Shown here: positions 1 through 64,000 of the stretch, piece by piece
Layout: the number at the start of each line of letters is the position of its first letter
How positions within the stretch are numbered: position 1 is the first letter of the stretch
Source: Gammaproteobacteria bacterium
GTDB taxonomy: Bacteria; Pseudomonadota; Gammaproteobacteria; SURF-13
DNA: 64,000 nt
Assembly (NCBI GenBank): GCA_030680605.1
Contig: JAUXUQ010000022.1
Coordinates: forward strand, 1-64,000
Reading direction: 5' to 3'
The notes under the pieces: generated by a model
Seen by the model: only the letters and a program-made list of their open reading frames with translations
Databases searched by the model: none
Told to the model about the DNA's origin: nothing
Translations under genes and position numbers: made by a program

Positions 1-119
1 CCAGCTGCCCTCATCCCAGCCTTCTCCTGGAGGGAGTAAGGAGCCATCGGGGGGGGGGGGGGGGGGGGGGCGAGTGCTGCTTACTCCCTCCAGGAGAAGG
101 CTGGGATGAGGGCAGCTGG
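1..119. repeat. Perfect 40-bp inverted repeat flanking a 22-G tract (REP/BIME-like)
   Basis: Bases 1-40 are the exact reverse complement of bases 80-119. The 39-base loop holds an uninterrupted run of 22 G (49-70). Each arm contains a smaller imperfect palindrome of the CCTTCTCC...GGAGGGAG kind that resembles widespread proteobacterial REP elements, so I read this as two REP-like units in opposite orientation. It ends 18 bases before the start of the VOC gene. The family assignment is by resemblance only. Confidence 0.7.
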
Positions 120-137
120 CGGTTTACCATACGCACC

Positions 138-500
138 ATGAATATCTCGAAACTGTTGCACGCCGCGCTGCTGGTAAATGATCTCCCGCGCGCCAGGGAA
201 TTTTACGAAGGCGTGCTGGGGCTGAAGGAGAAACCGCGCCAGACGCTAGATTTTGACGGCGTGTGGTATGGCCTCGGCGCGAACGAATTGCATCTGATGG
301 TGGTGCCCGATGCCTTGCCGCCTGCCGAGCAGCGCCCGCGGCGCGATTATCATGTGGCGTTTGCGATTGACGACCATGAGGCCGTCAAGGCCAGACTTGC
401 TGCGCTCGGTATTCCGTTTCGCGAGGGGCGGCGCGGCTTTCCGCAGTTGTTTGTGCGCGACCCGGACGGCAATCTGGTCGAATTACAGCAGCACACGTAA
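138..500 (+). CDS. VOC (glyoxalase/bleomycin resistance/dioxygenase) family protein
   Basis: A 120-residue protein of one VOC module pair. It begins with the typical pattern of a His (H8) followed by DLPRAREFYEGVLGL, and ends with the DPDGNLVEL motif (residues 108-116). Candidate metal ligands are H8, H52, H72 and E115, matching the four-ligand pattern of VOC metalloenzymes. Substrate cannot be told: the superfamily includes glyoxalases, fosfomycin and bleomycin resistance proteins and ring-cleaving dioxygenases. It stands alone, directly downstream of the REP-like inverted repeat, and no good ribosome binding site is visible upstream. Confidence 0.85.
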   Translation: MNISKLLHAALLVNDLPRAREFYEGVLGLKEKPRQTLDFDGVWYGLGANELHLMVVPDALPPAEQRPRRDYHVAFAIDDHEAVKARLAALGIPFREGRRGFPQLFVRDPDGNLVELQQHT

Positions 501-538
501 TCACCCGGCTTGACGTCCGGTAGCGAGCCGTCATGGGA

Positions 539-1600
539 CTAGACGGCGGCTGACTGTGTCTGCTCTTCAGCCTTGCCGGGTTCCCCCTCGGGCTGTAACA
601 GTGACCGGATACCGGTATGCATACCGGCACCGAACACCTCAGCGCCGCCCTTGCCTTGCCCCTTGGCGCGATACATGGCGATGTCGGCATTGCGCAGCAG
701 ATCTTCCGCATGGCCGTGCTCCTCGTCGCTCAGTGCGATACCTATACTCGCGCTGATGAAGAGCTCCTGCCCACCCAGCAGTGCAGGTTGCGCCATCTCT
801 TCCCGAATACGGGTCGTGACGTCTGTTGCGTCATCCACGCTGTGTATCTCCTCCAGCAGGATCGCAAACTCATCCCCGCCAAAGCGTGCCACCGTGTCGC
901 CCGGCCGCAGACATGCCGCAAGGCGGTGGCCGATATTGATCAGCAGCTGGTCGCCGATGATATGGCCATATGTGTCATTCACACTCTTGAATCGATCCAG
1001 GTCGAGAAACAGCACCGCGAACCTGTAGTCGTTACGCCGCCTGGCGCGATGAACGGCAAGGCCCAGACGATCCATAAACAGCGCGCGGTTGGGGAGGCTG
1101 GTCAAGGCATCGTGCAGCGCATTACGTAACAGCAGTTGCTCAGCGGCCTTACGCTCGGTGATATCACGCGCAATCAGGTGAAACCCCTCAACACGGTTAC
1201 CTTCCATGACCAACGATGCGTTCTGGGCCAGCCAACGCTGCTCACCGGGGTATAGTGCAACCGGGAACTCCGCATAGGAGGTCTCTGCGCGGGCAAGGTA
1301 GTGGCGCATGTACATGCGCGAGAGACGGGTGCGATGACTTTCCGGCACCAGATCCAGACAGTTGAGCTCGCGCAGCTGCTTGAGGTCGAGATGGGAGTAC
1401 TTCAGCGCAGCGGGGTTGGCGTAGGTGAACTTGCCGTGGATATCCGTGGTGTAAATAAATTCAGCGGCATTTTCCACCACCTCGCGATAATGCCGCTCGG
1501 CTTCGTGCAACGCCTGCTCGGTATCCGTCACGCACGCTCGTGCAATCTGGCCGAGCCTGCTGATCAGGCGCTGCTTGAGGCTTTTGTGGGACGGCTGCAT
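539..1600 (-). CDS. PAS domain diguanylate cyclase
   Basis: A 353-residue cytoplasmic sensor enzyme. A PAS fold covers about residues 35-150 and a GGDEF domain about 160-320. The active-site motif GGDEF is intact at 241-245, and the inhibitory site RxxD (RPGD, 232-235) sits five residues before it, so the enzyme should make cyclic di-GMP from GTP and be product-inhibited. There is no EAL domain and no membrane segment, so the PAS domain probably senses a cytoplasmic or redox signal. It is convergent with the VOC gene and appears to be a single-gene unit. The signal is unknown. Confidence 0.9.
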   Translation of the reverse strand: MQPSHKSLKQRLISRLGQIARACVTDTEQALHEAERHYREVVENAAEFIYTTDIHGKFTYANPAALKYSHLDLKQLRELNCLDLVPESHRTRLSRMYMRHYLARAETSYAEFPVALYPGEQRWLAQNASLVMEGNRVEGFHLIARDITERKAAEQLLLRNALHDALTSLPNRALFMDRLGLAVHRARRRNDYRFAVLFLDLDRFKSVNDTYGHIIGDQLLINIGHRLAACLRPGDTVARFGGDEFAILLEEIHSVDDATDVTTRIREEMAQPALLGGQELFISASIGIALSDEEHGHAEDLLRNADIAMYRAKGQGKGGAEVFGAGMHTGIRSLLQPEGEPGKAEEQTQSAAV

Positions 1601-1948
1601 CGGGCATCACTCGTGGTTCCCGATGCTGTCTCTTGAGGTACCGCAGCCGGGAGGCTTTAACTTGTGCCGATATTCGCTACATACGCTGGCACCATGATAG
1701 CATTCCCCTTGGCCACAAACGCAAGCTTCTGCCCGGCATTGCTGCATATTTCAGGACCCACCCCAGTGACCGCATTGCGGGCTGCACCGCAAATCACAGC
1801 AAAAATAATCTTATTCAATAACTTGTCATGCCCACGCAATATATATTCCTGCACTCCATGCCGCCCGGCAACCTGCTGCCTCACGCCAGCCCGGCGTATG
1901 CACGCAGCCGCTCCTGTTCCTCCTGAGTAACACCCTGCAGCAGCCCGC
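1601..1948. other. Gene-poor interval before ubiC
   Basis: About 350 bases between the diguanylate cyclase and ubiC. Open frames occur on both strands but none has a ribosome binding site, a recognisable domain or convincing composition. A short minus-strand stretch near 1881-1950 reads like the beginning of an MtfA-type peptidase, but it is far too short to support. Part of the interval probably serves as promoter region for the divergent genes. Confidence 0.4.
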
Positions 1949-2503
1949 ATGTATACCCTCTGGCGCCTGCCACGCACTGTTCCACGGGCCAGCCGCCCCG
2001 CCCGGATACTCTGGCACTGGCTGCTCGACCCGGCCTCGCTCACACTACGGCTGCAAGCCGTATGCGGCGAATTTCGGGTGGAGGTATTGCGAAATGCGTG
2101 GGCGCGCCCCACGCTTGACGAGCTCCACACCCTGGGTCTGCGCCCGGGCCAGCGCGCCCTGGTGCGCGAGGTGCACCTGCTGTGTGATGGACGACCCTGG
2201 GTGTTCGCACGCACCGTCATCCCACGCGAGACCCTGAGTGGAAAATACCGCCGCCTCGCCCGTCTCGGCAACCGCTCGCTGGGCGCTGTATTGTTTGCCG
2301 ACAAAACCATGCGCCGCGCCGACGTCCACGTCGCCTGTCTTACCCCCGCGCACAGACTCTATAAACACACCACGCTGGGGTTGAAAGGCAAGCCGCCGGA
2401 TCAATTCTGGGGGCGGCGCTCGCTGTTTTATCTCTGTGAGCGGCCGCTGTTATTAAGCGAGATATTTCTGCATGATATGCGCCCATGCAAGCTACCGATA
2501 TAA
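1949..2503 (+). CDS. ubiC: Chorismate lyase
   Basis: A 184-residue protein that should convert chorismate to 4-hydroxybenzoate plus pyruvate, the first step of ubiquinone synthesis. It shows the UbiC pattern [12 protein letters not shown] near residues 23-34, a central [21 protein letters not shown] block, and a C-terminal [17 protein letters not shown] block. The stop codon lies inside the first codons of ubiA (19-base overlap), so the two are surely co-translated. Family and context agree; the pair ubiC-ubiA is the classical order. Confidence 0.92.
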
Positions 2504-3360
2504 AACCGCGCCTTTATCAATATTACCTGCTCACGCGCCTGCATCGCCCGATCGGGATTTTTCTGCTGCTGTGGCCCATGCTGTGGGCGCTGTGGATCGC
2601 CTCCGCAGGCAAGCCCGACCTGCTGGTGCTGACTGTGTTTGTGCTGGGCGTGGTGTTGATGCGCTCGGCGGGCTGTGTCATCAACGACTACGCCGACCGC
2701 CATATCGACCCGCATGTCAGCCGCACCCGCGATCGGCCTATCGCCACCGGGGCCGTTACGCCGCGTGAGGCGCTGTTTTTGTTCGGCGTGCTATGCCTGC
2801 TGGCCTTTGGCCTCGTGCTACTCATGAACGAGCTCACGCTCAAGCTGGCGCTTATTGCACTGTTGCTTGCGGTGAGTTATCCCTACGCCAAGCGCTATAC
2901 CTACCTGCCCCAGGTGCACCTCGGTGCCGCTTTTGGCTGGGCGGTGCCGATGGTGTTTGCCGCGCAGACCGGCAGCGTGCCGCCGCTGGCCTGGCTGCTG
3001 TTTGTCGCCACCGTACTGTGGGCCACGGTGTATGACACGATGTACGCCATGGTCGACCGCGCCGACGACCTGCACTTGGGCGTAAAATCCACCGCCATCC
3101 TGTTTGGCGAGGCCGATCGCCTGATCATTGGTGCGCTACAGCTGACCCTGCTCGCCGCGCTGGGGGTGGTAGGGCTGCATGCCAAACTGGGCGCGCCTTA
3201 CTATCTTGGTCTCGCTGCGGCAGCGGGCTTGGCGGTGTATCATCAATATCTGATCAAGGATCGTGCCCCGGCACAGTGTCTCAAGGCCTTTCTCAACAAC
3301 AATCTGCTGGGTGCAGCGGTATTTATCGGTATTGCGCTCAACTATACTGTTGCACAGTAA
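2485..3360 (+). CDS. ubiA: 4-hydroxybenzoate octaprenyltransferase
   Basis: A 291-residue integral membrane prenyltransferase that attaches the polyprenyl tail to 4-hydroxybenzoate in ubiquinone synthesis. Both aspartate-rich motifs that bind the Mg-pyrophosphate are visible: NDYADRHID (residues 67-75) and the second around [12 protein letters not shown] (184-195). Many hydrophobic segments cover the rest. The start codon lies within the end of ubiC, so expression is coupled to supply of its substrate. Confidence 0.96.
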
Positions 3361-3502
3361 CAACCCTGTTTTTGAAAAATGGCACAGGAACTTGTCAACG
3401 CTTTGCCTGCTCATACGTTAAGCTATACGGGGCACGGCCTCTGCGGGCGTAAAAACGCCCGTGCGGCAGCACTTATTATTGACCTTTAAGGAGATCCACC
3501 TC

Positions 3503-3964
3503 ATGAACAAGACTAGCTTGCTTTTGGTGACCGGCCTGTTGGCGCTTGGCCTTGTCGGCTGCCAGACCCCGCCGGACAAGCAGCAGACCGGTACCGTCGT
3601 CGGCGGGGTACTGGGCGGGGTGCTCGGCTCCAATGTCGGCGGGGGTAAGGGGCGAACAGCGGCCATCATCGCGGGCACACTGGTGGGCGCTGTAATCGGC
3701 GGCGAAGTCGGCAAGTATATGGATAAAACCGACCAGCTGAATGCACAACATGCCCTGGAACATAACCCGACCAATCAGGTGGCCTCGTGGCACAACCCGG
3801 ATACCGGGCGTGATGTATACGTCACTCCAACACGCACCTACCAAAACACAGCCGGTCAGAACTGTCGTGAATACACCACCGCTGTCACCGTCGACGGCCA
3901 GAAACAGACCGCCTACGGCACCGCCTGCCGTCAGTCCGACGGTAGCTGGAAAATCGTTAACTAA
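3503..3964 (+). CDS. Glycine-zipper outer membrane lipoprotein (17 kDa surface antigen-like)
   Basis: A 153-residue lipoprotein. The start at 3503 is preferred over upstream codons because AAGGAG lies just before it and it begins a clean signal peptide ending in the lipobox LVGC (about residues 15-18). Next comes a glycine-zipper membrane segment (GGVLGGVLGSNVGGG and GTLVGAVIGGEVG, about 31-70), then a soluble domain with conserved Tyr and Cys ending in GSWKIVN. This is the RT0821/Lpp0805-type surface protein family, usually an envelope-integrity or chaperone-like role. It is followed by a strong hairpin. Confidence 0.85.
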   Translation: MNKTSLLLVTGLLALGLVGCQTPPDKQQTGTVVGGVLGGVLGSNVGGGKGRTAAIIAGTLVGAVIGGEVGKYMDKTDQLNAQHALEHNPTNQVASWHNPDTGRDVYVTPTRTYQNTAGQNCREYTTAVTVDGQKQTAYGTACRQSDGSWKIVN

Positions 3965-3975
3965 ACGCCGTAACC

Positions 3976-4008
3976 TTGCCGCGCCCTTCAACACGGAGGG
4001 CGCGGCAA
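3976..4008. terminator. Bidirectional hairpin terminator
   Basis: Twelve-base perfect stem (3976-3987 with 3997-4008) and a nine-base loop, immediately after the surface lipoprotein. The stop codon of the convergent carboxylesterase sits in the loop, so one hairpin may end both transcripts. No long T-run follows on either strand. Confidence 0.65.
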
Positions 4009-4671
4009 TTCCAGCGCCAGCACCCCGCACAACCAGACTGCAACATCCTCAATTTCCGCCGCGCACAGTGTGTGCGGCATGGAATAGCTGCGCCATATCA
4101 CAGGATGCCCGAGGCTGGCTAACAGGCGCTGTGAGTTTTCACCGGTAGCGTAGGGCACCACATCGTCCTCCGTACCGTGCCCCATCATGATGGGTGTCGC
4201 CGCATTGGCGGGCGCTGCTTCCTTCTGGAGGCTGGCCGCCAGCGGCAAATACGTGGACAGCGCGAGTATCCCCGCCAACTGTTGTGGATAACGCAGACCC
4301 GTATGCAGCGCAATGGCACCGCCCTGCGAAAACCCGGCCAGCACAATACGGTTTGCGGGCACGCCTTGCCCCATCTCATGCCTGATCAGTGCACACACCT
4401 GCTGCTCCGACTCCCGTATACCGGCATCGTCCTCGCCCTGTAAAATATCGCGACTCACAATGTCGTACCATGCACGCATGCGATAACCGCCATTGATCGT
4501 CACCGGCCTTACCGGTGCATGCGGAAACACAAAACGCACCCCCGCCAGATCCAGCTCCGCCGCCAGCGGCGCCAGATCATCGCCGTCGGCGCCGAGGCCG
4601 TGCAGAAAAATCACACTGGCCGTGACCGGTGCGGATGGATTAACCTCTACCGATGACAGCAGTTCTGACAT
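3988..4671 (-). CDS. Alpha/beta-hydrolase carboxylesterase (phospholipase/carboxylesterase family)
   Basis: A 227-residue serine hydrolase. It opens with the oxyanion motif FLHGLGADGDD, has the nucleophile elbow GFSQGG in mid-protein, the acid residue in HGTEDDVVP and the catalytic His in MPHTL. This is the cytosolic carboxylesterase group related to E. coli YpfH and Pseudomonas EstB, which acts on short acyl esters; physiological substrate unknown. The start at 4671 is chosen because homologous sequence begins there. The upstream in-frame extension overlaps the divergent GIY-YIG gene and looks non-coding. Confidence 0.9.
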   Translation of the reverse strand: MSELLSSVEVNPSAPVTASVIFLHGLGADGDDLAPLAAELDLAGVRFVFPHAPVRPVTINGGYRMRAWYDIVSRDILQGEDDAGIRESEQQVCALIRHEMGQGVPANRIVLAGFSQGGAIALHTGLRYPQQLAGILALSTYLPLAASLQKEAAPANAATPIMMGHGTEDDVVPYATGENSQRLLASLGHPVIWRSYSMPHTLCAAEIEDVAVWLCGVLALELPRPPC

Positions 4672-4683
4672 GGGATAACCGGG

Positions 4684-4947
4684 GTGAGTGACAACATATG
4701 GTTTTGTTATATTCTCAAGTGTGCCGATGGCAGCCTTTATACCGGCATCACCACTGACCCGTCGCGTCGCGAGCGCCAACATAATACCGGCACGGGCGCC
4801 AAGTATACCCGTGGCCGCAGGCCGGTAAAAATGGTGTATTGCGAACCCGCCGATAATCGCGCACAGGCGCTGCGGCGTGAACACACCCTCAGAACGCTGC
4901 CCCGCAGCCGCAAACTTGCCCTGCTTGGCACGGGCGCTGCGCCATGA
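4684..4947 (+). CDS. GIY-YIG domain protein (YhbQ/UPF0213-like)
   Basis: An 87-residue single-domain GIY-YIG protein beginning with GTG. The motif appears as CYILKCADGSLYTGIT (about residues 8-23), followed by the conserved RRERQHNTGTGAKYT block with the catalytic-type Arg. Family members of this size are stand-alone putative structure-specific nucleases; function in the cell is not settled. Only 12 bases separate it from the divergent carboxylesterase, and its stop overlaps the next start (ATGA), so it is coupled to the HIT protein. Confidence 0.88.
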   Translation: MSDNIWFCYILKCADGSLYTGITTDPSRRERQHNTGTGAKYTRGRRPVKMVYCEPADNRAQALRREHTLRTLPRSRKLALLGTGAAP

Positions 4948-5363
4948 CCACCTGCCCGCTCTGCGCCGCATACGACGAGACCGTATTGTGGCAGGATCCG
5001 CGCTGCCGCGTGATATTGGTCAATGATCCGGATTACCCAGGCTACTGCCGCGTGATTTGGCAAACGCATATAAAGGAGATGACCGACCTCACCGCATCAG
5101 ACCGCAGTCATTTCATGGGCGTGGTGTTCGCCACCGAAGCCGTGCTCTGCGAACTGCTGCGACCGGACAAGATCAATCTCGCCTCGCTCGGCAACCAGAC
5201 GCCCCACCTGCACTGGCACGTGATTCCACGCTACATGGACGATGCCCACTTTCCCAATCCGGTCTGGTCTGCGCGCCTGCATGATGCCGCTCCGCATGCG
5301 GTGCCAGAGCTTGCGTTGCTGCGCCAGCGGCTCAGCGCACGTCTTGGTCCGCCACCGGCCTGA
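4944..5363 (+). CDS. HIT family nucleotide hydrolase/transferase
   Basis: A 139-residue histidine-triad protein. The triad HLHWHVIPR is at about residues 88-96 (H88, H90, H92), with N-terminal CPLC that may bind zinc. HIT enzymes cleave nucleoside 5'-phosphoramidates or dinucleoside polyphosphates. Translation is coupled to the GIY-YIG gene by an ATGA overlap. Its 3' end overlaps that of the convergent purT by 32 bases. Confidence 0.9.
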
Positions 5364-6543
5364 CCTTGCCGGCTGCGAGCTTCGCGCGCTGTCGCGCTTC
5401 GTCAACATCCTTGCCGCCGGCCAGCGCCACGCCCATGCGGCGCCTGACAAATGACTCCGGCTTGCCGAACAGGCGCAGATCAGCGCTTGGCACGCGCAGC
5501 GCCTCGTCCACACCTTCAAATGCGATGCCTTTGGCCTCCAGACCGCCATAGATCACTGCACTGGCCCCGGGGCCGCGCATGTCAACGCTCACCGGCAGTC
5601 CCAGAATCGCGCGCGCATGGATTTCAAATTCGCTTTGTACCTGCGACACCATCGTCACCATGCCGGTATCGTGCGGGCGCGGACTGACCTCGGAAAACCA
5701 GACCTCGCCGCCCCTCACAAACAGCTCGACACCGAAAATGCCACGCCCGCCCAGATTGTCGGTGACCTTCTTCGCGATAGCGCGAGCCTGGGTCAGGGCT
5801 ATCGCGCTCATCGGCTGCGGCTGCCAGCTTTCGACGTAATCGCCCTGCACTTGCAGGTGCCCGATGGGCTCGCAGAAGAATGTTTCAATCTCGCCTGTGT
5901 CGCCGACTGCGCGCACGGTGAGTTGCGTGATTTCATAATCAAAATGGATTACGCCCTCGACGATCACCTTGCCCAGCCCCACACGGCCGCCGGATTGCGC
6001 ATAGTGCCATGCCGTTTCTACGTCCTGCGCCGCCTTGATCAGCGACTGCCCCTTGCCGGACGATGACATCACCGGCTTGACGATGCACGGATAGCCGATT
6101 TTTTCATCGATCGCCGCCCACAGCGCGTCCAGGCTGTCGGCAAAGGCATAGGGTGATGTGGGCAGGCCCAGCTCTTCCGCAGCCAGCCGGCGGATGCCCT
6201 CCCGGTTCATGGTAAGCTGCGCGGCACGTGCGGTAGGTATCACTTCGGCAAGACCGGCGCACTCGATTTCGACCAGTGCATCGGTCGCTATCGCCTCGAT
6301 CTCCGGCACGATGAGGTGTGGGTTTTCTTTCTTTACCAGCTCGCGTAACGCTACGCCGTCGGCCATGTTGATGACATGTGTGTGGTGCGCCAGCTGATGC
6401 CCGGGCGCGTTGGCGTAACGGTCTACCGCGATCACCTCCACGCCCAGACGCTGCAAGGCGATGATAACCTCCTTGCCCAGCTCGCCCGCACCGAGCAACA
6501 TCACGCGCGTGGCAGTAGCGCTCAGCGGTGTACCGATCTTCAC
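5332..6543 (-). CDS. purT: Formate-dependent phosphoribosylglycinamide formyltransferase 2
   Basis: A 403-residue ATP-grasp enzyme that makes formyl-GAR from GAR, formate and ATP, the folate-independent third step of purine synthesis. The N-terminal PreATP domain begins [12 protein letters not shown], the ATP-grasp core has [12 protein letters not shown] (about 157-168) and the metal-binding GIFGVELFV and [12 protein letters not shown] blocks follow. Length and order fit E. coli PurT (392 aa). It ends tail-to-tail with the HIT gene. Confidence 0.96.
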
Positions 6544-6549
6544 AGCTGC

Positions 6550-6897
6550 TTATTTCGTCGAATAGCGCAGGCGCGTGCCGTGCAGCAGTGAGAGTGTTAT
6601 CTCGTCGGCGCCCAGCTCCTTGGGGAAATAGGCGCCGGAGGTGCGCGCGCCGTTGATGCTGGCGCCTTCCAGTTTGCAGGTAGACATGTCCACGCCGCGC
6701 AGATCGGTCTGGCGGAAGTAGCTGTGGCTGAAATCAATGCCAGTGGCGTCGAGGCCGCGCAAATCCAGCCCCCGGAAGTCGCAATACGTGAGGTCACATT
6801 TTTCGCCATACGTCTTGCGTGAATTGAAGTCCGCAATCTTGCCTTCGCGCAACAACATGTACATGGGGTCTTTTTTGACTTCGGGTTTCTTGCTCAT
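6550..6897 (-). CDS. Pentapeptide-repeat protein
   Basis: A 115-residue protein with a run of pentapeptide repeats (about residues 35-90: CDFRG LDLRG LDATG IDFSH and so on), which fold as a small right-handed beta helix. The start at 6897 has GGAGGA seven bases upstream, better than the codon at 6927. Homologues are unassigned cytosolic proteins. The repeat block is too short for a DNA-mimic gyrase protector of the Qnr type. It lies between purT and the DUF2905 gene in the same direction. Confidence 0.8.
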   Translation of the reverse strand: MSKKPEVKKDPMYMLLREGKIADFNSRKTYGEKCDLTYCDFRGLDLRGLDATGIDFSHSYFRQTDLRGVDMSTCKLEGASINGARTSGAYFPKELGADEITLSLLHGTRLRYSTK

Positions 6898-6905
6898 GTG
6901 TCCTC

Positions 6906-7106
6906 CTACCTGCGTAATATCAACCACACAATGGAGATAATGATGCTGACCACGATCGAACTGGTAATGGGAAAGTAAAAGTGCATGCCGAAGCGCTCGA
7001 CCATGATGTCGCCCGGCAGCCTGCCAAAGCCCAGCCTGCTGAGCCAGGGCCAGAGCAGGCCCATCACGATCAACATTGCCCCCAGGGCAATCAGCCAGCG
7101 CAGCAT
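6906..7106 (-). CDS. DUF2905 small membrane protein
   Basis: A 66-residue protein with two predicted membrane helices (about 2-22 and 46-64) joined by a short loop LGFGRLPGDIMVER, the signature of DUF2905. No function is known for the family. It lies 3 bases after rpiA in the same direction, so the likely transcript is rpiA, DUF2905, pentapeptide protein. Confidence 0.88.
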   Translation of the reverse strand: MLRWLIALGAMLIVMGLLWPWLSRLGFGRLPGDIMVERFGMHFYFPITSSIVVSIIISIVWLILRR

Positions 7107-7109
7107 GGC

Positions 7110-7766
7110 TCAGGTGAGTTTGCGCGCGCCAGCCGGGGTGCCGAGCAACAACACATCGGCCGGGCGCAACGCGAACAGCCCGTTCGTCACCACACCGGGG
7201 ATGTTGTTGAGCTCGGCTTCGAGCCTGGCCGGCTCCATTATTTTCAACCCATGCACGTCGAGAATCACATTACCGTTGTCGGTTTTGAAGGCATCACGCA
7301 GCACCGGCTCGCCACCAAGCTTGACCATGGCGCGCGCCACGAAGCTGCGCGCCATGGGAATAACTTCGATCGGCAAGGGGAATGTGCCCAGCACATCAAC
7401 CAGCTTGGACTCGTCTGCAATACAGACAAAGGTGCGGCTGGCGCCCGCCACTATCTTCTCGCGCGTGAGCGCACCGCCGCCACCCTTGATCAGGTGCAGG
7501 TGCCGGGTTGCTTCATCAGCGCCATCGACGTAAACCGACAGGTCGCCCGTTTCATTGAGGTCCAGCACCTGAATACCGTGCTTCTTCAGCCGCTCGGCTG
7601 TCGCCACAGAACTGGCTACCGCGCCTTTAATCTTGTGCTTGATGGCAGCAAGGGCGTCAATAAAGGCATTGGCCGTAGAGCCGGTGCCGACACCGATTAT
7701 CTCGCCCGCCTGCACATATTCCAGGGCAGCCTTGGCCACTGCCTGCTTCATCTCATCCTGGGTCAT
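7110..7766 (-). CDS. rpiA: Ribose-5-phosphate isomerase A
   Basis: A 218-residue enzyme that interconverts ribose 5-phosphate and ribulose 5-phosphate in the pentose phosphate pathway. All signature blocks are present: GVGTGSTA near residue 25, VDGADE near 80-85, [14 protein letters not shown] near 92-105 with the catalytic Lys, and the Glu of the REKIVA block. It is divergent from ilvA, with about 100 bases between the starts. Confidence 0.97.
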
Positions 7767-7868
7767 GCCGAAAGTCCTTGTTTTCCTGTTCGCTAAGAAT
7801 ACCTGCTTATTGTCTCTAAAATAAAGGTTATGTTTTACGCCACCACCCGGTTTCTGCTAAGTTAGGCC

Positions 7869-9386
7869 ATGCCTGAACGTTACGTCGAGAAAATCCTCAA
7901 GGCGCGTGTGTACGATGTGGCGAACGAAACGCCGCTTGACCTCGCGCCCACCTTGTCGCGTCGCCTCGGTAATCGCGTGCTTATCAAGCGCGAGGATCTG
8001 CAACCTGTGTTTTCCTTCAAGTTGCGCGGCGCCTATAACAAAATCGCACATCTGTCCCCGGAGGCACTACAGCACGGCGTCATCACCGCCTCGGCGGGTA
8101 ATCACGCGCAGGGTGTAGCGCTCGCCGCCCAGAAGCTGGGCGTTCGCGCCCTGATCGTGATGCCCAAGACCACCCCGGAAATCAAGATCGGCTCGGTACG
8201 CGCCCTCGGGGCCGAAATCGTGCTGCACGGCAACAGCTACGACGACGCCTGCGAACACGCACTCAGCCTCGCCACGCAACACGGAATGACATTTGTGCAC
8301 CCCTATGACGACCCCGAGGTCATCGCCGGGCAGGGTACTGTGGCGATGGAAATACTGCGCCAGCATAACGATGCCTTGCACGCGATCTTCGTACCAGTGG
8401 GAGGCGGTGGGTTGATTGCCGGCGTGGCGGCGTATGTAAAGCATCTGCGCCCGGAGATCAGGATCATCGGCGTCGAGCCGGATGATGCTGCCTGTTTATA
8501 TGAGGCCCTGCATGCCCGCCAGCGTGTAGTGTTGAATCATGTCGGAATTTTTGTCGACGGTGCTGCGGTACGCCAGGTCGGCGCCGAGCCGTTCCGTATT
8601 GCGCAACAGTGCGTCGATGAGGTCATGTTGGTCAGCACCGATGAAGTCTGCGCTGCAATCAAGGATATCTTCGACGACACCCGCTCCATCGCCGAACCTG
8701 CCGGAGCATTGGCGGTTGCAGGCCTGAAAAAATATGTCGCGCGCGAAGGCTGCAAGGGTGAAACCCTGATCGCCATCGACAGTGGCGCCAACATGAACTT
8801 TGACCGCCTGCGGCATGTCGCCGAACGCGCAGAGCTCGGCGAGCAGCGCGAGGCGCTGCTCGCTGTCACCATTCCCGAAAGGCCCGGCAGCTTCCGCGAA
8901 TTTTGTGACGCACTCGGACATCGCTCGATCACCGAATTCAACTACCGTTATCACGATCCGGCGGAGGCGCATGTGTTTGCCGGCGTACAGATGCATGACG
9001 GACCGGCAGAAAAACTCGCACTTCTCGAGCGTCTTCGCGCACGCAACTACCCAGTACTCGACCTCAGCGACAACGAGATGGCCAAGATTCATATCCGCTA
9101 CATGGTTGGTGGTCACACCCATCTGCGGGTGGAGCATGAGGTCCTTTACCGCTTCGAGTTTCCGGAGCGCCCGGGTGCGCTGCTACACTTCCTCAACCGC
9201 ATCGGGCAACGCTGGAACATCAGCCTGTTTCACTACCGCAACCACGGCGCCGCCTTCGGGCGCGTGCTGGTCGGCGTGCAGGTGCCGCCCATAGAGAGCG
9301 CGCCGTTCCAGGCCTTTCTGGATGAGGTGGGTTACCCCTGCAGCGAAGAAAGCGGCAATCCTGCGTATAAATTATTTTTGGGCTAG
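7869..9386 (+). CDS. ilvA: Threonine ammonia-lyase, biosynthetic
   Basis: A 505-residue PLP enzyme that deaminates threonine to 2-oxobutanoate, the committed step to isoleucine. The PLP lysine is in SFKLRGAYNKI (K51), the phosphate-binding glycine loop in PVGGGGLIAG, and two ACT-like regulatory modules fill the C-terminal third (about 330-505), as in isoleucine-inhibited E. coli IlvA. It stands alone, divergent from rpiA. I see no leader peptide or attenuator upstream. Confidence 0.96.
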   Translation: MPERYVEKILKARVYDVANETPLDLAPTLSRRLGNRVLIKREDLQPVFSFKLRGAYNKIAHLSPEALQHGVITASAGNHAQGVALAAQKLGVRALIVMPKTTPEIKIGSVRALGAEIVLHGNSYDDACEHALSLATQHGMTFVHPYDDPEVIAGQGTVAMEILRQHNDALHAIFVPVGGGGLIAGVAAYVKHLRPEIRIIGVEPDDAACLYEALHARQRVVLNHVGIFVDGAAVRQVGAEPFRIAQQCVDEVMLVSTDEVCAAIKDIFDDTRSIAEPAGALAVAGLKKYVAREGCKGETLIAIDSGANMNFDRLRHVAERAELGEQREALLAVTIPERPGSFREFCDALGHRSITEFNYRYHDPAEAHVFAGVQMHDGPAEKLALLERLRARNYPVLDLSDNEMAKIHIRYMVGGHTHLRVEHEVLYRFEFPERPGALLHFLNRIGQRWNISLFHYRNHGAAFGRVLVGVQVPPIESAPFQAFLDEVGYPCSEESGNPAYKLFLG

Positions 9387-9418
9387 CGCAGGCAACACCT
9401 GCCTCTGGCTCGTACGGG

Positions 9419-9526
9419 CTAGTTCAGCCACATCACAATCAGGTTGTGGCCCAGGATATACAGCGCAGCAGCACCACAGCCGATGATCACCAGCAACAGA
9501 ATCGCCGCATAAATTCCACGTATCAT
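9419..9526 (-). CDS. Small single-span membrane protein (35 aa)
   Basis: A 35-residue open frame with one hydrophobic helix (about residues 6-27, IYAAILLLVIIGCGAAALYI) and a short polar C-terminus. Its ATG overlaps the TGA stop of the preceding zinc-ribbon membrane protein (ATGA), so it is placed for coupled translation. I do not recognise a family. Support comes from the overlap and the clean transmembrane pattern, not from homology. Confidence 0.5.
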   Translation of the reverse strand: MIRGIYAAILLLVIIGCGAAALYILGHNLIVMWLN

Positions 9527-9921
9527 GCTTGCACCGCAGGCGATGTGGACGTCTCGAACGACAGCGGCTCCTGGCACACCGGGCAATACTTCCACAGCAC
9601 GGGTTTTTCGGCAGGTCCGAGCTTGAGCTTGATGGCGTTGCGGCACACCGGGCAATGCCCCTCTACACGCTCGCTCACTTCTACCGCACGGTAGCGCTTG
9701 TAGGCCATGGCCGGGCCGGTGAGCAGAAACAGCGGTACCAGAATAAAGTGCGCCAGCGGTATCAGCACGCTCAGCAGGGCCAGCGCCCACCACAGCGCGA
9801 GCATCTGCGCCGCGCGCATTGCACGCTCCCGCGCACCGTATATACTGGCATGCAGTGTACCCGCGCACGTCTCGTCACCCTTGCCCCTGATCAGCAGTGG
9901 TTGTTGTTCAGTTTGCGGCAT
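9523..9921 (-). CDS. Membrane protein with C-terminal zinc ribbon
   Basis: A 132-residue protein with one or two hydrophobic segments (about 38-72) followed by a cytosolic domain with paired CPVC motifs (about 90-93 and 114-117, each CPVC), the pattern of a zinc ribbon. No specific family is recognised. It is divergent from the AsmA-like gene and probably forms a two-gene unit with the 35-residue membrane protein after it. Confidence 0.7.
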   Translation of the reverse strand: MPQTEQQPLLIRGKGDETCAGTLHASIYGARERAMRAAQMLALWWALALLSVLIPLAHFILVPLFLLTGPAMAYKRYRAVEVSERVEGHCPVCRNAIKLKLGPAEKPVLWKYCPVCQEPLSFETSTSPAVQA

Positions 9922-9991
9922 ACGGGCTAGTGTATCATGAGTGTTCTGCGGTCACGACCTACCGACAATATTGCGAGGGAGGGGATCTGCC

Positions 9992-12067
9992 ATGCTCAAG
10001 AGTTTGAAAATCCTGGCCTGGCTGACGGGTACCACGCTGCTGGTAATCGTTGTTGCCGCCATCGCCGTGCCATTGTTTGTGGATCCGGATGATTTCAAGC
10101 CGCAGATTACACAGCTGGTGCAGGAAAAAACCGGGCGCACACTGGATATTCAGGGCACCATCAAGCTCTCTGTGTTTCCCTGGCTTGGCGTAAAATTGGG
10201 TGCAACTGCGCTCAGCAATGCACCGGGCTTTGGCGCCGAGCCTTTTGTGCGCGCCGAGTCGGCGGAGTTGCGCGTGAAGCTGCTGCCACTGCTGAGCAGG
10301 GAAGTGCGCATGGGCACCGTCGTCCTGCATGGGTTCACGCTCAACCTGGCCAGGGACAAATCCGGCCGCCCCAACTGGGGCGACCTTGCCGCCGGCAGTG
10401 ATACGTCTGACGACAAAAACCCCCTTGCCAGTCTCGCCGCGCTTGCCATTGGCGGCATGAATATCACCAATGCGACCATCTCGTATGATGACGCGCACGC
10501 TGGCACGCATTATCTGCTCAAAGACATTCAGTTGCGCACCGGTGAGCTGGCCGACAAGACACCCTTCGATCTGGCACTTGATTTTGTCCTCGCCAGCAAG
10601 CAGCCTGCCATGCGTCTGCGGTTTTCCGCCCAGGGCCAGGGCCGGTTCGATGCGACGCAGCGGCACTATGAGTTGCGGGATATCGTGCTTAAATCACTGC
10701 TATACAGCGCGGACGATGAGGCAACGCCCGCATTCACCCTGTCAGCGCGACTTAACGCGCAACTGCCCCAACAAACGCTCGCCTTGTCGGATATCAAGCT
10801 GGGCGGGCAGGGCATGAACGGCAGCGGCAACCTCAAGGGCTCGCGCATTCTCGACGCACCTGAGTTCAGCGGTAATCTCAAGCTCGCCGAGTTCAGCCCG
10901 CGGGCCATACTCAAACCCCTCGGTGTTGAACTGCCTGAAACTGCCGATGCCAACGTGCTCACCCGGGCGGCGCTTGAGTCCCGCGTGGACGCCACGGCAA
11001 AACGGTTGCGGCTCAGCAACCTGAAGCTGCAACTGGACGACAGCACCGCCACCGGCAGCCTGAGCATCAGCGATCTTTCCCGGCCGCGCCCGGTGATAGC
11101 GCTCTCGGTCAATCGCCTGGATCTTGACCGCTATCTACCCCCCGTACGCGAAGGCGCCGCCACGCCAGCCGCCTCGCCTGCGACGGCGGTGGCCGCAAGT
11201 GCCGGCGCACTGCCGATGGCGACTCTGCGCAAACTGGATCTCGACGCCAGCTTGCGCATCGCCAGCCTCAAGGTCAAAAACCTGCGTACCAGCGATGTCT
11301 TGATCAGCCTGGCGGCACACGCCGGGGATATCCGCCTCAACCCCCTGCGCGCAGTACTGTACCAGGGTAAATACGAGGGCAGTACGCGCCTTGACGTGCG
11401 GGGAAACATCCCCCTGCTCACCCTGAACGACTCATTGAGCAACATACAGGCCGGGCCGCTGCTCAAAGACCTGTCTGGCAAAGACCGTGTTACTGGTCTC
11501 GCCACGCTCAGCGCCAAACTCACCGCACAGGGGACGACCCCTGATGCACTGAAGCGCTCGCTCTCCGGCCAGGCAGCGTTTTCATTCACCGACGGCGCGG
11601 TGAAAGGCATCAACATTGCCCGGATGCTGCGCGAGGCACAAGCAACGCTCAAGGGCGGCAGCACACCTCAAGCCACAACCCCAGACCAGACAGAGTTCAG
11701 CGAGTTACGCGGCACAGTCACACTGGTCAACGGCATTGCCCATAACAACGACCTGTCGGCCAAGTCGCCGCTGCTGCGCGTAGGCGGCGAGGGCATGGCC
11801 GACCTGGTGAAAGAGTACATGGACTACCGCGTGAGCGTCACCGTGGTCGGCACCCTTCAAGGACAGGGTGGCCGGGAGCTGACTGACCTCAAGGGCGTCA
11901 CCATCCCAATACAGGTGAAGGGCCCCTTTGCCAACCTGAGCTATCGCCCTGATCTGGGCGCAGCACTCAGCGGTCGCGCCAAGGCCAAGGTCGATGAAAA
12001 ACTGGACGAACAGAAACAGAAGCTCGGTGACCAGTTGCAGGACAAGCTCAAAAATCTGTTTCGCTGA
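9992..12067 (+). CDS. AsmA family protein
   Basis: A 691-residue inner-membrane-anchored protein. The start at 9992 follows GAGGGAGGGG by a few bases. An N-terminal membrane helix (about 6-30) leads into the AsmA N-terminal domain, with the family pattern VPLFVDPDDFKPQITQLVQEKTGR. The long periplasmic beta-rich body and the C-terminal AsmA_2 region (about 500-640) follow. AsmA-like proteins belong to the bridge-like lipid transfer superfamily and affect outer-membrane assembly. It overlaps mutY by one base (TGATG), an order often seen in gammaproteobacteria. Confidence 0.9.
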   Translation: MLKSLKILAWLTGTTLLVIVVAAIAVPLFVDPDDFKPQITQLVQEKTGRTLDIQGTIKLSVFPWLGVKLGATALSNAPGFGAEPFVRAESAELRVKLLPLLSREVRMGTVVLHGFTLNLARDKSGRPNWGDLAAGSDTSDDKNPLASLAALAIGGMNITNATISYDDAHAGTHYLLKDIQLRTGELADKTPFDLALDFVLASKQPAMRLRFSAQGQGRFDATQRHYELRDIVLKSLLYSADDEATPAFTLSARLNAQLPQQTLALSDIKLGGQGMNGSGNLKGSRILDAPEFSGNLKLAEFSPRAILKPLGVELPETADANVLTRAALESRVDATAKRLRLSNLKLQLDDSTATGSLSISDLSRPRPVIALSVNRLDLDRYLPPVREGAATPAASPATAVAASAGALPMATLRKLDLDASLRIASLKVKNLRTSDVLISLAAHAGDIRLNPLRAVLYQGKYEGSTRLDVRGNIPLLTLNDSLSNIQAGPLLKDLSGKDRVTGLATLSAKLTAQGTTPDALKRSLSGQAAFSFTDGAVKGINIARMLREAQATLKGGSTPQATTPDQTEFSELRGTVTLVNGIAHNNDLSAKSPLLRVGGEGMADLVKEYMDYRVSVTVVGTLQGQGGRELTDLKGVTIPIQVKGPFANLSYRPDLGAALSGRAKAKVDEKLDEQKQKLGDQLQDKLKNLFR

Positions 12068-13251
12068 TGTCGCAATCCACGACCTCCTCACCAGCCGGGG
12101 CACTACCAGCCGGGGCACTGGGCACGCACCTGCTGGCGTGGTTTGACCGCGCCGGGCGCAAGCATCTGCCCTGGCAGGCTCACCCCAGCCCCTATCGGGT
12201 CTGGGTGTCGGAAATCATGCTGCAACAGACGCAGGTCGGCATTGTCATCCCCTATTACCTGCGCTTCATGGAGCGGTTTCCGGATGTGCATGGGCTCGCC
12301 ACCGCTGCGCTCGACGAAGTTTTGCACCTGTGGACAGGTCTCGGCTATTACGCCCGGGCACGCAACCTGCACCGGGCTGCATGCCTGATATGCGAACGCC
12401 ATCGCGGCGAGCTGCCGCATGGCATCGATCTGCTGATGCAGTTGCCCGGTATCGGGCGCTCAACCGCAGGGGCGATCCTCGCACTTGCGCACAACGCACG
12501 CCATGCAATATTAGATGGTAATGTGCGTCGCGTACTGGCGCGCGTACATGCCATCGAAGGCTGGCCAGGCGCGCCCGCCGTTGAAAAAAAGCTGTGGGCG
12601 CTGGCGCAGGCACACCTGCCCACAGCGCGCCTGCGCGACTATACGCAGGCACTCATGGATCTCGGGGCTACGGTGTGTACGCGCTCGCGCCCCGCATGCT
12701 CCTGCTGCCCACTACGCCCGCATTGCATCGCGCACGCACAACTGCGCACGAGCGACTATCCGGCACCAAAGCCACGCGCCGCGCTGCCGGTGCGCAATAC
12801 CACCCTGCTAATGCTGCGCAACCACACGGGGGCGGTATTGCTCGTGCAACGCCCGCCTGCGGGGGTATGGGGTGGCTTGTGGAGCCTGCCCGAGTGCACG
12901 CTGCGCGGCGGGCCTGGCATTCAACGTTGGTGCAGGCACACGCTTGGCCTGGTAGCCGGACGGGTCGAATGTTGGCCTGCACTGCGCCATACTTTCAGTC
13001 ATTTTCACCTTGATATACTGCCGGCACTGGCTGAAATAGCAACGCACAGCCCCACTGTCACGGAACAGGTGCCCAGTGTTTGGTATAACATTAATCAACC
13101 CGATGCGCGCGGACTTGCCGCACCCGTAAAGCGCCTGCTACTGAAGCTGGCACAACAATCTCCTGCAAGGAATGCTCATGACACGAATGATCAGCTGCGT
13201 AAAACTGGGTCGCGAAGCCGAAGGCCTGAAGCTGCCACCGTACCCGGGTGA
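12067..13251 (+). CDS. mutY: A/G-specific adenine DNA glycosylase
   Basis: A 394-residue base-excision repair enzyme that removes A opposite 8-oxoguanine. Catalytic Glu is E49 ([11 protein letters not shown]), the helix-hairpin-helix is LPGIGRST (126-133), and the catalytic Asp is D150 ([11 protein letters not shown]). The 4Fe-4S cluster ligands fit C204-x6-C211-x2-C214-x5-C220 exactly. A MutT-like 8-oxoG recognition domain covers about 230-355. The last 25 residues run on into yggX in another frame, a 74-base overlap, and are low-complexity basic sequence, suggesting loss of an earlier stop. Confidence 0.95.
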
Positions 13252-13453
13252 ACTCGGCAAACGGATTTTCGAAAATGTTTCGGCGGAGGCATGGAAGATG
13301 TGGATCGGCCATCAGACCATGCTGATCAACGAAAACCGGCTGAGCATGGTAGACCCGAAGGCGCGTGAGTTTCTCGCCCAGGAAATGGAAAAATTCTTTT
13401 TTGGTGAGGGTTCGGCCAAACCGTCCGGCTACGTACCGCCGGCAACCACCTAG
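13178..13453 (+). CDS. yggX: Fe(2+)-trafficking protein, oxidative damage protection
   Basis: A 91-residue protein of the YggX family, which protects labile iron-sulfur clusters such as that of MutY from oxidation. It has the diagnostic [21 protein letters not shown] start and the [15 protein letters not shown] block. The codon at 13178 is preferred to 13172 because AAGGA is at proper distance. It overlaps the end of mutY by 74 bases. The mutY-yggX pair is conserved in enterobacteria. Confidence 0.95.
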
Positions 13454-13593
13454 CTTCACAGGATAGCTCGCTCCGCACCGCCGCAACCAGTCATTGCCTG
13501 TACGAGGCCGTGCTGGTAAAATTCATTTGGGGTGAGGGCAATTCAAGGTTGTTGAGCCCTTGCGATTTGCTTACCGCTTGAGGTTACTCAATC

Positions 13594-14844
13594 ATGCGCC
13601 AAGCCTGTCTGAACCTGCTGCAAAAACACATCCGGCGCGGTTGCCTTGAATTGGTGCTTGCCAATGGCCAGCACCACCACTTCGGCGTCGGCCAGCCGCA
13701 CGCCAAGCTGCTGCTGTACCATGACAGCGCGCTTGAGCGCATCCTGCGCGACCCGGAACTGATGCTGGGTGAAACTTACATGCGCGGCGAATGGGATGCC
13801 GCAGACCACGACCTGATCGGCCTGCTTGAACTGCTGATGTTGAACTTCCCCGAGCAGCGGCCCGAGCAGCGCAGCCGCCTGTCCCATCGTTTTAAAAAAC
13901 TCGTCGCGCGCGGCAATCGCATCGCACGCAGTTACCGTAATGTTGCGCACCACTATGACCTCGATGAGTGGCTGTTCCGCCGCTTTCTGGATGAAGACAT
14001 GCAGTATTCCTGCGCCTACTTCTATGAACCCAACCTCTCACTCGAAGAGGCGCAGCGTGCCAAGTGTCGGCACATCATGAACAAGCTGCGCCTCCAGCCC
14101 GGCCAGCGTGTCCTTGATATCGGCTGCGGCTGGGGCGGCCTGGCGCTTTATCTTGCCGAACATGCGGGCGTAGAGGTCACCGGGCTTACCCTCGCGCGCG
14201 AGCAATTGCGCGTGGCAGAAGCGCGCGCCCGGGAGCGCGGCATGGAGAAGCAGGTCAGCTTCTGCCTGCAGGATTACCGCGAACATCATGGAAACTACGA
14301 CCGTATCGTCAGCGTAGGCATGTTTGAGCATGTAGGCGTACGTCACTACCACGACTATTTCGATCAGGTGCGCCGCCTGCTCGCTGACGACGGCATCGCG
14401 CTGGTGCACACTATCGGGCGCCACGGCCCGCCGGGGGCAACCAACCCCTGGATCGAGAAATATATTTTCCCCGGCGGCTACAACCCAGCCCTGTCAGAGA
14501 TGGTGGGTGCAATTGAACAGTCCGGGCTGGTGAGTTGTGATATCGAAGTACTGCAGCTGCATTATGCGATGACGCTGGCCGCGTGGAGCCAGCGCTTCCA
14601 TGCGCACCGGGATCCGATCAAGCAACGCATGGGCGAACGCTTTTGCCGCATGTGGGGATTTTATCTGGCTTCGTGCGAAGCCGCGTTTCGTTGGCGGGAT
14701 CTGGTTGTGTTCCAGGTGCAGCTAACGCATCGTCTGGGCGTGACACCGATTACACGTAATTATCTTTACCGTAACGGTAACCCTGTAACTGCGCTCGATA
14801 CCTGTCCGGCACAGGAAGCCGGGAGAATACAGGAAGCAAATTAA
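13594..14844 (+). CDS. cfa: Cyclopropane-fatty-acyl-phospholipid synthase
   Basis: A 416-residue SAM-dependent enzyme that adds a methylene bridge to unsaturated phospholipid acyl chains, usually on entry to stationary phase or acid stress. The SAM motif VLDIGCGWGG is at about 173-182. The conserved QYSCAYF block (about 137-143) carries the active-site Cys, and the EKYIFPGG and MFEHVG blocks are present. Length is slightly above E. coli Cfa (382 aa). It stands alone, 140 bases after yggX. Confidence 0.95.
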   Translation: MRQACLNLLQKHIRRGCLELVLANGQHHHFGVGQPHAKLLLYHDSALERILRDPELMLGETYMRGEWDAADHDLIGLLELLMLNFPEQRPEQRSRLSHRFKKLVARGNRIARSYRNVAHHYDLDEWLFRRFLDEDMQYSCAYFYEPNLSLEEAQRAKCRHIMNKLRLQPGQRVLDIGCGWGGLALYLAEHAGVEVTGLTLAREQLRVAEARARERGMEKQVSFCLQDYREHHGNYDRIVSVGMFEHVGVRHYHDYFDQVRRLLADDGIALVHTIGRHGPPGATNPWIEKYIFPGGYNPALSEMVGAIEQSGLVSCDIEVLQLHYAMTLAAWSQRFHAHRDPIKQRMGERFCRMWGFYLASCEAAFRWRDLVVFQVQLTHRLGVTPITRNYLYRNGNPVTALDTCPAQEAGRIQEAN

Positions 14845-14852
14845 AGCCCCGC

Positions 14853-15788
14853 TCAGGCGGCAAGCCGTACCCGGTTGCGGCCTTCTGCCTTGGCTTGATA
14901 CAAAGCCTCGTCAGCCTTCTTGAAAAGCCGCTCATCGTCGTCGGTGTCTTCCAGGAATGCCACCCCTATACTCGCAGTAAAGCGGATGACAGCATTATTG
15001 TGCACACACTCCGTCCCTTCCAGCGCCACACGTATGCGCTCGGCCAGCAGTACTGCGCCACCCGGGCCGGTGTTGTTCAGGATGACGGCGAACTCCTCTC
15101 CGCCATAACGGAACAGGATGTCGCTGCCGCGGATACACGCAGTCAACTCATCCGCCACCGCACGGATCGCTCTGTCGCCAGCCGCGTGACCGTAATGGTC
15201 ATTGATGCTCTTGAACCGGTCGATATCCAGCATGATCACCGACAGCGGTAAATCATGGCGTCGCGCAAGCTCTACTTCACGCTTGAGTGTCGCGCTCATC
15301 GTGCTGCGGTTGTTTATACCGGTAAGAGGGTCACAGAAGGCAGCCCTCAGCGCCTGGCTGTATAGCAGGGCGTTGCGTAGCGGGTAAACCAGGCCACACA
15401 GCAAGTCCTCGAGTACCTGGCTCTCGTTCTGGCTGAATTTCCGCTTGCGTGTAAACGTCACTTCACCCAGAAACTGATTATTGACCACCAGCTGATAGCT
15501 GCACGTATGACGCGCCACCTCACCCCGCGTGATATTAAAGCCCTGCTCCGGGTGCTGGTAGGAAATACTGTGGTAACTGATGCTGCTTTTTATTTCCCGG
15601 GCATAGATATCAACCAGCTCGTCTACTTCGAGCGTGGTTTGTAAGCGTGCGGATATCTGTAGCGCACGATCCAGTCCTTGCCGTCCGTCGTCGGCCTGTA
15701 TCATGCCCGGCGTGGAGCGGGCACGTTGATGCCTGTCCGCCTGGCTGACATTCACCGAAGGGAAGTGTGACGCTTGTGACGTTGCCAT
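14853..15788 (-). CDS. GAF-like diguanylate cyclase
   Basis: A 311-residue cytoplasmic protein. An N-terminal GAF-like region (about 40-145) precedes a GGDEF domain (about 148-308). The motif is GGEEF at 229-233, the active variant, and the inhibitory RxxD (RGSD, 220-223) is five residues ahead, so it should make cyclic di-GMP under product control. It is convergent with cfa, with only a few bases between. The ligand of the GAF-like region is unknown. Confidence 0.9.
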   Translation of the reverse strand: MATSQASHFPSVNVSQADRHQRARSTPGMIQADDGRQGLDRALQISARLQTTLEVDELVDIYAREIKSSISYHSISYQHPEQGFNITRGEVARHTCSYQLVVNNQFLGEVTFTRKRKFSQNESQVLEDLLCGLVYPLRNALLYSQALRAAFCDPLTGINNRSTMSATLKREVELARRHDLPLSVIMLDIDRFKSINDHYGHAAGDRAIRAVADELTACIRGSDILFRYGGEEFAVILNNTGPGGAVLLAERIRVALEGTECVHNNAVIRFTASIGVAFLEDTDDDERLFKKADEALYQAKAEGRNRVRLAA

Positions 15789-16189
15789 GCTCGAAGCCTC
15801 AAAATAGTCTGTTCGCGATTATCTCTAGCTAGAACCATGCCAACTGTTTAAATAAACAAATCCATGATGATTCAAACAGCTATAGCTTGCCATGGCTGAT
15901 GCCTGGCAATTCGCCATTAATCTGACGCCGGCATTGCCGGGCATTTGCCGCCCGGCAATCTCCCGGTGCCGGCATGCCTGCGCGACCTCGCGCCGCGCCT
16001 TAACCCTTTTTCAGATGTGGCTTAAGTCTCTGCGCCGAAAATCACCACTCACCCGTTCCGGTTTTTCTCAGAAAAAAATTGCTGGCCAGTGAGCGCATAA
16101 AATATTTCTCTTGGGCTCCCTTGATCACCGTTGATCAATCATGTTAGCTTGGACGCTCGTATACTTAATTTCCCGAGGGGTTGACACAA
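15789..16189. other. Intergenic region with stem-loop
   Basis: About 400 bases without a supported gene, between the divergent diguanylate cyclase and the Ala-Glu-Pro lipoprotein. It contains the nested hairpin at 15927-15973 and AT-rich stretches that may hold both promoters. I find no tRNA or known RNA motif in it. Confidence 0.5.
15927..15973. repeat. Nested GC-rich palindrome
   Basis: Inner perfect 10-base stem (15933-15942 with 15950-15959, seven-base loop) inside an outer GCCGGC/GCCGGC pair (15927-15932, 15968-15973). It may be a REP-like element or a structured RNA leader. No T-run follows, so it does not look like a simple terminator. Confidence 0.6.
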
Positions 16190-16384
16190 ATGATAAAGAA
16201 AATTCTTATAATGGCAGGTGCCGCACTGTTTGTGCTCGGCCTTACCGCTTGCGGCAAAACCGAGCAGGCTGCCGAAGAGACCATGAACGAAGCCCCGGCG
16301 ATGGAAGCCCCGGCGGAAGCGGCACCTGCCGAAGAAGCAGCACCCATGGAAGAAGCAGCACCTGCCGAAGAAGCGGCACCCTAA
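16190..16384 (+). CDS. Small Ala/Glu/Pro-rich lipoprotein
   Basis: A 64-residue lipoprotein: signal peptide with lipobox LTAC (Cys at about residue 20), then GKTEQAAEE and a tail built from near-repeats of APAEEAAPMEEA. GAGGGG lies upstream of the ATG at 16190. The tail is probably a flexible acidic spacer in the periplasm. No function is known. A strong terminator follows. Confidence 0.75.
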   Translation: MIKKILIMAGAALFVLGLTACGKTEQAAEETMNEAPAMEAPAEAAPAEEAAPMEEAAPAEEAAP

Positions 16385-16400
16385 ACACGGGTTCTTGACC

Positions 16401-16430
16401 ATGGCTGGCAGCGGTGTTGCTGCCAGCCAT
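16401..16430 (+). terminator. Hairpin terminator of the lipoprotein gene
   Basis: Perfect 12-base stem (16401-16412 with 16419-16430) and six-base loop, followed by TTACTGTTT. It lies 16 bases after the lipoprotein stop codon. Confidence 0.8.
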
Positions 16431-16509
16431 TTACTGTTTCACATAGTCCTTACCAACCCTGTCCGTGCCTGTCCACCCCGCCTTGAAGCACTGCACCTAC
16501 GCTTAAGCC

Positions 16510-17016
16510 GTGCCCGCTTCACGCCTGCACCCACCAAACACCCTCGCCGCACAGGTCGGTCGCACACTCAAGCGGCAGGGCCTCATGCTGGCCACGGCGG
16601 AATCATGCACCGGGGGATGGGTGGCACAAGCCATCACCGCCGTACCCGGCAGCTCGGTCTGGTTTGAGCGCGGCTTTATCACCTATACCAACATAGCCAA
16701 ACACGAGATGCTGGATGTGCCCGCCGCCGTACTACGTGCGCACGGCGCGGTAAGTGAAGCTACGGTATGCCGTATGGCGGAAGGGGCCTTGCGCCACAGT
16801 CACGCCCAGATCAGTCTCGCCGTCAGCGGTATTGCCGGGCCGGGTGGCGCCACCCGTAGCAAGCCCGTCGGCACGGTATGTCTGGCCTGGGCTGGCGACG
16901 GGCGCGTTACGCGCTCGTGCAGCATGCGATTCAAAGGCGGCCGGGAGGCCGTGCGGCGACAAGCCGTATTCGCCGCATTGCAGGGTGTGCTCGATTTTCT
17001 GCGTGATGGAAAGTGA
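16510..17016 (+). CDS. pncC: Nicotinamide-nucleotide amidohydrolase (CinA C-terminal family)
   Basis: A 168-residue stand-alone CinA C-terminal domain, which deamidates NMN to nicotinate mononucleotide for NAD recycling. Motifs: TAESCTGGWVAQAIT (about 28-42) with the catalytic Ser/Thr region, GAVSEATV and AVSGIAGPGGAT (about 108-119). Start is GTG at 16510. Its stop overlaps the start of thpR by 11 bases. pncC usually precedes recA in gammaproteobacteria; recA is not next to it here. Confidence 0.92.
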   Translation: MPASRLHPPNTLAAQVGRTLKRQGLMLATAESCTGGWVAQAITAVPGSSVWFERGFITYTNIAKHEMLDVPAAVLRAHGAVSEATVCRMAEGALRHSHAQISLAVSGIAGPGGATRSKPVGTVCLAWAGDGRVTRSCSMRFKGGREAVRRQAVFAALQGVLDFLRDGK

Positions 17017-17599
17017 GTCCGCCGACACCCGTCGGTTGTTTTTCGCGCTCTGGCCAGATGCTGACACGCGCGCCACCCTGGTTGAGATACTGCATGGATC
17101 AGTACCGCATGAAGTGCGCGCCACCCGCAGCGAAAATATGCATATCACGCTGGCCTTCCTCGGTCATCTGGATGCAGCCGCTCAACACTGTGCCGAACAG
17201 GCAGCGGCGCGGTTACGCACGGCGCCATTCAATATCACCCTGAATCACCTCGGCTATTGGCCGCATCCGCGCATTTTGTGGCTGGGTACATCACATTGCC
17301 CCAACGCCCTGCTTGACCTGGTTGCTGGGCTGCATCAAACCTTGGCGCCATGCCGGCTGGCACTCGAAACCCGTCCGTATCAGCCACACCTCACCGTCGC
17401 GCGCAAAGTGCAAAAAATGGAAACATTGCCCACGCTACGAGGCTCTGTGAGCTGGCGCGTGCGAGATTTCGTGCTGGCCGAGTCGTTCTCTGATGATGCA
17501 GGCGCACACTACCGCGTGCTCGCGCGCTGGCCACTACAGCTTGCCACCCAGGGGGGCGGGGCGGCGCCGAAACTGGGTGGCACGATGGGTTATTTTTGA
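17006..17599 (+). CDS. thpR: RNA 2',3'-cyclic phosphodiesterase (2H family)
   Basis: A 197-residue member of the 2'-5' RNA ligase group of 2H phosphoesterases. Both histidine motifs are present: HITL (H46) and HLTV (H128), which form the active site. The start at 17006 lies inside the end of pncC, so translation is coupled. The conserved N-terminal RLFFALWP supports this start over the longer upstream frame. Biological substrate in bacteria is uncertain. Confidence 0.92.
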   Translation: MESESADTRRLFFALWPDADTRATLVEILHGSVPHEVRATRSENMHITLAFLGHLDAAAQHCAEQAAARLRTAPFNITLNHLGYWPHPRILWLGTSHCPNALLDLVAGLHQTLAPCRLALETRPYQPHLTVARKVQKMETLPTLRGSVSWRVRDFVLAESFSDDAGAHYRVLARWPLQLATQGGGAAPKLGGTMGYF

Positions 17600-17605
17600 G
17601 CGCTG

Positions 17606-18418
17606 CTACTCAATCGGCACATCGAGGCTGTTGCCCCAGTCAGACCACGCCCCCGGGTAACCCTTGAGGTGCGTATATCCCAGCGACTTCAGCACAATAT
17701 AGGTGTGCGACGAGCGGTGATGGGTCTGGCAATACACGATGACTTCCTTGTCCGCCTTGACCCCAAGCGCATCCAGCCTCAGCTGTAGCGCCTCGGCGGG
17801 TTTCAGCCGCCCGTTATTTTGCATGTCGAGCACCTCGGTCCAGTCCAGATTGACTGCGCCCGGGATGTGGCCGCTGCGCTGGGCACGCTTGTCTGTGCCG
17901 CGGTATTCACCCGCTGTGCGCGTGTCCAGCAGCTTGATGTGCGGGTCTTGCAGGTGCTCCAGAATATAGGCCCGGTCGGCCAGCGCCTGCTTGGTGGCAG
18001 CCACCTGATAGCTGCTTGTGGCCGGGCGCAGCGGCACACTGCTTACCGGATGCCGCCCGGCAATCCAGGCCCGCAGACCGCCATTCAGCAGGGAAAAGTG
18101 CGGGTGACCGATGACATCCAGCGTCCACAACAGGCGGCAGGCCTTGGCCCCGCCCTCATCGTCATAGGCCACCACATGCATATCGGGTGTCAGCCCGAGC
18201 GCAGAGAACACCCGGCTCAACTGGTCATCCTCCGGCAGCAGCCCCATCACCGGCGGCTGGGCCGCGACCAGTTGCGCATATTCCATGTGTACGGCGCCCG
18301 GAACGTGCTGATTGGCGTAAATCTCAGGCTTGCACAGGTCGACAATCAGAAGATTTTGCGCCCCGAGCTGCTCTGCCAGTTGTGCGGGCTCGACGACCAG
18401 GGGGAACTGCGGCTGCAT
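17606..18418 (-). CDS. Two-domain rhodanese (sulfurtransferase)
   Basis: A 270-residue protein with tandem rhodanese domains (about 1-125 and 145-268). Only the second carries the catalytic Cys, in YCQTHHRSSH (C230), as in thiosulfate and 3-mercaptopyruvate sulfurtransferases. The loop sequence is neither the classical CRKGVT nor CGSGVTA, so the donor is unclear. It is convergent with thpR and divergent from htpG. Confidence 0.9.
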   Translation of the reverse strand: MQPQFPLVVEPAQLAEQLGAQNLLIVDLCKPEIYANQHVPGAVHMEYAQLVAAQPPVMGLLPEDDQLSRVFSALGLTPDMHVVAYDDEGGAKACRLLWTLDVIGHPHFSLLNGGLRAWIAGRHPVSSVPLRPATSSYQVAATKQALADRAYILEHLQDPHIKLLDTRTAGEYRGTDKRAQRSGHIPGAVNLDWTEVLDMQNNGRLKPAEALQLRLDALGVKADKEVIVYCQTHHRSSHTYIVLKSLGYTHLKGYPGAWSDWGNSLDVPIE

Positions 18419-18481
18419 TGTTAAGACTCCGTTAGTTCGTGGCGAAAGCTTACCCTAAGTCGCGAGGCAATAGCCACCTCC

Positions 18482-18515
18482 CTTGAGAACACGGCCCGCG
18501 ATCCCCACGTATAAT
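18482..18515 (+). promoter_or_regulatory. Probable sigma-32 promoter of htpG
   Basis: CTTGAGA (18482-18488), 14-base spacer, CCCCACGT (18503-18510) closely fit the heat-shock promoter consensus CTTGAAA, 13-17 bases, CCCCATNT. It lies 37-70 bases before the htpG start, and htpG is a classical sigma-32 gene. A TATAAT overlaps the end, but no well-spaced sigma-70 -35 accompanies it. Confidence 0.75.
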
Positions 18516-18551
18516 GCTTGGCTCACAGATTCAGCATGAAGGAAGCGCACC

Positions 18552-20438
18552 ATGACGATAGCAGCACACAAGGAAACCCTGGGTTTTCAGGCCGAGGTAA
18601 AGCAACTGCTCGGCCTCATGATCCATTCGCTCTACAGCAATAAAGAAATATTTTTACGCGAGCTGATCTCCAATGGCTCCGACGCCATCGACAAGCTGCG
18701 CTTTGAGGCCCTCACCGACGACGCCCTGTACGAAGGCGACAGCGACCTCAACCTCCGCGTCCATTTTGACAAGGAACAGCGCACCGTCACCATCACCGAC
18801 AACGGCATCGGCATGACCCGCGCCGAGGTGATAGACAGCATCGGCACCATCGCCAAATCCGGCACCCGTGCCTTCTTTGAGAAACTCACCGGCGACCAGG
18901 CCAGGGACGCCCACCTCATCGGTCAGTTTGGTGTCGGCTTTTATTCCGCCTTCATCGTTGCCGACAAGGTCACCCTCACCACCCGGCGCGCAGGCCTCAC
19001 CGCCGAGCACGGCGTGCGTTGGGAATCGGGAGGGGAGGGTGACTACAGCATCGAGACCGTGGAAAAGGAAACCCGTGGCACCGAAGTTACGCTGCACCTC
19101 CGCGAAAATGAGGACGAATTTCTCGAAGGCTACCGCCTGCGCAGCATCATCCGCACCTATTCCGACCACATCAGCGTGCCCATCCTGCTGCCGTCCGAAG
19201 ACAAGGAGAAAAACGAGGCCTACGAAACCGTCAATCGCGCCTCGGCGTTGTGGGCGCGCCCCAAGGCCGACATCAGCGACGACGAGTACACCGAGTTTTA
19301 CAAACATGTGGCGCACGACTTCGAGCCACCGCTGGCGCACATCCACAGCCGCGTTGAGGGCAAGCAGGAATACACCCTGCTGCTTTACGTGCCGGCGCGG
19401 GCGCCGTTTGACCTCTGGGACCGCGACAGCCGTCACGGCGTAAAATTGTATGTGCGACGCGTGTTCATCATGGAAGACGCCAAGCAGCTCATGCCGAACT
19501 ATCTGCGCTTCGTGCGCGGCGTCATCGACTCCAACGATCTGCCGCTCAACGTCTCGCGCGAAATCCTGCAAGGCAACAAGGTGGTTGAAACCATGCGCGC
19601 GGCAGCGGCCAAGAAAGTGCTCGGCCTGCTGGAAGACGTGGCCGAAAAAGACGCCGAGAAGTATGCTGGCTTCTGGAAAGAATTTGGGCGCGCACTGAAA
19701 GAAGGTGCGATAGAAGATCACGCTAACCGCGAGCGTATTGCGCGGCTGCTGCGCTTCGCCTCCACCCACAAAGACACCGACGTGCAGGACGTCACCCTCA
19801 CAGACTATATCCTGCGCATGAAGCCGGGGCAGGAGAAAATCTACTACATCACCGCCGAGACCTTTGCCTCCGCCCAACACAGCCCGCACATCGAGCTGCT
19901 GCGCAAGGCGGGTGTCGAAGTGCTGCTGCTGCACGACCGGGTGGACGAGTGGCTGGTATCACACCTCACCGAGTTTGACGGCAAGCAATTGCATTCCGCC
20001 GCCAAGGGCGAGCTTGATCTGGGCAAGGTGGAGGGCGCGACCGACACTGAGCAGCAGAAAAAATCCGCCGACGAAAATCAGGGCCTGATTGAGCGCATCA
20101 AGACCGCGCTCGGCGACCGGGTGAAGGATGTGCGCGTGAGTGCGCGCCTCACCACTTCACCGGTCTGCCTCATAAGTGAGACTCACGACATGGGCGGGCA
20201 CCTTGAGCGCATCCTCAAAGCCGCAGGGCAGGCCGTGCCGGACAGCAAGCCGATACTGGAGGTCAACATGGAGCACCCGCTCGTCACCCGCATTGGCACC
20301 GAGACCGACGACGAACGCTTCGGCGACTGGGCACACATTCTGTACGATCAGGCCCAACTCTCCGAAGGCGCCCAGCTGGAAGACCCGGTGGCTTTTGTAC
20401 GACGCTTGAATCAGCGTCTGGTGGAGATGGGTGCATAA
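18552..20438 (+). CDS. htpG: Molecular chaperone HtpG (Hsp90)
   Basis: A 628-residue Hsp90. The GHKL ATPase motifs are intact: [21 protein letters not shown] (about 33-53), DNGIGM (about 80-85) and [11 protein letters not shown] (about 123-133). Middle and C-terminal dimerisation domains follow, ending [14 protein letters not shown]. Length matches E. coli HtpG (624 aa). A sigma-32 type promoter is visible upstream. Confidence 0.98.
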
Positions 20439-20443
20439 GCTTA

Positions 20444-20450
20444 GTTAGGC
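20444..20450 (+). other. Cassette-like recombination heptamer GTTAGGC before the AbiJ-like gene
   Basis: GTTAGGC fits the integron core site GTTRRRY and lies 15 bases before the start codon of the AbiJ-like gene, as in an integrated cassette. One such heptamer alone is expected several times per window by chance, so it counts only together with the imperfect attC-like palindrome after the gene (21321-21350). Confidence 0.35.
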
Positions 20451-20465
20451 ACTTTAGAGCGCGCG

Positions 20466-21326
20466 ATGAAATTCTCCACTAGATATACAGCAAGCAAAGA
20501 GAAGCAAGAGCAGATTATTGAAGATGCTCCCCGCTCAATGCGCATTGGATATATAAAGGGAATATTGGGGAAGTTTGTCAGTGAAAGCAGCAGGTACTCC
20601 TCCGCGTCCACACCCCTAGATGCGTATGACGTTCACCTTGCGTTTACTGCGTTGATTAGAGATGAGGCGGATCCCTGGGATTACAGCCATGAAAGTGCTT
20701 GGGAAGGATTAACTACACACCTGAAAGACTGCAAGTGGTATGAGTTCTACGATTTCGTGGAAATGCTCGGGAAGCAGTTACTTGAAAAAGATGACTTAAC
20801 TCCGTTCTCGGAATCCGATTATTTCAAGCAGCATCAGCATGCTCTAAATGCTCTGTTTCAGGAGGACTCTATTGGTTGGAGTCTTAACGAAAACTCGGAG
20901 CTTTATAGGAGTACACCTAAGGCGCTGGCTGATCGATCCAAGCGGGCGGAAGAACTTCTAACGGATCGGTTCGCCACGGCGCGCATACACTTTCAAAAGG
21001 CGACCTCCTACCTGTATAGGCATCCCGTTGACGAGGCAAATAGCATTAAGGAGATTGTGAGCGCTATCGAAAGCGTTGCGCGAGTCTTGCACCCGAACTG
21101 CTCTACACTGGGTGATGCTATTAAGGTGATGAGAAACGATCAGCGATACTCACGCCATCTGATTGAGGCGATAGAGAAGTTGTATGTTTTTTCAAATGCA
21201 ACGCCGCTAGTCAGGCATGGCCATTCCGAAGGGGAACGGCCAAAATTGTCCGAGGCCGAACTTTCACTCCATGTGGGCATCGCGTTTATTAGGTATCTAA
21301 TAGAAGCGGGCGGGAAAAGTGCCTAG
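20466..21326 (+). CDS. AbiJ-like abortive infection protein
   Basis: A 286-residue cytosolic protein. I read the N-terminal half as similar to the AbiJ N-terminal domain (pattern STRYTASKEKQEQIIEDAP, then long helices). The C-terminal part ends in a HEPN-like block with NATPLVRHGHSEG (about 244-256), where R250 and the nearby His could be the RNase-type R-x4-6-H residues. Such proteins mediate abortive phage defence. The gene is clearly more AT-rich than htpG and the following genes, and has cassette-like ends, so it is probably acquired. The family call is from memory of the pattern and is moderate. Confidence 0.6.
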   Translation: MKFSTRYTASKEKQEQIIEDAPRSMRIGYIKGILGKFVSESSRYSSASTPLDAYDVHLAFTALIRDEADPWDYSHESAWEGLTTHLKDCKWYEFYDFVEMLGKQLLEKDDLTPFSESDYFKQHQHALNALFQEDSIGWSLNENSELYRSTPKALADRSKRAEELLTDRFATARIHFQKATSYLYRHPVDEANSIKEIVSAIESVARVLHPNCSTLGDAIKVMRNDQRYSRHLIEAIEKLYVFSNATPLVRHGHSEGERPKLSEAELSLHVGIAFIRYLIEAGGKSA

Positions 21327-21350
21327 CAATTCGTTTGCGCAAGCGTAGGG
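21321..21350 (+). other. Possible vestigial attC after the AbiJ-like gene
   Basis: GCCTAGC at 21321-21327 (one base from the RYYYAAC box, overlapping the TAG stop), a near-perfect palindrome around TTGCGCAA (21334-21341), and GCGTAGGG at the far end, with CCTA pairing with TAGG. It resembles a short attC with a lost interior. Speculative. Confidence 0.3.
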
Positions 21351-21360
21351 AATAATATCT

Positions 21361-21387
21361 CCTGGATTCCGCTGCGCTGAATCCAGG
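21361..21387. repeat. Interspersed REP-like palindrome
   Basis: CCTGGATTC (21361-21369) pairs with GAATCCAGG (21379-21387) around a nine-base loop. This palindrome type (CTGGATTCCGC...GAATCCAG) is a common dispersed repeat in gammaproteobacteria. It sits between the convergent AbiJ-like and DUF4202 genes and may end transcription. Confidence 0.6.
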
Positions 21388-21400
21388 CTACTTGTTACAA

Positions 21401-21991
21401 TCAGCCCGCAGACAGCGCGTTCTCTATCACGGCCCGGTCTGCATCCGCAAACTCCAGCGTCAGTGCCGCCTGCTGTGCCTGTGACGACATTTTCTTCCAG
21501 GTCTTTTGCACGATTTCTATGAGCTTTTGCTGGTCGTGTTTTTGCGCGAAGGCGGAAAAATAATGTTCGAGAAATACCAGGCAGGCAGTATCTTCCAGTA
21601 GCTGTGCTTCGGGGTCGGTTTTCAGGTTGGCTTTTTTCAGCAGGCTTTCGACGCGCGTGATGGTCACCTCGTCGTAACCCACCTCCAGCAGGATGTCGCG
21701 CGCGGTTCGGGCGTGAAAGCGGGCGAGCTCGGTGCGCCACTGGTGATAGCCGCGCCGGTCCATCGGGTAATTGCTGCGCGGCAGCGTCCAACGGCCGATG
21801 TGCTGGCTGCGCACCGCCAGTTGCAGGGCCTCCGAGGCCACAGGCGCAAGCCGCGCCAGTTGTGCGGTCATGCGCTCGGCGTAGAGCAGTTCCTTGGGGT
21901 AGTTCTCGCCCGCGACGGCTTCGCGGTTGGGGTCCGCACGGTTGAACGCGTCCATGCGTTCAATGGCCGTGCGGAAGCGCGCATCCTGCAT
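21401..21991 (-). CDS. DUF4202 domain protein
   Basis: A 196-residue soluble protein with the DUF4202 pattern: RFRTAIERMDAFNRADPN at the start, then RSQHIGRWTLPRSNYPMDRRGY (about 62-83) and a helical C-terminal half with FLEHYF. Conserved His and Arg suggest an HD-like metal fold, but no activity is established. It is followed closely by nothing in its own direction and appears to be monocistronic. Confidence 0.85.
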   Translation of the reverse strand: MQDARFRTAIERMDAFNRADPNREAVAGENYPKELLYAERMTAQLARLAPVASEALQLAVRSQHIGRWTLPRSNYPMDRRGYHQWRTELARFHARTARDILLEVGYDEVTITRVESLLKKANLKTDPEAQLLEDTACLVFLEHYFSAFAQKHDQQKLIEIVQKTWKKMSSQAQQAALTLEFADADRAVIENALSAG

Positions 21992-22012
21992 CCTGCTACG
22001 CGCGCGTACTGA

Positions 22013-22408
22013 CTAACACTTTTCTTGCTGGACGCTGTAAGGCCCGCTGCCGTAGGTCATGACGTACAGCATGCCGCCCATGATGGCGAGATTTTTCATG
22101 AAGGCATTGTACTCACCAGCGACCGCCCAGAACGGATGAAAAATCAGTGTTACCGGGATTAAAAACAGGAAGAGGGCGAGCGCCGCCCAGCGCGCCTGAA
22201 AGCCCACCAACAGCAGCAGGCCACCGCCCAGCTCGATGAGGATGGTCAGCCCGAGCAGTACCTCGGGCATAGGCAGGCCCTTGCTGGCCATAAAGCCCAG
22301 CGTGCCATCCCAGCCGTTGATCTTGCCATAGCCTGCGAGGATGAAAATCAGCGCCAGAAGAATGCGTCCGGCCAATGGGCCGTATTGTTTCAACATGTTG
22401 CATGTCAT
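22013..22408 (-). CDS. DoxX family membrane protein
   Basis: A 131-residue protein with four membrane helices and the DoxX features GRILLALIFILAGYGKI near the start and LLGLTILIELGGGLLLLVG in the middle. The start at 22408 has GGAG upstream. DoxX proteins of this type are quinone-associated or redox-stress membrane proteins; precise role unknown. It is divergent from hsp20. Confidence 0.88.
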   Translation of the reverse strand: MTCNMLKQYGPLAGRILLALIFILAGYGKINGWDGTLGFMASKGLPMPEVLLGLTILIELGGGLLLLVGFQARWAALALFLFLIPVTLIFHPFWAVAGEYNAFMKNLAIMGGMLYVMTYGSGPYSVQQEKC

Positions 22409-22512
22409 GGTGCGAGCTCCTTGTCTGGTATTGTTGGAACCTGTGCACGCATCGCGTGCGTTTGACAGCCCCGCCATAGTAGCAAATCCCCCATCTATTG
22501 CCATCCCTCGCC

Positions 22513-22541
22513 CTTGAAAATTGCCCCCCCCAGACCTACAT
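22513..22541 (+). promoter_or_regulatory. Probable sigma-32 promoter of the Hsp20 gene
   Basis: CTTGAAA (22513-22519) is a perfect sigma-32 -35 element. After 15 bases comes CCTACAT (22535-22541), a fair -10. The Hsp20 start codon is 46 bases downstream. Confidence 0.65.
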
Positions 22542-22587
22542 CCCGGATGTACGGGCTTTTTTCACAACCCATCAAAGGAGGTAGCTT

Positions 22588-23037
22588 ATGACCCTGGTAC
22601 GCTATGAGCCGTGGAACATGTTGACCCGGCTGCAAAATGAAATGAACCGGCTGTTTGACGACCGCCTGCCGAGCAGCGAAGACAACGGCAACGTGGTTAC
22701 CAGCGACTGGATACCGCGCGTGGACATCAAGGAAGAGGACAAACGTTTTGTCATTCTGGCCGACATCCCCGGCGTCGACCCCAAGGACATTGAAGTCACG
22801 ATGGAAAACGGGCTGCTCTCCATCAAGGGTGAGCGGGCGAGCGAAAAGACCGATGAGGGCCAGGACTACAAGCGCGTCGAGCGCACCCGTGGCAGCTTTT
22901 ACCGGCGCTTCAGCATGCCCGACACCGCAGACGCCGACAAGATCAGTGCCCACGGCAAGCACGGTGTGCTGGAGATCGTCATTCCAAAGCACGAGCGGGT
23001 ACAGGCACGCAAGATCAGCGTAAAGGTGAATGACTGA
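22588..23037 (+). CDS. Hsp20/alpha-crystallin small heat-shock protein
   Basis: A 149-residue ATP-independent holdase that binds unfolding proteins. The alpha-crystallin domain covers about 40-135 with DIPGVDPKDIEV and LSIKGER, and the C-terminal I-x-I anchor is EIVIPK. AGGAGG lies five bases upstream. It is preceded by a sigma-32 type promoter and followed by a hairpin terminator. Confidence 0.95.
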   Translation: MTLVRYEPWNMLTRLQNEMNRLFDDRLPSSEDNGNVVTSDWIPRVDIKEEDKRFVILADIPGVDPKDIEVTMENGLLSIKGERASEKTDEGQDYKRVERTRGSFYRRFSMPDTADADKISAHGKHGVLEIVIPKHERVQARKISVKVND

Positions 23038-23043
23038 CCGCAC

Positions 23044-23077
23044 AGGCAAGGGGTGGCGGTTCCCGCCCCCCTTGCCT
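23044..23077 (+). terminator. Hairpin terminator after the Hsp20 gene
   Basis: Ten-base perfect stem (23044-23053 with 23068-23077), 14-base loop, then TTTG. It starts seven bases past the Hsp20 stop. Confidence 0.7.
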
Positions 23078-23085
23078 TTGTGCCT

Positions 23086-23114
23086 GGAACTCATGTCGCC
23101 CCACGCACTCTAAA
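23086..23114 (+). promoter_or_regulatory. Probable sigma-E promoter of the Do-type protease
   Basis: GGAACT (23086-23091), 17-base spacer, TCTAAA (23109-23114) fits the sigma-E (RpoE) consensus GGAACTT, 15-17 bases, TCTRA. It lies 34 bases before the protease start codon. Envelope-stress control of degP/mucD genes is well established. Confidence 0.7.
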
Positions 23115-23147
23115 CCTACAGAACCTCCCCCGCCCACAGGAACCCCC

Positions 23148-24539
23148 ATGACCCGTCTGCACCGGCTCCCTCTGTTTGCCTTTTTTCTGAGCGCCTTGCT
23201 GCTCGCGGCTGGTACCGCCGCCGCTGCATTACCTCCTGCCGACTCGCAGAATCAGCCGCTCCCCACACTGGCACCCATGCTGGAGCAGGTGACACCTGCC
23301 GTGGTCAATATTGCCACGCGCGGCAAGGTGGCGATACAGAACAACCCGCTGCTCAACGATCCTTTTTTTCGGCGCTTTTTTGGCATTCCCGACCAGCCGC
23401 GCGAGCGTGACTCGCAAAGCCTGGGCTCCGGCGTGATCGTAGACGCCAAGCGTGGTTACATCCTCACCAACCATCACGTGATCGCCAACGCCGACGAGAT
23501 CACTGTCACGCTGCGCGACCGGCGCAGCCTGCAGGCCAAGGTGATCGGCACGGATCCCGAGGCCGACGTGGCGGTAATCCAGATTCAGGCCGACCGGCTG
23601 ACGGCGCTGCCGCTGGCCGATTCCAGCAAGTTGCGTGTGGGTGATTTTGTAGTAGCGATAGGCAACCCCTTCGGTCTCGGCCAGACGGTTACCTCCGGCA
23701 TCGTGAGCGCGCTGGGCCGCACCGGGCTCGGCATCGAGGGCTATGAGGACTTCATTCAAACCGACGCCTCGATCAACCCCGGCAACTCCGGCGGCGCGCT
23801 GGTGAATCTGCGCGGCGAGCTGGTCGGGCTCAATACTGCGATCCTGGCCCCCGGCGGGGGCAATATCGGCATCGGCTTCGCCATTCCCACCAATATGTCG
23901 AGCAACATCATGGCGCAGCTGATTGAGTTCGGCAAAGTGCGCCGCGGCCGCCTCGGGATACAGGTGCAAGACCTTACCCCGGAACTGGCACAGGCGTTTA
24001 ATCTCGCGCCGGGCGCCGCATTGCAAGGCGCCGTGGTGTCGCAAGTGACGCCGGGCTCGGCGGCAGACAAGGCGGGCGTCAAGGCGGGCGATATCATCAC
24101 CACCGTCAATGGCCAGCCGGCGCGCGATGGCGGCATGTTGCGCAATGCCATCGGTCTGCTGCGCGTCGGTGAAAAGGTTCAGCTGGATGTTCTGCGTGAA
24201 GGAAAAACACGCCGTATCGAGGTGGTGGTGAAGGAAGACTCGCAGCAAGCGCGTGTCGGCGCCCCGCACGAAGACGCGCGGCTGGCTGGTGTCGTGTTCG
24301 GGGCCGTGGATGAAAACTCGCCGATGTTTGGCAAGCTCGACGGCATTCCTGTAGTGGATGTAGACCCCAGTAGCCGCGCAGCACAAGCCGGGCTACGCCC
24401 GGGCGACATGGTGCTTTCGATTAACCGCAAGCCTGTGCGCACACCTGACGATCTGGTCAGCGTCACGCAAAAAAATCCCGGTCCGCTGCTATTCAACGTG
24501 CGCCGCGACGGCGCGGCGCTGTTTATCGTAATCCGCTAG
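23148..24539 (+). CDS. Do family periplasmic serine protease (DegP/DegQ/MucD type)
   Basis: A 463-residue secreted protease/chaperone. A signal peptide (about 1-27, ending AAAA) precedes a trypsin-like domain with triad H110 (LTNHHVI), D140 (EADVAV) and S214 (NPGNSGG). Two PDZ domains follow (about 255-350 and 365-463). It degrades or holds misfolded envelope proteins. AGGAA precedes the ATG and a sigma-E type promoter lies upstream. MucD or DegQ cannot be chosen without comparison. Confidence 0.95.
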   Translation: MTRLHRLPLFAFFLSALLLAAGTAAAALPPADSQNQPLPTLAPMLEQVTPAVVNIATRGKVAIQNNPLLNDPFFRRFFGIPDQPRERDSQSLGSGVIVDAKRGYILTNHHVIANADEITVTLRDRRSLQAKVIGTDPEADVAVIQIQADRLTALPLADSSKLRVGDFVVAIGNPFGLGQTVTSGIVSALGRTGLGIEGYEDFIQTDASINPGNSGGALVNLRGELVGLNTAILAPGGGNIGIGFAIPTNMSSNIMAQLIEFGKVRRGRLGIQVQDLTPELAQAFNLAPGAALQGAVVSQVTPGSAADKAGVKAGDIITTVNGQPARDGGMLRNAIGLLRVGEKVQLDVLREGKTRRIEVVVKEDSQQARVGAPHEDARLAGVVFGAVDENSPMFGKLDGIPVVDVDPSSRAAQAGLRPGDMVLSINRKPVRTPDDLVSVTQKNPGPLLFNVRRDGAALFIVIR

Positions 24540-24616
24540 GTCAGGCTGCAAATCTGCCTGACAATCCCTGTGTCACGAAGGACTTAGAACACCGTGACTT
24601 ACTGATTCGTTGGACG

Positions 24617-25009
24617 CTATTTCTTGGCGCTGCGCGCCTCCAGCATGTGCGGCATGCGCGCGGCGTACTGAGCGGCGGCCTCAGCACTGTGGTAGTACAC
24701 GCGCGCCTTGCGCATGTCCCCCGTCTTTTTCGCCGCCGCGCCCTTGGCTTGCAGTTCCTCGGCAAAGGCGATCATGTCCTGGATGAGCTGCTCATCCCGG
24801 GGCCGGTATTTAAATAACCCCTCGCCCTGGTGTTCCTCCATCTCACCCTTTGCCCACTCGATTAAACCACTCACCGACGCCGCCATTTCCTGTTCCGGGT
24901 TTTGCGCCTGGTAGCTGAGCGCCGGGCCTTCTTCCCCGGCGTTGACCGCACCTGTAAATGCCAAACCGATAACGCCCATAATAATGAGTGCGAGTGTGTT
25001 TCGCTTCAC
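24617..25009 (-). CDS. Periplasmic protein of unknown function
   Basis: A 130-residue protein starting at GTG 25009, chosen because AGGAG lies five bases ahead. It has a signal peptide (LALIIMGVIGLAFTGAVNA, cleavage after about residue 21) and an all-helical mature part with KYRPRDEQLIQDMIAFAEELQAKG and a Tyr/Ala-rich end. No family is recognised. It lies after the bacterioferritin gene in the same direction, separated by a terminator. Confidence 0.7.
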   Translation of the reverse strand: MKRNTLALIIMGVIGLAFTGAVNAGEEGPALSYQAQNPEQEMAASVSGLIEWAKGEMEEHQGEGLFKYRPRDEQLIQDMIAFAEELQAKGAAAKKTGDMRKARVYYHSAEAAAQYAARMPHMLEARSAKK

Positions 25010-25045
25010 ATTTGCTCCTTTTGTCATAGGCGTCCCCATTCTTTC

Positions 25046-25075
25046 AAAAAACACGGGGCGCGCAAAGCGCCCCGT
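25046..25075 (-). terminator. Rho-independent terminator after the bacterioferritin gene
   Basis: Nine-base perfect stem (25053-25061 with 25067-25075), five-base loop, and a run of T on the minus strand at 25046-25050. It lies 75 bases after the bacterioferritin stop. Confidence 0.8.
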
Positions 25076-25149
25076 ATAAGCCAGCGAGAGTAATCGCCAA
25101 AACTCGTAACCTGTGTCCCGAAGCTGAATCCGCCGTTGTCTCTGCCGCC

Positions 25150-25605
25150 CTAGCGCCCGGCAAAGGCGTCAATATCGCCCGGCTTGCGCAGCATCTTGTC
25201 CACATCGCCCTGGTGCTGTTCCTCTTTGTAAATCATGTCGCGGGCATATTCCTCCAGCCACACCGAACGGTCCTTCACCAGGTTCAATAGCTCGTGGTAT
25301 GCCTTGAGAGCCTCGCGTTCATGCTCCAGCGATTCGCGCAGGATGTCGCCGATGTCGTGTTTGTGGGTTTCCAGCAGCGGGCCAAGGGCCAGCGAGGGAT
25401 GCGCCCCGAGCTGGGTGATCATCTCGCCCGCCTGCTGGGCATGAGACAAACTTTCGTTCGCCTGCTCGCGCAGCCAACTGACGATGGGAATACGGTTGTA
25501 GCCATACACCATCAGCGCATAGTGCGTGTAGCGCACCACGCCGGCCAGCTCCAGTTCGAGGATGCGATTCAAAACTTCCGCCGCCGCCTTCTTGTCGAGT
25601 TCCAT
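25150..25605 (-). CDS. Bacterioferritin-like ferritin protein
   Basis: A 151-residue four-helix ferritin-like protein. The second half has a clean ExxH (E128, H131 in YKEEQHQGD) and a central Glu pair in SLEHEREALKAY (about 92-103). The first-half ligands are E51 and H55, one residue wider than the classical ExxH, so the diiron centre may differ. I cannot identify the haem Met of true Bfr. Likely role: iron storage or oxidation in the cytosol. It lies next to a Fur-regulated block. Confidence 0.82.
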   Translation of the reverse strand: MELDKKAAAEVLNRILELELAGVVRYTHYALMVYGYNRIPIVSWLREQANESLSHAQQAGEMITQLGAHPSLALGPLLETHKHDIGDILRESLEHEREALKAYHELLNLVKDRSVWLEEYARDMIYKEEQHQGDVDKMLRKPGDIDAFAGR

Positions 25606-25640
25606 AATGTGCTCCTTCTCTTGCGTGTTAGTCGTATGCA

Positions 25641-25676
25641 GCCGCCGGGGATGTTGAAACGGCCATCCCCGGCGGC
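25641..25676 (-). terminator. Hairpin after the TonB-dependent receptor gene
   Basis: Thirteen-base perfect stem (25641-25653 with 25664-25676) and ten-base loop between the receptor stop and the bacterioferritin start. There is no T-run, so it could be a weak terminator or mRNA 3'-end stabiliser. Confidence 0.55.
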
Positions 25677-25700
25677 GCTGTTCAGACTTATCTTACATCC

Positions 25701-27836
25701 TCAAAACGCGTACTGGATGCCGGCCTGAATCAGGCGCGGGCTGCCGGGCAGGATGCCGCGCGTGCGGTCCACGATGTAGGTTTTGTCGGCCAGGTTTTTC
25801 ACCGTCAGGAACAGCGTGGTGCGCTCGGGCTTGAAGTGGTAGTTCAGCGTGGCGTTCCAGATGGTGTAATCGTTAATCAGCCCCTTCTGCCCGTCGGTGG
25901 TCGGCGCAACCGTGCTGGCGAAGTCGCTGAACTGCTCGCCCACGTATACCCCCTCGATCTGCATGTCCAATCCGCCCATGGCATAGCCGAGCGCCGCCGT
26001 CAGCAGGTGCTTGGGCGCGTACGGCAGACGGTTGCCGGCCGCGCTGCCGGAGACGAGTGCGCCGCTGACCACTTGCGTGAAGGGGGTGGTCTGCTCCGCC
26101 GTGGGCAGCCAGGTGTAGGCTCCGCGCAGATACATACCGGCGGGCAGGCCCGTTCTGCCGGAGAGTTCGAGCCCCTGATACAGAGTCTCGCCCTGGGCGA
26201 GCGGCGTGCTGCCGCCGGCGATGGAGCCGACCGCGATCTGACGCGAGAAGTCGTTGCGGAACAGCGTCGCCTGCAGGTTCGTCCCGGCCATCGGTTCGGC
26301 GCGCAGCCCGAGCTCCCAGTTGACGGACAGTTCGGGCCCGACGTCGGTGCTGGTACCGGTCCCGCCGATGATGTCCTCGGTGCGCGGCGGGGCGAAGCCG
26401 CGGTGCACGCCGGCGAACACGGTCAGCGCCTTGCCGGGGCTGTAAGTGCCGCCGAGGCTGGGAATCCATTGGCCGAGCGTGTCGCTGCCGGTGCCGCTGG
26501 TGAGATTATTGGTGCGCGAGCTGTCGATATATTCAAAGCGCAGTCCGGGCGTCAGCGTCCAGTCGCCGAGCAGGAAGCGGTTCTGCGCGAACACCGCGTA
26601 GGCATCGGTCTCGCGCAGGTTATTCTCCGCTATGGTTCCGCTACGGGCGGTGGGCGATGTGCCGTTCATCTGGATGCGTTCCTGCGTCTCATAGTGGGCG
26701 CGCACACCCAGGTCCGCCTCGCTGCTCACGCCGAACAGGTTGTGGCTGACGCGCAGGCGCGGTTCGATGCCCCAGGTGTAGTACTCGCGCAGCCGGCCCT
26801 GAATTGAGTTGCAGGTGTCGGGATCAACCGCCGTGCCGGCGAGCCGGGCAGCGTTAAAGCCGCACTGATTGTCCGTGGTGGTGCTGGCCTGCCGCCACCA
26901 GTCGCGTAGAAAAATGGAGCCATAGAGATTGGTGGTCAGCACCACATTGTCATTGAAGACCAGCTCATGGGTGGCCGATGCGCCGTAGCGGTCGGTGTAC
27001 ATGAAGTCATTCTTGAACGGGTTGTAGCGAGCGCCGAAGTTGTTGAACTCCGCTTGCGTAAGGCCCGAGTAGGTGACGTTGGAGTCTTCGCTGTAGTAGT
27101 TGGCGCGCAGCGTCAACGCCTGTTGCGCGCCCAGGCCCAGCACGGCCTTGAAATTGGCGTCATTGAGTTCGGAATGGATGTTGTCGCGCGCGCCGTCGCC
27201 CTGTTTGCGGATGTAATCGAACAACAGGCCGTTGCCGCCCCAGGTGCCGCCATAGTTAAGGTGGCCATTGAGATAATCGCGATTGCCGCCGCTCAAGGTG
27301 ATGGAACCACCCGGCGTGGCGGGAGGCAGGGGGGTGATGTAGTTGATGACGCCGCCGATGGTCTGCGGCCCGTAGAGAATCTGGCCCGCGCCCTTCAGCA
27401 CCTCGATGCGCTCGTAGCGGTCAATGGGCGGATGGTAGTAGCTGGCGTTGTCACCATAGGGAGCGTAGGAGAGCGGGACGCCATCCTCCAGCAGCGTGAT
27501 TTTGGTCGAGCGCGTCGGATTGAGTCCGCGGATACCGATGTTGGGGCGCAGGCCGAAACCCTCCTCGTCGCGCACGTTGATGCCCGGCAGCTTGCGCAGC
27601 GCTTCGCTGGTGGTGAACACGCGGCTTGTTTCCAGCGTCTGCTTGTCCAGGATCTCGCCGGAACCGGGAATGCCCTCCAGCGCCTCCGGCGTGCCGATGA
27701 CCTGCACCGTGGGCGCCTTGACGGAACCGTCCTCCTCCTCTTGTTGTGCGAACGCTGCCGCCCCGGGCCAGGCCAGGGCCATCAAAACCGCGATATTGAT
27801 TTGTTTTCTTGAAAACACATTTTTTCTCCTCTTCAT
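25701..27836 (-). CDS. TonB-dependent outer membrane siderophore/iron receptor (FecA-like)
   Basis: A 711-residue outer membrane receptor. A signal peptide ends near AAAFAQ (about 31). The plug domain (about 45-165) has VQVIG near the TonB box region, LRKLPGINVRDEEGFGLRPNIGIRGLNPTRS in separate blocks, and YERIEVLKGAGQILYGPQTIGGVINYI. The 22-strand barrel ends with Phe (IQAGIQYAF), the Omp signature. The FecA-type pattern suggests ferric dicitrate or a similar chelate, but the ligand is inferred. Fur boxes lie upstream, so it should be iron-repressed. Confidence 0.9.
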   Translation of the reverse strand: MKRRKNVFSRKQINIAVLMALAWPGAAAFAQQEEEDGSVKAPTVQVIGTPEALEGIPGSGEILDKQTLETSRVFTTSEALRKLPGINVRDEEGFGLRPNIGIRGLNPTRSTKITLLEDGVPLSYAPYGDNASYYHPPIDRYERIEVLKGAGQILYGPQTIGGVINYITPLPPATPGGSITLSGGNRDYLNGHLNYGGTWGGNGLLFDYIRKQGDGARDNIHSELNDANFKAVLGLGAQQALTLRANYYSEDSNVTYSGLTQAEFNNFGARYNPFKNDFMYTDRYGASATHELVFNDNVVLTTNLYGSIFLRDWWRQASTTTDNQCGFNAARLAGTAVDPDTCNSIQGRLREYYTWGIEPRLRVSHNLFGVSSEADLGVRAHYETQERIQMNGTSPTARSGTIAENNLRETDAYAVFAQNRFLLGDWTLTPGLRFEYIDSSRTNNLTSGTGSDTLGQWIPSLGGTYSPGKALTVFAGVHRGFAPPRTEDIIGGTGTSTDVGPELSVNWELGLRAEPMAGTNLQATLFRNDFSRQIAVGSIAGGSTPLAQGETLYQGLELSGRTGLPAGMYLRGAYTWLPTAEQTTPFTQVVSGALVSGSAAGNRLPYAPKHLLTAALGYAMGGLDMQIEGVYVGEQFSDFASTVAPTTDGQKGLINDYTIWNATLNYHFKPERTTLFLTVKNLADKTYIVDRTRGILPGSPRLIQAGIQYAF

Positions 27837-27910
27837 CCGGTTACACTTTTACGTTTAACAATGGCCGCCAGAGGCCACGCCCAAGCTTCGGGTATGGATA
27901 TTAAACTTAA

Positions 27911-27925
27911 TGAGAATGATTTGCA
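27911..27925. promoter_or_regulatory. Probable Fur box upstream of the receptor gene
   Basis: TGAGAAT G ATTTGCA matches the 7-1-7 Fur consensus TGATAAT N ATTATCA at 11 of 14 positions. It lies 75 bases before the receptor start on the minus strand. Confidence 0.65.
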
Positions 27926-27999
27926 ATAGCATTTATGCTTTATGTCTGACTTATGGAAAAGCGGGCGAAACGGAGGCACACAGGGCTTGCAATTTAAAT

Positions 28000-28018
28000 A
28001 TCAATGATTATCATTTGC
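28000..28018. promoter_or_regulatory. Fur box between the receptor gene and the small unknown gene
   Basis: The central 13 bases AATGATTATCATT differ from the Fur consensus at one position. It lies 39 bases before the GTG start at 28057 and could repress in both directions. Confidence 0.8.
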
Positions 28019-28056
28019 ATTAAGATAGGTTTGTTTTGCACACGAGGGAACCATCC

Positions 28057-28341
28057 GTGCGTTACAGCGTTGATGCCTGGCTGGAAAACGGCGCGCCTCG
28101 CCTGCGGCTGGTGGACGAACGGGGGGCGGTGCGCCTGGATTGGGTTTGCCGGAAGGATGCCGGGCGTGACTGCGCGGCGCGCACCGAGCTCCAGCGCCTG
28201 TTCAAGGACTTGTTTCTCCTTGCCGGCACGGCGCGGATGTGCGGGATCGGTACCGTTGGGCAGGCGCTGGCCGATGCCTGCCTGACGTGCGGCGAATGCG
28301 CGCCGGAGCCCACGCGCGGCGCGGGCGCACAATCCCGCTAA
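28057..28341 (+). CDS. Small Fur-controlled protein of unknown function
   Basis: A 94-residue cytosolic protein. Start GTG at 28057 is chosen because GAGG lies at good distance; a TTG at 28036 is the alternative. The sequence has several Cys (VCRKDAGRDC in the middle; CLTCGEC near the C-terminus), which could bind metal. No family is recognised. Its position right after a Fur box, between the receptor and tonB, points to an iron-related role. It is convergent with tonB. Confidence 0.6.
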   Translation: MRYSVDAWLENGAPRLRLVDERGAVRLDWVCRKDAGRDCAARTELQRLFKDLFLLAGTARMCGIGTVGQALADACLTCGECAPEPTRGAGAQSR

Positions 28342-28379
28342 GGCATCTCTCTGATCAAGTCCGCTCGAAGGAATCGAGC

Positions 28380-29105
28380 TTAACGCTGAAGCCGGTAAGC
28401 GACGGGAATGGTAAGCATTGCCTGTTGCCAGGAGGGATTCTGTTCCAGTTCCAGCGGCGTGGAGGCGCGCAGCACTTTCAGGGCATCCTGATCGAGCGCC
28501 TCATGCCCGGAGCTTTGCTGGATTTCCGCATGCAGCAGGCGGCCGTCTGCGCCGATGATGGCCTTGATTAGCACCTGCCCTTCCCAGCCGTTGCGCCGGG
28601 CAAGGTAGGGGTAGCGTTTCAACGCCTCCATCCGGCGCCACAACAGATCAGCCAGCCAGCCGGTGTCAACAACGGCGGACGGGGGGGACGCCTCCGGTTC
28701 ACTCGGCTGTGCCTGTGCTATGACGGGGACGGGGGCGGCGGACACCGCTGCCTGTTGCTGAACCGGGGCAACGGCCTCGGTCACGGCGGGTGCCTCAGGG
28801 ACGGCCTGCCGGGCCACAACCGGATCGGGCGTAACAACACGGCTTGGGCGCGGAACGGGAGGCGGCGCAGGCGGTTGCGCCTGCGCCACGAGCGGCTCGG
28901 CTGGCTTTACCTGCGCTACGGGTGTCTGCGCGGGAGCGGCTGACAGGAACGCCACATCCCAGCGAAACGACTCCGGCAGCGAGGGTTTTTCAGCCCCCAT
29001 GATGGCGAACAGGATCAGGCCGCCGAGCGCGCCATGCAGCACCAGTGACGTACTCCAGCCATCCAGGCGCCCGGGGCGATAGCCCTCGAACACGACCGCG
29101 CTCAT
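28380..29105 (-). CDS. tonB: Energy transducer TonB
   Basis: A 241-residue TonB. A single membrane helix (about 18-38, STSLVLHGALGGLILFAIMG with the conserved His-bearing face), a Pro/Ala/Val-rich periplasmic spacer (about 50-145), and a C-terminal TonB domain (about 150-241) with RYPYLARRNGWEGQV are visible. It couples the proton motive force to outer membrane receptors. Last gene of exbB-exbD-tonB; overlaps exbD by four bases. Confidence 0.92.
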   Translation of the reverse strand: MSAVVFEGYRPGRLDGWSTSLVLHGALGGLILFAIMGAEKPSLPESFRWDVAFLSAAPAQTPVAQVKPAEPLVAQAQPPAPPPVPRPSRVVTPDPVVARQAVPEAPAVTEAVAPVQQQAAVSAAPVPVIAQAQPSEPEASPPSAVVDTGWLADLLWRRMEALKRYPYLARRNGWEGQVLIKAIIGADGRLLHAEIQQSSGHEALDQDALKVLRASTPLELEQNPSWQQAMLTIPVAYRLQR

Positions 29106-29476
29106 GAGCGCTCCACTTCCAGGCTGACCTGCGTAAAGCCGGCGTCTTTAACGGTATCCACCAGCGTCACAAAACGCTCCAGCAGGGTGGCACGATCCGC
29201 GCGCACGATAATCGGCGTTTCCCTGGCATAGCTTCCCAGCGCGACGTCCAAGGCATCCATCGCCACCGCCTGCTGATTCACGTACACGCCGCCGTCGGAC
29301 TGGAGCGTGATCACCACCGGCTTTTCCAGCGCTGCCGTAGCGTGTCTGGCCTTGGCCAGTTCCACGGGAATCTGGCCCGTGGAAATAAAGGTGGCGGTGG
29401 TAAGCACGATGACCAGCAGCACCAGCATCACGTCCACCAGCGGGATGACGTTGATCTGATCCAGGTCATGATCCAT
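29102..29476 (-). CDS. exbD: ExbD biopolymer transport protein
   Basis: A 124-residue protein with one membrane helix (about 9-29) that carries the essential proton-channel Asp (VIPLVDVMLVLLVI) and a periplasmic domain. It forms the proton-driven motor with ExbB and TonB. It overlaps exbB by 11 bases and tonB by 4, so the three are co-translated. Confidence 0.95.
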   Translation of the reverse strand: MDHDLDQINVIPLVDVMLVLLVIVLTTATFISTGQIPVELAKARHATAALEKPVVITLQSDGGVYVNQQAVAMDALDVALGSYARETPIIVRADRATLLERFVTLVDTVKDAGFTQVSLEVERS

Positions 29477-29900
29477 GCAGCACCCCGGCCTGGTAGCGGG
29501 TGACCAGCTCCTTCACGCGCCGCCGCAGCATGTTATTCATCGCCACGCAGGGAATGGCGACCAGCAGGCCCACGGCCGTGGCCTTGAGCGCCAGGCTCAA
29601 ACCCACCATGATGGAGCGCACGTCCATGTTGCCCTCCGTGCCCATGGTGTGAAAAGTGAGCATGATGCCGAACACCGTGCCGAGCAGGCCGATGTAGGGG
29701 GCGTTGGCCGCCACGGTGCCGATCACGGTCAGCCGCCGGGTCAACTCGGTTTCGAGCGCCTGGGCGCTGGGAAACGCCGCCACATCAATGCGCCGGTACA
29801 GGGACAGCCGCTCCACGGTAATGGCGACCGCCCACATGCTGAGCAGCACCAGCGTACCGATGACGCCGTAGTCAATCAAACTGGCAAGCAGGGTCATCAT
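29466..29900 (-). CDS. exbB: ExbB/TolQ family motor protein
   Basis: A 144-residue membrane protein of the short ExbB type. Helices lie at about 10-28, 65-85 and 100-125, with NAPYIGLLGTVFGIMLTF and ALKATAVGLLVAIPCVAMNN, the conserved Thr/Ala-rich pore segments. First gene of the exbB-exbD-tonB operon. A near-perfect Fur box stands 32 bases upstream. Confidence 0.95.
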   Translation of the reverse strand: MMTLLASLIDYGVIGTLVLLSMWAVAITVERLSLYRRIDVAAFPSAQALETELTRRLTVIGTVAANAPYIGLLGTVFGIMLTFHTMGTEGNMDVRSIMVGLSLALKATAVGLLVAIPCVAMNNMLRRRVKELVTRYQAGVLHGS

Positions 29901-29931
29901 TCAGCACTCATGAAATTCTGTGGTTCTAAAT

Positions 29932-29950
29932 GATAATTGTAATCATTATC
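29932..29950. promoter_or_regulatory. Fur box of the exbB-exbD-tonB operon
   Basis: Nineteen bases matching the Fur consensus GATAATGATAATCATTATC at 17 of 19 positions (mismatches at the seventh and eighth). Located 32 bases upstream of the exbB start. Confidence 0.9.
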
Positions 29951-30050
29951 AATCTTGGGGTCAATACGGCTGTCAAGGCGCCCCCTATGAGGCAGGTGGC
30001 TCATTTTAAGGGCCGGAGCAACCAGTCCGGTGGTCAGTGGCGAGGGGCCG

Positions 30051-30473
30051 CTAGAGCGGCTTAACAACGGCGAGGATGACGATAGCAAGCAGCAGCAGCA
30101 CCGGGGCTTCGTTGACCCAGCGATAAAACATGTGGCTTTTGCGCTTGCGCTCAAATTGAAGGTCGCGCATCAGCTTGTAGCAGTAAATGTGATAAGCAAT
30201 GAGCAGCAGCACCAAAAATAATTTGGCGTGCAGCCAACCTTGGTTGGAATAAAGCGCCCAGGCATAATCCCACAGCATCCATAGTCCGAACAGGGTGGTC
30301 AGGATGGCCCACGGCGTGATGAAGAAAAACAGCTTGTGCTCCATGACCTTGAAGCGCTCGTTGCCGGCGGCGTCCTCGCACTGCGCGTGATAGACAAACA
30401 GGCGCGGGAGATAGAACAGGCCTGCAAACCAGCTCACCATGAAGATGACGTGAAAGGCCTTGACCCAGAGCAT
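30051..30473 (-). CDS. hemJ: Protoporphyrinogen oxidase HemJ
   Basis: A 140-residue membrane protein of the UPF0093/HemJ family, which oxidises protoporphyrinogen IX in haem synthesis. Four helices; conserved His in KAFHVIFMVSWFAGLFYLPRL (about 5-25) and in the KLFLVLLLIAYHIYCYK block, and the R-x5-N-E-x-P end (RWVNEAP). It lies just beyond the Fur box but transcribes separately from exbB. Confidence 0.92.
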   Translation of the reverse strand: MLWVKAFHVIFMVSWFAGLFYLPRLFVYHAQCEDAAGNERFKVMEHKLFFFITPWAILTTLFGLWMLWDYAWALYSNQGWLHAKLFLVLLLIAYHIYCYKLMRDLQFERKRKSHMFYRWVNEAPVLLLLAIVILAVVKPL

Positions 30474-30501
30474 GATAGACGCGCTTGCGCGAACACCCCG
30501 A

Positions 30502-33455
<2,954 letters not shown>

Positions 33456-33500
33456 TTATAGCAGGGTTTGGATCCCGCTGTGTTTCACGTGGAACAGCGG

Positions 33501-34604
33501 TTACAGGCGCATGGGCATGATGACATACTTGCTGTGTTCATCGCCTACGGCCTGAATAAGACAACTGCTGTTCGCGTCGCTGAGGGTCATTTGCACGCGC
33601 TCTCCCGGTGTGGCGCCTATGGCATCCAGCAGGTAGGTGATATTGAATCCTATCCGCAGCTCCGGCCCCTCGTACTCAACAGCGACCTCCTCATCTGCCT
33701 CTTCCTGTTCCGGGTTGTGCGTATGCATCCTGATCACACCCGCCTCCAGCTGCAACGCCACGCTCCTCAGTTTCTCATTTGAGATAACGGCGGTGCGTAC
33801 CAGCCCCTGCCGCAAGAGTTCCCGGTCTGCAGTCACGACTTTATCGCCTCCGCGCGGTAGCACCCGCTGGTAATCCGGGAACCGTCCGTCGATTTGCTTG
33901 GTTGTTAGTGTGATGCCGTCAGCAGAAAACTGGATGTGGTTCGTGCTCACCGTTACTCCCACCGGCTGCTCCGACCCCTCCAGTATACGGGCGAGCTCAA
34001 GCACAGCCTTACGCGGCACGATCACCTGCTGTGGCTCGCTCGCGCTCCCTCCCGGCAACGCCATGCTACACATGGCCAAGCGGTGCCCATCTGTCGCAAC
34101 CGCGTGGAGTTGCGTGTCGGTGATCTCCAACAACAAGCCATTCAGGTAATAACGCACGTCCTGCTGCGCCATGGCAAACTGGGTACGATCCAGCAGCCGT
34201 TTCAGTTCTGCTTGGGTCATCCGCAGGCTGGTCTTCGCGGTTTGTGTGCCTACCTGTGGAAAATCTGCCGCTGGCAGGGTAACCAGGCTAAACCGGCTCT
34301 TGCCGGCGCGCAGGGTTGCCTTGCCTTTTTCCTCTGTGAGCTCGATGATTGACTGCTCTGGCAGTGTTCGCACGATATCCAGCAGCTTCCGCGCGGGCAG
34401 CGTTATAGCCCCATCCTGCCCACCGTCGTGTCCTGTGGAGACCTTGGCCTCTATCTCAAGATCGGTTCCCGTGAGGGTAATCTTCCCCTGCTCCAAGGAC
34501 AACAAGACATTTGCCAGGATGGGGAGCGTATGCTTGCGTTCGATGACACCGGTAACCAGCTGTAACGGCTTTAGTAAGGCTTCTCGCTGTATGCTAAGTT
34601 TCAT
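33501..34604 (-). CDS. dnaN: DNA polymerase III sliding clamp (beta subunit)
   Basis: A 367-residue ring clamp of three repeated domains. N-terminal MKLSIQREALLKPLQLVTGVIE fits in separate blocks with the family, and the C-terminus ends with the canonical YVIMPMRL. Start at 34604 replaces a longer frame without homology. It lies downstream of dnaA in the same direction. Confidence 0.98.
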   Translation of the reverse strand: MKLSIQREALLKPLQLVTGVIERKHTLPILANVLLSLEQGKITLTGTDLEIEAKVSTGHDGGQDGAITLPARKLLDIVRTLPEQSIIELTEEKGKATLRAGKSRFSLVTLPAADFPQVGTQTAKTSLRMTQAELKRLLDRTQFAMAQQDVRYYLNGLLLEITDTQLHAVATDGHRLAMCSMALPGGSASEPQQVIVPRKAVLELARILEGSEQPVGVTVSTNHIQFSADGITLTTKQIDGRFPDYQRVLPRGGDKVVTADRELLRQGLVRTAVISNEKLRSVALQLEAGVIRMHTHNPEQEEADEEVAVEYEGPELRIGFNITYLLDAIGATPGERVQMTLSDANSSCLIQAVGDEHSKYVIMPMRL

Positions 34605-34790
34605 TAAAGTCTTCCTTAATTTACTCTTGAGGTTGTTATAGGGCGCCCCGCACACGGGATAACAAAAAAAATTACATTAAATCATAGTATTACGTTATAA
34701 TCCCACAAGCCATCCCTGTGGATAACTCATGCTGGGACAGGGGTAGAAAATGCCTGCCGTGTCTCCAGGAAATGTACCCACAGGATATCC
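34605..34790. other. AT-rich dnaA-dnaN spacer with a DnaA box (candidate origin)
   Basis: A 186-base spacer with an AT-rich tract (about 34660-34700) and one perfect DnaA box, TGTGGATAA (34717-34725, the complement of TTATCCACA). It may be the dnaN promoter under DnaA control or part of oriC. I see no cluster of further perfect boxes, nor any in the dnaA-rpmH spacer. Confidence 0.45.
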
Positions 34791-36122
34791 TCAGGTTGTA
34801 AGCGTCCGTACCAATATAGAGTGGTCTTCGCTGAAGCGGGCGTCAGACTCACGCAAAGAGGCGACCTTGCGCGAGGCATGCAGCACTGTTGTGTGGTCGC
34901 GGCCACCAAAGGCACGGCCGATTTCCGGCAGGCTGTGGTTGGTAAGCTCTTTAGACAGTGCCATGGCCATCTGCCGGGGCCGCGCCATGGTGCGCGTGCG
35001 TTGCGGAGAAAGCAGGTCGGCAACGCGGATTTTGTAATATTCAGCGACCGTCTTCTGGATGTTTTCAATGGTGACCTGTTTGTCCTGGATGGCAAGCAGG
35101 TCACGCAAGGCATCTTTGGCAAAGTCCAGCGTAATGGGCTGGCCGGTGAAGTTCGAGTTGGCAACTACGCGTCGCAGCGCACCCTCTAGCTCGCGAATGT
35201 TGGAACGGAAGCGTTTGGCGATAAAAAAAGCGACCTCGTGTGGCAAGCTGACCTCGGATAGCGCGGCCTTGCTCATCAGGATGGCAACACGTGTCTCAAG
35301 CTCCGCAGGCTCGATTATGACAGACAGGCCCCAGCCCACACGCGAGACCAGCCGCTCCTCGAGCCCGCGTACCTCTTTGGGGTAGCGGTCACAGGTCAGA
35401 ACAACCTGGCGCTGACCCTCAAGCAGTGCGTTAAAGGTGTGAAAAAACTCTTCCTGTGAACGCTCCTTGCCGGCAAAGAACTGAATGTCATCGATAAGCA
35501 GCGCATCCACAGAACGGTAAAAGCGTTTAAAGTCGGCCATGGTGTTGTGTTGCAATGCCTTGACCATGTCCGCGACGAACCGCTCTGAGTGAAGATAAAC
35601 CACACGCGCCTCAGGCCGGGCCAGCTTGATGTGATTGCCGATGCCGTGGAGCAGGTGGGTCTTGCCCAGCCCCACACCACCGTAAATGAACAGGGGGTTA
35701 TAGGCGCTGCCGGGGCGCTCTCCGACCTGGCAGGCAGCGGCATGCGCGAGCTGGTTTGATTTGCCGGCGATAAAGTTGCTGAAGGTGTAGTCGGCGTTAA
35801 GGGTGTTTTGATACGCCGTGTCCCCGGGGTGGGCCCGGCGGGTGCTGGCGGCCGATGCAGGCGCAGTGGCTGGTGGAGGGCTGTGCCGCTCGCCTACCTC
35901 GAGCGTTACCTGGGGAGAGAGGCCGCTTTTGAGGTCGCTAATAATTTCGATGATGCGTGTAAGGTAGCGATCGTAGACCCAATCCAGCACAAAGCGGTTG
36001 GGCGCAAGCAGCCGTATGCTGCTGCCATCCTCGATAGCATGCAGCGGGCGTATCCAGTTATTGAATTCTTGCGCGGACAGCCCCGCCTCGAGGTGCCCGA
36101 GGCACTTCTCCCAGAGTCCCAC
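34791..36122 (-). CDS. dnaA: Chromosomal replication initiator DnaA
   Basis: A 443-residue AAA+ initiator starting with GTG. Domain I (about 1-75), a short domain II linker, domain III with Walker [10 protein letters not shown] (148-156) and Walker [10 protein letters not shown], and domain IV with the DNA-binding signature [10 protein letters not shown] near residue 412. First gene of the dnaA-dnaN-gyrB block, divergent from rpmH. Confidence 0.98.
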
Positions 36123-36297
36123 GGTTTACAGTCCTGCTTGTATGAATGTCTTCGACGTTATCGCTGGAGTGTATACCTGCCAAGGGGTGTTCGCCATAGT
36201 TGGTGTTGGGCGTCGGCCAGAAACAAACACTGATTGACGGGCAGAGACAGACTTGGCATACTTCGCGTTTAATTTTAGCGGCATAACGCGAGCCCTC

Positions 36298-36432
36298 ATG
36301 AAACGTACTTATCAGCCAAGCAAACTGAAGCGCGCCCGTGTTCACGGCTTTCGTGCCCGCATGAGCACCAAGGGCGGTCGCAAAATTCTGAACGCGCGCC
36401 GCGCCAAGGGCCGTGCGCGGCTGAGCGCCTGA
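36298..36432 (+). CDS. rpmH: 50S ribosomal protein L34
   Basis: A 44-residue, very basic protein: starts [19 protein letters not shown], then [19 protein letters not shown], ending LSA, the universal L34 pattern. It begins the rpmH-rnpA-yidD-yidC-mnmE cluster and is divergent from dnaA with a 175-base spacer. Confidence 0.98.
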
Positions 36433-36441
36433 CGCGCGGCA

Positions 36442-36807
36442 TTGACCCCGGGCGTATTCCGCTACACCAGAAATCTCAGGCTTGTTTCAGCGGCAGACTT
36501 CCGGCGGGTTTTTGATCACCCGCAAAAAAAGGCGGGAGACAGGTATTTCACGCTGCTGGCCCAGCAAAACAACACCGGCAACGCGCGTCTCGGCCTCGCT
36601 GTTTCAAGCAAAACCATACGCACTGCTGCGGCGCGCAACCGCATAAAGAGGATCGTGCGAGAGACATTCCGCCTCCGCAGGCAGCACCTGGATGCGCTGG
36701 ATTTTGTGGTCATTCCGCGCCAGGGCGCTGTCCTGAAGAATAAACGCGAGCTGCACGCTATCCTTGACAAGGCCTGGTCCAGTTTTATCCAATGCAACAA
36801 ATCCTGA
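36442..36807 (+). CDS. rnpA: Ribonuclease P protein component
   Basis: A 121-residue basic protein that assists the RNase P RNA in 5' maturation of tRNA. It contains the RNR motif block [16 protein letters not shown] (about 62-77) and RLGLAVSSK. The start is TTG at 36442, nine bases after rpmH; a later start is possible. It overlaps yidD by 16 bases. Confidence 0.95.
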
Positions 36808-37022
36808 TCTTTCTGCTCCGCATCTATCGCTATCTGTTCAGCCCCTGGCTGGGCAGTCACTGTCGCTTTGAGCCGAGCTGCTCATGTTACGCACAGACCG
36901 CCATTCAGCGGCATGGTGCGCTGCGTGGAGGTTGGCTTACCGTGCGTCGGCTCGCACGCTGCCACCCGTGGCGGCCGGGGGGTTATGACCCGGTGCCGAC
37001 GCGCAAGGAGCAGTTGACATGA
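36792..37022 (+). CDS. yidD: Membrane protein insertion efficiency factor YidD
   Basis: A 76-residue protein with the YidD pattern: [54 protein letters not shown]. Invariant Cys residues are present. It helps YidC insert inner membrane proteins. Overlaps rnpA by 16 bases and yidC by 4. Confidence 0.97.
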
Positions 37023-38692
37023 ACAGTGACAACATGCGGCTGATTTTGTTTTTGTCGTTGGGCTTTATCCTGTTTCTGATCTGGCAGGCATGGGTGCAGG
37101 ATCACGCCCCAGTGCCGGAAACGGCCGCCACCCTGGCGCAACCCGCCCCCAACAATGCCGATATCCCGGCGTTGCAAACCCCTGCCCCAACGCTCGCGGA
37201 GGCGCAGGCCGAGACCACGCCCGCCCCCAATGCGAGGAGTGCTGTGACCGCCCTGCCTACGGCCCAGCGGGTGCGCGTGGTGACGGATGTGCTGGATCTG
37301 GAAATCGACACCCTGGGCGGCGATCTGCGCCAGCTGGATCTGCTCGCCTATGCCGCCAAGGCGGGTAAGCCTGAGCGCTTTCGCTTGTTGTCCGAAACAC
37401 CGGCCCGGTTGTTCGTCGTGCAAAGCGGGCTTCTCGCAGGGGTCAACGGCCCGGATCATCATGCCCAATTCACGGCGGAGCAAACCGAGTATCGCCTGGA
37501 AGAGGGTCAGGACAGCTTGCCGGTGCGCCTGCGCTGGACCAGCCCGGAAGGCGTAGTGGTAGAAAAGACTTACACCTTCGGCCGCAGCAGTTACGAGATC
37601 AAGGTGGCGCATGTGGTGAACAACACCACCGCGCAAGAACTCAAGGCCCATGCCTACGGGCAGATGCAGCGGGTCGAAGACACGACCAATCAGTCGAGCT
37701 TTATTTATACCTATATGGGCGGCGTGATTACCAGCCCGGAAAATAAATACGAAAAAATCGACTTCGGCCAGATGAGCAGCCAGAACCTGAACCGCGATAT
37801 TAAGGGTGGTTGGGCCGCCATGCTGCAACATTATTTTGTCGGCGCCTGGGTGCCGCCGGCGGGCGAAAACAGCCACTACTACAGCAAGGCGCTACGCGAG
37901 GGCTTGGACAGCCCGCGCTATATTCTGGGCCTGGTGGGCCCGGAGCGCCTGATCAAGCCGGGTGAAACCGCCACCCTCGGCCTCACGCTTTATATCGGCC
38001 CCAAGATTCAAAGCCAGCTGGAGGTGGTCGCGCCGGGGCTCGAGCTCACCGTAGACTACGGCATTCTCACCATGCTGGCACAGCCGCTGTTCTGGTTGCT
38101 GGAGCACATACACAGCGTGGTGAAGAACTGGGGCTGGTCGATCGTGTTGCTCACCCTGGTAATCAAGCTGGTGTTTTATCCTCTGTCAGCGGCGAGCTAC
38201 CGCTCGATGGCCAATATGCGCCGTTTGCAGCCGCGCATCGTAAGCATCCGCGAGCGCTTTGGTGATGACCGCCAGCGCATGAGCCAGGCCATGATGGAGT
38301 TGTACAAGACCGAAAAGATCAATCCGCTCGGCGGTTGTCTGCCGGTACTGGTACAGATCCCTGTGTTTATCGCACTCTACTGGGTGCTGCTGGAGAGCGT
38401 CGAGCTGCGGCAGGCGACATTTATACTATGGCTCAACGATCTGTCCAGCAAGGATCCGTACTACGTGTTGCCGCTGCTGATGGGCGCCACCATGTTTATA
38501 CAGATGAAGCTCAGCCCGCCACCACCGGACCCCCTGCAGGCCAAGGTGATGATGGCGCTGCCGGTCATCTTTACCTTTTTCTTCGCCTTCTTTCCGTCCG
38601 GGCTGGTGCTGTACTGGGTGGCGAATAATGCCCTCTCGATTCTGCAGCAGTGGCACGTCACGCGCAAAGTAGAGGCCGCGGCGAGAGGCTAG
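37019..38692 (+). CDS. yidC: Membrane protein insertase YidC
   Basis: A 557-residue inner membrane insertase. First helix about 6-24, a long periplasmic beta-sandwich domain (about 60-340), then the conserved five-helix core (about 355-545) with [19 protein letters not shown] and the [21 protein letters not shown] block. Length fits proteobacterial YidC (548 aa in E. coli). It overlaps yidD by 4 bases. Confidence 0.97.
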
Positions 38693-38715
38693 TCGTTGGT
38701 GGCGAGCAAAAAGCC

Positions 38716-40101
38716 ATGTCTTTACTAGCCCCGGATTCCTTACCCCCAGCGTCTGGTTTTGCCGATACCATTGTTGCCATTGCCACACCGCCGGGCCGCG
38801 GCGGCGTCGGTGTGGTGCGCGTCTCCGGCCCGGCCGTGCCTGCCATTGCCCAGCAGTTTCTGGGCAAACTCCCCTCACCCCGATACGCCGAGTACACGAG
38901 CTTCCGCGATCACGAAGGCATGCCGCTGGATCGTGGACTGGCGCTCTACTTTCCTGCGCCGCACTCCTTCACGGGCGAGCACGTGCTGGAGCTGCATGGC
39001 CACGGCGGCCCGGTGGTTATGGACTTGCTGTTGCAGCGCGTGATCAATCTGGGCGCGCGCCTGGCGCGGGCGGGCGAATTTTCCGAGCGCGCATTTCTCA
39101 ATGGCAAGCTGGACCTTGCCCAGGCTGAGGCCATTGCCGACCTGATTGAAAGCAGCACCGAGCAGGCTGCGCGGGCGGCGCAACGTTCGCTGGCAGGAGA
39201 CTTCTCGGCACGCATTCGCAAGCTTATAGAACAGATAACGGAGTTGCGCGCCCATGTCGAAGCTGCCATCGACTTCGCCGATGACGACGTGGATTTTCTG
39301 TCGGCGCCGCACGTGGGCGAGCGCGCGCAGACATTGTTACGTGACCTCGATGCCGTTTTGGCTGGCGCACGTCAGGGCAGTTTGCTGCGCGAGGGTTTGC
39401 GGGTAGTGATCACGGGCCGGCCGAATGTGGGCAAATCGAGCTTGTTGAATTGTCTGGCCGGGCGCGAGGCCGCGATAGTTACCGGCATTCCCGGCACCAC
39501 GCGCGACGTGCTGCGCGAGGCGATCCAGCTCAATGGGTTGCCGTTGCACCTGATGGATACGGCAGGCATGCGGGAAAGCGGCGACATCATAGAACAGGAA
39601 GGCATGCGGCGGGCGCAGGCCGAGCTGGCGCAGGCGGATCATGTGCTGCTGGTGGTGGATGATGTGGCAGGTCTCGCCGCAGAAGATCGAGCCACAATCG
39701 CGGCCATGTCCGCAGACGTTGCACTCACCGTTGTTTCCAACAAGTGTGATCTCAGCCGCCGCCCGCCGCAGCGCGAGGATGAGACAGCCCACGCCGTTGT
39801 CAGGTTGTCGGCGACAACCGGCGCCGGCATGGATTTGCTGCGCGAGCGGTTGCAGGAAAGTGCGGGCTATCTGGGCGCGAGCGCCGGTATCTTCAGTGCG
39901 CGCCGCCGCCATCTGGAGGCGCTGATACGTGCACGCGCGGCGCTGGAGAGCGGTTGCCAGCAATTACGCGCGCGGCGGGCGGGTGAGCTGTTGGCGGAAG
40001 AATTGCGTCAGGCGCAAAATGCGCTGGCGGAAATTACCGGGGCATTTACAACCGAGGATTTGCTGGGCCGGATTTTTTCCAGCTTTTGTATCGGCAAGTA
40101 A
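38716..40101 (+). CDS. mnmE: tRNA modification GTPase MnmE (TrmE)
   Basis: A 461-residue K+-activated GTPase that, with MnmG, installs 5-carboxymethylaminomethyl on U34 of tRNAs. N-terminal domain starts [16 protein letters not shown]. The G domain is embedded: GRPNVGKSS, then DTAG and NKCD. The C-terminus is the diagnostic FCIGK with the essential Cys. ATG 38716 is the start by homology. Its partner mnmG lies 19.8 kb away. Confidence 0.97.
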
Positions 40102-40103
40102 GC

Positions 40104-40457
40104 TCAATCATCGGCGGCCGGTTTCGCACGCAGCCGCTTCTTGTTGCCCTGTCTTGTTTTTGTCACCAGGATTTTTTCCCGCACTCTGCGCGGTACGCGG
40201 GTCTTGACGCGCTTGGGTGGCTGGTAATTCAGTCGCGCCACCTTGGCGCGCAGCTTTTGAATGCACAGGCGCTTGTTCAGGTGCTGGCTGCGCTCCTGCT
40301 GCGAGCTGACCCGCAGGCCGCTCGGCCGGTGAATAAGACGTACCGCGCTGTCGGTGGTGTTGACGTGCTGGCCACCTTTGCCACGGGCGCGGAAGGTTTG
40401 CAGAGCGCACTGCGCGAGCAGTCCGGCATCCGAGGCCGGCAGGGTGATTTTTGTCAT
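40104..40457 (-). CDS. Release factor-like GGQ domain protein
   Basis: A 117-residue protein of the RF-1/ArfB superfamily. The GGQ motif is RGKGGQHVN (GGQ 28-30), which hydrolyses peptidyl-tRNA on the ribosome. There is no codon-recognition domain. The basic C-terminus (KKRLRAKP) may occupy the mRNA channel, as in ribosome rescue factors. It is shorter than E. coli ArfB (140 aa) and nearer the peptide-chain-release-factor-like group. Convergent with mnmE, 2 bases apart. Confidence 0.88.
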
Positions 40458-40506
40458 GTGGGCGCGGCGGCGCTGAAAACGCAACCGGCGGGAGCAAGAC
40501 AAATGA

Positions 40507-40540
40507 CTTCGGCAGGCCCGCCAAGTCCGGCCTGCCGAAG
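40507..40540. terminator. Perfect 12-base hairpin
   Basis: 40507-40518 pairs exactly with 40529-40540, ten-base loop. It lies after the possible 23-residue membrane peptide and before the release factor-like gene on the minus strand. No T-run. Confidence 0.6.
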
Positions 40541-40550
40541 CTGTGCTGGA

Positions 40551-40622
40551 CTACATAAAGACGGCAAAAAAGGCAAAAGTGAAAATAAGCAGCAGTGTCG
40601 GCACCAAATCATCATCGCCCAT
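40551..40622 (-). CDS. Possible 23-residue membrane peptide
   Basis: A short minus-strand frame: MGDDDLVPT then an unbroken hydrophobic stretch LLLIFTFAFFAVFM. GGGGAG lies about ten bases upstream and a strong hairpin follows. This would be a small membrane protein, but size gives little statistical support and no family is recognised. Confidence 0.35.
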   Translation of the reverse strand: MGDDDLVPTLLLIFTFAFFAVFM

Positions 40623-40760
40623 GATACAAGCTCCCCTGATAAAGGTTTGTATGAGATGCTGGTTGGAACGCGCTTCCTGCGAGGCTACTCCCTGGCGATT
40701 GCTCACCGTTAATGCCCCTATACTTTATAGGTAAATAGTTGCGGTGGGAAGGGGTCGGTG

Positions 40761-42731
40761 TTAGGCCCGCATGGCACGGACCCGGCGCCGCAACTGCTGC
40801 AGGCCCCGCGCGGGTGGCTGGGCACTATAGCGCAGGGCGCAATAGAGGTCGGTGATGCGCGCGCAGTCGGCGGCCAGCGCGGGCCATAACCGTGCCACGC
40901 GCGCCGCGAAATGACGCGGGCCTTCATACGGTGCGCGGGTAATACCACGCCGCGCAAGCTTGCGGCAAAAGCTGCGGTAGGCCACCAGTGCGGGTTCCAC
41001 TCGCCCGGCGCGCCGCCACAGCATGACGAGTGCAATCAGCAGCAACGGTATGCCGAGACCAACCAGCAGCGCGGCGGCCAGGCCGGCCCAACCCAGCGCA
41101 GCCAGACCCCACTCGGCGAACAACTGCTGCTGGCGGGTCGGACTATAGCCCAGTACCCATAAATTCCAGCGGTTGTTGAGGGCGTCCCAGACAAAACCGA
41201 ACTGGTGCAGCGCCGCGATCTGCTGTAACTCAAACAACGGCACGATGGCCGCCACTTGTGCCTCAGGCGCAGACAGGCCCAGCTCAATGCGCGCGGGCGA
41301 AACGGCGGCCGTGGGGTCAATGCGCACCCAGCCGCGCTGGTTCAGCCATACCTCAACCCAGGCATGGGCGTCGGACTGGCGCACGATCAGATAATTTCCC
41401 AGCGGATTGATCTCGCCACCCTGATAGCCGGTGATCACGCGCGCAGGAATACCGGCGGCGCGCATCAGCAGCGCAAAGGCGGAGGCATAGTGCTCGCAGA
41501 AGCCGCGCCGCGTGTCGAACAGAAAGCCGTCCATGGCATCGCGCCGGTCATCCAGCCGCGGCGGATTGAGGGTATAAAAAAACGGCTGCTCGCGGAAATG
41601 GCGCAACGCGTGGTCAATGACCTGCTGATCGTCTGTGCTCTGCGCGCGCCACGTAGCCGCGAGCGCCTGCAGACGCGGGTTGGTGTTGGCCGGGTAGTGC
41701 AGTGCGTCGCGCAATTGACGCGGGTGTGTGGCCGGCAGGTGGTAGTCGGGGTAGGACGTGACCTCATACCGCACGCGGCGCTTGAGCGGCTCATTTGCTT
41801 GTAGCAAAAACTCCGGCGTGGTGTGACCGATGTCCGGCACCGTAACCGGCAGATCCAGCGCAAACAGCCAGTTGTGCGCCTGTGGCTCCAGCGTCACGCT
41901 GTAACTTACCGGCTCGCCATAGATTTGCACCTGCAATGCCGCTGTTGCGGCAGGCGCAGCGGCGCCCGCCGTCCAGCGGTTACCGTCGGTGAGCGCAAAC
42001 ACCGGGCCGCGCCAGTAGCGCTGGGCGGGTGCCGGCGGCGGGCCGTTAAACTCCACGCGAAAGGCCACCGCGCGCGACAGGCCGAGACGGCTGATCTGCC
42101 CCGGCGCCATCACATCATCCAGCCCGGTCTGCGCCCCCTGCCCGTCGAGGGGCAGCCCCCACAGAGGGCCAGCAATGCGCGGAAACAGCACGAACAGCAC
42201 CAGCATGATGGGCAAGGCCTGCGCCAGCATCACGGCGGCCAGTCGCAGATTGTTCAAGGGTTGCCAGTGCGGGTTTATTTTGTTGAGATCAACCAGTGTT
42301 GCGGTCAGGGCGAGCAGCGCGAGCAGCAAATACAAGCCGGTAAAAATAGTCTGCGAATATAAAAATTGGCCGACGATGACAAAGCAGGCGAGAAAAATCA
42401 CCAGCGTGATATCGCGTCGCGTGCGCACCTCCAGCAACTTGAGGCTGAGCAACACCAGCAACAAGACGATGCCGGCATCGCGTCCGAACACGGTACCGTA
42501 GGTGGTGAAGACGCCCCACACGCCGGCCAGCGCCAGCGTCAGGCGCAGTATCCGCCCCGGTAACAGGCCGGGCCGGGGCACAGCCAAGCCGCGCCACACA
42601 CCCATGGCCAGACAAAACCCGCTGACCCACAGCGGCAGACGTTCGACATGGGGCGCGGCTGTAAACGCGAGCGTAGCCAGCAGCCAATATAAGGTCTGGG
42701 CGCGCGGCGGCGTGTCGTATCTCAGCTTCAT
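40761..42731 (-). CDS. TgpA-like membrane transglutaminase
   Basis: A 656-residue membrane protein. N-terminal DUF3488 region with several helices (about 10-190), a periplasmic transglutaminase-like domain with catalytic Cys in TRRGFCEHYASAFA, His in SDAHAWVEVW and Asp in IDPTAAV, then a C-terminal helix (about 545-570) and a DUF4129-like tail. Pseudomonas TgpA is of this type and is essential there. It overlaps DUF58 by 4 bases and belongs to the MoxR-DUF58-TgpA operon. Confidence 0.92.
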   Translation of the reverse strand: MKLRYDTPPRAQTLYWLLATLAFTAAPHVERLPLWVSGFCLAMGVWRGLAVPRPGLLPGRILRLTLALAGVWGVFTTYGTVFGRDAGIVLLLVLLSLKLLEVRTRRDITLVIFLACFVIVGQFLYSQTIFTGLYLLLALLALTATLVDLNKINPHWQPLNNLRLAAVMLAQALPIMLVLFVLFPRIAGPLWGLPLDGQGAQTGLDDVMAPGQISRLGLSRAVAFRVEFNGPPPAPAQRYWRGPVFALTDGNRWTAGAAAPAATAALQVQIYGEPVSYSVTLEPQAHNWLFALDLPVTVPDIGHTTPEFLLQANEPLKRRVRYEVTSYPDYHLPATHPRQLRDALHYPANTNPRLQALAATWRAQSTDDQQVIDHALRHFREQPFFYTLNPPRLDDRRDAMDGFLFDTRRGFCEHYASAFALLMRAAGIPARVITGYQGGEINPLGNYLIVRQSDAHAWVEVWLNQRGWVRIDPTAAVSPARIELGLSAPEAQVAAIVPLFELQQIAALHQFGFVWDALNNRWNLWVLGYSPTRQQQLFAEWGLAALGWAGLAAALLVGLGIPLLLIALVMLWRRAGRVEPALVAYRSFCRKLARRGITRAPYEGPRHFAARVARLWPALAADCARITDLYCALRYSAQPPARGLQQLRRRVRAMRA

Positions 42732-43684
42732 GTGCCGTACAGCGCCAGTGCGCGCAGGCAGGCATGGTAGTGCGCGTCATCACAGGCGGGCGCAATCTCA
42801 CGCTCGGGCAGGCGCAGGCCGTAACGCACACCCGCCGCCTGTGCATCCAGCACCCAGCGGCACAAAATACTGAGACGTGTTTCCACATCCAGCTTCGGCA
42901 GGGTGTGCCAGTCCAGCCACACGGTCTGGGTGCCACCGCTGTCGAACTGTTTTACCAGCAGTTCATCGCTGCGTGCCGCCGACTTCCAGTGTACGTGATG
43001 CAAGGAGTCGCCCGGCTGATAGGCGCGCAGTCCGGTGTAATCATCGGCGCCGCGCCCGGCCAGCGTGTCACCCAGACCGCTGCTGCTAGCGGCCGGCAGC
43101 GGCTGTGCGACGGCGGCGGGCCGGGGATATACCAGGCAGCGCAAATCGAGATCGAGCGGTGACCAGGCGCGGAACAGGCCGAGTGGAAATACCGTGGCGA
43201 GGGTAAAGCGTCCGAGCGCGAGGTAGCCGCGTTTTGAAGTTGGAAGCGCGAGCGTTATCTGCGCCTGTTGTTCGACATCGGTCCACACCGGTGCGTGTGT
43301 CGCCACCTGCACCGCAAGTGCATGGCGCAGATGGCCGGGGTTGTCGAGGCGGAACTGAAACCGTGCGGGTTCGCCAGCGAATACCGGCGGGCAACGACCG
43401 GCGCTGACACAGAGGCCTGCGAGATTGCGCCAGGTATGCAGTATCGACACCGTACCCAGGCCACCGAGCAGAAAGGCGAGCGCGTAGGCGAGGCCGTTGT
43501 TGTAGTTGACCGCACCCAGCCACAGCGCAAGCAACACCAGCGCAAACATCCAGCCATAACGGGTAGGCAGAATGAACACCCGCCTGCGATCGAGCACCAT
43601 CGGCCCGGCCTGTGGCCCCTCGCCCTGGAAAAAACGCACCAGGCGAAAGCGGTCTTTCAGCCGGAGTGGAGCGGTGGCGTGCAT
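42728..43684 (-). CDS. DUF58 domain membrane protein
   Basis: A 318-residue protein. Two membrane helices (about 45-85), a beta-rich region, then the DUF58 block GRGADDYTGLRAYQPGDSLHHVHWKSAAR with its invariant RxYxPGD and W. The start at 43684 is chosen because upstream in-frame sequence antisenses MoxR and is non-homologous. DUF58 proteins act with MoxR ATPases as a chaperone-like pair; target unknown. The gap to MoxR is 17 bases. Confidence 0.9.
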   Translation of the reverse strand: MHATAPLRLKDRFRLVRFFQGEGPQAGPMVLDRRRVFILPTRYGWMFALVLLALWLGAVNYNNGLAYALAFLLGGLGTVSILHTWRNLAGLCVSAGRCPPVFAGEPARFQFRLDNPGHLRHALAVQVATHAPVWTDVEQQAQITLALPTSKRGYLALGRFTLATVFPLGLFRAWSPLDLDLRCLVYPRPAAVAQPLPAASSSGLGDTLAGRGADDYTGLRAYQPGDSLHHVHWKSAARSDELLVKQFDSGGTQTVWLDWHTLPKLDVETRLSILCRWVLDAQAAGVRYGLRLPEREIAPACDDAHYHACLRALALYGT

Positions 43685-43701
43685 CGGCAGCCGGAAGGGT
43701 C

Positions 43702-44616
43702 CTACGGGATGGCGACGCTGTTCATCAGGTGCGCGGCGGCGTCCGTCGTGTGCCCCGGCCGGGCTGTTGCGAAGCGCAGCCGATGACCCGCCACCCCGGG
43801 CAATACCGCCTGCACATCTTCCGGCAACACGCTGGAGCGACCGTCCATGAGCGCCCAGGCCCGAGCGCAACGCAATAGCGCCAGCCCGGCGCGGGGCGAA
43901 AGGCCGGTAAGGTAATCGGGCGCGGCGCGCGAGGCCTCGAGCAACGCCTGTATATAATCGAGCAGCGCATCGGAGGCGTGCACGGCCTGCGCGGCCTGCT
44001 GGATATCCAGCAATTGTGCCGTTGTCAGGCTGGGTGTGAGCGCGGCAAGTTGCTCGCGCCGGTCGCGGCTTTTGAGCAGTGTGCGCTCGGCCTGCATATC
44101 GGGATAACCCATCTCAATACGCATGGTGAAGCGGTCAAGTTGCGACTCCGGCAGCGGAAAGGTGCCGAGCAGATGACTCGGGTTCTGGGTGGCGATCACA
44201 AAAAAAGGCTCGGGCAGCGCCCGGGTCGTACCTTCGAGCGTCACCTGATGCTCCTCCATGGCCTCCAGCAGCGCGCTTTGGGTTTTGGGTGTGGCGCGAT
44301 TGACCTCATCGGCGAGTATCACCTGCGCAAAGATCGGGCCGGGGTGAAACTCGAAGGCGTTATTTTCGCGGTGATACACCGACACCCCGAGGATGTCTGC
44401 CGGCAGCAGGTCGCTGGTGAACTGGATGCGGTTGAACTTGAGGCCGAGGGTGACTGCCAGGACATGGGCCAGTGTTGTCTTTCCCAGTCCCGGCAGGTCT
44501 TCTATCAATAAATGCCCGCGCGCGATGAGACAGGTGAGCGCGAGCCGCAACGTCTGCTCCTTGCCCAGAATAACCTGACCCGCCTGCGCCACGACATTGT
44601 CGAGTAATGGCTTCAT
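43702..44616 (-). CDS. MoxR family AAA+ ATPase
   Basis: A 304-residue AAA_3 ATPase. Walker A EDLPGLGKTT (about 40-49), Walker B VILADEVNRATPKTQSALLEAMEEHQV in separate blocks, sensor 1 FVIATQNP, and AAA lid. Start chosen at 44616 (GCGGAA precedes); 44628 is the alternative. First gene of the operon with DUF58 and the transglutaminase. Confidence 0.93.
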   Translation of the reverse strand: MKPLLDNVVAQAGQVILGKEQTLRLALTCLIARGHLLIEDLPGLGKTTLAHVLAVTLGLKFNRIQFTSDLLPADILGVSVYHRENNAFEFHPGPIFAQVILADEVNRATPKTQSALLEAMEEHQVTLEGTTRALPEPFFVIATQNPSHLLGTFPLPESQLDRFTMRIEMGYPDMQAERTLLKSRDRREQLAALTPSLTTAQLLDIQQAAQAVHASDALLDYIQALLEASRAAPDYLTGLSPRAGLALLRCARAWALMDGRSSVLPEDVQAVLPGVAGHRLRFATARPGHTTDAAAHLMNSVAIP

Positions 44617-44701
44617 GTTTCCGCACACTGAAAACCCGGTGTGATCAGCATAGGCGATTTAGCGCGGCTTGACGAGTGCTATCCTGTGCAGCCGCGACGC
44701 C

Positions 44702-45442
44702 TTAAAACCAGAATCGCACGCCAGCCAGCACGGCAAAATCTTCGGTGCGCTCGCCTTCACTACGTGCAATATCCGCAGTATCACCGAACATGCGCGTCCA
44801 GGATATCCCGACATAAGGTGCGAACTCACGCCGGATTTCATAGCGCAGCCGCAGATCCAGCCCCACGTCGTTGAGACCGCTGCCGACGCCGAACGCTGCC
44901 ACCTTCTGTGCGGCGGCATTTATCTCAATACCCGGCTGCAGAATCAGACGCTGGGTAAACAACATCTCATAGCTCGCCGACAGGCGCGCCGAGACATCGC
45001 CATCTTCGCTGACGAAGAGCGCGGGCGTGACTTCAAACCAGTACGGCGCCAGGCCTTCGAAGCCAAGCACGGCGAAAGCGCGACCGCGATCCTGGCTGGT
45101 ACCGTAGATCTGGTCGTGACGCAGGCCGACCTGGAAGTCCCAGAATGGGGCCACCATGCGGCTGTACAGGGCCTGCAGCTCCCATTCGCCACCGCTGCCG
45201 CCGGCGCGGATGTCTTCGCCTTCGGTCTTGAGCCAGAGCTTGTTGACGTCGGTGCCGATCCAGGCCTGGGCATCCCAGTTGAGTGCATCGGCGCCATTGT
45301 TGTTGCGGAACTCCAGCTGCTCCACCAGCAACATGCTGTAGATCTTGTTGTCCTCCACCGGCTCAGGCCAGCCCGGCTCTGCTGCCAGGACGGTTGCGGG
45401 CAGTGCCAGCGTGATCAGACCAATTACTTTGCGCCAACTCAT
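44702..45442 (-). CDS. copB: Copper resistance protein B
   Basis: A 246-residue outer membrane protein of the CopB family. Signal peptide (about 1-20, ends TVLA), then WPEPVEDNKIYSMLLVEQLE and a beta-barrel-like body with aromatic alternation that ends in VRFWF, the C-terminal Phe of outer membrane proteins. Its ATG overlaps the copA stop (ATGA). The usual Met/His-rich N-terminal stretch of Pseudomonas CopB is absent. Confidence 0.92.
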   Translation of the reverse strand: MSWRKVIGLITLALPATVLAAEPGWPEPVEDNKIYSMLLVEQLEFRNNNGADALNWDAQAWIGTDVNKLWLKTEGEDIRAGGSGGEWELQALYSRMVAPFWDFQVGLRHDQIYGTSQDRGRAFAVLGFEGLAPYWFEVTPALFVSEDGDVSARLSASYEMLFTQRLILQPGIEINAAAQKVAAFGVGSGLNDVGLDLRLRYEIRREFAPYVGISWTRMFGDTADIARSEGERTEDFAVLAGVRFWF

Positions 45443-47277
45443 GAGCTTGCCCCCCTGGCGTGTTGAGATACGGACACGACGCGAAACATGCCAGCGTCCA
45501 TATGAAACAGAAGATGGCAATGAAATGCCCAGTTGCCCAGCGCATCCGCAGTGATCAGCGCCGACACGCTCTCGCCGGGCTTCACGCTGATGGTGTGCTT
45601 GCGCGGCAGGTAGTCCGCATCACCATTCTCCAGCTCCATCCACATGCCATGCAAGTGGATGGGGTGATCCATCATGGTGTCATTCACCAGTATCAGACGC
45701 AGCCGCTCGCCATAGTCGAAGGCGATAGGGGCCCTGGATTCTGAATATTTCTTGCCGTCAAACGACCAGATATAGCGTTCCATGTTACCGGTCAAATGGA
45801 TCTCGACCTCGCGCCCGGGCTGTCGTTTGTCGTGCACCGGCGTGACACTGCGCAAGTCGTTGTAGACCAGTACGCGGCTGCCGGTATTTTCCAGCCCGCT
45901 GCCAGGTTCATGCATGCGGTTACCCGGCATGGGTACGCCGGCCGCGCGCAACTTCGCGCCGCCCATGGCCATGCCTGACATGTCGTGCGGCATAGCGCTA
46001 CCCGACATGCTCATATCGCCCATGTCATGGTTCATGCCTGACATGTCGTGTTGCATGCCGCCATCAGCGGACATATCCATATCCATGTTCATATCCGACA
46101 TGTCGTGCTGCATGGCGCCGTCGCCTGACATATCCATGCCTGCCATGTCATGCCCCATGCCCATGTCGGCCATGGTACGCAACGGCCGCGTCCGCCGCTC
46201 GGGGATGGCTGCGGTCAGGCCTTCGCGTGCCGTCAGTGTGCCGCGCGCATAACCGCTACGATCAATGGTCTCGGCAAATACGGTATAGGCGCGCTCTTCC
46301 TGCGGCTCGACGATCACGTCATAGGTTTCGGCGACGCCGGTGCGGAACTCGTCCACGGTTACGGGTTTCACATTCTGACCATCCACCTGCACCACGGTCA
46401 TCTTGAGGCCGGGAATACGGACATCAAAATAGGTCATGGCGGCGGCGTTGATAAAGCGCAGCCGTACCCGCTCGCCGGGCCGGAACAGGCCAGTCCAGTT
46501 CGAGCCGGGCGCGAGGCCGTTCATCAGATAGGTGTAGGTGTAACCGGTAACGTCCGAGAAATCGGTCGGCGACATGCGCATGCGGCCCCACTGGGCGCGG
46601 TCGGCCAGCGTCGCACTCCAGCCTTTTTCAGCTGCATCGCGGAACAGGTCACCCACAGTGCGCTCCTGGAAGTTGTAGTAGTCACTCTGCTTCTTCAGCT
46701 TGGCCATGACGTGGTGGGGATCCTCGAAGGTCCAGTCGGAGAGCATCACCACGTATTCACGATCGTAGGAAAACGGCTCTGGCTCCATCGGGTCAATAAT
46801 CATCGGCCCGTAGTGGCCCAGCTGTTCCTGCATGCCGCTATGGCTGTGATACCAGTAGGTGCCGCTCTGGGTGACCGGAAATTGATAGGTGAAGGTCTCG
46901 CCCGGTTTAATGCCGGCGAAACTCACGCCGGGCACGCCGTCCATTGCCGCCGGCAAAAGGATGCCGTGCCAGTGTATGGACGTGTCCTCCTGCAGCTGAT
47001 TGGTCACGCGCAGGACGGCGTTTTGCCCTTCGCGTAGCCGTATCAACGGCCCGGGGATGGAACCATTGGTGGTGACCGCCCTGGCTTCCTGATCGCCGAT
47101 GCGCAGCGTGGTGCGCTGGATGAGCAAATCTATCGCGGCATCGGCTGTGGATTGGGGCAGCCCGCCATACTCTGCGGCATAGGCGGGGGCGAAGCGTTCG
47201 AGCCCTGTCAGCAGGCCCATGGCGGCCAAGCCTTTTAAAAAGTGGCGCCGTGAGAGGCGCGTGGTTTTACTGTTCAT
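45439..47277 (-). CDS. copA: Copper resistance multicopper oxidase
   Basis: A 612-residue periplasmic multicopper oxidase. Tat signal SRRHFLKGLAAM at the start. Copper sites: HWHG and WYHSH in domain 1, HPIHLHGMW and the C-terminal HCHLLFHMDAGM. A Met/His/Asp-rich insertion (about residues 370-440) is built of near-repeats of MQHDMSDMNMD and MPHDMSGMAMG, a copper-binding segment. It oxidises or sequesters Cu(I). Co-translated with copB. Confidence 0.95.
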   Translation of the reverse strand: MNSKTTRLSRRHFLKGLAAMGLLTGLERFAPAYAAEYGGLPQSTADAAIDLLIQRTTLRIGDQEARAVTTNGSIPGPLIRLREGQNAVLRVTNQLQEDTSIHWHGILLPAAMDGVPGVSFAGIKPGETFTYQFPVTQSGTYWYHSHSGMQEQLGHYGPMIIDPMEPEPFSYDREYVVMLSDWTFEDPHHVMAKLKKQSDYYNFQERTVGDLFRDAAEKGWSATLADRAQWGRMRMSPTDFSDVTGYTYTYLMNGLAPGSNWTGLFRPGERVRLRFINAAAMTYFDVRIPGLKMTVVQVDGQNVKPVTVDEFRTGVAETYDVIVEPQEERAYTVFAETIDRSGYARGTLTAREGLTAAIPERRTRPLRTMADMGMGHDMAGMDMSGDGAMQHDMSDMNMDMDMSADGGMQHDMSGMNHDMGDMSMSGSAMPHDMSGMAMGGAKLRAAGVPMPGNRMHEPGSGLENTGSRVLVYNDLRSVTPVHDKRQPGREVEIHLTGNMERYIWSFDGKKYSESRAPIAFDYGERLRLILVNDTMMDHPIHLHGMWMELENGDADYLPRKHTISVKPGESVSALITADALGNWAFHCHLLFHMDAGMFRVVSVSQHARGASS

Positions 47278-47444
47278 CTCTGAGCTCCATTAGCAGTGGT
47301 GCATACGTGTGGCTTGGCGGAGGTGGCAGGGGTGTGATGCAACGCAGCAGGGCGTTGTAACTAATCACACTCGTGCAGTGGCCGAAGCCTGATTAAGCTG
47401 CCCGCTTGGCCGGTAAGTGGGTGCGGACAAACTCGAGGATGGTT

Positions 47445-47786
47445 TTAAACTGGGCGCGGAGGCTCGTAGGGCGGGGATAAATCGGTATCGATGAACGTCA
47501 GCGGCGATGCCACAGGGCTGTCCGGCAAGGCGCTGTAAGCAGAAAACAGCATTGCGGGCGTCAATGCCGAGCAGTGGGTGCCACACATGCCGCAGGCATG
47601 ACCAGCGCCTTTGCAGTCGTTGCTGCCATGGTGCGACTGTTCGTTGCTGGTGCTGTCGCTGTATGTCGCCGACGTGTGCGATGCCGCAGCCGAGTGGCCG
47701 CTGTCAGGGGCTGCCAGCAAGGGCTGCAGCGGTGCAGCCAGCAGCATGAAAACCAGCAACAGATGCAGGGGTGCGTAACTAACCAT
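47445..47786 (-). CDS. Secreted Cys/His-rich protein (DUF2946-like)
   Basis: A 113-residue protein starting at 47786 with a signal peptide (LLLVFMLLAAPLQPLLA). The mature part has HHGSNDCKGAGHACGMCGTHC (about 60-80, shown in parts: DCKG, HACGMCGTHC), a likely metal site. It resembles small DUF2946-type proteins of copper clusters. It lies between the mercury-type operon and copA, same direction. Confidence 0.6.
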   Translation of the reverse strand: MVSYAPLHLLLVFMLLAAPLQPLLAAPDSGHSAAASHTSATYSDSTSNEQSHHGSNDCKGAGHACGMCGTHCSALTPAMLFSAYSALPDSPVASPLTFIDTDLSPPYEPPRPV

Positions 47787-47844
47787 GTTTACATTCTTGG
47801 TCTTTCTGGCGAGCGTGTCAAGCGACACTCCGCCTGGGTGGGCC

Positions 47845-48108
47845 TCAGGCTTGTCCCAAACCCGCTGCTCGCAGAGTGGTTTCATCGGGCCCTCGCCCGG
47901 TGCAGCAGGCAGCGAGTTCGCCATTGATCGCCACGGCTGGCAGGCTGCGGATACCGAGTCGTTGTGCGCGCTGGGCCACGCTGCTCTTTTGCATGTCCAG
48001 TACGACTATCTCACAGGAGCCACAGCCAAGACGGGTAACCAGATCAATGGTGTCCTGGCACACGGGGCAGCCCGCGCTGAAGACTTCAACGTTGCGTTGT
48101 GTGGTCAT
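47845..48108 (-). CDS. Small thioredoxin-fold protein
   Basis: An 87-residue thioredoxin/glutaredoxin-like protein with CPVC (C14, C17) near the N-terminus, a second CGSC (C29, C32) and CC near residue 67. The cis-Pro equivalent is RSLPAVAING. AAGGAGG precedes the ATG at 48108. It follows the MerC-like gene and may deliver metal or reduce thiols. Confidence 0.82.
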   Translation of the reverse strand: MTTQRNVEVFSAGCPVCQDTIDLVTRLGCGSCEIVVLDMQKSSVAQRAQRLGIRSLPAVAINGELAACCTGRGPDETTLRAAGLGQA

Positions 48109-48118
48109 AAAACCCTCC

Positions 48119-48856
48119 TTACGGTTGAGCGGAAGAAGAAACACAGGCCGGACAAGACCCTGCCGCAGACCGGGTACGCGGCCAGGCGTTCCACAGCGAT
48201 GCGGCGACTAACAGCCCCATGCCGGCGAACATGGCAATATCGGAATCAAATGTGAATTTTCCTATCAACAACACGAGCGAGGCGACCAGCCCGGCGAATA
48301 ATGGGTAATAACCACGGCGTTGCTGTGCTCGCCAGCCCAGCACCATCAAGGACAACAGCAGAAACACCGCTGTCAGCGGCAGCAAATACGGCGTGTAATT
48401 GACAAAACCCACGCCCATCGTACCCAGCAGCCCCGAGTACGCGGGCCAGCACGCCGGACACGTCAGCTTGGGCAGTGCAGCAGCGCCGATGGCGGGCAGG
48501 GCGACGGAAGCGTCGCGCCAGCTGGTGCGCGCTGTCGACGCTTCCGTCGCCCTGCCTTCACGCAGTGCGGTGGTGATGACATCCACAGTGGGCGCACCCT
48601 CGAAGGTTCCTGCGGTGGCGGCATATACACGGCAGGCGCTGGCGGCATCGCCAGGCGGTGCGCCCGTTACATCGCGGCCGTTCACCAGCACCGTGGGCGA
48701 GCCGTAGCCTTGTGTAAAGGCGGGGCTGGCCGGATCATCGCGCGCCCACTCCTGCCAGTGCGGTGTGAGCCCGGCCAGGGTAAACGCCTGCAACAGCCGC
48801 GCGCGCGCCAAAGACGCGTTAGGACAGGTGCGGAAATAAATCAGTGTTACGGTCAT
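48119..48856 (-). CDS. MerC-like membrane protein with N-terminal thioredoxin-like domain
   Basis: A 245-residue two-part protein. Residues about 1-100 look like a thioredoxin-fold domain (YFRTCPN with a single Cys, then PTVLVNGRDVTG). Residues about 115-235 have four helices with LTCPACWPAYSG in the first, the CxxC metal pair of the MerC/MerT transporters. It probably moves Hg(II) or another soft metal. The tail SCPACVSS adds another pair. Overlaps merR by 4 bases. Confidence 0.75.
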   Translation of the reverse strand: MTVTLIYFRTCPNASLARARLLQAFTLAGLTPHWQEWARDDPASPAFTQGYGSPTVLVNGRDVTGAPPGDAASACRVYAATAGTFEGAPTVDVITTALREGRATEASTARTSWRDASVALPAIGAAALPKLTCPACWPAYSGLLGTMGVGFVNYTPYLLPLTAVFLLLSLMVLGWRAQQRRGYYPLFAGLVASLVLLIGKFTFDSDIAMFAGMGLLVAASLWNAWPRTRSAAGSCPACVSSSAQP

Positions 48857-49257
48857 GAGTCACCTTCCAGGGCATCCAGAATCGAGCAGGTGCTGGTGGG
48901 GCCATCGCCATGGCAGGAAGCAGCTAGACCGACCAAGGCCTGCTCCATCTGCCGGAGCATGACGATCTTGGCGCGTATGTCGACGATTTTCACTTCAGCG
49001 CGCTGGCGGATGTCAGCGCAGGTTGTGCCCGGCGTGACGCGCAGACTCAATAGCTCCTTGATATCTTTCAGGCTAAAGCCCAACGCCTTGGCATGCCGGA
49101 TGAAGCGCAGCCGTGCCAGCGCGTCCTCCGGGTATTGACGATAACCGGAAGGCCGTCGCGGCGGCTCGGCAATCAGGCCTTCACGCTCGTAATAGCGGAT
49201 GGTTTCTACGCCCGCGCCGGAGAGACGCGCCAACTGACCGACGGTATATGCAGCCAT
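48853..49257 (-). CDS. merR: Hg(II)-responsive MerR family regulator
   Basis: A 134-residue MerR protein. Winged helix with VETIRYYEREGLI (about 18-30), the dimerisation helix, and C80, C115 and C124. The spacing C80 ... C115-x8-C124 equals the C82, C117, C126 mercury ligands of Tn501 MerR, shifted by 2. The start at 49257 is chosen from AGAGGA upstream. It leads its own operon with the MerC-like and thioredoxin genes. Confidence 0.88.
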   Translation of the reverse strand: MAAYTVGQLARLSGAGVETIRYYEREGLIAEPPRRPSGYRQYPEDALARLRFIRHAKALGFSLKDIKELLSLRVTPGTTCADIRQRAEVKIVDIRAKIVMLRQMEQALVGLAASCHGDGPTSTCSILDALEGDS

Positions 49258-49282
49258 GCACGATGTTCCTCTCATGTGTAGT

Positions 49283-49314
49283 ACTGTAATCCCTGTACCC
49301 TGCTACAGAGTCAA
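49283..49314 (-). promoter_or_regulatory. MerR-type promoter/operator
   Basis: On the minus strand: -35 TTGACT (49309-49314), dyad CTGTA-6-TACAG (49293-49308) in the spacer, and -10 TACAGT (49283-49288). The 19-20 base spacer is longer than normal and is the hallmark of MerR-activated promoters. It drives merR and the genes after it. Confidence 0.82.
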
Positions 49315-49369
49315 GCAGGGTCGTAGCGAAGGGGGCGGGGAGTATTTAGAAGGGCTGCTTATCGCAGAG

Positions 49370-50153
49370 TCAGGCCGGGTCTATTTGGATACCGCCCTGA
49401 AGACCTTGTTGCAGCAAACTGCTGCCGGCCTGGAGCGGGTTGGCGAGCAGCGCGCGCTCCTGCTCGCCAATGACCTTATAAAGGGCGTCGAGGGCCTGCC
49501 GGGTGACATACTGTTCCACCGTTGCCTGATCTTCCTGCACCAAGCCAAACTTGGCAGCCGAACCTGCGTTAGGTATTGTATTGCTGTGCTAGCCTCGCCT
49601 TGCCGGTAACGGCCTTGACCTTGGGGCCGAAGCGTTCGGTGAGTGTGGCCTCGGTTTTGCCACGGAAGAACTCGGTAGCCGCCGTGTCACCACCCGTGAG
49701 AATGCCCCGGGCATCTTCCACAGTCATCTGTTTGACAGCATTGACCAACGGGGATTTGGCCTCCGGTACGGTGGCCTCGGCGGCACGGTTCATTGACAAA
49801 ACCAGTTCGTCTGCCTGATTACCCATGCCCATCATGCGCAGCACCTGCTCGGCTTTTTGCAGGCTGGGCGGGAGTGGAATCTTCAAGGCCGCATTACCAA
49901 AGAAGCCATCCTTCTGTCCCAGTTGTGCAACGGCAGCCTCAGCACCACGACTGAGCACTTCCTTCAGGCCCGAGTTCATTTCGGCGGGCTTGAGGCTGTC
50001 CACGCCCGTCTTTTGAGCAGCTGGTGCCTGGGTGGCGGTGTCAGGCTTCTCGCCCAGTGCATCTTTGAGCGTGCCCCCGAGGCCGCCAAAATCAAAGGCA
50101 CTGGCAGACATGCTCAAGCTTAGGCTGATCAGCCCAATCATTAAGTTATGCAT
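49370..50153 (-). pseudogene. Frameshifted DUF4197 gene
   Basis: Start ATG 50153 with AGGAG upstream, signal peptide (LMIGLISLSLSMSASA), then a DUF4197-type body with FGGLGGTLKDAL, KIPLPPSLQKAEQVLR and ATEFFRGKTEATLTERF. The frame stops at TAA 49569-49571 (QQYNT). One base over, the expected continuation goes on: AAKFGLVQEDQATVEQYVTRQAL and KVIGEQERA, to TGA 49370-49372. One inserted or lost base near 49570 explains this. It is either a real pseudogene or a sequence error. Confidence 0.85.
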
Positions 50154-50179
50154 GGTGTTCCTCCTTTGATACAAAGCGA

Positions 50180-50400
50180 CTAATCGGGCAGCCGCCAGTG
50201 CGGATTCCAGGCGACCTCCCACAGATGCTGATCAGGATCCTGAAAATAGCCGGCATAGCCACCCCAAAACGTGGCCTGGGCAGGCTTAACAATCGTCGCG
50301 CCGGCAGCCCGGGCCTGCGCTATGACGGTGTCTACTTCGGTCTGCGACGCGACGTTATGCCCGAGTGCACAGCCGGTGGCGCCGGGTGTACCCAAGGCCA
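50180..50400 (-). pseudogene. C-terminal fragment of a VOC family gene
   Basis: The frame reads GHNVASQTEVDTVIAQAR, then ATIVKPAQATFWGGYAGYF, DPDQHLWEVAW, the second half of a VOC/glyoxalase protein. The N-terminal half is missing: upstream sequence in frame is non-homologous and overlaps the small lipoprotein gene. Limits are approximate. Confidence 0.65.
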
Positions 50401-50414
50401 GGCCTGACCTGCGG

Positions 50415-50615
50415 TTATTCGGACGCTGGCTGTGGGCAAATGAAGGCGCAGCTTGGCCCGCTGCGTCCCACCCAAGAGCCATCCGGGCATTGCATGGCGT
50501 CCTGGGTACAGAAAACCTGTTCGTCCGGCGCAGCAGGCGTATTGGAGGTGTTCACCTGCCCGCAGGCTGCGAAAAAGGATGCCGTTACTATAACAAGAAG
50601 CGCCGGGTAGTTCAT
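50415..50615 (-). CDS. Small Cys-rich lipoprotein
   Basis: A 66-residue protein. Lipobox FAAC (Cys at about residue 18), then NTSNTPAAPDEQ and a Cys-rich part CTQDAMQCPDGSWVGRSGP, SCAFICP with four Cys, a motif found in other small proteins of unknown role. It abuts the VOC fragment. Confidence 0.6.
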   Translation of the reverse strand: MNYPALLVIVTASFFAACGQVNTSNTPAAPDEQVFCTQDAMQCPDGSWVGRSGPSCAFICPQPASE

Positions 50616-50742
50616 TCAGCGAGCTTACCGTGGAGTTGTCGGCGCTATTCCGCGCCGTCTGTGTAGTATCCAATGATAAGCCCCAACGTTCAAGCACGCG
50701 CGTCGCCTGGAGCGCTTTGCCGGATGGCGGGCGGCTGCGAAA

Positions 50743-51267
50743 TTAAATTACGCGTGACGGCAGCTTCGGGTCGAGCACCTTTCGCGCACTCTCTGCACCA
50801 CTTACAGGCAGGCCTGCAGGATCAAGCAGGCCAAGCTGCACCAGCACGCCAGCCTGGTCCCAGTAAATATGTTCATGGGCAATCTTGCCGCCCTCAAACT
50901 TTACAATTACTGCGAATGCCGCTTCAACGCGTCTTCCAGTGGGCAACACGCCAGGCAACATCCAGTCGATGACCGTAGTGTGCGTAAACCTGATTACCAG
51001 TTCGTCGACAATTTGGTCTTCTCCGATGGTGCGCGACACGCTAATCATCTCAACGTCAGGCGGAAAGAATTTGCCCACCAGATGATTAGCGTAAAAATCG
51101 CGCACCCCCTCCTTCCCTACGCCGCCGGTTATCAGCGGCACATTGGTGAGGTGAGGCTGATCCGACATGGTCGCCATCGTGGTTTCAATGTCGCCCTTGA
51201 GTTCGGCATCCACATGCTGCTGAAAAAGCTTCAGCATCGCTTCTTGTGACGGTGTCAATGTGTGCAT
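50743..51267 (-). CDS. SnoaL-like (NTF2 fold) protein
   Basis: A 174-residue NTF2-like protein of the SnoaL/ester cyclase kind. Pattern: FQQHVDAELKGDIETTMATM at the start, RDFYANHLVGKFFPPDVEM in the middle, HEHIYWDQAGVLVQLGLL near the end. Such proteins bind or isomerise small molecules; substrate unknown. Confidence 0.8.
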   Translation of the reverse strand: MHTLTPSQEAMLKLFQQHVDAELKGDIETTMATMSDQPHLTNVPLITGGVGKEGVRDFYANHLVGKFFPPDVEMISVSRTIGEDQIVDELVIRFTHTTVIDWMLPGVLPTGRRVEAAFAVIVKFEGGKIAHEHIYWDQAGVLVQLGLLDPAGLPVSGAESARKVLDPKLPSRVI

Positions 51268-51351
51268 TATTCTGTCCTTTCTGGAAAGATTACGGCGGTT
51301 GCGGATTGACGCGGAGCCTTATCGACCTAAGTCGCAGGGGCCAGCCGCTCC

Positions 51352-52158
51352 TCACACGCGCACTGCGTGCGTAATGAGATACTCACGGCCCCAGCGCACC
51401 TTCCCGTCTGCCGCTGCACGGTAACCGGCGAGGAACGTAAGCAGCTCGTCTCGCAGGGCCTCCAGTGCGCTGCCCTGCAGGCTCGTGGCGGCGCGTAAGG
51501 TTGGCCCATACCGCGTCGAGAAGAGTGTCCAAATGTCCTCGGGTGAAGCACCGAACTGGGGGCAATCGCCGTGCGTAAAGGCAAGGTCGCGGAACGCGTT
51601 GCCGAGGAGTTCGCGCACCTTGTCGGAGTCGCCCCAGTTGAAAGGGCTCGCTACCCCTGCGGGCGGTGGGAAATGCTTGTTTGTGATGCGAAACCAGCCG
51701 CCGAGGCCGCCATCGGGAGCCCATGCGAGAAACACGATGCGACCCCCCGAACGCGTAACACGCGCAAGCTCGGCTGCAACCTTGGGCTGGTCAGGAGCAA
51801 ACATGTGGCCACAGGTGGAGAGCACGACATCGAAGCTCGCGTCCGCGAAGGGCAGCGCCTCCGCATCGGCTTCGCGAAAATCAATGTCGTCGAAGCCTTG
51901 CTGCTGAGCCTTGGTTCGAGCGACCGCCAGGAGTTCCGGGGTCAGGTCTGCGCCGGTCACGTGCGCGCCGCGCTCGCGCGCTGCGATGGCCGTGATGCCC
52001 GTGCCAGTGGCAAGGTCCAGCACACGCTCACCGGGCCGGAGCTTGGCGACACGCAGCGTCTGGTCCGTCGAAACCGTGAGGCCGTCAGCGATGCTGTCGT
52101 AATCGCCCAGCGCCCACGTAGCACGCTGCTTCTGTTTGAGCTCAGTGAGGTCGGTCAT
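51352..52158 (-). CDS. SAM-dependent methyltransferase
   Basis: A 268-residue class I methyltransferase. SAM-binding motif I is VLDLATGTG (about 46-54), with DLTPELLAVAR as motif II and FREADAEALPFADASFDVV as motif III. The C-terminal part with FNWGDSDKVRELLG is of the UbiE/arsenite-type methyltransferase lineage, but the substrate is open. Confidence 0.85.
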   Translation of the reverse strand: MTDLTELKQKQRATWALGDYDSIADGLTVSTDQTLRVAKLRPGERVLDLATGTGITAIAARERGAHVTGADLTPELLAVARTKAQQQGFDDIDFREADAEALPFADASFDVVLSTCGHMFAPDQPKVAAELARVTRSGGRIVFLAWAPDGGLGGWFRITNKHFPPPAGVASPFNWGDSDKVRELLGNAFRDLAFTHGDCPQFGASPEDIWTLFSTRYGPTLRAATSLQGSALEALRDELLTFLAGYRAAADGKVRWGREYLITHAVRV

Positions 52159-52230
52159 GGGTTCTCTCCTATGTCGTGAGCTGAAGGGCTGCGGTGTCCC
52201 CCGATGTTTGGTGTTAGCTGGATTTGCATT

Positions 52231-52237
52231 GTTAGGC
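52231..52237. other. attC end box of the haemoglobin gene (incomplete site)
   Basis: GTTAGGC (R'' on the minus strand: GCCTAAC), four bases past the haemoglobin stop, as in other cassettes here. No matching R' box is seen in the next 80 bases, so the attC is lost or highly diverged. Confidence 0.4.
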
Positions 52238-52240
52238 GCT

Positions 52241-52603
52241 TCATACGCGAATGATGTTGCCCTTCAATGAATAGAGGATGGCGATGACATCATTTTTTGT
52301 GGCTTCATCCAATTTATGGTTGTTCATCGCGCCGACAATGTCATCCATCACCGCCAAATACTCCTGTTCACTGATGTTCATGCCCTTGTGTGCGGCAAGC
52401 ATGTCCTTACCCGTGTAGGGTTCCGGGCCGCCGGAGCCTGCGCAGAAAAATTCGCGTGCCATCCGTTTGGCGTGCTCCATGTCTTTGATGTTCTCGAAGC
52501 GGGTTTTGACGATGGGGTTATCCAGATGTGCAGCGATGAGATCGTCGACGAGGCTGGCAATGCCTTCGGCTCCGCCAAGTCGTTGATAAAGTGTAGTAGT
52601 CAT
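52241..52603 (-). CDS. Group 1 truncated haemoglobin
   Basis: A 120-residue truncated haemoglobin. N-terminal LYQRLGGAEGI, the GGPEPYTG glycine motif and the proximal His H72 (AAHKGMNI) are intact. Such proteins bind O2 or NO and often detoxify NO. The start at 52603 lies 82 bases after the boundary of attC-5, so this gene is probably an integron cassette with a decayed attC. Confidence 0.92.
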   Translation of the reverse strand: MTTTLYQRLGGAEGIASLVDDLIAAHLDNPIVKTRFENIKDMEHAKRMAREFFCAGSGGPEPYTGKDMLAAHKGMNISEQEYLAVMDDIVGAMNNHKLDEATKNDVIAILYSLKGNIIRV

Positions 52604-52678
52604 GATGCAATACCTCTCTATTTCTGATGGGGCCAAATAAGAAAATCAGGTGGTTGCTGTGCTCAAGCGCAACCAACC

Positions 52679-52735
52679 GCCTAACGTCAAGCTTCAGTCG
52701 GCCGAGCGAAGGTAGGCGGGACGCACTTGTTGGGC
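52679..52735 (-). other. Integron attC site (attC-5)
   Basis: GCCTAAC (52679-52685) and GTTGGGC (52729-52735) fit RYYYAAC and GTTRRRY. Inside, CAAG/CTTG and GTC/GAC pair with a single extra base on the right arm, as in other sites here. It belongs to the diiron metallo-beta-lactamase cassette, whose stop is 28 bases away. Confidence 0.75.
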
Positions 52736-52763
52736 ATTCATTACGTAACTGGATAGTGCATTA

Positions 52764-53489
52764 CTAAGACAGCTCATTGGCGAGAGCTCTTAGTAGTGTC
52801 GCCCCATCACCACGCCACGCGCTGCCGTGCATACAGGCAAGCGTTGTTGGCTCAGTGGAGGCCAACCGCTCAAGCATCGCACGCGTGTTCTTCGTATGTG
52901 AGAAATAATCCATTCTGTGCCGAAAAGCTTCGCTGGGCCCGAGAATGTCCGATTCTGTGATGGGTGGAAGATCAGCGCCGCCCTGTGTGAACAGATCGCC
53001 GCATAACAATGTCCGGGTTCGTTCTTCCATCAAAAAACCACATTCCCATGCGTGCGGTAAATGCGGGGTATCGAACCAGCGCACGCGGTGTTTGCCCAAA
53101 GAAAGCACCTCATTGTCCGCAAGGGCGCGAGGACTCCGATCAGCAAGATCTTGGACTGATACCATAGCCGCGACTGTACCACAGAGAGGCATGGATTGCG
53201 GGGCTACGGCAAGCCATTCGTTGAGTGAGCCACACTCATCCGCCTCTACATGAGAAAAGGCAATATAACGAAGCCGTCCGACCGGCAGTACGCTCGCGAC
53301 CGCTTCACGTACAATCGGAAACATCTTTCGAGGTCCGGTGTGGAATAACAATGGTTCGTCATCCATAATAAGGTACTGGTTAAAGGAGAAGCCAGCTCCA
53401 CCTTCAAACACAACCGGCGTATTAATGCGATAAATACCATCGGTAATTTCATGCACGTTCGTCCCCGTCTGGCTATTTGTAATGGTCAT
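52764..53489 (-). CDS. Diiron ODP-type metallo-beta-lactamase fold protein
   Basis: A 241-residue MBL-fold protein. The metal residues are H80, E82, D84 (HVEADECG), H146, D165 and H221. HxExD rather than HxHxDH is the diiron pattern of flavodiiron and oxygen-binding ODP proteins, and even the numbering matches flavodiiron enzymes. It has no flavodoxin domain. It could reduce or sense O2 or NO. It lies in a cassette with attC-5. Confidence 0.85.
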   Translation of the reverse strand: MTITNSQTGTNVHEITDGIYRINTPVVFEGGAGFSFNQYLIMDDEPLLFHTGPRKMFPIVREAVASVLPVGRLRYIAFSHVEADECGSLNEWLAVAPQSMPLCGTVAAMVSVQDLADRSPRALADNEVLSLGKHRVRWFDTPHLPHAWECGFLMEERTRTLLCGDLFTQGGADLPPITESDILGPSEAFRHRMDYFSHTKNTRAMLERLASTEPTTLACMHGSAWRGDGATLLRALANELS

Positions 53490-53543
53490 TATTGCCTCTT
53501 GGTAAGAAAATTCACTTCAGGCGGTAACTGTTAGTCTGATCTT

Positions 53544-53617
53544 GCCCAACGGTGCGGTTGAGGCGAGCATGTCAAGTGTAAGGCCTGACCCGCATGCCCT
53601 CCCTCGCGGGCATGCGG
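53544..53617 (-). other. Partial attC of the hydrolase region
   Basis: GCCCAAC (53544-53550) fits RYYYAAC at the left boundary, and a perfect ten-base hairpin follows (53590-53599 with 53608-53617). The opposite GTTRRRY box is not found before the repeated GTCAGACTC units, so the site seems to be disrupted. Confidence 0.4.
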
Positions 53618-53683
53618 CGAACGAAGCGATGACTTTCTCGACTAGATTTGCCAATTCTATCAACGACCCGCGAATCAAAATCA

Positions 53684-53741
53684 AAATCAATGGGGTCAGA
53701 CTCAAATCAATGGGGTCAGACTAATCAATGGGGTCAGACTC
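53684..53741 (+). repeat. Three tandem copies of an AATCAATGGGGTCAGACT unit
   Basis: Units begin at 53684, 53704 and 53723, each about 19-20 bases. The same unit recurs at 54642, 54661 and inverted at 54855, around a RayT fragment. I take it as the REP-like repeat of that transposase family. Confidence 0.75.
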
Positions 53742-53760
53742 GATTGATTCTCACGCTGGT

Positions 53761-54615
53761 TCATCGCGCCTCCAAGCCTTCAGTTCCCGCGAAGAACGCT
53801 CGAATGAGATCGAGACGCTCACTGTGGATGTCGGCATTCGAGTCCATGAAAGGATGGGCATAGTCAGGCCGAACGATGGCCCGGCCGCCCCGCGTCTCGG
53901 CAACATCGAGGAGATCCTGAGAGCTCTGCCTCGGCACAACGGTGTCCTGTTCGCCCGCGATCAGGAGAAATCGAGCGCCGTCTTTCGGGAAATTGACAAC
54001 AGGGTCGTATTGCTCCGGGCAACCCAGGTGCGAGACGCGGCTTGGAGTCGAATCAATCACGGCACGATCAAAGTCGATGCCCGATCCGACGACGTTGAGC
54101 AACACGACGCCGCCAAAAGAAATGCCGTAGAGGAAGCGCTTACCCTTGGCCGATGCACCGATGCGGGCGAAAAGCTCCTGATAGTCACTCACCATTGCCT
54201 TAAGCCGCCGATTTCCCTCGGAGCCCCCGTAACCGCGATAATCAAATATATATACGTCAAGGCCCGCCCGTGAGAAGCCGGCCAGACTCGAAAGCAGCTG
54301 GTCGGCCAGCATCGCGTTACCTTGAGCCACCAATATAGAGCCGATAACAGCCCCGTCAGTGGCGGTACTCCTGAGCTTGTAACCCCTCAAGAGACGGCCA
54401 TCCTTTGTCCTATGCACCATGGGCTCAGCATTTGGAACCTGGCCGGCAGTGGCTGGATTCGGCGTTCCGGCGGCAATGCTCCATGTCCAGAAGGCAAAAG
54501 GCTCTCGAAAAAAGCCGCAGACGCTTTCCTCAAGCTTCTCTGATTCAGTTGCCGGGGAAGTTGTGGCAGTGGTCACAAGGACGAGTGCCGCGAGTATCAG
54601 GCGAAGAAGCTGCAT
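53761..54615 (-). CDS. Secreted alpha/beta-hydrolase
   Basis: A 284-residue protein with signal peptide (LILAALVLVTTATTSPA, end about 22). Nucleophile elbow YGISFGG in mid-protein, acid in AGEQDTVVP, and His in DYAHPFMD give the triad. The FDYRGYGGSEG block is typical of the BEM46/DUF-type serine hydrolases. It is flanked by GTCAGACTC repeats and sits in the integron array, but without an intact attC. Confidence 0.8.
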   Translation of the reverse strand: MQLLRLILAALVLVTTATTSPATESEKLEESVCGFFREPFAFWTWSIAAGTPNPATAGQVPNAEPMVHRTKDGRLLRGYKLRSTATDGAVIGSILVAQGNAMLADQLLSSLAGFSRAGLDVYIFDYRGYGGSEGNRRLKAMVSDYQELFARIGASAKGKRFLYGISFGGVVLLNVVGSGIDFDRAVIDSTPSRVSHLGCPEQYDPVVNFPKDGARFLLIAGEQDTVVPRQSSQDLLDVAETRGGRAIVRPDYAHPFMDSNADIHSERLDLIRAFFAGTEGLEAR

Positions 54616-54641
54616 ATACCGAAAATCAGAATCAATGCAGA

Positions 54642-54679
54642 ACCAATGGGGTCATGCAGAACCAATGGGGTCAGACTCG
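54642..54679 (+). repeat. Two further GGGGTCAGACT repeat units
   Basis: Units at 54642-54654 (partial) and 54661-54679. They follow directly on the broken end of the RayT fragment. Confidence 0.7.
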
Positions 54680-54686
54680 ATTGATT

Positions 54687-54800
54687 CTCAAGATAGAAAC
54701 GGTAATCTGCGTCGGCACAGAAGATTTCTGTACGGTTGTTGCCGCGCAGGATGATATGTTGCGGTTGGCCGGGAATCACAAATCTAGGTATGCGCGCCAT
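54687..54800 (-). pseudogene. 5' fragment of REP-associated transposase (RayT/TnpA_REP)
   Basis: The frame begins MARIPRFVIPGQPQHIILRG then NNRTEIFCADADYRFYLE, the unmistakable start of Y1 transposases linked to REP elements. After about 38 residues it passes into the GGGGTCAGACT repeat and homology ends; HUH and catalytic Tyr regions are gone. It cannot be active. Confidence 0.85.
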
Positions 54801-54854
54801 TGCCTGCCTCCAGCTTCATAGGAATAGGTACTGTCCTACGTTTTCAATCATATA

Positions 54855-54879
54855 TCAATCGAGTCTGACCCCATTGATT
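54855..54879 (-). repeat. Inverted copy of the GTCAGACTC repeat unit
   Basis: Complement of the units at 53684-53741, lying upstream of the RayT fragment; together they bracket the fragment in opposite orientation. Confidence 0.7.
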
Positions 54880-54899
54880 CCACACCTCCGAGCTCGTTA

Positions 54900-54959
54900 G
54901 CCCAAGGTGTCAACTAAATCGGGGGAAGTTTACAGTCCGAGTTGAAGCTGTTGTTAGCC
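54900..54959 (-). other. Degenerate attC of the DUF262-HNH cassette (attC-4)
   Basis: GTTAGCC (54953-54959, next to the gene stop) and GCCCAAG (54900-54906, one base off RYYYAAC). Inner arms TCAACT and AGTTGA pair, and CGG/CCG. The site is diverged. Confidence 0.5.
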
Positions 54960-54960
54960 A

Positions 54961-56301
54961 TCAGTTATTTCTTGGGCGTGACCAATTACAGAATCTATGG
55001 GTAAGACGCGCATTCTCCGGCACCGTTTTACCACCGCGCCAATACTGTTCTATGTGGTCAAGGGCAGCATCATCTACCAACTGAATTTGTTGACCACATA
55101 TTTCACATGTTGGATTTAAATCAAATATTTCTCGCTTCAGGCTATAACTAAAACAGCGCGGTTCTCGATGCTGAATCCCGATTACTTGCTGGAGCGCACT
55201 GCGCCATTTATCGAATCTTTTGGTGATTGCCTGAATCGAACTTGTGGACAACTCGATTGAGTCTATGAACTCTTGGTCGGACGTCATTAAATAGATTAAC
55301 GCCTCGCGAACAGCGTCAAGATTTTGGAATACCCGATTCTTATCCTCCTTTGCAAAGGAATACATCAAAATATCGTACAGCGACGCATTAAACACCTTCG
55401 GTTCCCAATGACCGTTTGGGTCAGTTTCCGTGCCTTTGTAGTAGCGTTTAAATGCGTTGGCTCCGAGAACAGACTTGACGAGATGAACTGAATTTCTAAA
55501 CGCTGCTTCCAGTTCTGCTGAATCAGAATCAGAAATAAACTGATGTTTTTCCATTTCCCTATTTAAGAAGCTACGCATAGGGGGCTTATAGTTCAAGTAT
55601 GTCTGGTGAAAGAACGCAGAAAATCTCAAAACCAGTTCCACATCTTTCATCCGCTTGTCTGGCGCAGAGATACCCATAAGTGCGGTGAACTCAGAACTTG
55701 TTGCCAGTTTCTTTAGCAGATGGTTGTACGGGCCTCTGTAGATACAGTTGCGAAGCTCCTGATCATTTAATGAAACTGAACCTGTATTGAGTCTTTCGAA
55801 TATTTCAAATTTCAAATTAGGATCGGATTCCTTACGGAAGGTAATTGTGCGGATTTTGCAATAACGAACTTTGTCCTGATCTGCCTCGGGCAGCTCTGCA
55901 AAATGCTTCCGATTGTACTCCGCAAAAACTTTTAGCCCAGAAAGGCGGAAATCCGCACCATCTGGAAACTTTCCGTCTACGAACGAAAAGAATGATGTAA
56001 GTCGTTGCTGCCCATCAATTACGTATTCGTTTCCATCATTCTCTTGTGAGATGTAGACCACAGGGAGCGGGATATCCAACAGAGCAGATTCGATAAGCCG
56101 GCTAGATTTTTTGGGATCCCATACAAACTGGCGCTGAAAATCTGGCTGGATTACGAGTTTGCCTCGTTTCCACTTGTTGTAAAGTGACTCTATTTCGGGA
56201 TCACCTTGATCTGTAAATATCTTGTTCCGCCCAGCTTGAACATCAGCTTCTTCGACCTCTTCTTCAAGAGGTGTTTCGAATTGCAGTTCATCTTCTTCCA
56301 T
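54961..56301 (-). CDS. DUF262 and HNH nuclease protein (GmrSD/SspE-like)
   Basis: A 446-residue protein. The DUF262 domain (about 30-250) has PDFQRQFVWD and the ParB/Srx-like VIDGQQRLTSFF (DGQQR about 96-100). The C-terminal HNH endonuclease has CEIC, DHIEQYW and HRFCNW zinc and catalytic elements. This architecture is found in type IV-like restriction (GmrSD) and SspE phage-defence proteins. AAGGAG precedes the ATG. The gene lies within cassette borders at attC-3 and attC-4. Confidence 0.88.
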   Translation of the reverse strand: MEEDELQFETPLEEEVEEADVQAGRNKIFTDQGDPEIESLYNKWKRGKLVIQPDFQRQFVWDPKKSSRLIESALLDIPLPVVYISQENDGNEYVIDGQQRLTSFFSFVDGKFPDGADFRLSGLKVFAEYNRKHFAELPEADQDKVRYCKIRTITFRKESDPNLKFEIFERLNTGSVSLNDQELRNCIYRGPYNHLLKKLATSSEFTALMGISAPDKRMKDVELVLRFSAFFHQTYLNYKPPMRSFLNREMEKHQFISDSDSAELEAAFRNSVHLVKSVLGANAFKRYYKGTETDPNGHWEPKVFNASLYDILMYSFAKEDKNRVFQNLDAVREALIYLMTSDQEFIDSIELSTSSIQAITKRFDKWRSALQQVIGIQHREPRCFSYSLKREIFDLNPTCEICGQQIQLVDDAALDHIEQYWRGGKTVPENARLTHRFCNWSRPRNN

Positions 56302-56333
56302 CAGTGATGGCTCCTTACAGACTAATTATTGAT

Positions 56334-56406
56334 GGCTAACGTGCAAGCTCAGCGGACTGGCAAAAAGCGCAGCTTTTTGCCAGTCCGCTGGAGCACAGTG
56401 TTAGGC
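56334..56406 (-). other. Integron attC site (attC-3)
   Basis: GGCTAAC (56334-56340) and GTTAGGC (56400-56406). An 18-base perfect stem (AGCGGACTGG... with its complement) plus a GCTC/GAGC outer stem, with one extra G on the right arm, the extrahelical base of attC. The gene's TAA overlaps the R'' box. This is the clearest attC in the window. Confidence 0.9.
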
Positions 56407-57063
56407 GAGAATTTTAACCGGGTGATGTTTTTCATATTCACGATTAATTTTTCTAACTCTATGAATTGTTTTAGGAGACGAAGACACGCTGACAAACATC
56501 AGGGAGTGCCAGTAAATTGCAGTAGAATACCCACTTAGGAGGCGTTCGCGAATGCGCGCAAAGTCATCGGGGAATTTTTTTCGTCGGTGATGTTGAAACA
56601 CGGTGACCACAGTATAGGGAGATATCGATTTGATCAGCCTATCAAGATCGGAGTAGCGGACGTGCTTATCAGAAGAACTACGTTCGGGCTCAAAACCATT
56701 GTCTGGATCAAGGAAAATAACCTGGTCTTGGCTGGTTTCAATGCCTGCGAAAAATGAGTTGTGACTGTTACCGTTCAGGGCTTCATTTGGCTCATGAAAG
56801 CTGACCTTGTACTGCGCGCCTGTTGTGGCTGGCAACCCCAGCACTAACCCAGGGTCTCGGCTGGAACGCAAATGGTTACAGAAATTCAGTATCTCTTGTC
56901 TCGCAGGAAATAATTCGGGTGCAGTGTTTCCGTCTGGCCCATTGTCATCGGGCGTCATCATCCACGCGATCTTGAGGTGGCTATAGCCAAGGGCTTCAAC
57001 AAGATAATGGTGGTAGTCCCACTTGAAGCTGTCTTTTGAGTCACCGAGATATTGGCGCTTCAT
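56401..57063 (-). CDS. Cassette-encoded protein of unknown function
   Basis: A 220-residue cytosolic protein. The start at 57063 is 12 bases from the cassette border, usual for cassettes, and no ribosome binding site is visible. It begins MKRQYLGDSKDSFKWDYHHY and has VIFLDPDNGFE in the middle and a basic C-terminus. The DPDNG block recalls some methyltransferase or nuclease partners, but I cannot assign a family. Shielded by attC-2 and attC-3. Confidence 0.75.
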   Translation of the reverse strand: MKRQYLGDSKDSFKWDYHHYLVEALGYSHLKIAWMMTPDDNGPDGNTAPELFPARQEILNFCNHLRSSRDPGLVLGLPATTGAQYKVSFHEPNEALNGNSHNSFFAGIETSQDQVIFLDPDNGFEPERSSSDKHVRYSDLDRLIKSISPYTVVTVFQHHRRKKFPDDFARIRERLLSGYSTAIYWHSLMFVSVSSSPKTIHRVRKINREYEKHHPVKILA

Positions 57064-57074
57064 TTGGTTTGATC

Positions 57075-57161
57075 GCCTAACGTAGAGGTGACCGGCGCTG
57101 CGCCGCTTTTTGGCGCAGCGTCCAGCGACCAAAGGGAGCGAGGTTGAGCGCCATGTTATGC
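57075..57161 (-). other. Integron attC site (attC-2)
   Basis: GCCTAAC (57075-57081) and GTTATGC (57155-57161), with a nine-base perfect stem CGCTGCGCC/GGCGCAGCG inside. The stop codon of the CoiA-like gene lies in the R'' box. Confidence 0.85.
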
Positions 57162-57758
57162 ATAACCACTTTCCAGCGCGCGCACATGTTTGAGATGGCC
57201 CCACCCGCCGCAGGGTGTGTTTTTGGACATGCGACGAACATTAAGCACCTTGCCACCACCAAGATCAAGCCGAGCAGGTGCTGTTGTGTAAGCCACGGAT
57301 TTGCGAGGATGTTTCCACCGGAACGAATAATAGTCACCGCGTGGACGAAGATTAAAGCGATCTTTTTTGTAAGGGTCGCGGGCGTCAAATACCCATATCA
57401 TATTTCTATAAAAACGCTCTCTAGTCTCTATTTCATCAACGGAAATTCCAGAGCACTGCAATTCAATAACGGTGCCACCAGGGAGCACAGCATCTGCTCT
57501 GTGGTTTTCACCATCTTTAGACATGAATACTTCAAGGGAAGCGCCAAGTGTTTTTAGGTAATGCTGCCACCGAATATGCCAAGCAGACGGGCTTTCTGCC
57601 CACGGATCGCAATCAACACCTGAAAGGTGACGCCAATGCCACATAACAATTTGCCCGCAACAAGCGACCAACTCCCCACCGCAACCGGGACAGATTGTCC
57701 GTTGACCGGAGAACTCCGGCTCAATAGTGGCCCCCTGTTCAGTGGTGAAGCAGATCAT
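57156..57758 (-). CDS. CoiA-like nuclease domain protein
   Basis: A 200-residue protein of the competence CoiA-like family. N-terminal zinc-ribbon elements CPGC (C23, C26) and HWRH (41-44), then a PD-(D/E)xK type nuclease core HRADAV (D89) and VIELQCSG (E99, Q101). Cassette members of this family are nuclease-like and may act in defence or DNA uptake. It lies between attC-1 and attC-2. Confidence 0.8.
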   Translation of the reverse strand: MICFTTEQGATIEPEFSGQRTICPGCGGELVACCGQIVMWHWRHLSGVDCDPWAESPSAWHIRWQHYLKTLGASLEVFMSKDGENHRADAVLPGGTVIELQCSGISVDEIETRERFYRNMIWVFDARDPYKKDRFNLRPRGDYYSFRWKHPRKSVAYTTAPARLDLGGGKVLNVRRMSKNTPCGGWGHLKHVRALESGYA

Positions 57759-57889
57759 GAGCCTATTTGGTTTCCAGAGGTGGCATATATAGGTGCTCTA
57801 TGTGATGCATTTCAAGACTGCAAGAATGATGAGGAGCGCAACGGTTTGGTAAGCCAGATTCGCTTTGAGGCACAGGTATTTCCCGATAT

Positions 57890-57960
57890 GCATAACGCAG
57901 AGTTCAGCGGGACTCCGGCAGCATTATCGCCGGAGGCTCCGCTGGAACGCCGGGTTGGGC
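57890..57960 (-). other. Integron attC site (attC-1)
   Basis: GCATAAC (57890-57896) and GTTGGGC (57954-57960). Inner arms CTCCGGC and GCCGGAG pair, and AGCGG/CCGCT pair, with one extra base on the right arm. It is the attC of the first cassette after attI. Confidence 0.85.
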
Positions 57961-57983
57961 CTGGCGCACAGGAGGGCTGAGAT

Positions 57984-58181
57984 ATGCAAACAGCGAAAGA
58001 GCGAGAAGAAGCGTTTCGCCGCGACTTAGCGGAACTGCTGGCAAAGCACAAGGCCGAACTGAACATCGCGGACGACGGCAAGAGCTACGGAATGCACAGC
58101 GGAATCGCCGAGGTAACGATGATGAGCGAATGGGACGAGGCAGGGAATCAGACCGCCGACTACACGGAATTTCGGATATGA
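57984..58181 (+). CDS. Inverted first-cassette gene of unknown function
   Basis: A 65-residue, charged protein (MQTAKEREEAFRRDLAELL, then helical and acidic sequence, ending DYTEFRI). AGGAGGG lies seven bases before the ATG, so translation is likely. It runs opposite to the other cassette genes and cannot be expressed from the usual cassette promoter. No family is recognised. Confidence 0.65.
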   Translation: MQTAKEREEAFRRDLAELLAKHKAELNIADDGKSYGMHSGIAEVTMMSEWDEAGNQTADYTEFRI

Positions 58182-58182
58182 G

Positions 58183-58328
58183 GCCCAACGTAAAGTAGAC
58201 ACCAATAAAGTACTAAATAGTTTAGCACACTGGTGTACTAAACTATTTTTAATGAGATATTGCTTTATAATCAAAGTTGGCATAAATTTATCACACCATT
58301 TCCCGGTTTTTAGTACACCGTCCTAAAA
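58183..58328. other. Integron attI region
   Basis: The recombination box GTTGGGC (minus strand; + GCCCAAC 58183-58189) marks the first cassette border. Between it and intI, a motif recurs four times: GTACTAAA (58210-58217), TTTAGCACAC (58221-58230), GGTGTACTAAA (58232-58242) and TTTAGTACACC (58309-58319), giving an 11-base hairpin (58215-58225 with 58238-58248). These may be integrase-binding repeats like DR1 and DR2 of attI1. Confidence 0.7.
58246..58274 (-). promoter_or_regulatory. Possible cassette promoter Pc
   Basis: Minus strand TTGATT (58269-58274), 17-base spacer, TAAAAA (58246-58251). Both boxes match four of six consensus positions. It points into the cassette array. On the other strand TATAAT (58266-58271) could be the intI -10, but no good -35 accompanies it. 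Confidence 0.4.
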
Positions 58329-59309
58329 ATGCCCAACGAATCTCAGAAATCCCCGAAGCTTATGGAGCAGGTGCGCGACTGTTTGCGGGTTAAGCATTAC
58401 AGCCTGCGTACCGAGCGTGCTTACATGGACTGGATTAAACGCTTTATTTTGTTTCATGACAAGCGTCATCCGGAGAAAATGGCGGTGGCCGAGGTGGAGG
58501 CGTTTCTTTCGCATCTCGCGGTGGCGCGCGAGGTGTCGGCTTCGACCCAGAACCAGGCGAAAAGCGCTTTGCTGTTCCTGTATAAAGAGGTGCTGGGTAT
58601 TGAGCTGCCTTGGCTGGAAAATGTGACGCGCGCCAAGACGCCACAACGTTTGCCGGTGGTGCTGACAGAGGACGAAGTGCGGCGCGTGCTGGGTAAGATG
58701 GAGGGCACGCTTTGGTTGATGGTCAGCTTGCTGTATGGCACGGGTATGCGGCTGATGGAGTGCGTGCGATTGCGCGTGAAGGATGTGGATTTTCAACGCG
58801 GCGAAATTACAGTGCGCGAGGGCAAGGGCTTCAAGGATAGAGTGACGATGCTGCCGCAGATTTTGTTTGAACCATTGAAGCATCACCTGGACCGGGTGCG
58901 CGAGGTGCATAAGAACGACTTGGCACAGGGTTATGGCAAGGTCTATCTACCCAATGCACTGGCGAAAAAATATCCGAATGCGGCAGCTGAGTGGGGATGG
59001 CAATATGTGTTTCCGGCGCGTGGACTTTCTACCGACCCGCGCTCCGGCGAGGTGAGGCGGCATCATGTGGACGAGAAGCTGATTCAGCGTGCAATGAAGC
59101 GGGCGGTGCAAGAGACGGATATCGTTAAGCCGGCGACGCCGCACACCCTGCGCCATTCCTTTGCCACGCATTTGCTGCAGGCCGGTTACGACATCCGTAC
59201 GGTGCAGGAGCTGCTTGGCCACAAGGATGTGCAGACGACGATGATTTATACTCATGTATTAAACCGCGGCGGGAAGGGTGTGCAGAGCCCGCTGGATCAG
59301 TTGCTTTAA
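58329..59309 (+). CDS. intI: Integron integrase
   Basis: A 326-residue tyrosine recombinase. Catalytic residues R141, H272, R275, H298 and Y307 are intact. The integron-specific patch lies at about 210-229 ([19 protein letters not shown]), which ordinary phage or XerC/D enzymes lack. The gene diverges from the cassettes and follows attI, the standard order. A short hairpin TTTTTAG/CTAAAAA (58307-58313, 58323-58329) reaches the start codon. No LexA box is seen. Confidence 0.96.
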
Positions 59310-59345
59310 GGGAGGGAAGAGGGTGTACCGTGGGGGTGCTGCCCC

Positions 59346-59365
59346 ATGCTATACTTGTATAGCAT
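59346..59365. promoter_or_regulatory. Operator palindrome of the toxin-antitoxin operon
   Basis: ATGCTATAC TT GTATAGCAT, a nine-base perfect inverted repeat overlapping a -10-like TATACT, 15 bases before the antitoxin start. RHH antitoxins repress their own operon through such sites. Confidence 0.75.
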
Positions 59366-59380
59366 TAGTAGGAGGACACG

Positions 59381-59593
59381 ATGTTAGCCCTGAGATTATC
59401 CCCCGAGATTGAGCAGCGTTTGGAAAAGCTGGCGCAGAAAACTGGCCGCACCAAGAGCTATTATGCCAAAAAGGCGATCACCGAGTTTTTGCAGGACGAG
59501 GAAGATTACCTGCTCGCCTTGACGCGCCTGGAAAAGAGTAATCCCCGCATTTCCCTGGAAGAGGTCGAGCGCCAACTTGGTTTGGAAAGTTGA
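59381..59593 (+). CDS. RelB-like ribbon-helix-helix antitoxin
   Basis: A 70-residue protein. N-terminal RHH fold: LALRLSPEIEQRLEKLAQ and GRTKSYYAKKAITEFL; C-terminal tail DEEDYLLALTRLEKSNPR binds the toxin. Starts after GGAGGA. It overlaps the toxin gene by 17 bases and is preceded by a palindromic operator. Confidence 0.9.
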   Translation: MLALRLSPEIEQRLEKLAQKTGRTKSYYAKKAITEFLQDEEDYLLALTRLEKSNPRISLEEVERQLGLES

Positions 59594-59846
59594 GTTTGAC
59601 AGCGCCGCGCTGAAAGACTTAAAGCGCCTGGATCAAACTGCTCAGCGGCGTATTGTCCACTATCTGCGCGAACGCATCGCCATAGAAGAAAATCCGCGCC
59701 GCTTGGGCAAGGCTCTGCACGGAGATAAATCAGGGCTCTGGCGTTACCGCGTAGGTGACTATCGCTTGCTTTGCCGTATTGAAGACAACATATTAATGGT
59801 TCTCGTCATAGCTGTTGGACATCGTAGCGGCGTTTACAAAAACTAG
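59577..59846 (+). CDS. RelE/ParE superfamily toxin
   Basis: An 89-residue toxin starting at TTG inside the antitoxin gene. Pattern: [16 protein letters not shown] at the start, [28 protein letters not shown] with the RelE-type Arg and Tyr, and [13 protein letters not shown] at the end, typical of mRNA-cleaving RelE toxins. The pair may stabilise the integron. Confidence 0.92.
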
Positions 59847-59860
59847 ATGCATGTATTGCG

Positions 59861-61735
59861 ATGAAGTATCAACACAAATTTGACGTAATCATTGTCGGCG
59901 GCGGGCACGCGGGCACCGAAGCGGCGCTGGCGGCGGCGCGCATGGGCGCGCGCACATTGTTGCTGACGCAAAGCATTGAAACCCTGGGCCAGATGAGCTG
60001 CAACCCCTCCATCGGCGGTATCGGCAAGGGCCATCTGGTAAAGGAGATTGATGCGCTCGGCGGGCTGATGGCGCGTGCGGCGGATCAGGCCGGTATCCAG
60101 TTCCGTACCTTGAATGCGAGCAAGGGCCCGGCGGTGCGTGCCACCCGTGCGCAGGCCGACCGTGTACTCTACCGGCAGGCGGTGCGGGGCGCATTGGAGG
60201 CGCAAGCCAATCTTTCCATCTTTCAGCAGCCGGTGGAAGATTTAATCATTGAGGGCGAGCGCGTTACGGGTGTGGTGACGCAGATGGGTTTGCGTTTCAG
60301 CGCCCGCTGCGTGGTGCTGACAGTGGGCACGTTTCTCGCCGGGCGTATTCATGTCGGATTGTCGAATCATCAGGGTGGCCGCGCCGGTGATCCACCCGCG
60401 AACGCGCTGGCAAGTCGCATGCGCGAGTTGCCGTTTCGGGTGGGGCGTTTGAAAACCGGCACGCCGCCGCGCATCGACGGGCGCACGATAGATTATTCAA
60501 AGCTCGCGCCGCAGCCGGGCGACGAACCGCAGCCGGTGTTTTCCTTCATGGGGCGCGTCGCAGATCATCCGCGCCAGGTGCCGTGCCACATCACCCACAC
60601 CAACGAGCGCACGCACGACATCATCCGCGGCGGCCTCGACCGCTCGCCGATGTACACCGGCGTGATCGAAGGTGTGGGGCCGCGCTACTGTCCGTCCATC
60701 GAAGACAAGATCGTGCGCTTTGCCGACAAGGCTTCGCATCAGATTTTTGTCGAGCCGGAGGGGCTGACCACGCACGAGGTTTACCCCAACGGTATCTCGA
60801 CCAGCCTGCCGTTCGATGTGCAGATCGAGCTGGTGCGCTCGATCAAGGGCTTTGAAAACGCGCACCTCACCCGCCCCGGCTACGCGATTGAGTACGATTA
60901 CTTTGACCCGCGTGACTTGCAGCCTTCACTCGAAACCAAAATCATTCAAAATCTGTTTTTCGCCGGCCAGATCAACGGCACCACCGGCTACGAAGAAGCG
61001 GCGGCGCAAGGCATCATGGCGGGCATCAATGCCGCCCTGCGGGTGCAGGAGCAGATGCCGTGGTGTCCGCGCCGCGATGAGGCGTATATCGGCGTATTGA
61101 TTGACGACCTGATTACGCGCGGCACCAGCGAGCCGTACCGCATGTTCACCAGCCGCGCCGAGTACCGCCTGTTGTTGCGCGAAGACAATGCGGATTTGCG
61201 TCTCACAGCCAAGGGCCGCGAACTCGGCGTGGTAGACGATGCGCGCTGGCAGGCATTTGAGGCCAAGCGCGAGGCGATAGAAAAGGAACAGCAGCGCCTG
61301 CGCGCCACCCGGCTGCGCCCGGAGACATTGCCGGAAGAGGAGGCCGTGCGCGTGCTGGGGCAGCCGCTCAGCCGCGAGGCGACGCTGATGGAGTTGCTGC
61401 GCCGTCCGGATGTGAATTATCACGCGCTGCTGTCTCTGCCGGGTGCGGGTGAGGCGGCGGCCGATGAAAAAGTGGCGGAGCAGGTGGAGATACAGGCCAA
61501 GTATCATGGCTATATAGAGCGCCAGCACGACGAGATTGCGCGCGCGCGCCTGCATGAAGACACAGCCCTGCCGCTGGACCTCGATTACAGCAACGTGCGT
61601 GGTCTTTCCAGGGAAGTGCAGAGCAAGCTCGGCGACCACCGGCCGGCCACGCTGGGCCAGGCGGGCCGCATCTCGGGCGTCACCCCCGCCGCTGTATCGC
61701 TGTTGTGGGTACATGTGAAAAGGTGGCGTGCGTAA
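59861..61735 (+). CDS. mnmG: tRNA uridine-5-carboxymethylaminomethyl enzyme MnmG (GidA)
   Basis: A 624-residue FAD enzyme that with MnmE modifies U34 of tRNA. FAD motif [11 protein letters not shown] (about 12-22), the [14 protein letters not shown] block, and a C-terminal helical domain. Only 14 bases after the toxin gene. Its usual neighbour mnmE is far upstream here. First gene of mnmG-rsmG-parA-parB. Confidence 0.97.
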
Positions 61736-62381
61736 TCATGAGGCGCTGAAAAATGTACTCCACGCCGGCCTCGTGCAACTCGGCGTGGCGTTGCCCGTTG
61801 CGGCGGAGCAGAGCCTGCTCGACCTTGTCCAGCTCATGGAGAAGTGGAACAAGGTCTACAATCTGACGGCGGTACGCGACCCGCAGGAGATGATCACCCG
61901 CCACCTGTTGGACAGCCTCGCGGTGCTGCCGCATGTGCGCGGCCAGCACGTATTGGATATCGGCTGCGGTGCGGGCCTGCCCGGCCTGCCGCTTGCCATT
62001 GCCCTTCCCGGTACCCGTTTTACCCTGCTCGATGCCAATGCCAAGAAGACCCGCTTTGTCACCCAGGCCGCGGTGGAGCTGGGCTTGGCCAATGTCGAGG
62101 TGGTACAGACACGGGTGGAGAAGTACCGGCCTGTGCGGAAATTCGATACACTGATGGCGCGCGCCGTTGCCAGTGTTGCCGAGCTGCTGCGTAACGCGCA
62201 ACACCTGTGCGCCAGCAACGGCGAGTTTCTGTTCATGAAGGGGGCTTACCCGGCGCAAGAGTTGGCAGAGATGCCCGGGGAATTCAAAATGGTTGAAGTC
62301 ATCAAACTGCAGGTGCCGGGGCTGGATGCAGAGCGCCATCTGGTGCGCGTGCACTGCGCTACAGCACAGGAGTCCGTGTAA
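61728..62381 (+). CDS. rsmG: 16S rRNA (guanine527-N7)-methyltransferase
   Basis: A 217-residue SAM methyltransferase that modifies G527 of 16S rRNA. Pattern: [41 protein letters not shown] (SAM motif), and KKTRFV. Starts with GTG overlapping mnmG by 8 bases; its stop overlaps the parA start by one base. Confidence 0.96.
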
Positions 62382-63187
62382 TGGCGCGCATCATCGCGCT
62401 CGCCAACCAGAAGGGCGGCGTCGGCAAGACCACCACGGCCATCAATCTTGCGGCCTCTCTCGCCGCGTGCAGCCGCCGGGTGCTGCTGGTAGACCTTGAT
62501 CCCCAGGGCAACGCCACCATGGGCAGCGGCATTGACAAGAACGGCGTCAGTTACAGCGCTTACGATGTGCTGACGGGTGATGTCTCGCCCGCCGACGCCA
62601 TACAGCCGACCCAGCTGAAAAACTTTTTTGTGCTGCCGGGCAATGCCAACCTCACGGCTGCCGAGGTGGATCTGGTCGGCAAGCTGCAACGCGAACACCG
62701 GCTGCGGCTGGCGCTGGCGCAGGTGGACGCGCAGTATGATTACATCCTCATTGACTGCCCGCCGTCGCTCAACATGCTTACGGTGAACGCGCTGGTGGCG
62801 GCGCAATCGGTGATGATCCCCATGCAGTGCGAGTATTACGCGCTGGAAGGGTTGGCCGCGCTGCTCGACACGGTCGAGCGTGTGCGCCAGACGCACAATC
62901 CGCGGCTTGCCATCGAAGGCCTGCTGCGTACGTTGTTTGACCCGCGCAACAACCTGGCGAACGAAGTCTCCGCGCAGCTCACGCAGCACTTCGACGACAA
63001 GGTCTACCGTACGGTGATCCCGCGCAATGTGCGGCTGGCGGAGGCGCCCAGCCACGGCATGCCGGCGCTGGTATATGATAGGGCCTCACGCGGCGCGCTC
63101 GCTTATCTTGCGCTGGCGGGGGAAATATTGAAAAAAGACCGACAGGCGCAGCTGATGAACAAGGAAAAAGTAGCCAGTGGCAATTAA
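62381..63187 (+). CDS. parA: Chromosome partitioning ATPase ParA (Soj)
   Basis: A 268-residue Walker-type ATPase. Deviant Walker A KGGVGKTTTA (11-20), Walker B-like ILIDCPPSLNML, and the switch region. It moves the origin with ParB. Overlaps parB by 11 bases. Confidence 0.97.
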   Translation: MARIIALANQKGGVGKTTTAINLAASLAACSRRVLLVDLDPQGNATMGSGIDKNGVSYSAYDVLTGDVSPADAIQPTQLKNFFVLPGNANLTAAEVDLVGKLQREHRLRLALAQVDAQYDYILIDCPPSLNMLTVNALVAAQSVMIPMQCEYYALEGLAALLDTVERVRQTHNPRLAIEGLLRTLFDPRNNLANEVSAQLTQHFDDKVYRTVIPRNVRLAEAPSHGMPALVYDRASRGALAYLALAGEILKKDRQAQLMNKEKVASGN

Positions 63188-64000
63188 AAAACGCGGACTG
63201 GGGCGCGGCCTCGATGCATTACTCGGTGGTGCGGTTGCGGCCGGTCAGGTCGGCGATGGCGATCTGCGGACTCTGCCGCTGGAGATTATCCGGCGCGGCA
63301 AATACCAGCCGCGCATGGACATGCGCCCGGAGACGCTGGAAGACCTTGCCAACTCGATACGCGCGCAGGGTGTGGTGCAGCCGATCGTGGTGCGGCCCAT
63401 CGCGGCGGGGCAGTACGAAATCATCGCCGGTGAGCGCCGTTGGCGCGCGGCGCAGATCGCGGGCCTGACCGACATCCCCGCCGTGGTACGCAAGGTGGCC
63501 GACCAGGCCGCCATCGCCATGGCGCTGATTGAAAACATTCAGCGCGAAGACCTCAATCCGCTGGAAGAAGCCAACGCCTTGCAGCGTCTCATCAATGAAT
63601 TCGACATGACCCACGAGCTTGCCGCCGAGGCGGTCGGGCGCTCGCGCGCGGCGGTGAGCAACCTGCTGCGGCTGCTCTCGCTCAATGCCGACGTGCGCAA
63701 ACTGCTGGAAACCAACGCACTGGAGATGGGCCATGCCCGCGCCCTGCTCGGCCTCAGCGGCAAGGCGCAGAGCGAGGCCGCGCAGCGTGTGGCCGACAAG
63801 GGCATGTCGGTGCGTGAGACCGAGCAACTGGTGCGCCGTCTGCAGTCAGCACCCGCACGCGGCAAGACCAAGCCCCGCGTCGATCCCGACATCCGCCGCT
63901 TTGAAGCAGAACTGTCGGAAAAGCTGGCGGCACCGGTGCGTGTAGAGCACGGCGACAAGGGCAAGGGTCGGCTTATTATCAGCTACAACAGCCTGGACGA
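63177..64000 (+). CDS. parB: Chromosome partitioning protein ParB (Spo0J), partial
   Basis: Starts at GTG 63177 and runs past the window end (274 codons seen). Starts KKRGLGRGLDALLGG, then the CTPase/ParB box GERRWRAAQIAGL and ENIQREDLNPLEEA, and the HTH AAEAVGRSRAAVSNLLRLL. It binds parS and spreads. No parS was searched for. Confidence 0.97.
   Translation, partial: MAIKKRGLGRGLDALLGGAVAAGQVGDGDLRTLPLEIIRRGKYQPRMDMRPETLEDLANSIRAQGVVQPIVVRPIAAGQYEIIAGERRWRAAQIAGLTDIPAVVRKVADQAAIAMALIENIQREDLNPLEEANALQRLINEFDMTHELAAEAVGRSRAAVSNLLRLLSLNADVRKLLETNALEMGHARALLGLSGKAQSEAAQRVADKGMSVRETEQLVRRLQSAPARGKTKPRVDPDIRRFEAELSEKLAAPVRVEHGDKGKGRLIISYNSLD

Follow-up and report, generated by a model that had tools for sequence, protein, structure and literature searches.

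Organization of the locus

Near dnaA in a 64 kb stretch of bacterial DNA (the window, by which the whole of the sequence analyzed is meant) is an integron, with an integrase gene, intI, read towards mnmG, an attI region just upstream of intI, and an array of about 4 to 7 cassettes to the left (Table 1). An earlier note, made from the letters of the DNA alone, had placed a chromosomal integron between mnmE and mnmG near dnaA, and the present analysis supports this. The element does lie between the two genes, but mnmE is not its immediate left neighbor as two blocks of genes, one including MoxR and the other copper and MerR genes, intervene. The second of these, at 44702-50150 between the MoxR block and the array, encodes the multicopper oxidase CopA, CopB-like and MerC-like proteins, a MerR-type regulator and a DUF4197 protein, and it was not found at the corresponding place in relatives. 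On the right, the toxin of the toxin-antitoxin pair matches PF05016 at 57 bits, and the MnmG protein of this genome is closest (up to 79%) to those of other members of the same class.

Table 1. Features of the integron and its surroundings, from left to right in the window
Feature	Position	Strand	Evidence or remark
Left block, mnmE to array: RF-1-like, transglutaminase, DUF58 and MoxR genes	40104-44628	-	Pfam
Candidate decayed attC just behind SnoaL-like gene	50681-50725	+	R1 match at 50687, 10.8 bits, E 1.2
SnoaL-like gene	50743-51267	-	PF12680
Methyltransferase gene	51352-52158	-	PF08241; no attC of its own
Truncated-haemoglobin gene	52241-52603	-	PF01152; lacks an attC, and is to the left of the one at 52679
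attC closing cassette 5, inner stem badly paired	52679-52735	+	R1 19.7 bits, E 0.0065 (moderate); weak fold
Cassette 5 gene, metallo-beta-lactamase fold (ODP family)	52764-53489	-	PF19583, 50.8 bits
Invading AATCAATGGGGTCAGACTC repeats, within and beside cassette 5	53685-54879		Repeats found
Cassette 5 gene, alpha/beta hydrolase	53761-54615	-	PF12146, 56 bits
Stump in cassette 5 repeat stretch, resembling REP-associated transposase	about 54690-54800	-	Translation
Possible degenerate attC, cassette 4	54900-54959	+	Arms 27th and 41st of 128,000 positions; no model support
Cassette 4 gene, DUF262 (GmrSD_N) and HNH	54961-56301	-	PF03235, 108 bits; PF01844
attC, cassette 3, near-perfect 19-bp inner stem	56334-56406	+	R1 36.5 bits, E 3.3e-7 (strong)
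Cassette 3 gene, 220 aa, no family match	56401-57063	-	ORF
attC, cassette 2, insert in one arm	57075-57161	+	R1 15.3 bits, E 0.083 (weak)
Cassette 2 gene, CoiA-like nuclease domain	57156-57758	-	PF06054, 21.2 bits, cut-off 20.3 (weak match)
attC, cassette 1	57890-57960	+	R1 32.1 bits, E 4.4e-6 (strong)
Cassette 1 body, adjoins attI	57961-58182		Only ORF of note reads against the array
Cassette 1 ORF, 65 aa	57984-58181	+	ORF in sequence
attI region	58183-58328	-	Conserved motif; cassette junction in GCCCAAC (58183-58189), then GTAAAGTAGACACC
intI, integron integrase, 326 aa	58329-59309	+	TIGR02249, catalytic residues, 2A3V alignment, tree
Toxin-antitoxin pair between intI and mnmG, without attC	59381-59846	+	Ribbon-helix-helix-like antitoxin and ParE-family toxin
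mnmG, conserved right neighbor	59861-61735	+	Gene identification

Integrase and recombination sites

The integrase scores 504.4 bits against NCBIfam TIGR02249 (cut-off 265), inspection of its intact sequence finds R141, H272, R275, H298 and Y307 all present, and its alignment with Vibrio cholerae IntI4 (2A3V) covers the full length of the protein, including the IntI-specific patch that separates IntI from Xer. The earlier description of a complete integrase with these five residues and the patch is thereby borne out. In a tree of 100 proteins it falls among the IntI proteins of Beta- and Gammaproteobacteria and apart from the Xer-like recombinases of its own genome; the closest integrases, at up to 77% identity, are those of Sulfuricella, Gallionella, Thiobacillus and Methylotenera.

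Rfam at its gathering thresholds gave no match in the window, and because of this a separate covariance model, R1, was built in this analysis from 24 aligned attC sites of other bacteria. R1 is not the model of a standard tool, and no site from the window or its family is in its training set. The stem of the alignment has 83 cells in which both sides change, where shuffles give an expectation of 38. A near-identical hairpin starting GTCCAACAAACGGTTYAGATCGTGGC, present in arrays of different bacteria (L006:922-976, L017:6234-6296 and L029:36-98), was excluded from the model. A search of both strands of the window with R1 returned four matches with E<1, all on the + strand, and these are precisely the four good attC sites that had been claimed (52679, 56334, 57075 and 57890). 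Widening the search to the whole genome (1.87 Mb) gives four matches with E<1, of which three are in this array and the other is marginal. There is, then, an array of four attC sites in one orientation (E 3e-7 to 0.083), and the bottom strand of the site at 56334 folds at -29.7 kcal/mol. The two outcomes that the earlier note held would speak against its reading, an integrase outside the IntI clade and an absence of covariance-model matches, were both checked; the protein groups with integron integrases, far from Xer-like proteins, and all four good coordinates have matches.

Two further claims concerned these sites. A fifth, degenerate attC at 54900 was matched by R1 neither in the window nor in a 600-base search, and is not claimed here. 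An unpaired extra base on the same arm of three sites can be seen by eye in 56334 and 57890, but the fold of 52679 is too weak to judge; the general attC model itself has a fixed column for such a base. A strict consensus finder missed the sites of the window because their outer boxes are imperfect; applied to relatives, the same strict rule collected 33 attC sites to the left of intI, from which the 24 sites of R1 were taken, and none in 593 kb to its right. Elsewhere in the genome of one relative, G001, are two strong attC sites (L133, G001:C36, 3033-3101 and 3789-3857; 59 and 40 bits) with no known adjoining integrase.

Further left in the window, the candidate at 50681 has a left arm of 12.6 bits (6th of 128,000 positions) and a right arm of 11.2 bits (7th) that is without its outer box. 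Judged from these arms the array probably once reached further left, at least to 50681, and the coordinates of the integron should probably be extended to about 50680. A possible half attC at 52216-52237, with an arm ranking just 266th, was rejected, and a marginal half site at 53544 (9th of 128,000) is not claimed.

The attI motif, RYYYAAC-GTAAAGTAG, starts 146 bp upstream of intI in the window. It is present in 18 of 83 loci, at 111-146 bp upstream of intI, and absent elsewhere (2.07 Mb, both strands). When the window is compared at the junction with its relative G005, the intI side matches while the cassette side is unrelated, as is expected of a cassette insertion point. Motif and junction divergence together identify an attI adjoining intI, and the earlier claim of such a site stands, the motif being confined to the region upstream of intI. 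The attI sequence of the window resembles that of G005, and the sequence of G003 that of G004. Upstream of intI no sigma-70 consensus Pc promoter was recognized, nor a LexA-like box with fewer than 3 mismatches, so that the mode of cassette expression is inferred. A Pc promoter and an SOS-controlled intI promoter are not required in every integron. Within the attI region there is also a 34-bp near-perfect AT-rich palindrome (58215-58248), not seen in the aligned relatives; on the - strand it has the score of a terminator-like hairpin, which would face cassette transcription.

Cassettes and their cargo

The GC content of cassettes 2-4 is 44-51%, against about 60% in the flanks. The ORF of cassette 1 has no Pfam, PADLOC or PHROG match. 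In cassette 4 the DUF262-HNH protein matches PADLOC NsnA at 319.7 bits and also PHROG 2598, and is a candidate anti-phage nuclease that makes up a cassette by itself. The stump among the repeats of cassette 5 has no Pfam match but resembles a REP-associated transposase. Beyond the site that closes cassette 5, the truncated-haemoglobin gene is probable cassette cargo, and the methyltransferase and SnoaL-like genes are possible old cargo. The arrays of relatives were found to contain none of the proven cassette proteins of this one, which suggests turnover.

The locus in related genomes

The family sample is the genome of the window and five relatives (G001-G005), all draft assemblies and probably metagenome bins, with the arrays of G003-G005 broken across contigs. 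As the earlier note had suggested, cassettes and flanks were compared in these relatives, and an integron or its remains is between mnmE and mnmG in all five. In G003, G004 and G005 intI adjoins mnmG in the same orientation as in the window. Two relatives are of the same genus as the window: G002 has no intI, but attC sites form an array there from the MoxR block towards mnmG, in the interval between the two, and in G001 there is just an 85-residue C-terminal stump of intI, overlapping a stump of the transglutaminase gene, which is a deletion scar. Counting the G002 array and the G001 stump, the locus is thus fixed in six of six family genomes, and occupation of the same site across the family indicates that the platform site is ancestral. 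Its edges also look inherited, both being common to several genomes. The window, G002 and G003 have the left block by mnmE in common, and G004 has most of it, the RF-1-like gene not being found there; the gene order is the same in all. The toxin-antitoxin pair beside mnmG is common to the window and G005 (94% for the antitoxin and 83% for the toxin), and its antitoxin is also shared with G003. Being outside the array, the pair could stabilize the platform.

Outside the family, adjacency of intI and mnmG is found in one of 79 genomes with both genes. This one, the unrelated G310, has intI 1.4 kb from mnmG and, between them (L134:7712-8262), a different two-gene pair resembling a toxin-antitoxin system. 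In G173 and G292 intI is about 100 kb from mnmG, and in genomes assembled in one or two contigs it is often in the origin-side half of the chromosome, a post hoc observation on few genomes. A literature search found no paper on an integron adjoining mnmG or gidA.

Orientation with respect to replication

With dnaN and dnaA at about 33.5-36.1 kb of the window, the integron is some 16-22 kb away from this gene and from the inferred origin, a proximity that may give it a higher copy number. From the positions of dnaN and dnaA, a parS-like site at 33481 and a GC skew that is positive from near 24 kb, and mostly so to 80 kb, the fork should cross the integron from left to right. As the attC bottom strand is the + strand, a rightward fork would put the recombinogenic strand on the lagging-strand template. 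The tendency of sedentary integrons is to the contrary: the leading template holds the bottom strand of attC in 25 of 30 sedentary chromosomal integrons, and the other five, in which it is on the lagging template, are all from Xanthomonas and have at most 22 cassettes (PMC5371416). By analogy, the small array of the window fits the small-array pattern of lagging-template integrons.

History of the platform

The IntI proteins of the family belong to at least three IntI lineages at the one locus, and a single clade is rejected (p-AU 0.0058). In the tree the window integrase is with Sulfuricella, that of G005 is with a Gallionellaceae/Thiobacillus/Azonexus group, and those of G003 and G004 are with Nitrosomonas halophila. 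Neighboring genes conflict with this. G003 and G005 are the nearest pair in these (ParA 93.8%, RsmG 85.1%, MnmG 91.3%) and yet have IntI proteins of only 73.0% identity; for G003 and G004 the figures are 94.3% in IntI and 73.5% in ParA. Inheritance of IntI with the host lineage is therefore not what is seen here; such inheritance is a tendency of the sedentary class with known exceptions and not strictly defining. Since the site is kept in the family while the IntI lineages are mixed, what is ancestral is the site, and the integrase has been replaced. On the sequence comparisons, the simplest reading would have the intI-attI module exchanged in place, by transfer, at least twice. We conclude with high confidence that this is a sedentary chromosomal integron, that its platform site, with the MoxR block on one side and mnmG on the other, was already present in the ancestor of the family, and that its integrase, with attI, has been replaced.

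Separate insertions of different integrons at one preferred site near mnmG, in place of one platform with replacement, would also account for an IntI of at least three lineages there, and the unrelated G310, with its own toxin-antitoxin pair between intI and mnmG, points in that direction. The sharing of the toxin-antitoxin pair by the window and G005, and in part by G003, of the left block by several genomes, and the rarity of the adjacency outside the family, however, make such insertions unlikely, if still to be taken seriously. It is improbable that the integron is defunct, a fossil array beside an intact and unused integrase. The decayed attC at the left, the weakness of 57075 and 52679, the repeats and transposase remnant within cassette 5 and the lack of a recognized promoter would suit a fossil, but intI is full-length with all its catalytic residues, both of the highest-scoring attC sites fold well, including the one closest to attI, and the lack of a proven cassette protein in common with relatives' arrays suggests turnover. 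A mobile integron, borne by a transposon or plasmid and recently arrived from outside the history of the lineage, is very improbable, for though IntI lineages at the site differ among relatives and transfer of integrases between bacteria is known, no carrier transposase is seen beside the element, conserved chromosomal genes are on both sides in several genomes, and occupation of the common site in one orientation in six of six family genomes, G002 array and G001 stump counted, largely refutes it.

In a sedentary integron of this kind, IntI would bind the folded bottom strand of attC, and would either excise cassettes or insert them, as circles, at attI, which is here between 58183 and intI. 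As new cassettes would enter at the attI end, the youngest would be by intI, and those at the left would be the oldest and have decayed sites; along the array attC decay does show a rough gradient. The intact integrase and foldable attC sites make it plausible that attC and attI recombine at the present day. In two relatives the integrase was lost, by deletion in G001 and with only cassettes left in G002.

Relation to known integrons

The element itself is of a known and ordinary kind, with precedents in Xanthomonas (ilvD) and Shewanella (trpA). The sedentary chromosomal integron downstream of ilvD is at one ancestral locus across the genus Xanthomonas with repeated loss of intI, and in X. arboricola intI was replaced in place (ilvD 97.1% versus intI 68.2%; PMC12444791). 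The family of the window similarly keeps one locus where intI has been lost repeatedly and replaced in place, and the predicted lagging-template position of its attC bottom strand is shared with the five Xanthomonas integrons mentioned above. In contrast to the ilvD case, the locus is mnmG near the origin, in a whole family, with at least three IntI lineages. Integrases of different groups also adjoin one gene in the Shewanella chromosomal integrons downstream of trpA (PMC9229058), as they do in the window's family, but most contexts vary in Shewanella whereas all members of this family have the same site. With the V. cholerae integron (IntI4) there is likeness in integrase family, patch and the layout of intI, attI and attC; unlike it, the array of the window is small, opposite in orientation to replication and origin-proximal, and its attC sites are varied. 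The integrons of Sulfuricella, Gallionella, Thiobacillus and Methylotenera have the nearest IntI, and some have the same attI motif, yet none of the 80 loci sampled in that comparison (flanks up to 8 kb) has mnmG nearby.

An origin-proximal integron locus common to a whole family joins the few fixed loci known, and is a clear case of a locus that persists while its integrase is exchanged. It also allows the idea that a recombinogenic strand on the lagging template keeps arrays small to be tested in a group other than Xanthomonas. More speculatively, and with a good deal of doubt, the mnmG side could be a place where integron platforms of several integrase lineages land or are exchanged again and again, and where, in an excision-favoring orientation near the origin, a small, fast-changing array would be selected for over a large stable one. 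The points to retain are an origin-proximal locus fixed throughout the family, the exchanged integrases and the inferred orientation.

Follow-up and report, generated by a model that had tools for sequence, protein, structure and literature searches.

The 146-bp region between the cassette junction and intI of a chromosomal integron contains repeated TTTAG(T/C)ACACC elements and a 34-bp palindrome. The explanation that we consider reasonably probable, judging from sequence comparison, is that the repeats are accessory half-sites for the integrase IntI which resemble L boxes, that attI is here extended to about 130 bp, and that the array probably also acts as an autoregulatory block on intI. 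The integron is located at the end of the window (the whole stretch of DNA analysed, 64,000 nucleotides), and its cassette array extends leftwards from intI. A GTTRRRY-type R box is present at the cassette junction beside intI, together with a functional-looking intI and an attC-bearing cassette alongside, as in the attI of a chromosomal integron.

Layout of the region upstream of intI

The features are as follows, where distances of sites (offsets) are counted from position 58186 as offset 0.

57890..57960, minus strand: attC of the first cassette, 71 nt, GCCCAAC...GTTATGC, fold of -34.2 kcal/mol
57984..58181, plus strand: ORF of the first cassette, 65 aa, reverse of the usual cassette orientation, from ORF reading
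58189-58183, minus strand: R box GTTGGGC of the attI core, read G^TTGGGC, crossover 58189/58188
58194-58203, plus strand: core L-box region AGTAGACACC; the attI core as a whole is 58183..58203
58210..58217, minus strand: partial copy GTACTAAA, exact match, forming a small hairpin with TTTAG (GTACTAAATAGTTTAGCAC), of which it is the left arm
58215..58248, no strand: near-perfect palindrome, 34 bp, formed by sites 1 and 2 in head-to-head arrangement, 16-bp arms with 15/16 paired, 2-nt spacer
58220..58231, plus strand: site 1, GTTTAGCACACT, offset 34, held-out motif score 8.6
58232..58243, minus strand: site 2 (B), GTTTAGTACACC, offset 46, held-out motif score 14.6
58266..58271, plus strand: candidate -10 of the intI promoter, TATAAT, from sequence inspection
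58286..58297, plus strand: site 3, ATTTATCACACC, offset 100, family-wide distal element, held-out score 13.4, near-fixed offset in relatives
58308..58319, plus strand: site 4, TTTTAGTACACC, offset 122, second distal copy, held-out score 15.4, within a small inverted repeat (58307-58329)
58329..59309, plus strand: intI, integron integrase, 326 aa, TIGR02249 at 504 bits, catalytic motifs intact

A family search with the 65-aa ORF of the first cassette (57984-58181) gave zero matches. Among the neighbouring genes, the cassette gene at 57156-57758 resembles the CoiA nuclease and that at 54961-56301 (minus strand) resembles a GmrSD-N/HNH protein, both with a possible defence function, and a toxin-antitoxin pair of the RelB/RelE-ParE type is encoded immediately 3' of intI, between intI and mnmG (59381-59846).

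The initial annotation described four copies of one motif, two in each orientation, and this holds with one of the copies being imperfect. Exact copies of GTACTAAA are found at 58210 and 58235 (+) and an exact copy of TTTAGTAC at 58309, with no further exact copy of either in the 64-kb window; TTTAGCAC at 58221 has one mismatch, as does a fifth copy at 58320. The hairpin it reported as having 11 bases is present and is larger than stated, corresponding to the 34-bp palindrome, and the second small hairpin reaching the start codon of intI was correctly described, since the inverted repeat 58307-58316 / 58320-58329 extends to the ATG. In order to assess these repeats against chance, we used shuffled sequences. 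The palindrome score was matched by none of 1000 dinucleotide shuffles of the segment, and it was equalled at just one other position of the window (56350). The top 8-mer repeat family has 6 members compared to a shuffle mean of 3.5, and 6/200 shuffles reach 6. Repetition by itself is modestly above chance; it is the comparison with relatives that places the repeats clearly above it. The attI of the window itself had no exact match in IMG/VR.

Conservation and spacing among relatives

The comparison set consisted of 80 IntI relatives, three family members and three further attI copies. All usable loci share the core YAACGTAAAGTAGACACC at the junction, and it is kept beside intI in over 70 of the related attI regions. 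De novo motif finding was done on the part of attI beyond 68 bp, corresponding to the intI-proximal ends, and gave the motif TTTTAgtACACCCTA, mostly located 100-104 bp from the crossover in the 80 attI regions, where intI starts at 100-176 bp. Lack of conservation in related attI regions had been named in the initial annotation as grounds for dropping the idea, and the motif is conserved there in both position and consensus. In Gallionella-type loci the first codons of intI contain the distal element, and elsewhere it falls in the untranslated leader. It is therefore neither a coding feature nor a ribosome-binding one.

We then scored the window with a model trained on other sequence clusters, the window's own cluster being excluded. 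This held-out model gives four strong sites in the window and no more (15.4, 14.6, 13.4 and 8.6), with the best non-site at 4.2. The minus-strand site recurs in relatives in the same orientation at an offset of about 44-48, and the second distal copy is also present at 121-125 in L001-L003, L117 and L121. Two loci of genome G266 were fetched later and lie outside the training: L128 has a minus site at 48 and plus sites at 104 and 127, and L125, which has intI, carries strong proximal sites including a minus site at 48. These two loci, and likewise L117 and L121 in G173, represent two attI-like copies per genome on different contigs; intI was not seen in the stretch read downstream of the L117 copy.

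Sites outside 99-105 are found at about 86-94, 111-113, 123-125, 135-136 and 166, in helical phase with 103. The helical-phase test on disjoint clusters, devised post hoc after the positions were seen, gave p of about 0.00005-0.011 across clustering and score settings. Near-constant spacing could partly come from shared descent with few indels. The distal element was not clear in the scan of about five divergent lineages (e.g. L031, L061, L062 and L076). Copies of a lineage's own L box, taken as ungapped 12-mers, are individually weak (mean 7.6 vs 7.4) and informative by position only, and BLAST matches in L116 and L119 were judged to be chance. Two loci differ in their structure. In L118 (G280) the proximal hairpin module is duplicated in tandem and the distal element is at 166 vs about 103, displaced by 63 bp, equal to six turns of the helix. 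In L082 (G001), from a sister species of the same genus, intI is reduced to a 3' remnant with an in-frame stop, which suggests that the integrase was lost recently in this genus.

A second layer of features is more variable. Several lineages have a lineage-specific inverted repeat (GACG...CGTC, GCC...GGC) with its centre some 32.5 bp from the crossover, namely the window (58185-58230), L038, L043, L069, L097, L001 and L013. It is kept as a repeat and not as a sequence, with complementarity higher than in permuted partners (z 3.8); at the position equivalent to 58210-58217 relatives have an inverted repeat of differing sequence, and in the window the 32.5-bp position is occupied by GTACTAAATAGTTTAGCAC, which makes up the palindrome's left part. 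As a universal hairpin this feature was rejected, being significant by shuffling in just 11/77 loci, and we keep it as a secondary lead from the permuted-partner result. Between the proximal and distal sites, many relatives also have an IHF-like sequence (52% within one mismatch vs 17% in shuffles), often at offsets 72 (minus) and 84-86 (plus), e.g. in L004, L058, L065 and L071. The host genome has three HU/IHF-family genes. The corresponding sequence of the window itself is degenerate, and the claim of an IHF site there was dropped.

Candidate binders and other readings

In order to distinguish the integrase from a host regulator as the protein recognising the sites, we examined their distribution in the host genome (1.87 Mb, 99% complete). 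TTTAKYACACC occurs 4 times, 3 of them in the attI region, and GTGTACTAAA is present in the attI region only. A global regulator was rejected on this confinement of the motif to attI. Similarity of attI and of the distal element tracks IntI identity, with no further effect of host group, although some co-variation with IntI is expected because intI, attI and the elements are contiguous. When class 1 attI1 was scanned with the model, the top match was its known L box TTTTAGGGCGACTGC at 9.4 bits (shuffle 95% 7.9, 99% 10.4), a match with a significance of only about 2-5%. The sequence flanking the core L box on its outer side is closer to the distal element of its own lineage than to those of others (p 0.001, uncorrected, 20 comparisons). 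Rarity in the genome, similarity linked to IntI, likeness to the L box and the absence of lexA described below point to the integrase itself as the probable binder.

The initial annotation left the choice between an operator and a site for the integrase or a regulator. The integrase site is favoured; an operator of a separate regulator is disfavoured because the distribution is not regulon-like, lexA is missing, and the sites keep their distance from the crossover and not from the start of intI. In such an arrangement the palindrome and repeats would serve a LexA-like or other host repressor of intI and of the cassette promoter, as the dyad symmetry across the promoter region and the frequent repression of intI promoters by LexA (PMC3108266) would allow. 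We consider this unlikely. Two models (PF01726 and TIGR00498) found no lexA in the host, and the LexA box CTGT-N8-ACAG was found neither in the window segment nor in the scan of the upstream regions of L001-L080, so that a LexA operator was rejected. The similarity that follows the integrase and not the host group, the position that follows the crossover and the 3 of 4 genomic copies in the attI region argue against other regulators as well.

A somewhat less probable reading is that the inverted repeats act as RNA, either as hairpins in the leader of the cassette mRNA (minus strand) or as an attenuator between opposing transcripts. The variable inverted repeat at 32.5 bp, with its excess complementarity, is in line with this, and the palindrome of the window is terminator-like on the minus strand. 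An intrinsic terminator has a stem rich in G+C and then a run of T, whereas the single minus-strand match of the terminator scan has G-C at 3/15 pairs and the tail AGTACTTTAT, with a shuffle average of 0.6 matches. A and T dominate the stem, which has 3 G-C pairs, and folding of the 153-nt segment as DNA is ordinary (z -1.1), so the whole-region DNA fold was rejected as a special feature. The RNA reading also leaves the helical phasing unexplained, and the same motif is also found at 100 and 122, where its direct copies are unpaired. The least probable of these readings is that the region has no special function, being an A+T-rich promoter region of the ordinary kind whose repeats arose by chance or by local duplication. 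The A+T-richness of attI regions and the 8-mer repetition reached by some of the shuffles would fit it, but the recovery of the same four sites by the held-out model, the near-fixed spacing across lineages and the rarity of the motif genome-wide speak against it.

If the sites are bound by IntI, the array would have one pair of sites, placed head to head, at 34-57 bp from the core and direct copies farther out, at 100 and 122 bp, in helical phase. IntI on sites 1-2 and 3-4 could then assemble on one side of the helix as a complex of several protomers, phased to the core, and this complex may help present the double-stranded attI core to a folded attC. Sites 1-2 lie over the likely -35 and sites 3-4 just 3' of the -10; because the sites cover the -35 region and adjoin the -10 downstream, occupancy by IntI should repress intI, which would give feedback control in a host without LexA. 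This autorepression step is speculative, the intI promoter being weak: the -35 position, which falls inside the palindrome's right arm, is a poor match, and a full promoter was not found in the consensus scan upstream of intI. The link between cassette transcription and integration suggested in the initial annotation is plausible from the position of the sites only.

Comparison with known systems

Accessory integrase repeats are reported to be absent from most attI sites and were maybe selected once integrons became mobile (PMC8191803), and soil and freshwater integrons that are not under LexA control must restrain their integrase by additional unidentified means (PMC3108266). Conserved, phased integrase-like sites over the intI promoter bear on both the origin of accessory repeats and LexA-independent control of the integrase. 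From the relatives compared here, accessory sites appear to be widespread in sedentary chromosomal integrons. We raise more tentatively a large beta- and gammaproteobacterial lineage of such integrons with a long attI, in which an IHF-like bend would bring phased integrase sites about 100 bp (in some 122 bp) off to the core, the resulting intasome-like complex also autoregulating intI in hosts without SOS control. If the long-attI reading is true, accessory integrase sites would predate the mobilisation of integrons. Our literature search found no description of such an array, most subscription papers being outside its reach.

The lambda-type attP combines arm sites with an IHF bend. The array is like it in layout only, with distal sites phased to the core and, in many relatives, an IHF-like sequence in between; unlike it, a separate arm-binding domain was not seen in the families matched by IntI, and the IHF-like sequence of the window is degenerate. 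The attIA of Vibrio cholerae also belongs to a sedentary chromosomal integron, but it is reported to lack such repeats and works without them (PMC8946536), and its promoters use LexA and CRP (PMC8946536, PMC8876359). A parallel in kind is class 1 attI1, which is 65 bp long with two direct repeats and has the L box CCCTAAA bound by IntI1 (PMC12901181); its extra IntI1-binding repeats favour attI x attC recombination (PMC8946536, PMC8191803). As with DR1 and DR2 of attI1, extra integrase-type sites are located between the core and intI. The initial description of the arrangement as unlike class 1 attI is right for the layout and not for the element, which resembles the class 1 L box. DR1 and DR2 are a pair of direct repeats that lie no more than 65 bp from the crossover, whereas here there are at least four sites, at 34 (+), 46 (-), 100 (+) and 122 (+), one pair being head to head, and they reach 133 bp from the core and overlap the intI leader. 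Since this layout is not a DR pair of the attI1 type, and sequence, orientation and distances differ, the array is best read as a putative functional analogue of attI1 DR1/DR2 and not as a member of that class.
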